Part shown: piece by piece, positions 1-64,000 of the stretch | Layout of the letters: each line of letters begins with the position of its first letter | Numbering within the stretch: the stretch's first letter is position 1 | NCBI RefSeq assembly: GCF_964204865.1 | Contig: NC_135251.1 | Span: 13,392,001 to 13,456,000 of the forward strand | DNA from: Styela clava | Lineage: Eukaryota; Chordata; Ascidiacea; Stolidobranchia; Styelidae | Length of the DNA: 64,000 bases | Reading direction: 5' to 3' | Notes under the pieces: generated by a model | Told to the model about the DNA's origin: nothing | The model's database searches: none | What the model saw: the letters and a program-made list of their open reading frames with translations, nothing else | Translations under genes and position numbers: made by a program

Positions 1-3000
1 TATTTATTTCATGGTTCAAGTATGAAAATATTCTATGGTGGGACCATATCATTTTTGCGTTCGATATTGGTCATAAAACTTGTTGCATATTTTTAGTTTC
101 ACTTCCATCTCATCATACCGTGAAATATAAAATTAACATCATACGAATACGTCATACACTGTTAAATAAGCGAATAAGTTGATATTTGAATACAATCTAT
201 GATGGTTTTAATCTTATACATTCAAATTGATTGAACATAATAAAAGTTATGATCATTTACGGCGTCCTTAAAAGAGAAAGTCAAATATCGATCGTCGCTA
301 TTGAATTAAGAGAATAATATTTCATGCTTCTGTATCTATTACAATAACACGCATTGGAAATATAGATTTACATATTTACTGTGCTATAGTGCACTTTATT
401 GAAATATGGAAAAACAATAAATAACATGACAAGAAGATCGTGACTGTATTTCGTATTGAATTCAACTTTTTATGGTCTGGCGAATTCGATCCATTGTGAC
501 ATCAGCGTTCGATAAAACGTTGCACAAGACTCAAAGACCAATATGTTCAGGGCAATAAAATATTTAACAACAATTAGAGAAAGTAAAACCAAACGCGAAT
601 ATTATTATTATTAAGGATTAATAATAGGAATGATAAAATATGCGTTAATATACCAACAGTTTGACAATGGTAATATAATGTTATTGATTTGTCTTTCTAA
701 ATATTATATTGAAAACTACAACCAAATATTTAAATAAATTGTATCGTCAGCAAAGAAGTTTATTTAATCATTTAAAGCAGGCCTGCACAACTCAAATTAC
801 CACGAGGGCCTCAAGGATAAATCTGAAGGCCCGGCGGGCCGCAAACTTTGCCACATACATATTTCACAAGATGAACTTCAAATCAAAATAATATTGTGAA
901 ACAGTTAAATTTGATGAAACACTTTCATTACTGAAAAGCTTAAAAATATGAAGAATCTTATTTTCTTGAGTATTTAGTGGTTCATCTACCTTGAAAACCC
1001 ACCCTTCTTTCTCAATATTTTTTTTTTTATTAGAATTAGGTATTGCGTGTAGCAGTATAAACTGACTGCAGGAAAATATTTTACTCAGGTTCAGTTTTGT
1101 AAAATCGTCCCACATATAAGTATTCAGTCATATCTATCTATCTAGATATTTCCATTGCAGGCTGGACAAACAATCCGTTTAGTAGCGATAGATCTTCCTC
1201 TGTTGTACTTTTTCGACTGTTAAATTACATTTTTCTACAAAATCTGCTCCAAATTTTTGAAGTTTTACAGTAAATAGCAATATCTTTTGTGCGAGAATTT
1301 CTGCAGCATTCATAAATGAAAAAATTGTTTTTCAAGTTCTAAATTTGAAAAAGAAACTTCAGTTTCATAAACTAAAAAATAGTGGGGTTATTAATAGGTT
1401 GCTAATATGCACTAATGGGTGTGAGATTGTATACCGATATTGTTTTGAGCGTGATTCAGTTTGAATACCGAGATATCTAAATCAGGGTTTTCGAAACTCG
1501 GGGGCGAGAGGTCGAGCGACGAATTTCGGTCGCGAAGGTCGCGAAGGGCACACCAATTTTACACCAAGTTCGATATTTATTGAAACTGGTGCAAAACATA
1601 AATCTCACGATTTCTAATATGATCAGAGTAGCGGCGCGCTTGCATGAATAACAATGTAACAAAAAAAATAATAACAAAGATTTGTTTCCAAATCACCCGC
1701 GGGCCGCACAGAAGTATCTAGCGGGCCGCATGCGGCAGGCCTGATTAAAGACTTAAATTGAAACTCAGCATTTGGATACGCAACAACATTGATTCAAAAC
1801 AGCATATTTTCGTTTATATTTTTTGATAGCAATTTGTTGAAAGGTTCTTTTTGGTATGTCGTAAGTTTACATCACTCACAGTGAGATCAAAAATTAACAA
1901 AACTACATCGGCAAAAAATTGGTCGGTAGATGTCACCGTAGAGCAACATAGGAAATCTGATAATCGGATGATAATTCTTGACAAACACAAAAGATTTATT
2001 GGAAGCGATTGAATTGAAAAATTCGAACTATTAAAATTTAAAACTTCAGCCACACAATCTTTTTTTTATATTATATTAAGGAATTCCTAATTAATAGCTC
2101 ACAAAGCGACAGTCTTGAACGTTCGATTTACTTCAATGCCTTTAGTATTTATGTGTATATAGTGATGATTAAAAACAATCAAATCGATGAAATATGTACA
2201 AACTGGTAATTATAATGTTCAATTAATTAGAACCTTGCTCAGGCTCTTATGATTGGTTGGATGAATTATAATGATTTGAGTCAGAAGTGATGATACCATA
2301 CCACGTAATTCAATCTCAACATATTTTAGATTTGTACGCTACAAAACTATATTTATGAGTATGATGTTTAATTTCAAAACATTTAACGAAATGGATTATT
2401 TTGGACCTAGATATAATTTGACCAAAGATATTTTTAAATTCCATAATCTTGCTATGCAAGACATAATTGTCGTGTATTCTTGTGTTTTCTTACATGCATT
2501 ATCATTGGTTACAGACCAATAAAATCACAGAGACGTCTGCAAGGTGCAAGGTGACGCAGATGCAGTAACGTCAGATTAATCAAACCACGACATGGATGGA
2601 ACCTCGATCACTAAATGGATGAAAAGTCCCGCTGGGAAATTGAACAAGTTTTGTCGGACATGCATTTCCGTCTCGTTTCCACCAGTACCCATGTTTATCG
2701 TATTAAACACAATGAAAAATGTGTAAACTATCGCGATGACGATCCATGAGAACTGAAATATTTATTTGACCTGAAAAAAATGTCCAATATCAAGATGAAA
2801 ACTGAATGCTTTTTTGACCTGACATATTTCACCTCGATCACTAAATGGATGATAAAGTCATGCTGAGAAATTAAACAAGTGTTGTCGGGGATGCATTTCT
2901 GTTTCGTTTCCACCAGTGCCCATGTTTATGGCCTTTATACTCAATGTCTCTATCAAAAATGTAAACTATCGAGATGAGAGTACATGCGAACTGAAATGGA

Positions 3001-3433
3001 ATTTGTCCTGGGAATTGTCATGCTAAATCGAACAGTTTAGGTATTTCACCAAATATCAAAAAATATTCCAAAATACATCTTGGCGACGTTTTGTCGATGC
3101 GCTTATTTTCTTGAACATTTCCTCGAACGTTCATTTTCGTTTGTCTTTGTTTGATTCCGATATATTATTCACAAAACAACGAGGCGCTAGAAATCCCCGC
3201 CTAATTAATTGTTCAATTCAATTAATTTGATGTATTCAACATTGATCCCATATTTACGTCTGTTAATTACTACATTCATTAATACATCAAGGTTCGCCCC
3301 TATTCCATACGATATTTCAAACGTTGAATTACGAATAATTAACATCTAAGATATTCCTCTACTATTCACATTATTTGATGTTTTGAATTAGCAAATTATT
3401 TTTTTCATCTTCACAACATGAATTTAAAATTTT
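1..3433 (+). repeat. Array unit 0 (left, partial, with insertion and deletion)
   Basis: This most diverged copy starts outside the window. It carries the shared blocks for the 'gacatcagcgttcgataaaac' region, the 'ggtaattataatgttcaatt' region and the GAA/TTC palindrome cluster near 3108-3132. It is interrupted by a 966-bp element at 778-1743. Between about 3300 and 3420 it lacks more than 1 kb that the other units carry, including the block ending in the 'cttccttacagattcttgcacc' region. Confidence 0.8.
778..1743. mobile_element. hAT-like non-autonomous element inserted in array unit 0
   Basis: The 966-bp block interrupts unit 0 and is absent from the same place in the other units. It starts CAGGCCTGC and ends GCAGGCCTG, a terminal inverted repeat of nine bases. 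The eight bases on each side, atttaaag and attaaaga, form an imperfect 8-bp target duplication, as expected for the hAT superfamily. Both ends are rich in 'gcgggccgc' motifs. Minus-strand frames of 83 and 66 codons inside it are not recognisable as transposase. Confidence 0.6.
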
Positions 3434-6400
3434 TCTCTCGCGGCCTGGATGCGCAACACGTCATGAGCAGTATGATATAGAGATTACTTTATGGTTCATT
3501 TATCATTATCTTATGGTAGAATCATATTATTGTATGCGTTTGATATTGGCAATAAAACTTGTTGCATATTTTCCTTTCATTTCCTCTAACCGTGAAATAC
3601 ATACCTAAATTGCAAAATAAGAGAATGAGTTGATATTCGAGTGCAGTTGAATCCATACATGTATTAACATTAATACATTATATGTATCTGAGTTAATTGA
3701 ACAAAATAAAGATTATTCTTCTTCACGGCGTCAATTCGGAGAGATAGATTGATCGTCACCCTTGAATTAATAGGGGAATAATATCTCATGCACCTGTATA
3801 TCTTGCAAGAACACGGATTGAAAATCTATATTTAGCCTACATGTTCACTACGCTAGAGTGCATTTGTATAAAAATAAAGATATTCAAGAAAAACATGACA
3901 AGATCGTGACTGTAGTCCGTCTGAAATTCAACTTTTCATTGTCTGGCGAAGTTAATGCATTGTGAAATCAGCGTATGATGATACGTTGCACAAGACGCAA
4001 TGGCCAATATGCCCAACGTATTAAAATATTTAACAACGATTAGATTAAAACCAATCGTGAATATTATTATTATTACGGATTAAGGTGGAGAAAAGGCAAC
4101 TACAGGAATTACGAACATTTTGACAACTGTAATATGGTGTTATTGATTTGTCTTTCTAAATATTATATTTGAAACTGCAACCAAACTTCAAAATAAATTG
4201 GAGCTACACGCATCGTGATGAGCAACAACATTGATTCAAAACAGAATACTTGTTATGTATAAGCGCGTTGGATAAAATATGTTGAAACTTAATATAAATC
4301 TAGTCGTTAGGTGTCATCATAGGGCAACTTGTAAAAACTCAATTCGAACCCTGCCATGGAACGATATATTTGTATTCATAATAGAATGAAAACGAACGAA
4401 CACAAAATATATTAATATTTGAATTCAACAATTGAACGATTAAACTTCTGCATACACAATCTTTAATATATCATGTAAAGCTTGATCAATGAGACACAGA
4501 TCGCCAGACTTCCATTTAACGTTCCGTTTAATGTAGGGCCTTATAGTATTTTTTATTTATTTTACAAATAGTGATGAATACAAAAAAACAACGTGTAAAT
4601 ATTTAATCAAATCAATGAAATATGTGCCAGCTGGTAATTATAATGTTCAATTAATCCGAACCTTGCTCAGGCTCTAATGATTGGTTTGATGAATTATAAT
4701 GATTCGAGTCTGCTGATAAACCGCTCTTGATTCGAGTCTGATAGTCGTTAGAAGCATATTACATATTAGATCCGTGCTTCATGATTATGATGTTCAATCG
4801 AAACGCAAACATAAAACATTCAACGAAACATAGTATTTCAATAAACAAACGGAAGGCAAAAATATTAATTTCCGACCTGGGAATAGCTTGGCTTAGGATT
4901 TTTCAACATCCCATATTCTTGTTATAGCAGGACATACTTGTCGTGAATTTTTCTTACATGCAATGTCATTGGTTACAAACAAATAAACATCAATGAGACG
5001 TCTGAAAAGGGACGCAGATGCAGCAAAGTCAAATTCATTAGACCACGACATGCATTGAACCTCGATCACTAAATGGATAAAAAGTCCCGCTGAGAAATTA
5101 CACAACTTTGTCGGACATGCATTTCCGTCTCGTTTCCACCAGTGCCCATGTTTATGGTATTATTTTCTATCAAAAATGTAAAATATCGAGATGAGGGTCC
5201 ATGATAATTTAAATGCTTATTTGACCTGTGTAAAATACCATTCCACATTGAATAGTTTTCAGATTTCAGCAAATATTCAGAAAGATTCTTAATTGACACC
5301 TTGGCAAGGTTTTGTCGATGTGCTTATTTTCTTGAACATTTTCCTCGAACGATCATTTACGTTCGTCTTTGTTTGATTCCGACCCATTACTGTATTCACA
5401 AAACAACAAGGCGCTAGAAATCTCCGCTTAAATGATCCATTCAATTAATTTGATGTATTTAACATTGACCCCATATTTAAGTCAGTTAATTACTACATTC
5501 ATTAATAAATCCCTTACTACGAAATTTATGCACACGTTAGTTTATGGGAAGACGTGATCGCGTTGCCTTGTACTTTCTTACTAAGAATTTCTATCTTAGT
5601 CCTCAGTCAGTTTGAATAGTTGATGGTCAACTCGAAAGTGATTTCTTGATTATAGATGAATTTACCAATTTTGGATTACATTGTGAAAACCAAAGCAATT
5701 GTAATTTAAATTATATACACGTTCTTATCACCACCATGCGATATATATTTATAATCACATTGATAAATTAGAATCATGTTTCCAACTTATCATATCACAT
5801 ATATATATATATATATCAGTAATTTAATTACATTTTATCTAATTTAAAAGTAAATTGTGGAGAGGCTAGTAGCTGATTTCAAGCAATGATCATGCTGTAT
5901 ACATGATTACCAATTATTTTTGAAGTCTAGGACTTCTAATGCATGTGTACACAACGGACGATGCTTATTTCGAGAGGACAAAATTGCGACTTCCTTACAG
6001 ATGCTTGCACCTGCGGTTACAGGAAGGTGTGGCAAACTTAGCAATATCTATCTGCTTGCCAATTTTTTCATTATTGCGCTGGGAAAGGTTTGAAATTTTA
6101 TGCGAAAATTTTTTTTTATATATATTTTAAAATAAGCCTTAATTAACAATTCCACAAATGTATTTATTTGCCTTTCTTCTATTTATAAATTTTGTTCTGT
6201 TCTTTTTGTAGTCGTGGGTTGAAGCATCTGTTAGTTAGTTAATTATCTTTACATATGAACGAATCAAATAATACTAAGCTTCTGTGAACCCGTAAATCGT
6301 TGATAGAGATGATGTGTCTGGTTTTACAAACAAACAAAGTATTCAGGTAAACAAAAACAAAATGTGTTATCGTACCATTTGTGGATTTGTAGATTATAAC

Positions 6401-6821
6401 ATATGCAAGGTACTCTGAGTAATTATTTTTCTCTGAATAAAATATACAAAGCATTAAACGTCAAGATGTTAAAACATTTACTTGGGGTATCAAAACATTT
6501 TGTCATCAATTAGAAAAAGTAAAACCAAACGTGAATGATATTATTGTTGTGGATTAACGTAAGAAATAGAATCTGCAAATCTAAAACATATGCACAATGA
6601 TACTTTCAATAATAAATGAAAATATAATCGTGGTTATGGGTATTTGATGATGTTATTAGCGATCATCCAATGCCCGCCACTATTCTATATTGTATATATC
6701 ATGCAACGCCGAATTTTGATTTATAAATATTTACCAATTATTAGTTTACCATAAATATTCTTTGATGTTGTCAATTGGCAAATTATGTGATTTATCTTCA
6801 CAACATGAATATGACATCTGC
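3434..6821 (+). repeat. Array unit 1
   Basis: A diverged copy of the repeat unit. It lacks a segment of roughly 300-370 bp present in units 2-5: the 'ggacttctaat' block at about 5930 joins directly to 'gcatgtgtacacaacgg' at 5940. A short AT microsatellite sits at 5799-5816. The region from 6297 to 6390 resembles the terminal part of unit 5 more than the matching part of units 2-4. Confidence 0.82.
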
Positions 6822-9800
6822 CTCTCGTGGCCTGAATGCGCAACACGGCATGAACAATATGACATTGAGATCACTTTATAGTTTAAGTATCGTTTTGGTT
6901 GAACCATATTAATTTATGTGTTTGATATTGGCAATAAAACTCGTTGCATATTTTCAGTTTGACTTTCATCTAATCTAACCTTGAAATACAGAATAAACAT
7001 CATGCGAATACATCATACATTGTAAATAAAATGGATAACTGAATATTATCGATGCTTGTATCAACGTAATAATTAAGTATATGGAACAAAATAAAATTGG
7101 AATTATTTGAAGCGTAATTAAAAGGGAAGCCCATAACTCAAGCTTCTGTATCTCTTACAATAATTGAATTACGGATTGAATATCGTTATTTACGTGTTTA
7201 CTATGCTAGAGCGCATATTATTAATTAAATATGGAAAACCAAAAAATAACATGACAAGATCGTGACTGTATTTCGTCTTGAATTCAACTTTTCATGGTCT
7301 GGCGAATTTAATGCATTGTGACATCAGCGTTCGATAAAACTGTGCACAAGCCGTAACAGCCAATATGCTCAAGGTATTAAAACATTTAACAGCGATTAAA
7401 GAAAGTAAAACCCAACGTGAATATTATTATTCTTACTGATTAAAAGGCGAAGAAATCGCAGTTACAGAAATCACAAAATATGCGCTATTATACCAACATT
7501 TTGTCATTGGTAATATGGTGTTATTGATTTGTTTTTCTAAATATTGGATTTAAAACTGCAACCAAGCATTCAAATTAATCACTTAGATGTTGGATCTACA
7601 CCAATTGTGTTTATATATAAACAATATACTATAGGTATTCCATGCAAGTTATAAAAAGGACGCAAGAAAATTTAGCATCGTGATGAGCAACAACATTGAT
7701 TCAAAAGAAAATACTTGTTATGTAAAAGCGTATTTTATTGGATAAAACATATTGAAACGTGATAGAAATCTAGTCGTTAGATGTCATCATAGAGCAACTT
7801 GTAAAATCGAAATTTGGAGCTAACACAAAACTCTGCCCTGACACGATATATTTCGTCGAAGGTTATTTATTAATAATGAAATAAACAATTTTAATGAACG
7901 TGAAATATCGTTCGATTTAATTTTAGCCTAATAGCTTTTCATATATAATGATTGATAAAAACAACAACGCGTAATAATTATATTAAATCAATGAAATATG
8001 TTCAAGCTGGTTTTTATAATGTTCAATTAATCCGAACCTTGCTTAGGCTCTAATGATTGGTTCGATGAATTATAATATGTCGAGTTTCAACTACGGATGC
8101 AATTGAAGCGCAACACATTTTAGATTCGCGCTTCTGCCGCTTTCTATAACTATATTTTTATAACGTTAAATTTTAAAATATTTAACGAAATGTAGTATTT
8201 GAATAAAAACCGAAGAAAGTAATAAAATTAATTTCAGCCATGAAATTGGCCTATGATTTCTCATCATCTTGCAATGTCATTGGTTACAGACGAATAAACA
8301 TCACTTAGACGTCTGCAAGGTGGCGCAGATGAAACAAAGTCAACTTCATCAGACCACGACATGTATTCTCGATCACTAAATGGATGAAAAGTCCCGCTGA
8401 GAAACTAAACAAGTTTTGTCGGGGATGCATTTCCGTCTCCGTCTCGAAAAACACATTGCCACACATTGAACAGTTTTCAGATTTCACCAAATATTCTAAA
8501 TTGACACCTTGGCAAAGTTTTGTCAATGTGCTTATTTTCTTGAATATTTTCCTCGAACGTTCATTTTCGTTCGTCTTTGTTTAATTCCGACCTATTATTC
8601 ACAGAACAAAAAAGCGCTAAAAATCCCCGCTTAAATGTTCCATTTAATTAACTTGATGTATTTAACATGGACCTCATATTTAAGTCTGTTAATTACTACA
8701 TCTACTAATACATCCCTTACTACGACATTGATGCACATGTTAGTTCATGAGAAGGCGTACTGGCGTTGCCTTGTACTTCGGAGACTTTATTTTTCAGTGC
8801 TAAGTAAGTCTGAATAGTTGCTAGTCACCTCGAAAGTAATTTCTTGTAAAAATATAGATGAATTTTCCCAATTTTGGATTACATTGTGAAAAACAAAGCA
8901 ATAGCCGTAGAAGATTATATACACGTTCTTGGCACTTATCACTTGGTACTTACTTATCTTATCACTTCTTACAATATATTTATAATCACATTGATAAAAT
9001 AAAACGTCGTTATCAACTTATCATATTACATAACATTGATCTGATTAGTTTTCATCTAAATTAAAAGTAAATTTTGAATAGATACTAGCTGAATTTCACG
9101 TAATCAGTACTCTGCACTATTACAAATTATTTTTGAAGTATAGGACTTCTAATTTAGTTGAAGATACCCCAACACAGATAACACAAATAAACTATCACAA
9201 AATTTGTAACTATGAATTTTTATCCATCCACCAACTCAAACTTCGATTCGAAAATATCACGTGTTTATTATTTTGGGAAAGCTTTTTATTTCTAGTAATT
9301 GATATTCATTTATTCCTCCATTAATTACAAATATTTAATCTTGATTTTTGAAATTAGTCTAAGTTATACAAATACATAATTGTTTATATATATACATATA
9401 CTATTTTACGTTTCGATAAACGTAAATTATATTCTGATTTTTTTATGGAACGGATTTGCCATTAGAGCCTGAGCTAACCTAGTGTGTATCGAGTCTTCCC
9501 ACGTTGCACCTGTATGTGTACACAGCGGACAATGCTTATTTCGCGCGAACAAAATTGCGACTTCCTTACAGATTCTTGCACCTGCAGTTACAGGAAGGTG
9601 TGGCAAACTTAGCAATATCTATCCGCTTGCCAATTTTACAATATTGCGCCGGGCAGATTTGAAATTTCATGTTTGTTATGTTAAAAGTTTTAGTCGCGAT
9701 TTAGATTTACTGATGCACAATTTCAAAATAAGCCTAGATATATCACAAAATTATTCATTTTGCCTTTCTTCAATGTGTTTCTTCAATCTTGTTGTAGTCG

Positions 9801-10400
9801 TGGGTTGGAGCACCTGTCAGGTACCTAATTATATTTATATATGAAAACAAAATAATAATAGCCTTCTGTGAACCCGTAAATCGTTGATATGTTCTGTATC
9901 ACAAACAAGTATTCAGGTAAAGAAAATCAAAATGTTATCGTTATCGTGTCATTTGTGCATGTGTGGATCATTACATGTGTACGGTAATCTGACTCTCATC
10001 AAGTAATTATTTTACCCAAAGAAAATATACAAAGCATTAGACGTCAAGATGTTCAATGCAATAAAACATTTGTCATAGAATAAAAAAAAGTAAAAAACCA
10101 AATGTGAATGTTATTATTGTAATGGGTTAATAACGTAAGAAATAGAAGCTGTAAATCTGAAACATATGCGCAATGATACGAATATTATTAAATGAAAATT
10201 TACTTGCGGTTATGGTCCTTTGAAGATGTAATTAGCGATCAGCCTATGCCCGCCAATATTCTATATTATATATAATATATATCCACGTTGAATTTGGATT
10301 TATAAACAATTACCAAACTATTCGTTCAACATAAATATTCTCTGATGTTTTGAATTGGCAAATTATGTTTTTATCTTCACAGCATGACTTTAAAATATTT
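6822..10400 (+). repeat. Array unit 2
   Basis: This copy is intermediate in divergence. It has the complete right half, including the block at 9130-9840 shared almost word for word with units 3-5, while its left half (6822-8900) is more diverged. The mixed pattern suggests that homogenisation has affected only part of the unit. Confidence 0.85.
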
Positions 10401-13400
10401 CTCTCGTGGTCTGGATGCGCAACACGGCATAAGCAATATGACATTGATATTACTTTATGATCCAAGTATTAATATCTTATGGTAGAACCATATTAATTTA
10501 GGCGTTTGATATTGGCAATACAACTTGTTGCATATTTTTCGTTTCACTCTCATCTACTCTAACCATGAAATACACAATTACCTTAGTGCGGATACGTCAT
10601 AGCCTACATTGTGAAATAAAAGAATATGTTGATATTTGAGTATAGTTGATGTTTGTATTAACGTTATATATTTGTGTTAATTGAAAAACTGAAAATAATA
10701 AGTCCTCAACATGTCATTCGAAGAGATTCAAAAATATAAAGTTAGAGATTGATCATCATCATTGAATTGAAGGAATAATGATATCTCTTGTTCTGACACC
10801 TATCACAACAACACATATCTAAATCTTTTAAATACGAGATGATAAAAGTTTTTAATTTGTATCAGGAAGTTGATTTACAGAATAATAAATAAGCTGTGGT
10901 TTGATGCAACTTTTCATCCAATCGTCATTAAAAAAAATTCGGGTCGAATTTTGTAAACGTAATTTATGGAAAATTCTTCTCAACCTAAGAAAGAAAACAA
11001 AGCAGTTGTAAATTTAAGATCATTGCGTATAATATTTCATTGAGTTGAATTAACACGACAAGATTTCGTGTTTGCTTAAAATTCGTCTTGAATTCAATAT
11101 TTTCTGTTCTGGCGAAGTCAACGCATTGTGACATCAGCGTTCGATAAAACGGTGCACAAGACGTAAAGGCCAATATGCTCAAGGTATTAAAACATTTGGA
11201 CAACGATCATAGAAAGTAAAACTAAACGTGAATATTAATATTATTACGGATTAAGGTGAGGAAATCGCAGCTACAGGAATCACAAAATACGCGCTACTAT
11301 ACCAACATTTTGACAATGGTAATATTATATATGGTGTTATTGAATTATCTTTCTTAATGTTGTATTCAAAACTGCAACCAAATATTCATTTAAATCATCT
11401 TAGACATTGGATCTGCAGCAAAGAAGTTTGGATATAAACATTGTAACATAGATGTTCTTTAAAAAATTTAAATAAACTCAAAAAACCTAGCATCTTGATA
11501 CGCAACAACATTGATTTAAAACGGAATGACTGTAATCTATAAGTTTTGATTGAAAACCATGTTGGAACATAATAAAAAATTAGTCGTTAGGTGTCATCAT
11601 AGAGCAACTTGAACAATATCAATTAGAAGCCAACCTAAAACTTTGCCATAGAACGATATACAATTCGCCTACGGTTATTTATTGGTAATTCAATAAAAAC
11701 GAACGAACACAAAATATGTTAATAATTCAATTCAACAATTGGGCGATTTACCTTCTATATACACAATCTTTTATATATCATATAATTCCAAATTAATAGG
11801 TCACAGAGCGCCAGACTTGAACGTTCGATTTAATTTTCATTCATGTGTATATAGTGATGATTAATAAAAAAACAACGTGTAATTATTAGATCAAATCAAT
11901 GAAATATGTACAAGCTGGTAATTATAATGTTCAATTAATCCGAACCTTGCTCAGGCTCTAATGATTGGTTCGATGAATTGATTCGAGTCCGAAGTGCTGA
12001 TATCACGTATTTGAAGTCCAACATGTTTTAGATTTGTGCTCCACAAAACTATATTTCAGATTATGGTGATCAATTTCAAAACAAACGGTATGGAATATTT
12101 TTTATAAAAAAATGAAAATACCAATAAAGTTATTCTGGACTTTTTCAAAATTCCATAATCTTGCTATAGCAAAACATAACTGCCGTGTCTCCTTAGATGC
12201 AGTATCATTGTTTGCAGACGAATAAACATCACTGAGACGTCTGCAAGGTGACGCAGATGCAGCAACGTTAAATTCATCAGACCACGACATGTATTTCACC
12301 TCGATCACTAAATGGATGAAAAAGTCCTGCTGAGAAATTAAACAAGTTTTGCCGGACATGCATTTCCGTCTCGTTTCCCTCCGTGCCCATGTTTATGGTA
12401 TTATAGTCTATCACAAACATCAAATATCTAGATGGGAATCTACAAGAACTGAAATGCTAATTTGACCCGAAAAGACCATGCCTAGTTGAACAGTTTATGG
12501 ATTTCACCAAATACGTAGAATTATTCTAAATCGACTCCTTGGTAAGGTTTTGTCGATGTGCTTATTTTCTTGAACATTATCCTCGAACGTTCATTTTCGT
12601 TCGTCTTTGTTTGATTCCGATCTATTATTCACAAAACAACGAGGCGCTAAAAATCCCCGACTAAATGTTCCATTCAATTAATTTGATGTATTCAACATTG
12701 ATCCAATATTTAATCCAGTTAATTACTACATCTACTAATACATTCCTTACTACGAAATTGATGCACATGTTAGTTCATGAGAAGGCGTAATCGTGTTGCC
12801 TTCTTCTTCGGAGACTTTATTTTTCAGTGCTAAATAAGTCTGAATAGCTGCTGGTCACCTCGAAAGTGATTTTTGTAAAAGAAATATGAATAAATTTTCA
12901 CAATTTTGGATTACATTGTGAAAAACAAAGCAATAGCCATATAAAATTATATACACGTTCTTGGCACTTATCACTTGGTACTTACCTATCTTATCACTTC
13001 TTACGATATATATATTTGTAATCACATTGATTAAATGGAATGGCGTTATCAACTTTTCATATCACATATCATGATTTGCTTAGTTTTTATCTAAATTTAA
13101 AATAAATTGTGAATAGATACTAGCTGAATTTCAAACAATCAGAATGCTCGATGTACGATTGGAAATTATTTTTGAAGTATAGGACTTCTAATTTAGTTGA
13201 AGATACCCCAACAAAGATAACACAAATTAACTATCACAAAATTTGTAACTATGAATTTTTATCCATCCACCAACTCAAACTTCGATTCGAAAATATTACG
13301 TGTTTATTATTTTGGGAAGTTTTTTTTATTTCTAGTAATTGATATTCATTTATTCCTCCATTAATTACAAATATTTTAATTTTGATTTTTGAAATTATTT

Positions 13401-14445
13401 AAAGGTATACAAATACATACTTGTTTATATATATATATATATATACTATTTTTCGTCCCAATAAACGTAAATTAGATTCTGATTTTTCATGGAACGGATT
13501 TGCCATTAGAGCCTGAGCTAACCTAGTGTGAATCGAGTCTACCCACGTTGCACCTGTATGTGTACACAACGGACGATGCTTATTTCGCGCGGACAAAATT
13601 GCGACTTCCTTACAGATTCTTGCACCTGCAGTTACAGGAAGGTGTGGCAAACTTAGCAATATCTATCCGCTTGCCAATTTTACAATATCGCGCCGGGCAG
13701 ATTTGAAATTTCATGTTTGTTATGTTAAAAGTTTTAGTCTCGATTTAGATTTACTGATGCACAATTTCAAAATAAGCCTAGACATATCCCAAAATTATTC
13801 ATTTTGCCTTTCTTCAATGTGTTTCTTCAATCTTGTTGTAGTCGTGGGTTGGAGCACCTGTCAGGTACCTAATTATATTTATATATGAAAATAAAATAAT
13901 AATAGCCTTCTGTGAACCCGTAAATCGTTGTTATGTTCTGTATCACAAACAAGTATTCAGGTAAAGAAAATCAAAATGTTATCGTTATCGTGTCATTTGT
14001 GGATGTATGGATTATCACATGTGTACGGTAATCTGACTCTCATCAAGTAATTATTTTTCCCAAAGAAAATATACAAAACATTAAACGTCAAGATGTTCAA
14101 TGCAATAAAACATTTGTCATAGAATAAAAAAAAGTAAAAAAACCAAATGTGAATGTTATTATTGTAATGGGTTAATAACGTAAGAAATAGAAGCTGCAAA
14201 TCTAAAACATATGAGCAATGATACAAATATTATTAAATGAAAATTTACTTGTGATTATGGTCCTTTGAAGATGTAATTAGCGATCAGCCTATGCCCACCA
14301 CTATTCTATATTATATATAATATATATCCACGTTGAATTTGGATTTATAAACAATTACCAAACTATTCGTTCAACATAAATATTCTTCGATGTTTTGAAT
14401 TGGCAAATTATGTTTTTATCTTCACAGCATGCCTTTAAAATATTT
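10401..14445 (+). repeat. Array unit 3
   Basis: A full-length copy of about 4.05 kb and one of the homogenised central units. Compared with units 4 and 5 it differs mainly by scattered substitutions and a few short indels over several kilobases. It has an AT microsatellite at about 13428-13445. Confidence 0.88.
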
Positions 14446-17400
14446 CTTTCGTGGTCTGGATGCGCAACACGGCATAAGCAAAATGACATTGATATTACTT
14501 TATGATCCAAGTATTAATATCTTATGGTAGAACCATATTAAGTTAGGCGTTTGATATTGGCAATAAAACTTGTTGCATATTTTTCGTTTCACTCTCATCT
14601 ACTCTAACCATGAAATACACAATTACCTTAGTGCGGATACGTCATAGCCTACATTGTGAAATAAGAGAATATGTTGATATTTGAGTATAGTTGATGTTTG
14701 TATTAACGTTATATATTTGTGTTAATTGAAAAACTGAAAATAATAAGTCCTCAACATGTCATTCAAAGAGATTCAAAAATATAACGTTAGAGATTGATCA
14801 TCATCATTGAATTGAAGGAATAATGATATCTCTTGTTCTGACACCTTTCACAATAACACAGATCTAAATCTTTTAAATACGAGATGTTATAAGTTTTCAT
14901 TTGTATCAGGAAGTTAATTTACAGAATAATAAATAAGCTGTGGTTTGATGCAACTTTTCATCCAATCGTCATTAAAAAAAATTCGGGTCGAATTTATGAA
15001 CGTAATTTATGGAAAATTCTTCTCAACCTAAGAAAGAAAACAAAGCAGTTGTAAATTCAAGATCATTGCGTATAATATTTCATTGAGTTGAATTAACACG
15101 ACAAGATTTCGTGTTTGCTTGAAATTCGTCTTGAATTAAATTTTTCATGTTTTGGCGAAGTCAACGCATTGTGACATCGGCGTTCGATAAAACGTTGCAC
15201 AAGACGTAAAGGCCAATCCAAGGTATTAAAACATTTAACAACGATCAGAGAAAGTAAAACCAAACGTGAATATTATTATTATTACGGATTAAGGTGAAGA
15301 AATCGCAGCTACAGGAATCACAAAATACGCGCTACTATACCAACATTTTGACAATGGTAATATATATGGTGCTATTGATTTATCTTTCTTAATGTTGTAT
15401 TTAAAACTGCAACCAAATATTCAATTAAACCATCTTAGACATTGGATCTGTAGCAAAGAAGTTTGGATATAAACATTGTGACATAGGTATTCTTTGAAAG
15501 ATTTGAATAGGCTGAAAAAACTTAGCATCCCGATACGCAACAACATTGAATTAAAACAGAATGATTGTTATCTATGAGTTTTGATTGGTAAACCATGTTG
15601 AAACATAATATAAAATTAGTCGTTAGGTGTCATTATAGAGCAACTTGAATAATATCAAATAGAAGCCAACCTAAAACTCTGCCATGAAACGAAATTCAAT
15701 ATCACCTACGATTATTCATTGGTAATACAATGAAAACGAACGAACACAAAAATATTAATATAACGCCATAGAACGATATTCAATTCGTACCTCCTGAAGT
15801 ATGCGCACCAAGATGGCGCACAAACTGCACTCAGATTGTGTACTAGTTTAGGGTTCAGGTTATGCGACATCTTGGTGCGCATATTTCAGGAGTACCTTCA
15901 ATTCGCTTACGGTTTTTATTGGTAATACATTGAAAACGAACGAACACAAAATATGTTAATAATAATTCAATTCAACAATTGGGCGATTTACCTTCTATAT
16001 ACACAATCTTTTATATATCATGTAATTCCAAATTAATAGGTCACAAAGCGCCAGACTTGAACGTTCGATTTAATTTTCATTCATGTGTATATAGTGATGA
16101 TTAATAAAAAAAAAAACGTGTAATTATTAGACCAAATCAATGAAATATGTACAAGCTGGTAATTATAATGTTCAATTAATCCGAACCTTGCTTAGGCTTT
16201 AATGATTGGTTCGATGAATTGATTCGAGTCCGAAGTGCTGATATCACGTATTTGAAGTCCAACATGTTTTAGATTTGTGCTCCACAAAACTATATTTCAG
16301 AATATGGTGATCAATTTCAAAACAAACGGTATGGAATATTTTTTATAAAAAAATGAAAATACCAATAAAGTTATTCTGGACTTTTTCAAAATTCCATAAT
16401 CTTGCTATAGCAAAACATAACTGCCGTGTCTCCTTAGATGCAGTATCATTGTTTACAGACGAATAAACATCACTGAGACGTCTGCAAGGTGACGCAGATG
16501 CAGCAACGTTAAATTCATCAGACCACGACATGTATTTCACCTCGATCACTAAATGGATGAAAAGTCCTGCTGAGAAATTAAACAAGTTTTGCCGGACATG
16601 CATTTCCGTCTCGTTTCCCTCAGTGCCCATGTTTATGGTATTATAGTCTATCACAAACATCAAATATCTAGATGGGAATCTACAAGAACTGAAATGCTAA
16701 TTTGACCCGAAAAGGCCATGCCTAGTTGAACAGTTTATGGATTTCACCAAATACGTAGAATTATTCTAAATCGACTCCTTGGTAAGGTTTTGTCGATGTG
16801 CTTATTTTCTTGAACATTATCCTCGAACGTTCATTTTCGTTCGTCTTTGTTTGATTCCGATCTATTATTCACAAAACAACGAGGCGCTAAAAATCCCCGC
16901 CTAAATGTTCCATTCAATTAATTTGATGTATTCAACATTGATCCAATATTCAATCCAGTTAATTACTACATCTACTGATACATCCCTTACTACGAAATTG
17001 ATGCACATGTTAGTTCATGAGAAGGCGTAATCGTGTTGCCTTTTTCTTCGGAGACTTCATTTTTCAGTGCTAAATAAGTCTGAATAGTTGCTGGTCACCT
17101 CGAAAGTGATTTCTTGTAAAAAAAATATGAATAAATTTTCACAATTTTGGATTACATTGTGAAAAACAAAGCAATAGCCATATAAAATTATATGCACGTT
17201 CTTGGCACTTATCACTTGGTACTTACTTATCTTATCAGTTCTTACAATATATATTTGTGATCACATTGATAAAATGGAATGGCGTTATCAACTTTTCATA
17301 TCACATATCATGATTTGCTTAGTTTTTATCTAAATTAAAAATAAATTGTGAATAGATACTAGCTGAATTTCAAACAATCAGAATGCTCGATGTACGATTG

Positions 17401-18667
17401 AAAATTATTTTTGAAGTATAGGACTTCTAATTTAGTTGAAGATACCCCAACAAAGATAACACAAATTAACTATCACAAAATTTGTAACTATGAATTTTTA
17501 TCCATCCACCAACTCAAACTTCGATTCGAAAATATTACGTGTTTATTATTTTGGGAAGTTTTTTTATTTCTAGTAATTGATATTCATTTATTCCTCCATT
17601 AATTACAAATATTTTAATTTTGATTTTTGAAATTATTTAAAGGTATACAAATACATACTTGTTTATATATATATATATATATATACTATTTTTCGTCCCA
17701 ATAAACGTAAATTAGATTCTGATTTTTCATGGAACGGATTTGCCATTAGAGCCTGAGCTAACCTAGTGTGAATCGAGTCTTCCCACGTTGCACCTGTATG
17801 TGTACACAACGGACGATGCTTATTTCGCGCGGACAAAATTGCGACTTCCTTACAGATTCTTGCACCTGCAGTTACAGGAAGGTGTGGCAAACTTAGCAAT
17901 ATCTATCCGCTTGCCAATTTTACAATATCGCGCCGGGCAGATTTGAAATTTCATGTTTGTTATGTTAAAAGTTTTAGTCGCGATTTAGATTTACTGATGC
18001 GCAATTTCAAAATAAGCCTAGACATATCCCAAAATTATTCATTTTGCCTTTCTTCAATGAGTTTCTTCAATCTTGTTGTAGTCGTGGGTTGTTGCACCTG
18101 TCAGGTACCTAATTATATTTATATATGAAAATAAAATAATAATAGCCTTCTGTGAACCCGTAAATCGTTGATATGTTCTGTATCACAAACAAGTATTCAG
18201 GTAAAGAAAATCAAAATGTTATCGTTATCGTGTCATTTGTGCATGTATGGATTATTACATGTGTACGGTAATCTGACTCTCATCAAGTAATTATTTTTCC
18301 CAAAGAAAATATACAAAGCATCAAACGTCAAGATGTTCAATGCAATAAAACGTTTGTCATAGATTAGAAAAAGTAAAACCAAATGTGAATGTTATTACAG
18401 TAATGGATTAACGTAAGAAATAGAAGCTGTAAATCTGAAACATATGCGCAATGATACTAATATTATTAAATGAAAATTTACTTGTGGGTATGGTCCTTTG
18501 AAGATGTTATTAGCGATCACTACTATTCTATGTTATATATTATATATATCCACGTTGAATTTAGATTTATAAACAATTACCAAACTATTCGTTCAACATA
18601 AATATTCTTTGATGTTTTGAATTGGCAAATTATGTTTTTATCTTCACAACATGACTTGGAAATATTT
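14446..18667 (+). repeat. Array unit 4
   Basis: A full-length copy of about 4.22 kb. Its extra length relative to unit 3 is largely explained at 15690-15970, where a segment of roughly 100 bp is locally duplicated and a 109-bp MITE has inserted into one copy. AT microsatellite at about 17665-17685. Confidence 0.88.
15788..15896. mobile_element. 109-bp MITE with 9-bp target duplication in array unit 4
   Basis: The two ends are inverted copies of each other over about 35 bases (tacctcctgaagtatgcgca at the left; the complement of tgcgcatatttcaggagtac at the right). It is flanked by ttcaattcg on both sides (15779-15787 and 15897-15905). Units 3 and 5 show the empty site as a single uninterrupted 'acaattcgcctacggtta' block. 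A 9-bp duplication suggests a Mutator-like transposase in trans; the superfamily call is an inference. Confidence 0.8.
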
Positions 18668-21600
18668 CTCTCGCGGCCTGGATGCGCAACACGGCATAAG
18701 CAATATGACATTGCTATTACTTTATGATCCAAGTATCAATATCTTATGGTAGAACCATATTAATTTAGGCGTTTGATATTGGCAATAAAACTTGTTGCAT
18801 ATTTTTCGTTTCACTCTCATCTACTCTTACCATGTAATACACAATTACCTCAGTGCGGATACGTCATAGCCTACATTGTGAAATAAGAGAATATGTTGAT
18901 ATTTGAGTATAGTTGATGTTTGTATTAACGTTATATATTTGTGTGAATTGAAAAACTGAAAATTATAAGTCCTCACGACGTCATTCTAGGAGATTCGAAA
19001 ATATAAAGTTAGAGATTGATCATCATCATTGAATTGAAGGAATAATGATATCTCTTGTTCTGACACCTCTCACAACAACACAGATCTAAATCTTTTAAAT
19101 ACGAGATGTTATAAGTTTTCATTTGTATCAGGAAGTTGATTTACAGAATAATAAATAAGCTGTGGTTTGATGCAACTTTTCATCCAGTGGTCATTGAGAA
19201 AATTTCGGGTCGAATTTATGAACGTAATTTATGGAAAATTCTTCTCAACCTAAGAAAGAAAACAAAGCAGTTGTAAATTTAGGATCATTGCGCATAATAT
19301 TCCATTGAGTTGAATTAACACGACAAGATTTCGTGTTTTGCTTGAAATTCGCCTTGGATTCAATTTTTCATGCTCTGGTGAAGTCGACGCATTGTGACAT
19401 CAGCGTTCGATAAAACGGTGCACAAGACGTAAAAGCCAATATGCTCAACGTATTAAAACATTTGAACAACGATCAGAGAAAGTAAAGCCAAACGTGAATA
19501 TTATTATTATTATTACGGATTAAAGTGAGAAAAATCGCAGCTACAGGAATCACAAAATACGCGCTACTATACCAACATTTTGACAATGGTAATAATATAT
19601 ATGGTGTTATTGAATTATCTTTCTTAATGTTGTATTCAAAACTGCAACCAAATATTCATTTAAATCATCTTAGACATTGGATCTGCAGCAAAGAAGTTTG
19701 GATATAAACATTGTAACATAGATGTTCTTTAAAAAATTTAAATAAACTCAAAAAACCTAGCATCTTGATACGCAACAACATTGATTTAAAACGGAATGAC
19801 TGTAATCTATAAGTTTTGATTGGAAAACCATGTTGGAACATAATAAATAATTAGTCGTTAGGTGTCATTATAGAGCAACTTGAACAATATCAATTAGAAG
19901 CCAACCTAAAACTTTGCCTTAGAACGATATACAATTCGCCTACGGTTATTTATTGGTAATACAATGAAATCAAACGAACACAAAATATATTAATATATGA
20001 ATTCAACAAATTGTGAGATTTACCTGCTATATTTCATGTAATTCCAAATTAATAGGTCACAAAGCGCCAGACTTGAACGTTCGATTTAATTTTAGCCGTA
20101 TAGTATTTATGTGTATATAGTGATGATTATTAAAAAAACAACGTGTAATTATTAGATCAAATCAATGAAATATGTACAAGCTGGTAATTATAATGTTCAA
20201 TTAATCCGAACTTTGCTTAGGCTCTAATGATTGGTTCGATGAATTGATTCGAGTCCGAAGTGCTGATATCACGTATTTGAAGTCCAACATGTTTAAGATT
20301 TGTGCTCCACAAAACTATATTTCAGATTATGGTGATCAATTTCAAAACAAACGGTATGGAATATTTTTTATAAAAAAATGAAAATACCAATAAAGTTATT
20401 CTGGACATTTTCAAAATTCCATAATCTTGCTATAGCAAAACATAACTGCCGTGTCTCCTTAGATGCAGTATCATTGTTTACAGACGAATAAACATCACTG
20501 AGACGTCTGCAAGGTGACGCAGATGCAGCAACGTTAAATTCATCAGACCACGACATGTATTTCACCTCGATCACTAAATGGATGAAAAGTCCTGCTGAGA
20601 AATTAAACAAGTTTTGCCCGACATGCATTTCCGTCTCGTTTCCCTCAGTGCCCATGTTTATGGTATTATAGTCTATCACAAACATCAAATATCTAGATGG
20701 GAATCTACAAGAACTGAAATGCTAATTTGACCCGAAAATGCCATGCCTAGTTGAACTGTTTATGGATTTCACCAAATACGTAGAATTATTCTAAATCGAC
20801 TCCTTGGTAAGGTTTTGCGATGTGCTTATTTTCTTGAACATTTTCCTCGAACGTTCATTTTCGTTCGTCTTTGTTTGATTCCGATCTATTATTCACAAAA
20901 CAACGAGGCGCTAAAAATCCCCGCCTAAATGTTCCATTCAATTAATTTGATGTATTCAACATTGATCCAATATTTAATCCAGTTAATTACTACATCTACT
21001 AATACATCCCTTACTACGAAATTGATGCACATGTTAGTTCATGAGAAGGCGTAATCGTGTTGCCTTTTTCTTCGGAAACTTCATTTTTCTGTGCTTAATA
21101 AGTCTGAATAGTTGCTGGTCACCTCGAAAGTGATTTCTTGTAAAAAAAATATGAATAAATTTTCACAATTTTGAATTACATTGTGAAAAACAAAGCAATA
21201 GCCATATAAAATTATATACACGTTCTTGGCACTTATCACTTGGTACTTACTTATCTTATCAGTTCTTACGATATATATATTTGTAATCACATTGATTAAA
21301 TGGAATGGCGTTATCAACTTTTCATATCACATATCATGATTTGATTAATTTTTATCTAAATTAAAAATAAATTGTCAATAGATACTAGCTGAATTTCAAA
21401 CAATCAGAATGCTTGATGTACGATTAACAATAATTTTTAAAGTATAGGACTTCTAATTTAGTTGAAGATACCCCAACACAGAAAACACAAATTAACTATC
21501 ACAAAATTTGTAACTATGAATTTTTATCCATCCACCAACTCAAACTTCGATTCGAAAATATTACGTGTTTATTATTTTGGCGAAGTTTTTTTTATTTCTA

Positions 21601-22265
21601 GTAATTAATATTCATTTATTCCTCCATTAATTACAAATATTCAATTTTGATTTTTGAAATTATTTAAAGTTATACAAATACATACTTGTTTATATATATA
21701 TACTATTTTGCGTTTCAATAAATGTAAATTAGATTCTGATTTTTCATGGAACGGATTTGCCATTAGAGCCTGAGCTAACCAAGTGTGAATCGAGTTTTCC
21801 CACGTTGCACCTGTATGTGTACACAACGGACGATGCTTATTTCGCTCGGACAAAATTGCGACTTCCTTACAGATTCTTGCACCTGCAGTTACAGGAAGGT
21901 GTGGCAAACTTAGCAATATCTATCCGCTTGCCAATTTTACAATATCGCGCCGAGCAGATTTGAAATTTCATGTGTGTCATAATAAAAGTTTTTGACTCGA
22001 TTTAGATTTACTGCATGATACACATTCCAAAATAAGCCTAGACAATGCCACAAAGGTAGGCTATTAATTCGCATTTTTTTAAATGTGGTATTGAGTTCTG
22101 GCCATTTTGTAGTCGTGGGTTGGAGCACCTGTTAGGTACTTAATTTTATTTATATATGAAAATAAAATAATGATAGACTTCTGTGAACCCGTAAATCGTT
22201 GATAGAGATGATATGAGTCTGGTATTAGAAACAAGTATTCATGTAAACAAAAGCAAAATGTGTTA
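18668..22265 (+). repeat. Array unit 5 (right end, truncated)
   Basis: The last copy of the array. It is nearly identical to units 3 and 4 up to about 21960, then diverges strongly and stops near 22265, before the final few hundred bases seen in other units. The last stretch (22190-22265) is closer to unit 1 than to its neighbours. Confidence 0.85.
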
Positions 22266-22308
22266 TCGTAGTGAAGTCGCGATGCACTTGCTGCAAATCT
22301 GTTACGAT

Positions 22309-22497
22309 CCCCTCGGGGCTAGATTTCGAAAGTTACTCGGTTCGGAGAGATAACGGGACGGCGATGCGGGAATGCAGATATTAATTAGTAAACAGACCGA
22401 TAATCTAAGTCGTTATCACGCTGATAACGGAGGGTATAAATCACCCAGACAATGGGCTTGAACTTCATTCTGCCTTTTGGGATCGTGTTGCATTGAG
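22309..22497 (+). promoter_or_regulatory. CDC25 core promoter and non-coding first exon
   Basis: TATAAA lies at 22435-22440. A TCATTC initiator-like start sits about 32 bp downstream, near 22467, which is standard TATA-to-start spacing. A 5' splice site, GAG|GTAATA, ends a short leader exon at 22497. Upstream are four GATAA motifs (22349-22353, 22399-22403, the reverse at 22413-22417, and 22423-22427) and an AP-2-like CCCCTCGGGG at 22309-22318. CTTGAA at 22457-22462 resembles a CHR cell-cycle element at the start site. A matching acceptor, ttatcttcag, precedes 23355, about 100 nt before the start codon. Start site and binding sites are predictions from motif and spacing. Confidence 0.6.
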
Positions 22498-23457
22498 GTA
22501 ATACCAAAGCCAGGTTTACTTTTTGATTGTGACAATGTTTTCACTAAAGGCATTCGCTGATGTGAACATTTGATAAACTTCACCAGTTGCCCGGATGAAA
22601 TTAATGGACATATATAGTTTTAGACTAGGATTGAAAGCGATATAACAAAATATTTTCTGAATGGGTATAAGTAAGTATCAAAGCATCCTTGAAAAGAATT
22701 AATTTTGATTCTGTGGGATCCGAATGGGGATTAGGAGCGACCAAAGAGTGAGAGAGAAAATAAGAGAATAAAAGAGAGAGAGAATGAGAGACCTTCGCGG
22801 TAGAAAAAAGAGTGGACATCCTCGCGATTCAGATTTGTCCTACAGCTTATACATATTTGATTGCTGACTGCTCTTCGTAGACAGTATGGAATTACAGTTT
22901 CAATCGACTATTGTGCGGTCAATGATCGTTTTTGAGAGAAGAGACATGTCAAGGCATGTTCCTTTATTTAGTGACAGATGGGAAACGAACCCTTTTCACA
23001 CATGGCATGCTTCACCAGCCTGTCAGTTCATTATGAGCAATAGCTTACTAACCAGCGTCAGATGTCTTATATTATCATTGGAATATTTAATTTCGGGGTG
23101 CTGTTCAATTCTGAGTTAACCTTAGCAGTTATCAGGTTATAGGCTATTGTTATAAGAGCTTGTCAGGCAATATATTTGTATACAGGCCTACTTATGTAGT
23201 TATGTATATTTTATTAAAATGAACTGAATGTCAGTATTGCTTTCTGGCTTTACTGAGCTGCTAAATTCATGTAAATCTGTGAATACAGGAATAGCCAAAT
23301 AGTATACAGGTATAGATCAAGAGTCCAAAAATTTCACTATATTTTTATCTTCAGATTTGTATATTTATTTGGAATTACCAAACAGCCCTCTGAGGATCTA
23401 ATTGGCCCAATCTTGAGGGCTTATAAGTAATAATATATATCTGTTTCTATCGCTGAA

Positions 23458-26400
23458 ATGACGGATTCAGGATTCTCATCTGCTGCCTCACAAAGGTCAA
23501 CATCTTCGATTATAAGATCAACTCACATAAACTCGTTTTCAAGTTCTTTGAAGACGGATATGTATAATTTGCCAACAACCAATGAGGAGAATCAGGATTT
23601 TGGCGAAAATGCTTCAATCCCAAAACCAAGCATGTCATATCCAAGTAATTTTGGAAGACCAGTCATACCAAACAGGTCAGTACAACAATCGGATAGTAAT
23701 CAAGTGTTTCATTGATGGAGTGAATCCAGAAATCTGTAAATAATGCGATAGTATATTCAGATATAACTGACTTGACATACAGTGAATACTGGAATATTAT
23801 TGATTGTAGATTATCATACCATATGTCTTCTATTTCAGATTAATTTATGGCAAAAACCATGGAGGATATTCACCTGGATTATCGCCTTTTTCAAACCCAG
23901 ACATGTCACCAATGTCAAGTTTGACATATGATTTCAAAGAACTCAACACAAGGTGAGTCAACTGTTTATATAGTTATATATAAAACAAATTCAATAATAT
24001 TTTATTTCATTATTTTATAAATTCTGAAATTTGTATTTACAGTCACAACCAATCTGCCACTCCAAGAAAACGTTTGTCTTTGTCTAGTGTTTCGAGTTTA
24101 GATTCTCCTCACCCAAATGGGTCATCATTTTTTGGTTGCAATAACCTTAGCCATGTGTCACCAGCCCCATCATCTCTTGCGTCAAGCTACAACTCACCAC
24201 ACCAGCTTGCATTAGCTGATGACGGTGAGTTCTTATGAATATAATCTCTAAAATGTATCATTTGGATAAGTAAATGGCTATAAATTCAGTAGCATGGTCA
24301 TCAAAATTTTTGTCTCATTAGAATGTTGGATGGACGTGTTTATTCAATTTTTCAAAATCGAACTTTTTCGGGTAATTAGTAACATAACTTGTTTACTAAT
24401 CCGTGCCAATTCTAAATTGGCAAATAGCAGTGACAAACATTAAGTAGAAGGTATTGTAGACTAATTATAGTATTCAAGGGTGCAGATTGTAATGCAACTG
24501 TTGCCAGGTGGCTACATTTAGTAAGTTAAGTAGCTTTTCAGATTAGCAAGTGCAAGTTTCATTTGTGCTAGTTTGTATTTGTTTCAAGTCCAATATATAA
24601 TCCTCTTTACTACTTAACTTAACTTTCTATGGCCTGTTTTCTAAAATAGGTTTGCATACGTTGTCCACAAATTTAAAAGTGTTATGATTTGAATAATATG
24701 GATATGTATGGCTGACTTTTTGTCACTGGTTGTTCATATAGCCCTCAGGGAAGATGAATTCTTCACCGAGTTATAAAAAATTGTTAAATTTGGGTTTGAT
24801 ATATTGGAATTTGGTGATAATTTGCCGCCCGCAACATAAAAGTTTTCGTTTGTACGGCGCTAACAGATTTTAAAAATCCCGCGCCGCCCAATCTCGCACT
24901 TTACTGGGAGAGCACAGATGTTTGGATAATGAGCACTCACTCTCTCGCTCTTACTCGACCGTGAATTTTATGTCTCTTTTATTATCTTCTCGTCCCATCA
25001 AATTCATTCAAGGAGCGCAGTAGCGTCTCCTCGCTGTCACAAGCAGATGGCATAGTATTTCCCTCGCAAATTCCAGCGGCAACTTGCTTAACTCTTTCGT
25101 GATTTATTGTTGTAATTCATATTCAATTATAATTAACGACGACTATCATGTTTTCAAGTAACGGGTTATAAAATAGACGGGAAAAATGTGACCCTTCGCC
25201 GGTTTTATGATGACAGTCTTCCTGCTATATAGGAAATGGCTTCGAGTTTCGTTCGGATTCTTTTTAAATTAGATCGCTTTGTATCAATGAATTATCCCCA
25301 CGTCGCTTTGTATCACACGGTATTGTGTGTTTTTCGTGACAAATTGAATTCGTTGTTGTCGGTTTAAACCGTTGATACAGTTATGAATACAAATAACGCG
25401 TCGGTGCGTCTCCCATCAAGTACGCAAATATAACATGTTTAACAAATATTTCAAATTAAATACGTTGTTTCGAATCGATAGATTCACGCCAACGTCGCCG
25501 TCTTTCAATCGCCGCAGTTCAGCGAGAAATGGTCTGAAAAGCAAATAAACAAACTTTACTATTTCGACATTTGCGCTTGACGCTCTAGCAATGTGGCGCC
25601 GAATACGCGAAGCCTTGGTCACGTCGTTGCGTGGTATAATAATTGACGCCACTTTGAATTCTCTCTTATTAGCGTGGGTACGCTAGGCTAGTCCAGACAT
25701 TTAGCGTCTCTAGCTGCGTCATTCAATTTTCAACGATATTTACCGCTCCAGGTACATTTCTGTGGTTACAAACTGAGGAGAAATTTACTGTATAGGATTG
25801 GTTTTACGGCACAATGCATTGCAATGAGAACCATATCATGCGTAAAGCAGTAAAAGATTATCATTATCTTCATATATTGGCAGTACTAAATTAGTGATGT
25901 ATTATACTGCTCCAATTAGTCACAGCGTTTCCTTGTATCTTTCCTTGTAAATGTCCCTTTAACAAAAATTCATCAATCAATATCGCCCTCTCAATTTTGG
26001 TAATGTTGAATAGGAACAAAGAAATGTGCATTCGAAACAATGAGTTTTTAATTCACTAGCAATAAACGCCCGTATTATTAGCCGATATCCATTGTTGCGT
26101 AATAAAATGCTGATGCGAAAAGAAGCTTAACATACTTAATAAAACCATTCTTTGAAGACTTAGCTATCACACCCCTTTAAAAACCAAAAGGCGATACGAC
26201 AATCTGATCTATATTATACCTAAGTTGGTAAAAGTGTTAATGTTACATGGGGATTTTACGTGGCTCACGGCATTAAATGTAGCATCATTCTTAGCGAAAT
26301 TTAGGATTTATGACGTCTTACTAGACGTGAAAGTATATTTTTTAGATTATTTGAAAAATGCGCTTGTGCACAACATAAAAAAGTCGCGAACGATCTATTA

Positions 26401-29400
26401 AAACCTTTCACGCACTGTTTGTTCGCATCCTTCAGCTCGACTCAGCGCCTACGCAAATAGCTTTTATTATCTGTCAATATACCGCGAAATTCAAAAAATG
26501 CGCTCGCTCGCCAACGTAAATAAAGAAGCTTAGTAGTTCGGCGTTTTCGGGTTTTATTACTTTATCCACAAATTGAAAAGAGACAATTTCTTTGTTCATA
26601 AGAATAACGTGTATATGGATTCGAAACAGATTCGTGTACAAAATTTGCTATAATTTGAATGTTGTTGTATAATTTAACATTTTCACATCTGGAAATTCCA
26701 CATCTGTTGCGCAACATGGTTAAAATTCATACGTAATAAACGATCACCTACACAGCTTTTTCTTCGTACATCTCGCATAATTCGCCTTTTCATCGTTATC
26801 TACCACCTATTGTTCCAGACGTGCACATCGGTAAGCAACGTCCGCTAACAAAACTGTCTCGACAGGATATCAAATCCCGCGTTCCCGTTAACGACAATTA
26901 CGCTTAACAGCGGTCGCCCTCCTTCCTGGGTGGGAAAGGTAACGTCTACCTGAGCTACACCTATGCGAGCATATGCTTATTTCCTCTCTCCATTCGACGA
27001 ATTACCTCGCAGTGGCATTTCTATTGTAATACCTGGCGATTAAATCTAATGATCTGTGTCAAACTACCCTAGCCCATCGTTTTGGCATTGTTTTTTGAAG
27101 AGATTATCCTAGGTGACCTTGTCAAACACCCTGACATACAGGAAAACGAATTAATCGACCTCGATATGTTGATCGTAAAATTATACCATAATCGTGTTGT
27201 AGTATATTAATTAATGCAATAAGGTAAGCGAGTTAATCAAGAAAAAAGTTGACGTTGATGAGGTTTCGATCTCATGCATTATTGCATTATACTTAGATAT
27301 GCTCCAGACAGTGTCAGGTGGAATGAGAAAAAGTATTTTGGTTAAAAACTATCTCGGCAAACAAAGCCGAATTAGGAAAGGATCACGGTCAGGTGCGAAG
27401 ACGACGTCTATCACGTCTGCTAATCGTCAGACACGTGTTGCATATATCAAAAGTCAGCATCAGTCAAATCAGAACTTCATGCCAATAGTGGAAGAAGGTA
27501 CAAGTGTCTTGGTAGCTTGATAATACAACAGGGATGTATGGTAGCGAGATAAGGGAAACTAGTTGACTTCAAGTGTCAGATCCTCCTGTTTGTTCAATGT
27601 TGTTGATTGATGTGATACAGGACTTGGCAAATAATTTCAGTGATCCTAATATGATTTAGATATCACATTTAATGCAATTTCTATAGCCGGAAAATGCCAT
27701 TGGGAACACTACCGTAATCGTTAGTAAAGGGATAATGGGATAATTTAACAAGAAAACAAGGCGTTTGCTGACACTTGATAGCAAGAATTCAATTCAGACA
27801 AGTTAGATTCAGTAGTCTTGAAATGATCGCAAATATAAACCATTGCCTTTCTTGGGTTCTCAGGTTTAGGTTAATCTTTTTTTGTAGTTTCTCGTTTTCT
27901 TTTTTTTTCAATTTTCTAGTTAGTATTCCATTTTTATCAAATTCGATTTTCAACATGGTAGGCTGCTTTCCTGACACTCCAACTCCTGTTGCACAAGATA
28001 ATGAACCATTCAGAGATGGAAAACATGTTAGAAGTCTGTCGCAAGAACACCCAATTGAAGACAAAAACTCGGGCTTCAGAAGATTCAAGTCGATGCCCGC
28101 TTCCAAGGTATTAATTTAAGCTAGGCTCATATACAATAAACGATATAACAGCATATGTGTTTCGATTATTTTTTATTTAAAATACGAAGTCAAATTGATT
28201 GTTTCTCTTTAGCAGGGCCGATTTCGTCTTCTTGGCGTGAAAGAAGTGTCTGGCAATAACGAACTCGAGAAAGAAAACGAAGGACCCTCGTCCCGAAGAA
28301 TATCCCGTCATCGCACAGCCGTACCCAATCCAATGCTCGCTAGTCCCAGCTTTTCACCCATTGGTACTGGAAAGACTTTTACCCGTCCCAGACAAGGAGT
28401 TTATAACATGATGTCATCCCCGTTAGTGAGCGCCTTTTCTCATGGAAAGTCATCAGCTTTCAAGTCGGTTTCGCCTCTGGATGTCAAATCACAAACCAAG
28501 AGACGAGTGTTGGGAACGATCGACGATAACATTCCTGTTGCAAGTTTGTCACCCAAACAGCCAATGAAAATTGGTGGCATCAAACGCCTTCTTGACGACT
28601 CAACTTCATCATCAGTAGTCACTGTCGCGAGGAAACGAAAGTGCAGTAAATCTCTAAACGCCAAAAAGGCATTTTTACAAGAAAGGAAAACAAAATCTGC
28701 TGATGCTATCATGACTGGACGACCTCTCCCCATGTTTGCAATTGAAGCATCGCCTGTGTCATCCAGAAGCTTTTTGTGCCGACCAATCTCCGCACCTTTG
28801 CTTATGGTGAGTTATATTTTGCAATATTAGTTGTATACCTCAACTTAACGAAAAAATAAAACTCAAATTAATATCCAATTTTTGTTACCAGGGCGACAAT
28901 GACGAGGATTTCGTGCTTTCACACTCAAGTCTATGCAGTCACGATAGTGATGACGAGGATATGCGTAAAGGCAACCAGAGTGGCGACGATTTTGCTTCCG
29001 TCTCATCATGCAAAGAAGATGACATTGAAAACATGTTATGTGAAAATATTATGCAAGAAAAAGGGTCTGATTTCCGTATTGGTGACGATCATGACCAATC
29101 TACATCTACAACCCCAACCTGCTTAGCTGGACTTATCAGTGGCCCACTTCTACTAAACAACTCCGATACCTCATTCGCAGCCAGTGACGCAAATGACTCC
29201 ATTACCGCTCTAGGGTGCAAAAAGATAGATCCAGAAGTCGTAAGTTAGCTTTTATTTTCAGTCTATTTTAAACAATTTAATGCTTTTCAATATAGCTAAC
29301 TTTATTTATATATTTACAGCTAAAACCACGAGAACTCTTCCGATCACCGAGTGCACCTCCTCTGGTACCATCTCGCCGCGCTCTCATGAAACTGAAACGT

Positions 29401-30658
29401 GCCGTAAGAACAGGGGGGCCTTCATGTGAGACGACTCCAGTATCTATCAAGCGTCCACGTACTTTTGCATCTCTTTCCGACGCCGCCGACACCGAACCAA
29501 AAGACATTGCTGATTCGTGCCTGAATAGGTCGAAATCTTACAACGAATTGGACGTTATGAAAGCCGTTGATCAGGGATGTGAAGACGCAAGTTTAGTTGG
29601 AGACTTTAGCCGCGCTTGCTCGCTTCCAACTGTAACAGGAAGAAAACAAGATCTGAAATACATCACATCAAAAACAGTAAGTCCCTACATCTTTGTAACC
29701 AATAATAAGATAAGATTTTTTGATATTTATCCTGGGAGAGAGAAATTTTATTTCTAATTCTTTTCAGTGAATTTCCAAAATTTATATTTCTCCCCCTTTT
29801 TTTACAAAACAGCTCGTTGATGTATTGAAAGAAAAGCATAACGTCGGTATGGTTGAAGTTGTCGACTGCAGATACACATACGAATACGAAGGAGGTCATG
29901 TAAATGGTGCTGTGAACGTCTGGACCGAAGAACAACTGATAGAAAGGTGTGTAAACTAAAAAAAAAAATACAAAATATACTCAGACTTAAATTGTCTTGA
30001 TTCGCTTTGTTTTAATTTATTATTTTTTTCAACTTGTTATGTTTATAATTATATTTTCAGATATTTCAACTGTGCAAAACCTATGTGGGCAACATCGAAA
30101 CAGCAACAGGCTCAAGCTGGAACAGCAAAGCCTCACATTCTTATTTTTCACTGTGAATTTAGTTCTGAGCGAGGACCCAAACTTGCGCGATTTTTAAGAA
30201 GTCACGACCGGGACCAAAATGTCTATCCAAACTTATATTATCCCGAGGTTTACGTTCTTAAAGATGGATACAAGGAATTTTACAAGGATATGAAGGTGAA
30301 TTTACTGAAAATGACTTATGTACCTTCCGTAAACATCAACCCCACTTTCAATATGGGATCTTAACATATCTATACGGAGGAAACCATATAAATGGGGACT
30401 GTGACTTTAAAACCATCCCTATTTTAATTGCACTCAGGTCTCTACTGTGAATTTTTAATTTTATTAATTCAAATCCAACTATATTTAAAAAGTAAAATTT
30501 CGTTTTTAATATTTCAGGACCATTGTGAACCACGCAGTTACGTTCCCATGGCTCACGAAGACTATGCTAACGAACTCCGAAAGTTTAGAATCAAGAGCAA
30601 AACTTGGGCTGGTGAAAGAAGCAAACACGGACTTTTCAACCGATTGAAGCACAAATAA
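23458..30658 (+). CDS. CDC25: CDC25 dual-specificity phosphatase, ten coding exons, 822 aa predicted
   Basis: M-phase inducer phosphatase: removes inhibitory phosphates from the Thr-Tyr pair of cyclin-dependent kinases to drive S- and M-phase entry. Coding exons join in phase: 23458-23675, 23839-23952, 24043-24224, 27962-28107, 28213-28806, 28892-29239, 29320-29676, 29813-29946, 30061-30295, 30518-30658, all with GT-AG introns. The C-terminal rhodanese-like catalytic domain spans about residues 625-800, with [12 protein letters not shown] near 671 and the active-site loop [10 protein letters not shown], catalytic Cys about 729 and Arg about 735. The N-terminal regulatory region has a DSGxxS degron at residues 3-8, an RFKSMP motif, a KEN box near 240 and RSPSAP near 542, the 14-3-3/Chk site type. 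The start is the first ATG after in-frame stops. The protein is longer than human CDC25A-C (about 470-580 aa) because the regulatory region is extended. Confidence 0.95.
24225..27961 (+). other. Long third coding intron of CDC25
   Basis: At 3.7 kb this intron is several times longer than any other coding intron of the gene. The part from about 24830 to 25680 is more G+C- and CpG-rich than its surroundings. It contains an E2F-like TCCCGCGCC at 24877-24885 and a CT-rich tract near 24950, so it could be a second promoter or enhancer. The stretch 26860-27000 is another less A+T-rich patch. A candidate alternative first exon lies at 27299-27497. Nothing else gene-like is seen. Confidence 0.55.
27299..27497 (+). 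CDS. Candidate alternative first coding exon of CDC25
   Basis: An open frame of 66 codons plus one base begins with ATG at 27299 and runs to a donor-like GAAG|GTACAA at 27498. That leaves phase 1, exactly what the exon starting at 27962 needs, so the product would join the same CDC25 frame at residue 172 of the long form. The encoded segment is basic ([11 protein letters not shown] near residues 22-32) and shows no recognised domain. An isoform starting here would lack the first 171 residues, including the DSGxxS degron, but keep the KEN box, the RSPSAP site and the catalytic domain. Phase match alone has a one-in-three chance, so this needs transcript support. Confidence 0.35.
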
Positions 30659-31470
30659 AATATTAGGATCATAAAATGGATATAACTTGCAGTATCCCCG
30701 CTAAAGACGGATTTTGTTCGCTGTTCTGCACTACGCGAAAGGAAACTCGCACCAAAACAAGGTATCTAAGGCTAAAGAACCATTAGATTGTACAATACAA
30801 GAGCTGTGTAGAAAGCAAATGCAAAGATTTAAAAATTTATTTTAGATTTTGTTTTGCAAGTCTATTTATTTAGGGATGGCATTCCATCTAGAAATGACCA
30901 TCTATGTTCTTGTAAGCTGTAAGTGTAGAATATATCTTTTATTGTGCGTTGCTGCTTCACATCGCTTTTGGCCTAAAGCCCCTTATTCAAATTCTATATC
31001 TTATTGTAGTTATTGTTATTCAAATTATATTTTATCATTTTGTCGACGCGAATTTATACTTTTTTTTCCAATTCAATTTAATCTTATTAAACGAATTTTC
31101 TTGCGGCAAAATTAGAAACTATATCAAAATTGGTCCATTTTCTCGCTGTTGGAATGCTGTAAAGCCCACTGAGATTTTTTGATATTTCTTTTTTACTCTT
31201 ACTGTTGTTATTATTGATCTTTTTGTTTATTAGTTTTGTTTGTTCGTTGTAGGACGGTCTTTGTTTATTTTTTGGCTTTCGACATACTTGCGATTGCCAA
31301 ACTATTTATGTGCGTCCTCCATTCCATGTGTTGTATGTGAGCCTATATGTGCATGTTATGTGTGCCTGAAATTTCCAAGCAGTTTCATTAGATAGTGATT
31401 TTGTTTTCGTTTTTCCATTTCCTTGTTATTAGCGAGTCGCAACCCGATCCAATAAAAGTTTCATATGACC
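30659..31470 (+). other. Probable CDC25 3' untranslated region
   Basis: Downstream of the stop the sequence is A+T-rich, without coding potential. AATAAA at 31451-31456 is a plausible polyadenylation signal that would give a 3'UTR of about 0.8 kb. An earlier AATAAA overlaps the stop codon itself (30654-30659) and would leave almost no UTR, so the distal one is preferred. Confidence 0.4.
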
Positions 31471-33450
31471 CCAAAATCGTGATATCTGACAATTTTTGAC
31501 GCTTTTGACAGGTTGTAGATAGATTTGTGAGCGCGAAAGCGAAATTATTGAACATTATCGTCAATTACGTATCGCTAATTTGCGCATATGCTTCCTTAGT
31601 ATTGTTGTCTCTATTAGTCAGAAGCGTACTAAGCGACTTTGATATCCGAATTTTCACATGGATGAACTTTCCATCAAAAACCCTGATATTGGTTAAATTC
31701 TACTGAAAAATTCATCATGATTTTCTTTCGAAAATAAAAAAAAATCGACTAGAAATTACTTCGGCCGTTCGCGTGTCAATTTCCCATGACTTCGTTTTGC
31801 AATGCCAATCATGTGCGCGCGCCATTATGCAAATCGAATTTGTCTCACCAAGACAGAGAGAGGTCTTATTAATTAAAACTTAAGTACAAACGCGAATCTA
31901 CTTAATTCAGTTAATTAATAGCGATTAATCCTCCAAATTTGCTTCACCATAATATAGTGCGTGGGAAGATGACTCTTAGTTGATTACACATCAAATTTAG
32001 GATTCGTGCTTACATTAAATCTTAGCTGTGAATATTCGGTGATTTTAAACTTCCTTACCTAACTTAAGCATAGGCATTTGAAATGATATGGTTTTTTTCT
32101 GCGTCTCGCTTCCCCGATACGAAAACAATTTTCACTGCTAAACTGCTACCTGACGTGTTCGTTCGTTCGTTTTTTGTTTATTTATTTTTCGCATTTTATT
32201 TTTATCGAAGCGCTCAAAATTTAATCTCATATATTTAGATCTAAATTCAGTGGTCCGTTCCACGTTCGTGCGTTTACACTAGGTGTCGTGTTAATTTGAA
32301 AATAGGTGTTTTTGTATGACGTCATAATTTTAGGTGTGGTGCTTTTTCGCAATATATTTTTCGTCGTTTTCCGATCGTATTTATTTCATTCCGTCCATCG
32401 TTTCGCTGATGTATTGCATCGTACGTTCGGCGCGGACTTCAATCGTCCATGACGATCACGTGACGCATTTATATACGGATTACCTCTATACTCAACCGCC
32501 TAAGCAAAAGCAAAAAAAATCAGAATTATGGGGTTTTAAAATGTGTCGAATTCAATGCAAATTCTATAAAACTAATTGCTCTTATTGATCTTTATATGCT
32601 TTTACCTCTTCGTACGTTGCAGAAGTTAAAGAAGGGCTCAATATCAAGCTCCAATCACTTCTTATACTTTTGCAATGTACGGGTAATTTTATTTGCGCTT
32701 CTCACAGGCGTATTTTCTTTCCGAATACATTCCATTCTTCCGCTTTATAACATTCTTTGTGTTGTAAAAGGCGGCTGTATTGTTTCTATCTCTTTTCTTT
32801 TTCCTCTTTTATACAAAAATATAGAATTTGCTTTGACTTTTCTCGATATATATTTAATATTTGTGTGCACCTATTATATTGGTCAATGAACCAGTTTGAG
32901 TCCTTTTGGCCTCATTCTGAAATTGTTTTCATAATTATATATATACAGATTCAATTTTATTGCAAAAAGGCTTCAAGTTATACAATACAAAAAAAAATAG
33001 AAAATACAATGAATTTATATATATTTCAAAGTTCATTATGGTGTTTTTTCATGTTTTTTTGTGTAGCATCAGATGGTTATGTTTGATCAAACGAGGCCGT
33101 AGCTAAATTACACTCAGACCTTAATTAGTGACGGCCCTAAATGTTCAAATATGACCAATTGATTACATTAACCCTATTGCGTTCAGAAATCTTTCTTTCG
33201 TTCAGTTTGGCTAGTTCTGACTGAGGGTTAAATTTCTGGAATTCGCGAAGAGTCTGTTTGCTTTCCTTTTGACAATTTTTCATGTACTACAACTCGATGT
33301 TTACTTGACTATTATATTTTTCTTTACAACATGCGTTTTTTTCGCGTTGACAATTTTTATCTTTATATGATTTTTGAACGTGCAAATAAACTTGTACGAT
33401 GTTTGCAAAAATTACTCGTGAAGTTTAGTTTTATTACGATTGTGCTAGAG
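31471..33450. other. A+T-rich intergenic DNA downstream of CDC25
   Basis: No supported gene is seen. The frames of 80-110 codons at 32334-33086 overlap each other, are rich in Phe, Ile and Ser and look like chance frames in T-rich DNA. One small motif stands out: TCACGTGAC at 32455-32463, followed within about 10 bp by a TATATA stretch. Confidence 0.5.
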
Positions 33451-33454
33451 GGGT

Positions 33455-33712
33455 TAAGCAGGGATGACTGGCGGGCCTTGTATGTGTGACGTAAAAAGTT
33501 ACATTTTATGAACAATATTTACAGTGTCACAAAAGTGGAAAACAATAAGCCTCGTGCCAAAACTAAATTTAATCGCAATCTCAACAAATTCCTTGAGTTA
33601 TTTATTAACGGAAACATCAAAATTTGGCTTAAGTTTAGCTGTGGCAGCGTCAGGCGGGCCAAATTGAATTACTCAACGGGCCGTGGTTTGCCCATGTCAG
33701 GGTTAGAGTTTT
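33455..33712. mobile_element. hAT-like short element, copy A
   Basis: This block of about 260 bp has a second diverged copy at 60695-60955. The two share a central stretch starting with 'aaaagttacattttatgaa' and the ending 'gtttgcccatg(t/a)cag'. The left end, gttaagcagggatgac, is an imperfect inverted match to the right end, gcccatgtcagggttag. The 'gcgggcc' motifs resemble those of the element at 778-1743. The hAT assignment is tentative; the dispersed repeat itself is clear. Confidence 0.6.
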
Positions 33713-34865
33713 GTAGAGTAGAAAAGAGTAAGAAACTCAGATTTGAGGTATGACGTGTGGGTTTAATCTACTCTGTATGTAGTATTCGTTGTCTTAAGGG
33801 ACGACCTTAACAGAGTTTTTAAATATTTACCGGTGATTAAAATTTGAAAACGAATCACGTTAAACTCAGTAATCCAGACTGAAAGCTTTCAGCAAAACTG
33901 AAGGCATGGCAACGTTCATTACGCCGTACGTAATTATCACATCAGGTATTCTGAGCTTCACCATAATTCACCCTTCATGAACTTCACCATTGCGTTACAT
34001 TTTAGTCATATACGTGCCAAGTGTTTTGAGACAGAAAACCGCATACTTACGAAGTAAAATGTTACCGCGACCGTAATACACCAAAATTAGAATTTTAGGC
34101 TAGTTCATTCAAAAAAAAATTAACCCGACCTGACTAAGACATGGCCGATAGCTGAGATTGTCCGATCGTTGAAATGTGCATTTTATCAACATTGGTTGTG
34201 TGAAATGCATCGGTCTGCATCTTCAATGCTTCAAATTTAACAATCATCGTGTCATCGAATTATTATCCTTAATCGATAAAAAATCAATTTAATAACTTAT
34301 GTAACAACAAACAGAGGGCAATTTTAATGAATATATAGTGATTTTTCTCTGTTGCATCAACATGTTTCGAACAGTTTGAGTGCGATAGCACACTCATGTC
34401 AACATTGCAGTTGTTTACAACTTTACATGGAAATAAACAAAATGAATAATCAAACAACTCGGTAATAACAATATTAAAATTTACACATAAATGACATATA
34501 AAAACCTAACTGCTAGTAAGCGCAGATTGTGAGATATGAATAAATCAACAACATATGAGGGTGATGTATAATTCTTATTTTTCCATCCACACAAATTCAT
34601 ATGCGCTTCACATCATGTAAATACCGACGTAATTAGACTGGTGTGCTTGATTTTGTGCACTCAGTTTGTTTCACTATTTTAAATCTTGAAGTTTGAATTG
34701 AAATAAGTTCAGTATCGTCAAGAAAATAAGATATTGTTGAGATGGTTCATGTCAAGTTTATTCAAGTTATATGCAACTGGTAATTACTTCATATTTATTT
34801 ATTTTTCTCTTGAAATGCCAACGACGAGGTTTGGAACATAAACATTTCCATGAAGTATAGGTATT
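33713..34865. other. Intergenic DNA, no feature seen
   Basis: A+T-rich single-copy-looking DNA. No open frame, RNA gene or repeat can be supported here. Confidence 0.5.
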
Positions 34866-35098
34866 CAATTCACATTCACGTTGATGTTCTACTCCTCCAA
34901 GTTAATAATCTAATCCGTCCAATAGGATTTAAAATAAGAAAAACGATCCCCAAATTAGGTTGTCTACTTACAAACATCTGCAACGGGACAACGCTTTCCG
35001 GCTGAATCATCCACGCGCAAAGTAGATAATCCACTCAACAACTTTTTAATATCCTTGATAACTCAAACTGGAAGCAAGTTTCACGGGATATTTCCTTG
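34866..35098 (+). repeat. Diverged 233-bp duplicated segment, copy A
   Basis: It aligns collinearly with 38681-38913. Both copies begin with 'attcacattcacgtt', share 'catctgcaacgggac' and 'ccttccggctg'/'ctttccggctg', then 'aactttttaatatcct', and end in 'cgggatatttcct'. Both span about 233 bp in spite of many substitutions. The pattern of conserved blocks separated by changed bases fits either an old repeat or a duplicated regulatory segment. Confidence 0.7.
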
Positions 35099-38000
35099 TA
35101 TTATTAATATCAGAACTGGTTTTTAATTTCCCGTCAACGTGTCACAAGATTTGCTCGATTCGGCTGAGTAAATTGGCGACAATTTAATTAATTGACTCTG
35201 TACTTTTGTACTTTTGAAAATTTGCCCCAAAACTGAAATAAATCTACTAACAAGTAGATTGACTACAGCGTTAGGGGCTCTTGGCACTTTATAGTGGCAT
35301 CACGTTATTTCGCTCAGAGATCAATCTTTTATATTTTTATATGAGTGTACGTGGACTTGCTTTGAGTATTTTTTTATAGAAAAAAAAAACGAAAAGTGAC
35401 TTTTGTTGGGTATAGAAAACTATGTCTGACGTGGGGACTAAAAAAAAACGCTTTCTAAATTGTGGACTAAAACATTGAATGGATGTTTCGGTTTGGAGCA
35501 ATAATAATCCTGATGGGATCCCAACTCGATTAGGTTTCAATTTCTTATTACAATTTGTCTTTAGTTATAAAATAATTGAGATACTGTAGCCGGCGATCGG
35601 AAGTTCGGTGTTCCATTATTTAATTTGTTCAATTCAACTAATTAACTTCTGGACAACGCCCATCTTGTTTTACGACGCCAGCACGCGCGCATATGACGTC
35701 ACAAACTGGTTATATTACGAAATGTAATTGATGACTGGGTAGATTACATTTGGAAAATTAAAGAGACAGCAAGGAAACCCACAATTAATTAGAATGTTAA
35801 TTGTTCAACTCAAAATGCAAGGTGTCAAGAAATCATAAATATATGACGTATAAATCAAACAACAATGCTTTTTATGGCGCGGGAAATTTCCGCACCATTA
35901 CCTTTGGTTTCTTTTATTTGCAGTATATTTTATGTCTCAAGACTCTCAGCAAACAGCTACTAAAGTCTAGGCACTACTTTGTTTTGCAACATATATACCG
36001 GCCTTTTTGCATTTAACAACATTTACACTCAGAACACTCACCATAAGGATTTGCTTTCGCATAAGTGTATGAAGGTTCTATCAATCAAAGGTATAACGTG
36101 ATTATTTTTGAGCTTCATCAAAATTGTTAGGAGGCCTTCGGTAAAAGAACCTCTGTTTGTCAGAGTTTTTGTTCAATGATCCCACATATAAAGTTAATAT
36201 CAGCAGAGTCTTGTGTAAGGTCTTGATTGTACAAAAAACTCGACCTTGTTGAAAAGGCAAGAGACGGGTTTTCATGGGATATTGAATTTTTATTAGCTTT
36301 TATGCCGCAGATAATTTTTGATGCTGGTCTGAGGCTCTGTGCAGTAATGTGAAACAGACCTTATCAATTATATTTTGTGTATTTTGTTTTTACCCATGAT
36401 TTGACATCGCGAAAAAGATTGTGATAAAGCGCCGTGACTACCGATCACCTGAGCAATATATATAATTATATTGATTATAAAGCACGAACAAAAATAAATA
36501 ACAGCGAGTATTATGACATCATTGTTTATTATTTATTTAGATTAATATATTTATTTTTAGCTATAGATCTATTTTGAGTTGTTTAAATCCAAGACTGCGA
36601 CTTTCCGATGATGCTCTGGTTCTGTGAAACATCTTAGAAAGTGGTAATTATCCGATGAATAAACTGACTGCTGGTGGACTATTTATCGACATTCCCAACA
36701 TTATCTTCTTAACGTGTATAATAGTCAGACTAGCGTTAGTTTGAAACATATTATAATGTAAAATTATTGTTTTCTTTTATCGTAATTGCCCCAAAACAAT
36801 ATGCTATAGTGATTATAACTCTAGTTATTTCTTGAAATTGAGAATATTTTAAAATTCGTTTTCTCAAAGCTGTGTTCGCGCATATTCCATACCCTACCTT
36901 GCAAAACATATACTGGTTTTGCAAAGCTATAATGAAATTTGGGGCGTTGAACGAAAGGGGGTCATCGTCCAACAGCAAGCTTCATACATTGTCGATTTTG
37001 GTTTCAAACGACTTAAATGAATCTTCCTTTTTTTAGAATGTTACCGTCGTGGGCATGGCAATGGTTGCAATGATATTGCCTACAGTTTGTATATATTTAT
37101 AACAGTGAATGTCTAACGTTGTGAAGTTTACAATCATTACCGAATATTTAATACATTCATCTTACGAATCGGTCTATTTCTTTGAATTTGATGTCTATCT
37201 GAAATAGAGCAGATTTTCTGCTGCTAATAATATTATTATTCATGGTTGCATCAATATTTGCTTTGTAGCGAATGCAAATATTGTTGTTGTTTCACATTGG
37301 CTTGTTATTTTAGGTCTTCAAAGTGTGAGTTCAATTTATATTTTCTAATAATTTAGAATAATCTCAGATTTGAAGTGTGCTATATATTTCTATAATCCTT
37401 ACTTATCACTTTGATAAAATTCCCTAGTTGATAGACAACATGCATGCTGCGTAGATTGAATTAAAGCTGACCGAAATTTTATTTCCAATCCGCTTATAAA
37501 TCTTCTCACCATGATATTGAATAGTCTAGCTATGATCACTAATCGTTGATACATCAGTATTTTCACATTGGACATAAATATCACGCAATGAATCTCATAG
37601 GGATTCGCGTGGAATGATAAATATCGAGACACGGATAACGAGAATTCTACTCAATTTGGTTGGATTTCAGAATATACATGGCGAGTCACCTGAGATAATG
37701 CACCTGTCATAGATTTCTCACAAAGATTTCTTGATTTCTCGCTCACAAATTTGTAATTATCTTTCATAGATCATTTCATACCCAGAAATTAACATAATGA
37801 AATTTTATGCAAACAGAACAAAATTTCTGTGTAATGCCCTTTCCGAATGGGCCGCTGATATTATATATACATATGAAATGACAGCGGACTGAAAAAAAAA
37901 CAGAATTTCCACAGCAGCACACCCAAACCTGTTTTTTAAACCAACAAATATGAATGATACATACTGTATACCAATTTAGAGGTAGATATAGAAATGACAA

Positions 38001-38680
38001 TATTTCTATTGCAAATAGAAGGAAATCTCGAAAGTGGTTATTTAGATGTGATGCCTATGAGGTTTGTGTGATCAAATTATACCTAAAATATACATCCAAA
38101 ACATCTGCAAAACACCGATCAAAATCAAACATTGAAGATTAATTAAAATAGATGGTCAGTCCAGTGGCGTAACAAGACTATCGTGGGTCAGTCAGACCAC
38201 AGAATCGTTAATGCCGCGTCACCAAAACTATTTACAAAAAGCTTAATTAATTAGTGCAGACGTTAAAACAGTTGAGTAATTTGCGCCCATATTGCTGGAA
38301 AAAGAACCACCGATTTTAGAGATAACATATGCACATCAAACATACGGATTACAATTTTCACCTTTCTGGAAAGCATATGCCAGATCAAACGATAATCGGC
38401 ACGTCGTTCGCGAGAAACAAAAGCTGTGTTTCAGTTGTCTTTAAATCTTGAACATGCCTCGAAAGTGTGGGTAATGTTATTGGTTGGCTGGTAATGTGTT
38501 GTTAAATTACACTTATTACGAAGTGTATTGGGGTATTTGACCTCGGTGCTTTATTGTACGCCTGCTGATTGTCAATGATTTTTAGGCAATTCAATGAAAA
38601 ATTTTCAATGTTTGACTTATTACAAATTCCTCAACGAATCGAGTAATCAGTTGTAATTTAGTTGTCAAGTGTTTTGTCGC
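35099..38680. other. Intergenic DNA, no gene seen
   Basis: About 3.6 kb of A+T-rich DNA. Only short, unrecognisable frames (60-77 codons) occur on both strands, without codon bias or splice context that would support them. Confidence 0.5.
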
Positions 38681-38913
38681 CAATTCACATTCACGTTAAT
38701 GTTTTTGTTTATCCAAGTTAATGACTTTAATCTCACCAAGAGGATTTAGTAGACGGCAGATAACTTTCCAATTAGATTGCCCACTTACAACCATCTGCAA
38801 CGGGACTGGACCTTCCGGCTGTATGAATCAGTCATGAAATAGTTAATCCACTCCAAAACTTTTTAATATCCTGAACAAATCAAACTTGAGACAAGTTTTG
38901 CGGGATATTTCCT
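38681..38913 (+). repeat. Diverged 233-bp duplicated segment, copy B
   Basis: Second copy of the segment at 34866-35098, in the same orientation and 3815 bp away. The conserved blocks and their spacing match copy A almost without net length change. Confidence 0.7.
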
Positions 38914-41865
38914 ATTGGCACAATTGTAAATATTTCGCAGCTGTGATGGTAGGTGGTTCATTTGAATGTCGATATTCGACATAGAATCAAGCAGACATAT
39001 AGAATCAAGCAGAACATAAGATATGGCTACAAAGATATGATGGAACTATATAACCTTTATAAAATATTTAACGGAATATCAAGCATACCAAAGATTAATA
39101 GAAACTGGACAGTTTCATGTAGCAGTTTCCCATAAGCAATCATGATATATAATAATTCAAGCGTACAATGTTGTGGTTCCAATTATTTTTTTGCTTTCAT
39201 ATCAAATCAGAAACACGGCACATTCAAAGCTACATTAGCTCATTATATGGATGCAATATTTGTCGTTCGTATGAATTGTAACGTAGTTCTCGAGAAATAT
39301 CCCTGAATATCCTGAATTCGTGGAACTTACCAGTCAGCGCACAGGCGTATTACAGGAAACTACATTCTGATACAAATAAATAGACTGGTTTGAATGACAC
39401 AGTAGCAATATAACAACGGTGCAAAATTTACAGTTTGTATTTTTTTGTTAAAACCACTCAGCGAAATCCACAGAAAAATGAAACCCCGCGTTTAGTCTCA
39501 TTGATGACTTGAACTCCCAATTTACCAACAAATTAATTCAATCCAAAAAACATTCCGACGATGCTTAAGAATACAATTAGTCGACTTCTTGCAGTGTAAA
39601 TTTGTATTGCATGGATTTAATGACGAAAACAAGGTTTATTCTCGAACTTGACTTACGTACTTTCGAATTGTAGTTTATCTAAAAAGTGACAAAAAGAAAA
39701 AAAACTGAATCGTACATGATTAAATGTTTTGGGTATATAGATAATCAACACTGCCTTGATAGCGACGTATAATCGTATATAACAGGTATTTTAAACTCAT
39801 TAATCTTCCATCCATATAAGATTTTTTCAAAACAAGCCATCAATCTGCATGCAGAATTTAACATGAAACATCCAACTGTCATTGTATTACATTTATCCAA
39901 GTTTTACCCTAACTGTGGTCTGATTGTCATCCCAGTGTGTATATATTTATCCACGAGAGACCGATAAAGTAATCAGAGATTAATCATCTGGAATGCACCA
40001 GGCGATTTACATAAGCGTGATTTCGCGAGATATCCTCATTATATAAATTTATCAGGTGCATTATCCCCAGCGTGATTGGTTAAATTGTACAAAACGTGGC
40101 TTCACACTAGTACAAACTTGTTTTTTTCTACAACCCTTTTCTAAGATGTTGTCATTCCTGTACAGCTAAGAAAAATTTAGATTTTTGTTCAAACTTATTT
40201 ATTCAAATTCAGTTTCATGTTTGAAAGATTAGATATATATATATATATATATATATAAGAACCTGATATGCTTTTCTAATTTGAGATTCATGGCAATACG
40301 ATGACGATCACACATCATGGGGTGAAGTATCGTAAGAGGATTAGAAATAGAATATTCAACCGATATTAGGTCTTCGTAGCATGCATGCCGTTGTTTATCA
40401 ACAAATATATCTTATAAATATCTGATGAAATGATATGCAAAGACAGTAAATACTGTTTAGTATACTTCAAATCGGAGATTAAACTAAATTATGAAAAATC
40501 AAGCTTTTGCTCATATTTTGGACGTATTCTAATACAAGACAGTAAGGTAATAACCATCTTAATATCAAGGAAAAACACGAGCAAGACTCGCATATATCGG
40601 CATGAAGATCGCCTACCTGAAGGCGGCAAGGTACGGTATTGGGGCACAGAGTTTACAAGATCGACGACCCAGACTGAGTGACGTTGAAGAGAAAAAAAAA
40701 TTGGAAAGATATAAAGTACTGTATTTTTGTAATCAAATTGAACATAACATTAGTCATGGTGATCAGTACCCCAAACCAGATGTGGAACGATAGGCGAGAG
40801 TCGAACAAATCAAATTTTCCCGCCTAGTCAGTTTTATTTAAAATAGCACAACTCCTGAATTATCTCCAGTAGTGAATTCAAAGAATCGGCTAATATTGAT
40901 GGCATGCATGATTAGTTCCCATACAAGTTCAGGGAAGGGGATATGACTGTCGCTCGCATTTTCGACGCCTTCGCAGAAAACATCCGACATTCAGATTCTA
41001 CTGAAAGTGCAGGATTCTGGTTGAAGCTACAAGACGCGTGTTATTATGTAACCGCGGTGGTATGTCAAGATATACTAAGCTCAGAAAATCTTTTTTTTTT
41101 TTTTTTGATATTTTTATTTAAGTAATCAGAATAGCACAAAATAACGCCATCCTCCGGATGATTCCAGGACACATAAAATATATCAGGCTCGTCAAATACC
41201 ACGCCCATCTCTGAAACGGGTCTTACTCGATCGCTTTTTCATGCGCGGGACTGTGGAAATTTGTAATTTACTTAGATTTCGAGCCATTTAAAGCTCCAAG
41301 GAAATTTCGAATCCAACTCCACGAACCCAAAGGATCGCAAATACAAGCCTTTATTGCCTGTCAGTCAACTTGATATTATTTAGTTTTCGCCGAAAATATT
41401 GTTGACATTTAAACAGTCCGGAATTTATCCCGACGAACGCGGGTTAAATAAGAAAACACTAGACTCTGGCTCGATAGTCCCACTAGCGGCGAGGGTTGGT
41501 CAAATCCAATACCACCACAGAGTTAAAATAATAAAAAAGGTAAAAGGTGCAATTCAGTTCCAGACTGCCAAAACCTGAATTGACTTCCCTTTTTTTTTAC
41601 AGTTCACCATGTCGTTTTTTTTTATCTTACCTGATTCACCTTTGACAAGCACCAAAGTAATGGAAGTTAGTGGTCTGGTGACGTAAATTCTGCACTCACC
41701 GAATCGCTAGTTCATTGTGTCAGGATCAGTTCAAAAACCCAAAACATACTCCACCGAGACACCGGTGGTTTTCTCAACATCTCTGGATAAGCAGTTTCGA
41801 ACACCGCGTTTCGAGTCTTTTGTCTTTGCGGACGCATGGCGTCGCGTCTACAACTAAAACTACAG
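38914..41865. other. Intergenic DNA with microsatellite and poly-T tract
   Basis: No supported gene. It holds an (AT)n microsatellite at about 40233-40257 and a T-run at about 41089-41106. The frames at 40430-40793 and 40943-41125 contain a few non-repetitive stretches but match nothing I recognise and lack splice or start evidence. Confidence 0.45.
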
Positions 41866-42641
41866 TATATGGGCTATTCCATTCAATTTTTTTAAAAAAG
41901 TAGTGAGGGTAATTTTTTTTTATTTTTGATATCAAAAGACATTGGAATTTTATTGGACTGCATTCATTTCATGAACAATTTAAAATTTCACCCAAGTTTT
42001 TGATGGTTTATAAAAAATGGCCCGAAATGTAGAAATTTTGGTATAATTGACATATTTTGTGATTATTCCTGACACAAAGTGTTTGATTGTGTGGTACAGT
42101 TTTTCATATGTAATTGACGCACTGGATTTAGGGTAATAAAGTTTGAATGTTTGCAGTGCTGTAAAACATTTCTTCACCCACTTAACGATTTATTACCAGA
42201 ATTTTAAGAGATGATGGAGGCCGCTATTCCGAAGTGGAAAAATGTCCTGTAGTGTCACATACAATATGCACATTATTGGCATGGATTTACAGTGTTACAT
42301 TAAGTAACTTGAGCAACACGTAGAGGGGTAGTTCAGCTACTGCACCAGAAAATATTATGGGCTCCTACTGTACCATCGCAAAAATTTACAGCACAACACA
42401 ACGTACTGTTAGTGCATGGTGGACTTGCCGTCCTGTAGTGTCACGCTATATTTTACCATAATTTTTTTATCTACTAAGTAAGGTTGGATGTAACTTTCGT
42501 GCAATTTTTTACATATTCAATAAAGCAACTGATTGGACAATGAAACAAAACATGTAGCTGAAAATGTGAAAATATATTGAATTTAACAACATGCAAAATT
42601 TCGGGAATTGTCCTGTAGTGTCACTTGGAATAGCCCATATA
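41866..42641. mobile_element. 776-bp terminal-inverted-repeat element (MITE)
   Basis: The left end, tatatgggctattcca, is the exact reverse complement of the right end, tggaatagcccatata, over 16 bases. TA or TATA at the ends may be the target duplication, suggesting a Tc1/mariner-like mobiliser. Inside, the 14-mer tcctgtagtgtcac occurs three times in one orientation, at 42245, 42431 and 42611, spaced 186 and 180 bp apart. The longest internal frame (65 codons, minus strand) is not transposase-like, so the element is non-autonomous. Confidence 0.75.
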
Positions 42642-42870
42642 TGGAAACTAAATCTCGGCGGCATGTTTCGAGTTTCATATGTGCTGACACAACTTAAGTC
42701 TCTGGGAAGGAAGGCTAGTCGAAGTCTGTTCTTAGTACTTATCATTATTAGCTAACTCAGTAAATAGGAAATATCGAACAGTGAAAACTATTCCGATAAT
42801 TCGATCAGTACTATGAAACTACACAAAAATACTGGCCATGCCCATATGTATATTTAATATAAGTAATGAT

Positions 42871-45800
42871 TCAATCAACTCCCAATTTGAATCTCTTTCG
42901 ATTGATTTTCTTCACTTCACCTTCTTGATTAGAGAGGAATCCGTACAATCGTTTCACCTTTGCAGCTCTTTCTTTGTCCCTAAAATTAGGCAAGTAACAT
43001 ATGATGCATTTTTGTAATCAAATTAGAAATAGGTAAAAATAATGACGCCTTTCCATTATTTTGAGAAGATTATCAGTGTTCAGGAGAAGTTGATTTCACT
43101 CAGACTCAAGTTGTGTTTTTCAACAACTCAAAGTGACTTGTGAGCGAAGTCATGTGAGCGAAATGACCGACTCCAACATGACTAACCACCCGGAATGACT
43201 CCACTTGGAACATGGAAAAAATTTTGGGCTTTGAAATTTCATTAAAGCAGGTTTAACCACATTTGTTAATATTATGCGGGAAAAAAATACAAAATTCACT
43301 AGTCCAACACATCTACCCAACGCTGACTTGTGATAAAATGTCACCAACAGGGCAAGGCGGTTTGAATATATTATGGATGATGTCATTGAAACGTTCATAA
43401 ATTAACATGGGTATTCAAACAAAATGGGATTTTATATAAAAAGCATTGACTAATAATAAATGATAATGTAGCCGTGGGAAAAATATGAGTTACACTTATA
43501 ACATACTTTTCAATTTGTTCATTGAGTTGTTCTCTAGCGATAAATCTGGCATCCTTTTTTATTTCTCTGACTGCACCTTTCAGTTCTCTCTTGTACCTAT
43601 GTTGAAGTCTATCTTTCTCTCGCTTAGTCGAACTAGTTTGCTTCCGACTGCCTTTTTGAAACGGTTCGCCACTGCAGAGAAAAAGAAATAAAAAATTCAA
43701 GTATCCATCAAGATTACTGAAACAGTATTCACAGAAAGAAAATACACTAATTCCACAAATAGAAAAAATGATCAGTATTATCTAATTACATTTAACATGG
43801 TTTTATACTGATGGAAACTACTGATACAATGGTAAATAATCACGCATCACAAATGGTTAAGTTATCTGTTACCGACTTACTTATTCCTTATATAATTGTA
43901 CTTACATTATGTAAAATACTTACACTTCTTCAAATTTTGGATCATACAAAGGTAAAGCTTTTGGTTTATTACTTTCAGATTGAACGAGATGCTTCAGATC
44001 GGGAGATTTCTTCTCAATTCGTTCAACTTCAGCCTAGACAAAAAAGTAGAAGCCTAAACATCAGCCAATCTTGTATATAATTAGGATATGATTTCCATAT
44101 TTATCTTGAAATGAAAGCAGATGACAATGACCAGAACAGTATGCCAATCATTTCAGATGCATAGATTCGATGGTGGAGGAATCTGTAATCAACCAACAGT
44201 TTAGTGATTCACCCGACGGCAGCATGGAGTGCGACAATCCTCTCGTATATAATTATTCCCCCATATGTTTCAAGCTTGCAAATAGCAAGCGTTTTTCCAA
44301 CGCTGGCACGATTCAGTAATGGCCGTTTTTAAAATTATGGTTAAGCCACTTCATTAGTACAACACTGATCTTAAAGTCAATGAGGCGGCAGTATCGCCCG
44401 CGTGTTTAAAAATTTCAATTTTTGGAATTCAGAGTCATGAGTCAAAATTCTATAATTTCAAATGTGGAGAGTATGAATCGGCATTTTCAACAGAACTGAA
44501 AATGATTACAAATACCAAATTTGTCACTATCAAAAAAAGGCTACTCATAATTGAAAAGTAAATTTTTTTGTATCCAAAATCCGAGTCAGAATTTTTTGCT
44601 GAAATCTGAGTCGCTAACCTTAACTTCATATAGCAATTCAGCTAAAGGATGAACTTTTCCTTCATTAGTTGCTCTGTAACCAGATATGCATCGAGAACAG
44701 ATGGTTTTCAAAGGTTGGTGAATTTCTTTGAAGCAGGATATCTGACTGTTCAACATTATGAATTTTAAAGAAAGTTTCAATGCCACATTCAACAACTGTA
44801 ACCTGCAAAATGAAATGAAAATGGTTATAAATTGTAAAGTTATGCTGGCTATACCGATACAAATATCAGAATTGCCCATTTTACAAGTTACTGCTCAAGA
44901 GTCAAGACAGGGCTACCATCAGGGCTGTGAAATCGGCAAAAATTTATTTAACTCCGAAACTCTTAAGCTCTTGATTTCTGGTTGAGGAAAATTTTGATTT
45001 TCCAACTCTAAGAATAACGAATCTTGAAACAAAAATTGACTTGTGAAAGCTTTCCATGAATGTTTGAATAAAATGCTTAGTAAACATGACACTCAACAAA
45101 AATTAGAAATTTCTACTTTGAACATGGCACACTTTGACTGGCAAAAAATGGCACCTCACTCAAGTGTCAAAGACTTTTTGTGGTCCTATTTTGGATTCAG
45201 ATTTACCATTTTTTCATTGAGACTTGTTATAAATCTAAACATTCAAAAATAGCATTCAATATATGATACACCATACCTGGTCTCATCCGTGTTTAATAAA
45301 CAAGGATCTTTTATAGAGAGGCATTTGATTAAGTTCGGTTTTTGTCTGTCATCAGAGTTGTTCAATGATTGACCTTCCAGTACAAGTAATTGACAATTCT
45401 TCGTATTCAAATATAAAGAAGCAGCAGATGGAATACCTAAACAAAATAAAAAATGAATTGAATTTGGCAAAAAAAAATAAAAAAATGCCATGTGCAGGAA
45501 TATGACTACCAAATTCAAAAAGTACAATCGACATTTTTCAAAGACCTATTGAGCAATTTTAAAGAATCTTACAAAGACTTGAGAACGAAATAGAGTTAAA
45601 AATGAAACTCAATTCAACTATATTATGAGTGCATGACATAGCTCCAACCACGTCTCACATTTCCAACTTTAATTTTAGTACCAAATTTAGGTTTTGAAAA
45701 TATTGTAAAAATTGTAGAAATCTGAATTTGCAATTCTAATAAATCGTAAATGATTTTTCCAAAAAATTCACAAATCAAATTGTTGTTACAGTGACAATCT

Positions 45801-48800
45801 TATGTAGATATGGTCAGACCATGATTTCTAATTCAATGACTTGAGTTGGGTATTTGAAAACAAGTTGAGATAAAACAATCGTTTTGAATAATCCTCTAAT
45901 GTTCAAAGTGTCATAAGTCTATTTTTTGTCTGGCCATCAGATTCCAAATGTCTTGAATGAGAAATTTTCAAATAAAAGTTATTACCAAATTATGCCTAAA
46001 AGCAAAAATTAACTATATCGAATAAAGAACAATTTCAAATGTATTTTGTTTCAGCAGGAAAATCTGCATTTAAAGATAATAATAATAGAATTATTTGGTT
46101 CTTTTTAACTGCCTAATGACATTTTTTCAATAAATTCCGAAAATAATACCTTTACTCTGTTGAATAGTCCTTGGTAAAGCCATGCATAATATTCCACATA
46201 GCAAATTAATACATTCAGGAATAAATCGCTTCGAAAAACAAACATATTCAAACATCAAAGTGCAGACAAAAAGGAGTGAAGAGACGTCTCTGAAGTGAAA
46301 AAAAAACAGTAGAATAGAACATTTTTTCCAGTTTTTTAAGTTTGTTAATGCTAGATGGACTAATGGAGCGATACTCGACTGCTTGGGCCTAACTTAGAGT
46401 CCGGAAATGGAGACAATGCAATTTTTCAGACTAGAACTAAATGATTTCAACAAGCAACATAATAAAAATTCATTGTCGTCCCACAACTTGAAAATGACAC
46501 GTACAGTTGACTCACCTTAAATTTGTTGGTCTTGTTGAATGCAAGATATGGCACATAAACAATATGGCAGGAGAACAGACTGAATGGAAATAATCACTTG
46601 TCGAGAATAATATCTTTATCAACTTGAATTGTATAAGCTGGAATAGAAGATTGTATGAGGGTTAGAAATTGCAGGTTAGATTCCAAGTTAGGATAGGATT
46701 TACATATTTATCCTGGGGAGGAGGAAAACCAATAGGATGGCTTAATCATACGATGAACCACGACCTCTCGTTGGTTATCAGTCCATGTCGGATATGGGAT
46801 TAGTTTGCCTGTTATTTGTTTTTGGAAGCATAGACCTGATGATGGATAATCCGTAACAAACCAGCAGTTACGTGAACCACCCTATGGCGGCAAGAAGCCC
46901 AGCAACCATCTCGCACATAACCATCCCCGCATGGGATTCGAATCTGCGAATCCACACAGGGTAATCAGAGGTGCGGTGGCGAGCGTATTCTTAAGGCTTA
47001 GCACGGTGCACCACATCGTCGTTAGTTATCAAGTCTCATGTCCATCTGCTTATCTCAAAGCACATCTGTTGCTGCTTTTAACTCTTCCATCGATACTTTT
47101 TCAACATTCAGGCTTTCGTATTAGTAAACTTGTACAAAAATCAGGAATTCAGCTACAAGAAACTTACATGAGCGAAATCTGGTATTCTAATTTTTCCGTT
47201 TCGCAATAAATACATCTTGTAAATATTTTTCATTTCATTCACAATATATTTAGCAGAAGATAATGGATTCAATTGACAAAGTTCATACAAGTGCCTGTAA
47301 GTAAAAATAAAGTAACTGTCAAACAACTTTTGAAATTTAATTTTCAGTATTCCACATAATTGAGATCTGCTAGCAGGGTGTTGAGTTGGGAGTCAAGGGA
47401 AGTCAAGACCCTTAAGCCTAGCATGGTTTCACCCGAGTCACTAAAGTCTGAGTTACATATTTTCAATAGTGATGAAGTTCCTATCAAACTCAAAAAGCAT
47501 TAAATTTACTAAGCGTTCTTATTAACACTTCATTTTGTATATGCAAAAGTATTCGTTATCAGAATTTCACTTTCTTGAAGTTCGAAACTGAAGCCAGAAT
47601 TGCAATGCTTTACAACCTGTCAAATGCTGTATCGATAACAAAAATATTTCCCCATTGGAGGTTTGAATCAAAATTTTTCTCACAAGAAATTGAAAGACTG
47701 AGCCTATCAAAATTTTGATCATGACATGACTTCGGATAAATGATATTTAGCTACATAGAACAACTAAGTCGGCCTGATTTACCTAAATCATGAACGGAAA
47801 TTTATATTTCCTAGATATTAGAGAGATAAAACTATATTTAAAAACATCTAGGATCCCATACCTCACTAAATTATCAACAGCCTCCATCTTCAATTCCTTC
47901 TCAATGCAAACATCATAGATTTTCTGCCAAACATATTCAAACAATGTTGCCATTTTTTCTTTGTTTCCTTTTGCCAAACCGGTTGAAAAATTTTTTCTCA
48001 AAGCAGAGAGACATTTCTGACAACTTCCACTGTACTTTGTGTCTACCATGTCGCAAAACTCAAAGTATGATTTAGGAACTGAAAAAGGAAAGTATTATAA
48101 TTACTTGCTTTGAACCCTTCCTTCAGTCAAAATTGAGCAAATTAATTACTAACATTTTTGCCTCATAACGAACGAATTGTTATCTCCAAAAAAAAAAGAA
48201 AAAAAAACTTATTTTAAATAGGTACCATTTCTCAAATTTCTTTTGATTGACCTCTCAACTATGTTATTAAATTCCAGAACATATTATCATCATACACCAT
48301 AAAGCTAGGAGATACTTGTCCCTAATAAAATAATTACAAAAGTAATTTACAAATTTTGAGTCTAAGCAGTCGTTTGTTTAACAACTCCTGAATATACCTA
48401 TGATATAATAATATTTACGGGAGTAAAAAGAAGATAAGGTAACTGATTTGCCTATTGTGAAAAAGAATACAGCATCATCTAGCAGCAAAAGAGTGACGCA
48501 TGTTCCCTTCCAAAAATAGTAGATCCTCACATATCACTGGAAGCTTACACAGTGCCTTGTATAAATTCTGATGAGTCATAATTTTGTTGCATTCAATGTG
48601 AATTTCATTGACAAAGTAGTAACTAGTAATTAATTTCTACTGAATTCTTTTTATTTCAACCAAATTAAGTCAAACTTCATTCACTACTTCTAAATTCACA
48701 TACAATCATGATCGTTGAAAATCTGATTCAGAAACGCTTACTAACATTTTGAAGATCCTTTTATTTCAGTAGTCTCTTTTTGTTCCTTCGTTTTTGACCG

Positions 48801-51800
48801 TTTCTTTTTCATATTTTCCATCATTTCAGCATCAGTATGTTGAGTTTGTGTATATTCTACATCTTCATCATCAGTAACAATATCGGAAAATTCATCCTCA
48901 TCACTGTTATCTTCCGATAACTGTTCTTCATCTATGGAATTATTTTAAAAACATTTCATGAGAAAACTGATATAATAATATGGGAGCTAAAAAAGGGACA
49001 CACAGCAATAAGTTTTAATAGCAAATGCTCAAGGCCAAGCTTATATAAAATCAACATTTTTTTAAAAACATTTCATGAGAAAACTGATATAATAATATTG
49101 GAGCTAAAAAAGGGACACACAGCAATAAGTTTTAATAGCAAATGCTCAAGGCCAAGCTTATATAAAATCAATGTTAAAAGAAAATTACATTAACCCAAAA
49201 GGGCCTAAACTATGATAAATAAAATTACAAACCACCTTCTTCATCTTCCTCACTCTCACTAGCTTCAATTTCATCGTCAATTTTGACGTCAAGTTGCCAG
49301 TCATTATTATTTTCATCTTCTAGTTTGGAGTCATCAGCAACAACCATAACACCATCTTTATAACTGACTGGCTCAACATAAACCTTTTCAGGAAGAAAGC
49401 TAAAGAAAATTTAAAGCATTCATTAGATAAATGACGCAATAATAGATTAATTTGAAAAAGATGACTCATTCAGCTTTCTGCACCTTTGTACAGCAGCAGA
49501 GCCAGGGAAAATTGAAACCCAAACTGCGCCAAATAAAAAAAAACTAATCTGGTTTGGACTTTAGGTCGATGAAAATTCTACTATTTCCATTTCCCAATTC
49601 CGAGAAAAACAAGTTTTGACTACAAAAAAACTTACTTTTCTTACTTACTCAACTTACTTTTCGCCAGAAATATTGACATACTGTTCAAATTTTGACAGTT
49701 TGAAAATACAACTCTAAGGACCTCTGGGAAGTTTAAAAATTGACTCCCAACTCCAATAATAATAAATAGTCTACATGTCAACCTCAACTACGGTAGGTAC
49801 TTATCAGTAGTCAGTACGCAGGTTTTTTAAAGAGATCTTTCTCGTATAGCAAAGCATACACATTTTCGTACACCCTGGTCGAGACATAGATTTCAGACAA
49901 ATGTAGCAATACATTATAATGAGCAGGAGTTCGTTAAACCAGTGAGCGTACATTCATTCACTAGAGCAATAAATAAATCATACTCATAGTTCAGATCATC
50001 AGCAGATCGATGAGTTTGTGCTGATTTTTTTGTCACATGATTATAGTCTTCTTTCATTCGTTCAATTCTATCGTCTTCTAATTTACGAATTCTAGCCGAT
50101 TCTTCTGCTGCCTTCTCTGCCTCAGTTTTACCCCTGGAATTGTGACGTAGTCAAGAGATGTAATTTTCGCAAAGAAACTGAATTAAGTTGAAATCTGATG
50201 TGATTTTATGTTTCTAACTAATTTTCACAACCTGATTTTCGATTTATGAAACTAGGGAAATTTATCTCAACCTAAACATAAGAAGAGACAACAAAATTGG
50301 ACGAGCTCTGTGTATTGCCAAGATTGAATGAGCTGCTCTAACAGACTCTCGATCAGTTACCAGACCATGTCGGGTATGGGAATAGTAAACCGGTTATTCG
50401 TTTAAGATCCATGAACTACCATGCTACAAGAGGACACTAGTAATCCTCTTGCACATAATTATCTCACACAGTATTCGAACCTGCGAACCAGCTCAAGGCA
50501 TTTTGAGATGCAATGAGTCGATGACGCATTTTTTCCCAATACTTAGCACGACATGCCAATCATCAGGCCAGTGATTGTAACACACGGGACCATTACAAAA
50601 TAGTAATAAGATCTAAACAAAAGTTGTGCATGTATAGCACAATGCAAAAAATGACTAAATATAATTCTCAAAACACATAATCAGCAATTTATGTTATATT
50701 TTCATTCTTTAATTGAAACCTTTTTAACATTCAAGTTAATAGAAAATACTGATGTCAAAAATACCTAAATATCTAAGTGGATTCTAACCAAACCGAAAAG
50801 GCATTTTGTAAACTTACCTCTGAGCTGGAGCTGCTTTCTTATCATATTGCATCTGCCTTACAAAGACGTCATATTCATCAGGTTTATAAGTATCCTTGGC
50901 AAATTCTTTATCTTAAAAAAAAATAACGTTTAATTACAAATCAAAACCCTTTTTCACGAAACAAAAACAAGAAATAGTATTTTAAAAACCTTTTGTAGAT
51001 CTTGTAGATGATTTAAGTAATTTTTCAACCTCTTGCCATGTGTCATCAAGCTTTTCCCGCAAGTCATTTGCCTCCTCTTGTGTCGTTTGTTTTTCGTGCT
51101 ATTCAGAAAATATGTGGTTTATCAAAAAACCATCACACATTATTTGCATTTGCAGGCTCTTTCCTATAACGTGCTAAATATGCATCTGATACTTCAACTG
51201 AATATTACCTCCCTGACACAACACAGTGGCTTTGTGGTTACCTTAATTGCTTCATTAACTAAATGTTTTATTCTCTTTCAATCTACTTTCCTACCTGATC
51301 TCAAGCAAATGAACAAATTAGGGAAATAATTAATTTTTTCTTACTTTTGCCTTTTTAGATTTAAGAATTATTTCATCAATGATTTCTTTTCTTGATTTGG
51401 GTTTCATAGATTGATCTTCATCGTCGTTTTCTTCATTGGATGATTTTTTTCTGAATATTCCACCTCCAAAATGAGCTTCAGACACATATTCACCTGACCA
51501 CAAAAACACAATTATTCATTCAAATTTCAGAGTCTAATAATGTACAAAAAATTATTAATAACAAATCAAAATTCATTATATATCAATGGAATTTTCAAGG
51601 GTGTGTTGGTCTGGTTACAATCAACAGGTAATAAAAATATAGCACTGATTAACGAGCAATCAAATTAGCCATGAAAAATATTGAATATTAAAAATCTCTC
51701 AAATAACCAATTATACTCCATTTCTGCAACAATTGATGTTACTAGAAAGTAGAAAAGCAGCATTCCAAGTTATAGCAGTGGCTCTCAAACTTATCAAGCC

Positions 51801-53936
51801 CCCTTTTTAGAATTTGTAAAGTTTGCGCCCCACCTCAAAGATAACTAGCTAACAATAAGCTACAAATAACATATAGTAGGGCGAAAGTATGTTTTCTTGT
51901 ATTTGAAAAAGTCGTTGAAAATATGTGGATGGAACGTAAATAACCAAAATAGGGCGGGAAAGATAGAATATAACAAATATTGTTCTTTTTAATTAGCTTC
52001 GCGCCCCTTCAAAACTTTTCCTACGCTCCCCTTTATGGGGTGCGGCCCACCGTTTAAGAACATCTGGATTTTAAAGATTGGGAAAACTAGGCTGGATTCA
52101 TTAGTACCGCCATAAATTTTCCCCTATCATTATTCATTGCTATCCTTTCAAAGTCAAATTTCCCTTTTTATTTCTTTTCTTTTTATTTTAATCAAACTTA
52201 ATAGATCTAACCAGATATAACACCGTTATCTTCATCATCACTCTGACCATGACTTCCAAAATCTTTTATCTCCGCAAGTGATTGCCCAAAATGTGTTAGT
52301 TCCTCTTCATCGTCATTCAGACTAAAAACAAAAATTCGACAAGTTCTTAGACAGTGATCATCAAAAGGCCATGTGAATGAATAAAACAAAAATTCAAAAC
52401 TATTTGAAAATTACTATTACATGAAAGTCAAAATAACCAATTTTTAATTGTGAAAACATTTAATACCATCATGGAATATAGATGACTAATTGTAGAAATC
52501 AGTAAAGATTGTTCACTTTCAAATTGTCAACACATGCATAGCAAGAATATTCTAAGAATATAGCGCAGTTGCTTTTCTTATGACGATACATGTCCGTCCC
52601 CACTAGGGAAAACCCGTTTTGCGACAATGAGTAGCTATCCCAGCAATAAGGTCACATGTTTGGGAATGAGCATCCCTTACAGTCCAAGACATGCATGACC
52701 CTCACATGTGGACGACGCTCTGGTGTCTGGACAGATACTCAGGAAACCATCCCTTAAAATAGGCACAGGAAGAAGTCGACAGCTCCAGCGATGGCCATGG
52801 AGTCAGATGAATCGCTAGCAAATCAACGGTTCTATAGTCAACTTTAGCTATGTGGACAATCTGAGAACAACAGATAGGTGCAAACAGCCAGTCAGTCACA
52901 GCGCTTGGGAAGGTAATGGCAACCAACCCCATGTTTTCTGCCAAGTTCAAATCAAAAAGATGATCACTTATAAAGACCATGATTTCATCTACAGCATGAA
53001 CATGCTACGAGAGTACAAGAAGCTTTTCCAATACTTCACACAAATAATCAAAGCTATCCTTTTCAGCTTATAAATTATTTTTTTCAAATTTAATTTGTAA
53101 TATTCACGAAAGTTTCAAGTTGAATTTGTATATTTAGAAGGGTAAATAATGGTATTGTTGCATGAAAGTCATTACAATATATAGTTCAACTTTAAAGTTT
53201 AAAATAACCATTTTCAATCTTTTTTAGTAAAATAAGGAGATTTTGATAATAATTGAAAAAAAATGTCAAATATACTTGAAGAGTGACATCTTGTCATGTT
53301 TTCGTTTTTTTTCCATTGCAAATCTTTCGAGCATTTTATCTTCAACTGATAAATCAGTTCTACCTTCGCCAAATCTTTCATCCATCAAATTGTTGGTTTT
53401 AAATCGATCTTTGTATTCTTTTAACAAAGTATCTTTTCTCTGTGAAATGAAAACAAATAGATCGTTGATTTTCACACAAATTACCAGATAGCATGATATT
53501 TAAATCAATATCTAGCTAATGATTAGCGAAGGAAGCAATGCATTTGAAAATCTAAAAATGTTTAAATTCGCAGATGACAAGAGTCTGAAAGCAGGAAAGT
53601 GTGTGTACCAATTCTGCAACTGAAAATTACAGGAAACCACTAAAACGAAAAAGATAAATACTTAAAAAAAGTCAATTATTCTTTTCAGAAAGAAATTTAT
53701 GTCACCATGCAAAAAAGTGAAATAAACATTAAAACACCACTTACTTTTTTATTGGCCTTGGATCTTGAAACACCAGGCAAACCTCTGTCATGTTTTGTCT
53801 TTCTCCCCATGATATTGTGTTTTTGTTTATTGATTTTAACTTCAAAAGGATTGCTGTGAACCTTGAATACATTCTTCTTTTTGGCCTGTTTTGCCTTTCT
53901 AACTTTGTCTGCAATTCCTTTCTTTGGTTTACCCAT
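42871..53936 (-). CDS. NOP14: NOP14 nucleolar protein, eighteen coding exons, about 883 aa
   Basis: Nucleolar factor of the small-subunit processome, needed for 18S rRNA maturation and 40S export. Coding exons on the minus strand: 53936-53745, 53439-53276, 52321-52212, 51493-51345, 51098-50990, 50911-50818, 50133-49984, 49399-49236, 48931-48747, 48078-47862, 47294-47168, 46637-46516, 46289-46150, 45436-45277, 44802-44619, 44033-43924, 43671-43507, 42979-42871. The N-terminus contains NPFEVKINKQKHNI and GRKTKHDRGLPGVSRSKANK, a family signature. ELTHFGQSLAEI, AHFGGGIF and the late KRELKGAVREIKKDARFIAREQ stretch also fit. The centre is acidic, as usual. Human NOP14 has 857 aa. Introns join in phase except at exon 9, where a one-base gap breaks the frame. 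ATTAAA just after the stop (42853-42858) may be the polyadenylation signal. Confidence 0.95.
44081..44325 (-). mobile_element. tRNA-derived SINE, copy 3 (degraded), in NOP14 intron
   Basis: It shares the start 'taggatatgattt.catatttatc' and body blocks with the copy at 46687-47030. Its B-box region (gtttcaagcttgc on the plus strand) is decayed compared with the other copies. It lies in the intron between the exons ending 44619 and starting 44033, in sense orientation to NOP14. Confidence 0.55.
46687..47030 (-). mobile_element. tRNA-derived SINE, copy 1, in NOP14 intron
   Basis: Read on the minus strand, the head has a polymerase III B-box-like GATTCGAATCC (46944-46934) about 70 bases after a 'gtgctaag' stretch like that in copy 2. 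The body blocks 'ccgacatgg' and 'cgagag' are shared with copy 2 (50250-50560), and the tail matches copy 3. This is the architecture of a tRNA-headed SINE. It sits within the intron between NOP14 exons 11 and 12. Confidence 0.65.
48943..49172 (+). repeat. 117-bp tandem duplication in NOP14 intron 8
   Basis: Two adjacent copies with a period of 117 bp differ at very few positions; for example 'aatatgggagc' versus 'aatattggagc'. Near-identity marks a recent event. It lies between exon 8 (ending near 49236) and exon 9 (starting 48931) and touches no exon. Confidence 0.9.
50250..50560 (-). mobile_element. tRNA-derived SINE, copy 2, in NOP14 intron
   Basis: On the minus strand the B box is GGTTCGAATAC (50481-50471), very close to the tRNA consensus. 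'tcgtgctaag' lies upstream, and 'cccgacatggtctggtaact' matches the 'cgacatggactgataac' block of copy 1. It lies between NOP14 exons 6 and 7, in sense orientation. Confidence 0.65.
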
Positions 53937-55304
53937 TTCAGCACTACTGCACTATCACAACAAGCAAGAAATCAATTTTAAACTGCAATGGTAAATGTTG
54001 AGAACAAATAATCGAAAGTCAGACCGCAGCGTTCACAAAACAAGCATGTCTTACTAAATGCTCTTTTTGCAATAAATCGTTTACTAAAATTAATTGGCCA
54101 ATGAAAAATAATAAGTCATTCAGTTTATAAAGAATGAATTTTTAAAATAAACTGTAAATTATTTTAAAATTCTAAATTGTGAGCAAAATTGCGGTAAAAA
54201 TAGGCAAACGATTTTGTGTGTAATAAAAATATACAACTGATAGTAAAATAATAAATGAACTAACAGAAACTAACAGTTCGTTTTAAGTGGTGCCAGACTT
54301 TTGGGACCCGAAAAGCTTCTGGCCTTAATGAATGAATCATAATATTAATATAGATACTAATTAGGATTTTTTGAAAGGTAGAAAGTTTTTTATCAAGTGG
54401 CATAATGTTATTTTAATATATTTTGATCTCGTGGCGTAGCTGCCTGCATTCGGTGTTGAATATGTGTACATTTAGGCTTTGTCGCTGGCGTTATTTTGAT
54501 TTGATTGGAACTTAACAATGCTTAATCGGGATTATTATCCTAATATACCGCAATGTTGTTTTTTATCTAACCTACATAAGCATTTATTCATTTTCAAAAT
54601 TCCGTCATAAAAATACAATCGTACGTGCGAGTGTGCGAGGGGATTTCCAACACGAAATGACGTTTCATTCGTCAGAGTGTCTATGACGTTTGGCTAAAGC
54701 ATTTTTACCGTCTTTCATATTACTATGCTGCTCATAATTAAATAGTCAAATTATACGTCCTACAATTACTGATTGTTTTTTTTTTCTTTAAATTAGGGCA
54801 ATTACATGAAAGTTTTAAATAATATTTAATGAATAAATGATATTATACTGATCTCACACTTTTATAACAAGATTTTTTCCATCGAAGAACTGATTTAAAT
54901 TCTTTTCACAATTTAAAGAAAACACTTTCATATGACATTCGAATTTATATTCTAAACTCGTATTACTCGTCTTCTATTCAGTAGATTGGTCTTGCCCTTA
55001 GCCTGGCGGAGAGAGACTGTGAAGAATACAGCCCACCCACTGTGAAGTGGGTGAAGAATACAGCTGGGGTTGTTGTTTTCACTGTTGATCCATTGTTAAT
55101 CCGTCATGCCTGTTCATCACAATGTTATGTGACAGGGTAGCATCGTCAGATTGTGAAGGCCTGAAGAATTTAAACTGCCAAAGCCTTTTGCCTGACCTCA
55201 GCGTCCAGACAAATACTACAGACTGTAACCCACTACTATATACAGGTCTGAGAAATCCCACCATCTTGACGAAATTTCACTTTACCTCACAGTAAAGCAA
55301 GAAG
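53937..55304. promoter_or_regulatory. Divergent intergenic region between NOP14 and MFSD13A
   Basis: The two start codons face away from each other, 1.37 kb apart, so this stretch must hold both promoters. No TATA box at a convincing distance is seen. Close to the MFSD13A side, the 14-mer gtgaagaatacagc occurs twice (about 55019 and 55050), flanking a short inverted repeat, cccactgtgaagtggg. A 61-codon minus frame at 55079-55264 is not recognisable. Confidence 0.5.
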
Positions 55305-58300
55305 ATGCAGAAATCTTTCCACGTTATAGCAAGATGCTATGGAAGCATGGCATTGTTTCTATCTCTGACTCACAATGTCTTTCTTCTCTATTATGTTGAT
55401 ATGTTTGTTAACGTTTACAAGATTGATAAGTTGTCATTCTGGGTTGGTGAGGTAAGTGTTTCAATAATTTGAAAAAATATTATCTCCTTGCTGACAAAAA
55501 TGCTGAAAAAAAACAGTCTAATTGTAAATAATCATTGATATAAAAAATAAAAACACTTGATAGATGAGATAATTTATTTTTACAAATAACTGAATGGAGA
55601 CATAATGACATATAGGTAAATAATATTTAAAAACACATAATATCTGATACAACAGGAAAATTTTTTAACAGTAATATAAACTCTTTTTCAGGTTACATTT
55701 TTGGTCTGGAATTCTATAAATGATCCATTATTTGGATGGTTGAGTGACAAACATTTGATTCAAAAGGATAAAAGGTAACTTTCCTAGCAGTTAAGGAGGC
55801 CTATTTGTTCTCTGCCATATTACACAAGATACGATATAAACACACTAGACAGAAGTTCAGAAAAGGTTTAATGAGACATAAAATTATTACATTAGAATTT
55901 CTCTTTATAACATAGAATATAGGCAATGAAACGCAATAAATTACCCGCTAATCAAACTTTGAGCTTGTGATGTTGCACAAATATATGTAAAAACATTGAT
56001 ATACCTGTGATCAGGCTTTAAGCTTGGGAGCATTGCAATAAATAAAAGTTCTAAAAGCTAAGTTGAAGTGTTCACATAGTTCGCAACACTCATCAACTTC
56101 AACTACCGTATATATTAATAAGACATAACAAATTTTATTAAATTTCGTTTGTCTGATAAATCTATAGGTATGAACTAATATCATAATCATTTTCCATAAT
56201 TTATTTTTATGTATCTATTTATTTTGGAATCACTTTTGTCTGAGTGTTGTCCATGTTGACTTGATACTTATAGGTAGCAACCATCATTTTCTCAGTTTTA
56301 ATTAATTCCTACTTTATCCATAACAGGGCAATAGATGGAGTAAATGATCAGCTAAAAATCATCAATAAAAGAGTGAATTCTCTACGTCTGTACGGGCCAC
56401 TATTTGCTTTTTCATTTTTGTTATTCTGGGTACATTGGCTTCCCACTTTTCTACAATTTGTTGTATGTTTGTGTCTGTATGATGCTTTTTTAACTGCCGT
56501 TGATCTTCAACACACTGCACTTCTAGCGGACTTAGCTGTACAAACTAATGAAAGGTAATATTATATTTTTAATAAAATTCTCCGAAGTGTTTATATACAT
56601 ATTTTCTTCTAAAGTTAGCTGAGATAATGGCTTGTTTATTTGCCATCATCATTAGTGAAGCAATGGCAAATAATAATATCCCACTTTGTAAACATTGGTA
56701 GTATGTTTCCTTGTTGTTATTAGATTAATAGCATTGCTCAGTAATTAACTTTTCCGCTAGACAAACAGTGATGGTAATTTGTTGTATGTGTCAATCTCTG
56801 TCCCATACATTCCAATCCAGGCAATTTCAAAAAGCAAGTCAGCAGTAAAAATATATCATTTATCATATTAGTATGACTAGATTGACATCCAAATCGAATG
56901 AAAATTTGTTTGCTTCTTTCCACAAAATATAATATGAATCAAATATTATTGAGTTTAGCTTGACAGAAAGGAGAAAACTGTAATGATTATTCTCTTTTGT
57001 TATAAATGTTGGCGTAAAAGGTTTCTATCTGAATGAATGTTATTAATGATTCTAACGTGTATCATTTTATCTCAACAGAAACACTTTGAATAGATATTGT
57101 TCAATATTCAGTGCACTTGGTTCGTTTAGTGTCTTTGCTTCTTACGCAGTTTGGAGCCAACATAGCACCTTACCATTCCAGGTACATTTCCTATTAATGA
57201 TATTTTTCACATTAGAAATCTATTTTTGAAATCAGGAAAAGAATAGTTTAAATCGAACAAAAAAGTTTCAAATCGTGTTTGAAAAATCAGATTTTCAGTA
57301 TCATTAAGTAAATTAAATTATAAAGTATAAATTGAAAATAGTTTTTCAATTACATTTTACCCACCTTGGTATTTTCAGCGCTTACACAAATGATTTATTA
57401 TATTTTTATGGAAATGCTAACATTTTTTATTCAAGTTTGCTGAATTAAGGGATCTATCTGTACATTTAAAATTAGAAACCACTTCATTTTATTGCAGATA
57501 TTTTGTGTTGCTGTTGCATGTTTTTCTGCTTCTGGATTTTTTATTTCTTCCAAAATATTGTCAAAATCATTACCAGAAACTGCAGATTTTACCGAAAAAG
57601 ACTTGCAATCAATTGTTCAGGGTAAGAATAGAAGTTTAGATTTGAAATTCACTCTAGGTATTGCGATGATTATGAAAGATAAAGTATTTAGTGCATAGGC
57701 TACTTCATTTAATTGAAATCTCTTAATGTCTATCTGTGGAGTTATGCAATCTTTGTCACCATATCGAATACACACCAGAGTTATACTGCCTTTCAAGATA
57801 GTGTATGCTTTTTGATAAAAATATGATTGAATGATTTTTATACTCATGATCAAATAATATTAACATTTTTAATGATTTCAGACACACAGATGAAAAACAC
57901 TGAACCGAAAATTAGTGCAATGAAGTACATCAAACAACTATACAACAACAGAAACTTTAGATGGTTTATTGCTATGAATTTATTACAGGTATGAGGAATA
58001 TTTTAGACTTGGATAATGATATTACAGATTCATTTATTCATTTTGTGGTGATTTCAACTTTTTTTTCACTGTTCAAGGTGTTTCACTGTCATTTCAACAG
58101 TAATTTCTTTCCGTTGTTTATGGACACATTGGTTGGTGATACAGTTCCTAACAGTATTTGTACTCTTCTTATTGGTAAGTCGTTCGAGTTTTCTGGTGTT
58201 CTGAAATCCCTACTAAATGTAATTAGTATATTTTATGTTGTACTTAATTGAATACTAATACTAGGTATTGATTTTGAATTATTGAAATCATTTATTCGGT

Positions 58301-60105
58301 CTTCCACAATGATAAGAATTACAGCATGTTAAATGGCCAGGTGTTTTTAGTTTTGAAGTGTACTCCTGATTTATGTATTTTTCAGTAAAATACTATACAA
58401 CTAATACATAACAACTAATATTATAACATAAGCTACACCAGTAGTTATTAACCTTCATGATCGGTCCCCTCATCTTCAATAACAAAAAAACTTTTGGCAT
58501 CTAACATTTAGCTTATAGTTTCATGCCTCTATCTGCATTATCCTGGTGAATGGTGACCAACTTTTCCAAATTCTCCAATGGCAAACAACAGTAGAGTCAG
58601 TGAACAAACAATATTTTATTCCTATATTCATATTGAATCTTACATGACTAATCTTACATCAGCTTGTGTTTTTGTTTTCTCAGGAATGTCTTTTGTTGCA
58701 CCACATATTAATAATATATATTTTCTCCACTTGTGTGAGAAATTTGGAGTTTATAATGTCGTCACGCTATTATTTTGGATCAAACTTTTACTCGCTGTTG
58801 GGATGGCAATTCTAGGACCAAACCATATCTGGGCGACATGTATTTTTATAGCAAGGTATGGCTATAGGTTTTCTATGTTAAATGTTGTCAAAAGCTGCAT
58901 ATGAGATGATTAAATGCTTGAAATATGCACATCGAGGCTGTGGTGTAGAAGTTTAGCACTAGAGTCGCAGTCGTGTTTTCATACTCATTGGAGTCAAGAT
59001 CGAGGGACATTCTCAAAATTGTGAATTTCCGCAATGTGGATTTTCAATGATGAAAACATAATCGAACGAAGCCAATATATTTATTTAGTCGGAAGTAAAT
59101 TTTCTATGACTCCACAGGCAATACTAGGGTGGTGTTTTTCAAGCAACAATTATCATTTCATTCAAATGCCCATGCAACTACTTTTGCCTTGGCCTGCCCA
59201 GTCTTTATGCCTGTAGTAAGGAAGCCTAAATATAATAGATCTGAAATTTAAATAAATGTCTGACTTCATCTACTGCTCTGACATTTGTTTTATCTAGCAA
59301 TCGCATTTTCACGGAAGGAACATGCAAACTTCTGAATCTTGTCGTCTCAGATTTGGTCGATGAAGATTATGTTCTTCATGATAGACCTCATCCTGCTTCT
59401 GCACTATTGTTTGGAATGTCTTCATTACTATCAAAACCAGGCCAAACATTGGCACCTTTGTTCGGCACACTGCTCCTTTCGACTTACACAGGTATGTAGT
59501 TATCTAAACTAAATTTTTTCCTTCTCAGCCCACTATTAGGCTTCCTAAAGTCTGTAATATTGGCTAATCCAAAAGAAGTAAATTTTTGGCAGCCACTCAG
59601 CAATGTTTCTGGCATGCTGATAAACATTAGCTCATTTTCATGGTTTTGCTCGATATTTGTCACTTCATTGTTGTTTCCGGAATTTAGGTGTAACTCAATG
59701 GGCATTTCATCTTTCAAGGAATTTTGGTTTAGTTGCACTGAACAAAAATTACTTATCTTAGACTAAAATTAGCTCAGTGGCATGTGGTAAAATTGAGGAA
59801 AAAATTTTTTGGGGGCCAAAGGGTTTAAAATTTCCATAGTAAACGAATCCCAATATTCAACAGGAAAAGACATTTTCCACTCGGATTCCATTGATGCTAT
59901 GGCTATAGGAGTGAAGAAATCTGCTGGTGTAGACATTTCTGGATCATCATTATATCGTGATGCATGTTTCAGTATACTAGTAATAGTTCCAATTGTTTGC
60001 GCTTGTTTACAGTTACTAGCATGGAGTCGATTTTCTTTACGAGGAAACAGACTCCAACGTATCAAAAATTTGAGAATATGTAGAAATTTAGAATGTGTAT
60101 GTTGA
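55305..60105 (+). CDS. MFSD13A: MFSD13A (TMEM180) membrane protein, ten coding exons, 498 aa
   Basis: A multi-pass protein of the major facilitator superfamily; its substrate is not established. Coding exons: 55305-55451, 55692-55774, 56327-56554, 57079-57181, 57498-57621, 57882-57988, 58078-58174, 58684-58855, 59298-59491, 59864-60105, all in phase with GT-AG introns. Family hallmarks are [13 protein letters not shown] and FWVGE in exon 1, [14 protein letters not shown] in exon 2, [14 protein letters not shown] in exon 3, [14 protein letters not shown] in exon 7, [10 protein letters not shown] in exon 8, [12 protein letters not shown] and the KPGQT stretch in exon 9. The human protein has 517 aa. 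The last exon has a final hydrophobic segment and a basic tail ending in Cys. The start ATG matches the family start, and a strong acceptor lies just 12 nt upstream. Confidence 0.95.
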
Positions 60106-60694
60106 TGGTTTTTATAAGTTTGTTTATGACACGATGTTTTTCATATTTTTTTGTTGCAAGTTTTCAATCCTATTTTCTATGCAGTCAGTAAACACATAAC
60201 AGTCACAACTACCGTTCCTTTTCACATGACCATGATGTATATGTTGCAGTTTTGCCATTTGCAATGCTTTTTTGTTAATTATTGCATATTTGCTGCTTTT
60301 AAAATATTTATAGGAAAGAATTCGGTACCACGTTAATTCTGTACCTACCTTGAACCAATACTGTCATCCTATGTGCTATTAAGCCACATATACCAACTTT
60401 CTGTGATATGTCCTAAATGTTATCCTTTCGCAGGACTGCTGCAATCAGAAGCCTGTTTTTATCACTACTGCACTTATGTTAATTTTCTTTAAAATATTTT
60501 AGTTCAATAATAAGTTCTAAAGTACTTTTAAAACTGTTGTAGGCTAAATGCATATGCCTTGATATATAGATGAGTGATGGAGTACCCATTAGAGTTGGGG
60601 AAACTTGAATATGTACCTTTTACTGAAACATAACAAACTGCCAGAGACTTGACATATCATTTTGCGCAAGCTATTACCGTAATTATTTGAACAC
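60106..60694. other. Region downstream of MFSD13A, probably including its 3'UTR
   Basis: A+T-rich DNA without a supported gene. No clear AATAAA at a convincing distance is seen, so the 3' end of the MFSD13A transcript cannot be placed. Confidence 0.4.
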
Positions 60695-60955
60695 GGACGG
60701 GCAAGGTTTTTGGACCTGGGGCTGAAAATCCTGCCCATCTGGCTGTGTAAGTGTGAACTAAAAGTTACATTTTATGAATAATAATTACAGTGTTACAAAA
60801 ATGGAAAATAGCAAGCCTTTATAGCCAAAACTAAATTTTATCGTAATCTCAACAAATTCCTTGATCTATTTCAAAATTTGGTCGTGGCAGAATCAAGCGG
60901 GCCAGATTGAATGACCCCGCAGGCCGAAGTTTGCCCATGACAGTGTTAGCATGTC
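60695..60955. mobile_element. hAT-like short element, copy B
   Basis: Diverged partner of the element at 33455-33712, in the same orientation. It shares the 'aaaagttacattttatgaa' block, the 'ctcaacaaattccttga' block, a 'gcgggcca' block and the ending 'gtttgcccatgacag'. It is slightly shorter internally. Confidence 0.6.
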
Positions 60956-61860
60956 GATTATTGTTTTATTAAACAATCTTAAACTCGGAATGAGCTAAGT
61001 TGATTTTGAAGTAAATTCAAACTAATGTGGGTTTAAGGGAAGATTGCATTTCAACCATTCTTGTCTATTTCACTCATATAATCATCTGTTCATTTATAAT
61101 GTGATAAATTGGATATTTGAATCTGTAGTAGGAACCATTTTGAACTTCTTTTGATTTTATGTTGCAGTACATTCCTACGATTTTGAACTTCATTTTTATT
61201 GAATGCTGAATGACAATCCTAACCTTATTTGAAATTTGTACTTATTTTTTAATTTCCTTCTTATATGTGCGTGTCTTAAATATATAGATAATCTATATTT
61301 TACTAAACATATTTTCAGTTCGTTGTTTCTCTCACAAAATGCAGTCATCAGTGGCCCAAAGTGAGCCAGTCCTATTTCTAATACACATCTAAGAAAACAT
61401 TGTAACTGCTGTTCCATTGTTATTATACTAGGGAATTGTTGGTTAGATGGATAGGTATTTAGTTTGAGGCGAGGGCCCAGGTTTTCTACAGGTCCACCAA
61501 CCATACTGCAGCACACCACAATGCACCTGTTCCGACATTCCCAGCTCAACACTCAGCTTTTTGAATATATATTGTCGTTTCAAATTCCCACCAAGAACAT
61601 GCAAATAACTTAAAGTAAAAAGGTGGAAACAATTTATAAAATGGATATAGCAGACAAACTTGAATACCCAACACCAAGGCTGATACTGGATAAGGATTTA
61701 TTATCACTGGCATATAAATCTCAATTTACAAAGTGTAGTCAATTAAATACCCAGTTCTGCAGACGAGGGATTAACCTTTTCATAGACTCTACTCTAGTCA
61801 TCGAAACGATTTGACCCGCAGAAAAACTCTATTTGAGATACCGAATTTGCTCGTTTTGTA
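60956..61860. other. Intergenic DNA, no gene seen
   Basis: A 118-codon minus-strand frame at 61196-61552 is the longest, but it has no recognisable motif and no splice context. A 63-codon plus frame (61623-61814) is likewise unsupported. Confidence 0.45.
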
Positions 61861-62345
61861 TCCCGGGCCCATATTTTTTTAACCAAACCCACTAACCAGG
61901 CCTATTCAAACCGGCGCATGGGCGCTTGTTATTTTTAAAGTAAAATTATACACAAAAATTACGGTATCTTTGAAGACAAATATTTGACGACTTTAATCCT
62001 TTTTCCATGTCAATTGATTCACGTCAAACGCACGTTGAAATGATGCACTTGGGCGTCGCGACGCCCAGTTTCAGAACCCTGGGATTACATAATGCTATCT
62101 GTTATGTAATTGGCTGCCTAAGGCGTGAGTGTTATCTACAAGCGCTTAAAATTCAACAGCGTTGTGACAGAAGCGCTTGTTTCCAATTGTTCTCTACCAC
62201 TGAAAAATCAGCTTTTACATTGGGCGGCTATTCAAGCACCGGCCCTTATTTATTTTTATGTTGTGTTCACACGGGAGGCTATTCAAACGGGCCCTTAATC
62301 AAGATCGGGCGGTACAACGAGCATATACGGTACTCAAAATAGGCA
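61861..62345. repeat. Degraded repeat with 'ggctattcaaacgggc' motifs
   Basis: Three related motifs occur: aggcctattcaaaccggcgc at 61898-61917, gggcggctattcaagcaccg at 62222-62241, and gggaggctattcaaacgggc at 62273-62292. The stretch is more G+C-rich than its surroundings and has a perfect 16-bp palindrome, gggcgtcgcgacgccc, at 62051-62066. It is probably a decayed transposable element; the 111-codon frame at 62007-62342 runs through these repeats and is not credited as a gene. Confidence 0.5.
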
Positions 62346-63018
62346 ATACGGGATATTGCTGCAAAGGTAAATATCAATGTTTTAAAGTTCTGGTTTTGAT
62401 TTTCAAAATGTTGGCTCACGCTATCAGAATTGACAAATTTCACTAGTCTACCTCCAACAGACTTCATAATTCAATTAATCAGTAGGGCTGAGGAGACTTG
62501 GATCTAGTAATATAAATTAAATGGTTTGACACCAACTCGATTGCCAGAAGACGTTTGAATTGGCACACTTAGATAAGCCTTCTTACTCAAATTCAATGAA
62601 ATACAACATAGCAGATACCACATGAGAACTATCTTCAATTTACCAGTTTGTCTCCGCAATAACCCAAAGTAATAGACCATATTACTACCAAGGTAAATAT
62701 CAATACATGATTAGGTACCAAAGCATTGTTGGTCGGGACTCGGGACCAAACATGTTTCATTATTATTTCCAATTAACCAACAACCTTAAATTTGTAGAAC
62801 TGTTATCCAATATATTAGTTTTAAATGATACTCAAAATTTTCCAAATTAAGGATTAGTTTCTATTTTTCTACTGGGAGATCTCATACTTCAAAACGGTGT
62901 ACCTATCTTGTTGGAAACATATGACAATTCAGAATTCCAGCATTCCGGAATAACATTGTTTTGAACTAGGGTTGATCGTTGGCAATAAATCTGTCCTAAC
63001 GTTAATGTTGACAATATT
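62346..63018. other. Intergenic DNA downstream of NAA10
   Basis: No gene is seen. It includes whatever 3'UTR the minus-strand NAA10 transcript has. Confidence 0.4.
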
Positions 63019-63357
63019 TCATAATGTTTGTTGCAAAATTGCAGAAAGGTCATCCTCTGCATACTGACACCTATTTCCAAAATTTTCTGCTTCTTCGACA
63101 TTATCGCTTGTTGGACTCATAACAGTTACCATATTAGAAATATCTCCTGCACCCCTTTCTCTAAATGCTAATTTGAGTTTTTGGGGCCTTGGAAATCCAT
63201 CAATGAAATGTGTCAACTCTTTTTTCATTGCATACGCATCTTCACCATCGGCATAATACTTCGTTTCTACTTCACTCTTTTCAAACTTCAAAGTATCCAT
63301 GTAAAGTGCTAATGCTGCTCGATTACTCACACGAACATGAAGTGATACATATTTCGC
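63019..63357 (-). CDS. NAA10: NAA10 N-terminal acetyltransferase, last coding exon (partial gene)
   Basis: Catalytic subunit of NatA, which acetylates the N-terminus of nascent proteins at the ribosome together with NAA15. The exon encodes 112 residues, in frame after an acceptor, gtcatttttcag, ending at 63358. It opens with [19 protein letters not shown], continues with [21 protein letters not shown], and thus covers the C-terminal part of the GNAT fold. The remaining tail of about 65 residues is divergent, as is typical for this family. The upstream exons, with the acetyl-CoA binding loop, must lie beyond the right edge: nothing like them is found in 63358-64000. Paralogous NAA11 is a mammalian retrogene and not expected here. 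Confidence 0.93.
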
Positions 63358-64000
63358 CTGAAAAATGACATAGACATAATTCAGTTACAGCCACAATATT
63401 GCAAATTAACCAGATGATTTTGATCAATTGCCTGTGAATACCGGAAAGTTCTTAATATTTCATTTAAATAGACTATAATTGTATCAAATAATTAGGGGAA
63501 AATTTTCTGAATAATAGGCCGCCAGACAATTCAGTTTTAAATGAAAGATGGCAGTAAATCTTCTGAGCCCATTAGTTGAAAGAAAAGGGCATAAGAATTC
63601 TGTTATGCAATACTACAATTTTAAAAAGTTGAGGCCATGTGAGTTTCTTTTGATTTCATTCTGAACCCGTAAACAATCATTATGACCTAGCAGAGTTGAC
63701 ATTTCTTTATTATTCATTTTTGCTTCAATGATCGTGGGTGGTGATTGTGTGTTGCCTATAAACTTGTGCATTGTTTGTGGTATTACACATATATAGAGTA
63801 AAAGAAAAAATGAGATACTCCCCGATGCCCCAAGCCCGATCAGTAAATACTGCATCAATTTCAATTTTTTTTACAATGTGAGATTGCCCCGGTAGCATTT
63901 TTTTATCTTTCATATTCTAAATTACCCTTTTTATGTAACATAGAGGATTTTAATATAAATATTCCTATCTAAAATAATATCCGATGTACCTTGAAACATT
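63358..64000 (-). other. NAA10 intron (partial)
   Basis: The sequence upstream of the exon, up to the window edge, has no match to the expected preceding NAA10 coding sequence, so the intron is at least 640 bp. An 83-codon minus frame (63613-63864) begins with a hydrophobic stretch but has no recognised similarity. Confidence 0.6.

Follow-up and report, generated by a model that had tools for sequence, protein, structure and literature searches.

Positions 1 to 22269/22270 of the window, the whole 64-kb stretch of Styela clava DNA analysed here, are filled by six head-to-tail units of approximately 4 kb, as seen by self-BLAST and in a six-unit alignment. These units form a gradient from old to homogenised, and some of them are mosaics. 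We consider it probable that the array is a tandem duplication specific to this locus, with a centre homogenised by exchange, old edges and some constrained elements inside it; breakpoints within units, together with trees that change along the unit, point to recombination as the cause of the pattern. Coordinates are window positions, with negative values for sequence upstream of the window, of which 40 kb was also examined. U0 to U5 denote the units of the first six-unit alignment and N0 to N5 those of a register set by the array's own edges.

Layout of the array and its neighbourhood

A sequence-only reading of this DNA had proposed six head-to-tail units, which the alignments bear out, but its use of the window as the limit of the array does not hold. 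The direct array begins at about -489, before the window start, and is capped on the left by an inverted, truncated unit of ~76-78% identity (-2040 to -579), giving a total extent of ~24.3 kb with the inverted copy included. All direct units lie on the plus strand. N0, the oldest of them, occupies -489..3320 (1..3320 in the window), carries an insert at 778-1743 and has no counterpart of the last ~1.2 kb of the unit; N1 (3321..6377) begins ~0.3 kb into the unit and also lacks ~360 bases ahead of 5940. At the N0/N1 junction ~1.57 kb is absent, made up of the ~1.2 kb tail of N0 and the ~0.3 kb head of N1. N2 (6378..9946) is a mosaic with an old left part and a right end mostly 95-100% identical to N3. 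N3 (9947..13990) and N4 (13991..18232) are homogenised, the latter with a short transposon at 15787-15896, and N5 (18233..22269), the final unit of the array, is homogenised save for its last ~0.3 kb. Once the two inserts are excised, unit lengths in the natural-register alignment range from 2843 to 4106 bases. Because its first and last edges fall at nearly equal unit positions, the array comprises an integral number of units, N0 to N5, which is the expectation for any tandem duplication. There are no ambiguous bases (N) within the 64-kb window.

Pairwise identities in the six-unit alignment establish a genuine gradient from old to homogenised units, one that greatly exceeds chance. Among themselves, the last three units are 96.7% (U3-U4), 95.2% (U3-U5) and 94.4% (U4-U5) identical; U2 matches U3, U4 and U5 at 84.7, 84.4 and 81.3%, U1 matches U3-U5 at 78.5-78.7% and U0 at 74.7-75.1%. 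Divergence is thus not uniform between the units, and the increasing difference of units 0-2 from units 3-5, noted beforehand from the letters, is recovered as ~75, ~79 and 81-85% against 94-97%. The accompanying description of units 3-5 as nearly identical applies to most of their length (94-97%) but not to the last ~0.3 kb of N5, which is 81% identical to N3.

Two of the units carry insertions. That in N4 is a palindromic, MITE-like element of 110 bases (15787..15896; ends and flanks judged by eye), which is flanked by exact 8-base repeats, is private to N4 and, in a search with a 4000-base query that included it, occurs at 89-95% identity in at least 38 other places in the genome. The insert in N0 (778..1743) bears CAGGCCTG at each end, is flanked by imperfect repeats and appears hAT-like by eye. 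Each unit also has an old internal repeat, represented in N3 by a first member at 10047..10190 (plus strand) and a second at ~11160-11310; the second member is found in all six direct units and the first in five of six, the stretch being absent from N1. A higher-order repeat of small monomers was rejected, since the only repeats of this sort found were the internal pair and, in N0, an additional local copy. Elsewhere in the window, self-BLAST detects two dispersed repeat pairs, 34866-35096 with 38681-38913 (76%) and 33479-33603 with 60746-60871 (85%), perhaps old transposons.

The array is intergenic, lying between two divergent genes. To the right, 22270..30655 (plus strand) comprises non-array DNA and then CDC25, which is read rightward, with coding exons at ~23.4-30.65 kb placed by eye from open frames and a TATA-like motif, also by eye, at 22435, ~170 bases past the array end. 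The stretch with its active-site exon matches solved CDC25B over 57 residues (~30119-30289) with an E-value of 7.5e-21; against the Pfam rhodanese family the exon scores 15.3 bits, below the cut-off of 22.2. The leftward divergent gene (L009:2752-5640, minus strand) has, by eye, about six exons with a signal-peptide-like first exon and a start at ~-4.4 kb, and no Pfam family above cut-off was obtained for it. Further right, NOP14 lies on the minus strand at ~43-54 kb, with three exons above the Pfam cut-off; a 116-base direct tandem repeat, 98% identical (48939-49171; self-BLAST), is located inside its span. A spliced gene on the plus strand at 55300-60080 is perhaps a membrane transporter, one exon having a sub-threshold match to Pfam MFS_2 (E 0.012). 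Outside the window, the genome contains one above-cut-off match to glycosyl hydrolase family 6 (35.4 bits), which none of 14 control genomes has; among animals this family is not known outside tunicates, and the match points to a tunicate.

Mosaic units and evidence of exchange

The mosaic structure is most evident in N2, whose final ~0.8 kb is 95-100% identical to N3 in 11 of 13 windows of 60 and whose last 320 columns are 98% identical to it, with the left part of the unit remaining old. Maximum chi-square analysis placed the N2/N3 breakpoint at N3 position 12215, with identity of 0.765 to the left and 0.923 to the right, and the N3/N5 breakpoint at 13717, where identity is 0.961 before and 0.811 after; for N3/N4 the corresponding values are 0.949 and then 0.986. 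None of 2000 permutations reached the observed maximum in six of the seven pairs (N2/N3, N3/N5, N2/N4, N4/N5, N3/N4 and N2/N5), and for the seventh, N1/N2, it was reached in 10 of 2000. Because breaks of this sort may partly reflect constraint that varies along the unit, the stronger evidence of exchange comes from trees, which change from one part of the unit to another. The tree of 9947-12140 pairs N1 with N2 (support 0.942), that of 11380-11700 joins N3 and N5 to the exclusion of N4 (0.977), and in that of 13720-13990 N2, N3 and N4 cluster, with N1 and N5 outside (0.983). Breakpoints within units and changing trees accord with the earlier suggestion of unequal exchange or gene conversion that spares the edge units, and the locus combines two features of tandem arrays under concerted evolution, head-to-tail copies of one unit and evidence of exchange between units.

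The end of the last unit had been said to resemble unit 1, which proved correct in part. The N5 tail has two indel states in common with N1, its last 38 columns in the six-unit alignment are 95% identical to U1 compared with 89% to U3, and it falls outside the N2/N3/N4 cluster; against this, raw identity over the last 320 positions is higher to N3 (0.84) than to N1 (0.79), and over the last 160 positions it is 0.88 to both alike. From its sequence relationships the tail reads as a stretch that escaped homogenisation.

The history most consistent with these observations would begin with a segment of ~4 kb of intergenic DNA that was duplicated in tandem, with one copy at the left edge turned round. 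Unequal crossing-over in register, probably accompanied by gene conversion, would then have multiplied and homogenised the central units and left the left-hand units, the N5 tail and the inverted copy old. Such behaviour has precedent: a review states that homogenisation tends to be more efficient in the central repeats of an array than near its ends (PMC5615363).

Conserved blocks and content of the unit

Three blocks stand out within the unit. Block A, at 13546..13700 in N3 (plus strand), recurs at 5931-6085, 9502-9656, 17786-17940 and 21803-21957 and in the inverted upstream copy, where it is altered; it is absent from N0. Block B, at 12519..12745 in N3 (plus strand), recurs at 3061-3290, 5281-5512, 8489-8715, 16759-16985 and 20784-21009 and in the inverted upstream copy. 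Block C (12198..12372) gives, in a consensus fold of its minus strand, a long imperfect hairpin of unexceptional energy; part of it is doubled inside N0 (2601-2759 and 2831-2997, 82%; self-BLAST). Mean column identity is 91% for block A (six copies), 90% for block B (seven copies) and 84% for block C (seven copies), and some stretches beside the blocks in old units align at only 45-65%.

The alternation of slow and fast stretches is partly reproducible between pairs of units. Only windows in which both pairs were sufficiently aligned entered the comparisons, 26 of 67 windows of 60 in the main one. Across these, the identity profiles of N0-N1 and N2-N3 run in parallel, with a rho of 0.78 that none of 25 circular shifts equalled, and the partial correlation given GC is 0.80. 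At three window sizes the correlation is 0.48, 0.78 and 0.77, with 0/41, 0/25 and 0/15 circular shifts as high; in the left-half tree the paths of these two pairs have a short branch in common. The branch-independent pairs, N1-N2 with N0-N3, give a weaker correlation (rho 0.43, p 0.026, 27 windows), and N0-N1 with N3-N5 gives values of 0.15-0.52 that vary with window size. For the inverted copy (INV), INV-N3 with N1-N2 yields 0.47 (n=15, p 0.08), N0-N1 with INV-N3 0.20 (n=10) and INV-N1 with N2-N3 -0.08 (n=15). Slow and fast stretches could arise from differences in mutation rate, from AT runs prone to indels or from poor alignment, and the recurrence of the blocks at matching unit positions suggests some constraint. 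We infer with moderate confidence that the unit carries constrained elements, candidates being regulatory DNA or exons of an unannotated transcript.

Genome searches, covering 376.6 Mb in 379 contigs with a first pass that skips very common words, returned at least four matches to a 4030-base unit query, all of which, among the matches listed, are at this locus. All seven genome matches to block B lie inside this array, as do all seven matches, from six copies, to a 44-residue frame of block A. No copies of the unit characteristic of a dispersed transposon family were found at other loci in the 376.6 Mb, the N4 insert alone being dispersed, and the seven copies found at one locus fall short of the high copy number of a satellite. 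The whole-genome search advised at the outset accordingly identifies this locus only, apart from the N4 transposon. In the 104 kb examined, the unit had no profile match at E 1e-3 outside the array, and kinship with nearby genes was rejected on this basis.

Start-to-stop frames in the array reach at most 120 residues. N3 contains 68 stop-to-stop frames of at least 30 residues, and the comparison covered those with matches in two or more of the four old copies. Among the frames listed, most are interrupted by a stop or a frame break in at least one old unit, and none survives undamaged in all seven copies. A few short frames in blocks A and B remain open in several old units, among them 13527-13703 and 13522-13653, and a small coding exon may lie within either block. 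Pfam returned no family for the four unit frames tested, and Rfam returned nothing above cut-off in the whole window, the four matches on N3 being sub-threshold (E 0.18 to 3.6), in keeping with the initial impression that the unit matches no gene family. A substitution scan gave, at best, four of six changes synonymous (N1-N2, block A), followed by 3/6 and 4/10, from among many windows scanned. A protein-coding unit was rejected because most of the frames listed are broken in old units, the four frames tested have no Pfam match and the synonymous signal is weak, and a known structured RNA was rejected for want of any Rfam match above cut-off. Structured RNA in blocks A and B was likewise discarded, since consensus folds contain one double-change pair on either strand of block A and none in block B. 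N4, which is near-identical to N3, was left out of some of the block A and B folds, of the search for invariant runs and of the 294- and 946-window scans described below. The unit apparently is noncoding, making no recognisable protein or known RNA.

Competing explanations and significance

On one alternative reading each unit is a small gene, with an upstream region, a TATA-like motif near 12950, a transcript of ~1 kb running to the natural unit edge and the short cysteine-rich block A frame at 13522-13653. Consistent with this, ATTATATACACG is identical in five of six aligned copies with one change in N4, the frame is 91-98% identical in N1, N2, N4 and N5, the highest synonymous share of the scan falls in block A, and splice- and polyA-like signals can be discerned by eye. 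However, N1 lacks the sequence immediately before the frame and its match to the frame contains one TAA, 4 bases are deleted there in the inverted copy, other block A frames are also open in N3, and the best synonymous share was drawn from many windows; with no Pfam match and no relative elsewhere in the genome, we regard a small gene as unlikely. We attach very little probability to an array of hairpin (microRNA-like) RNA genes on the minus strand of block C, the least of any reading considered. The consensus fold there has 32 pairs, with 96.9% of 191 cells paired in six distinct rows, the seventh row being a duplicate, and contains three double-change pairs compared with 0.5 in shuffles (4 of 500 shuffles as high); block C also has the lowest mean z (-2.24) among 294 windows scored. 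The site was, however, chosen after scans of 294 and 946 windows, in the latter of which it ranks 11th, single-copy z-scores are only -1.2 to -3.0, and N0, N1 and N2, three of the six copies folded, prefer other folds. In energy, the unit's best hairpins stay within the spread obtained from 40 shuffled units, and hairpins clearly more stable than shuffles in each copy, as in a microRNA cluster, are not seen. An RNA gene in block C is not claimed, given the unexceptional energy, the choice of site after scanning and the folds that differ between copies.

Neutral duplication alone, a junk array grown by unequal exchange in which the blocks reflect chance, mutation cold spots or conversion tracts, is the strongest competitor, and we rate it as a real possibility at somewhat less than even chances. 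It fits the weak or absent correlations of the inverted-copy profiles and the lack of an outstanding coding or RNA signal, and N0 and N1 have lost large pieces, which implies that at least those parts are dispensable; it does not readily account for the agreement between the N0-N1 and N2-N3 profiles at each window size, unmatched by circular shifts. That the array is an assembly artefact, with haplotypes or repeats joined end to end, has some appeal in that N3-N5 differ by only 3-6%, a difference within reach of heterozygosity in some tunicates. This is highly improbable given a window free of ambiguous bases, old units that are 15-27% diverged, breakpoints inside units and the private N4 transposon with its exact 8-base flanks, an insertion that argues against simple assembly duplication.

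Locus-specific duplication with a homogenised centre, old edges and some constrained elements, the reading we prefer, leaves room for a more specific role, in which the array would be an amplified control region, or a set of noncoding transcripts, of CDC25, and copy number and exchange would tune division timing. In either case, each unit would keep a few constrained blocks, common to all units, while the remainder turns over. We consider this role a long shot, a little less likely even than a small gene. The array resembles duplicated cis-regulatory regions upstream of a developmental gene in being intergenic, directly upstream of CDC25 and possessed of blocks kept amid drift, and Cdc25 expression is named among the factors that set ascidian division timing in the introduction of one paper (PMC12705688). 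It differs in that enhancer activity is here only a candidate function, and in that block A is absent from N0 and altered in the inverted copy. With satellite and macrosatellite arrays under concerted evolution it has in common a centre more homogeneous than the ends, whereas here six direct units of ~4 kb occupy one locus between genes, contain inner conserved blocks and have no other copies found. Tandemly duplicated gene clusters are similar in that fixed edges enclose a whole number of units, that units are mosaic, as unequal crossing-over would predict, and that one copy at the edge is inverted, but the unit here has no recognisable gene.

Arrays with diverged edges and a homogenised centre are already known as a kind, and this array is a new example, undescribed in the titles and abstract openings returned by a literature keyword search that included ascidian cdc25 enhancers. 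It provides a clean, small instance of exchange that spares the edges: units are few, the gradient from old to new is visible, some units are mosaic, and one end retains a relic in inverted orientation. Should the conserved blocks turn out to be functional, the locus would offer a natural example of regulatory DNA multiplied next to a cell-cycle gene, with a number of copies that lends itself to comparison across individuals and species.
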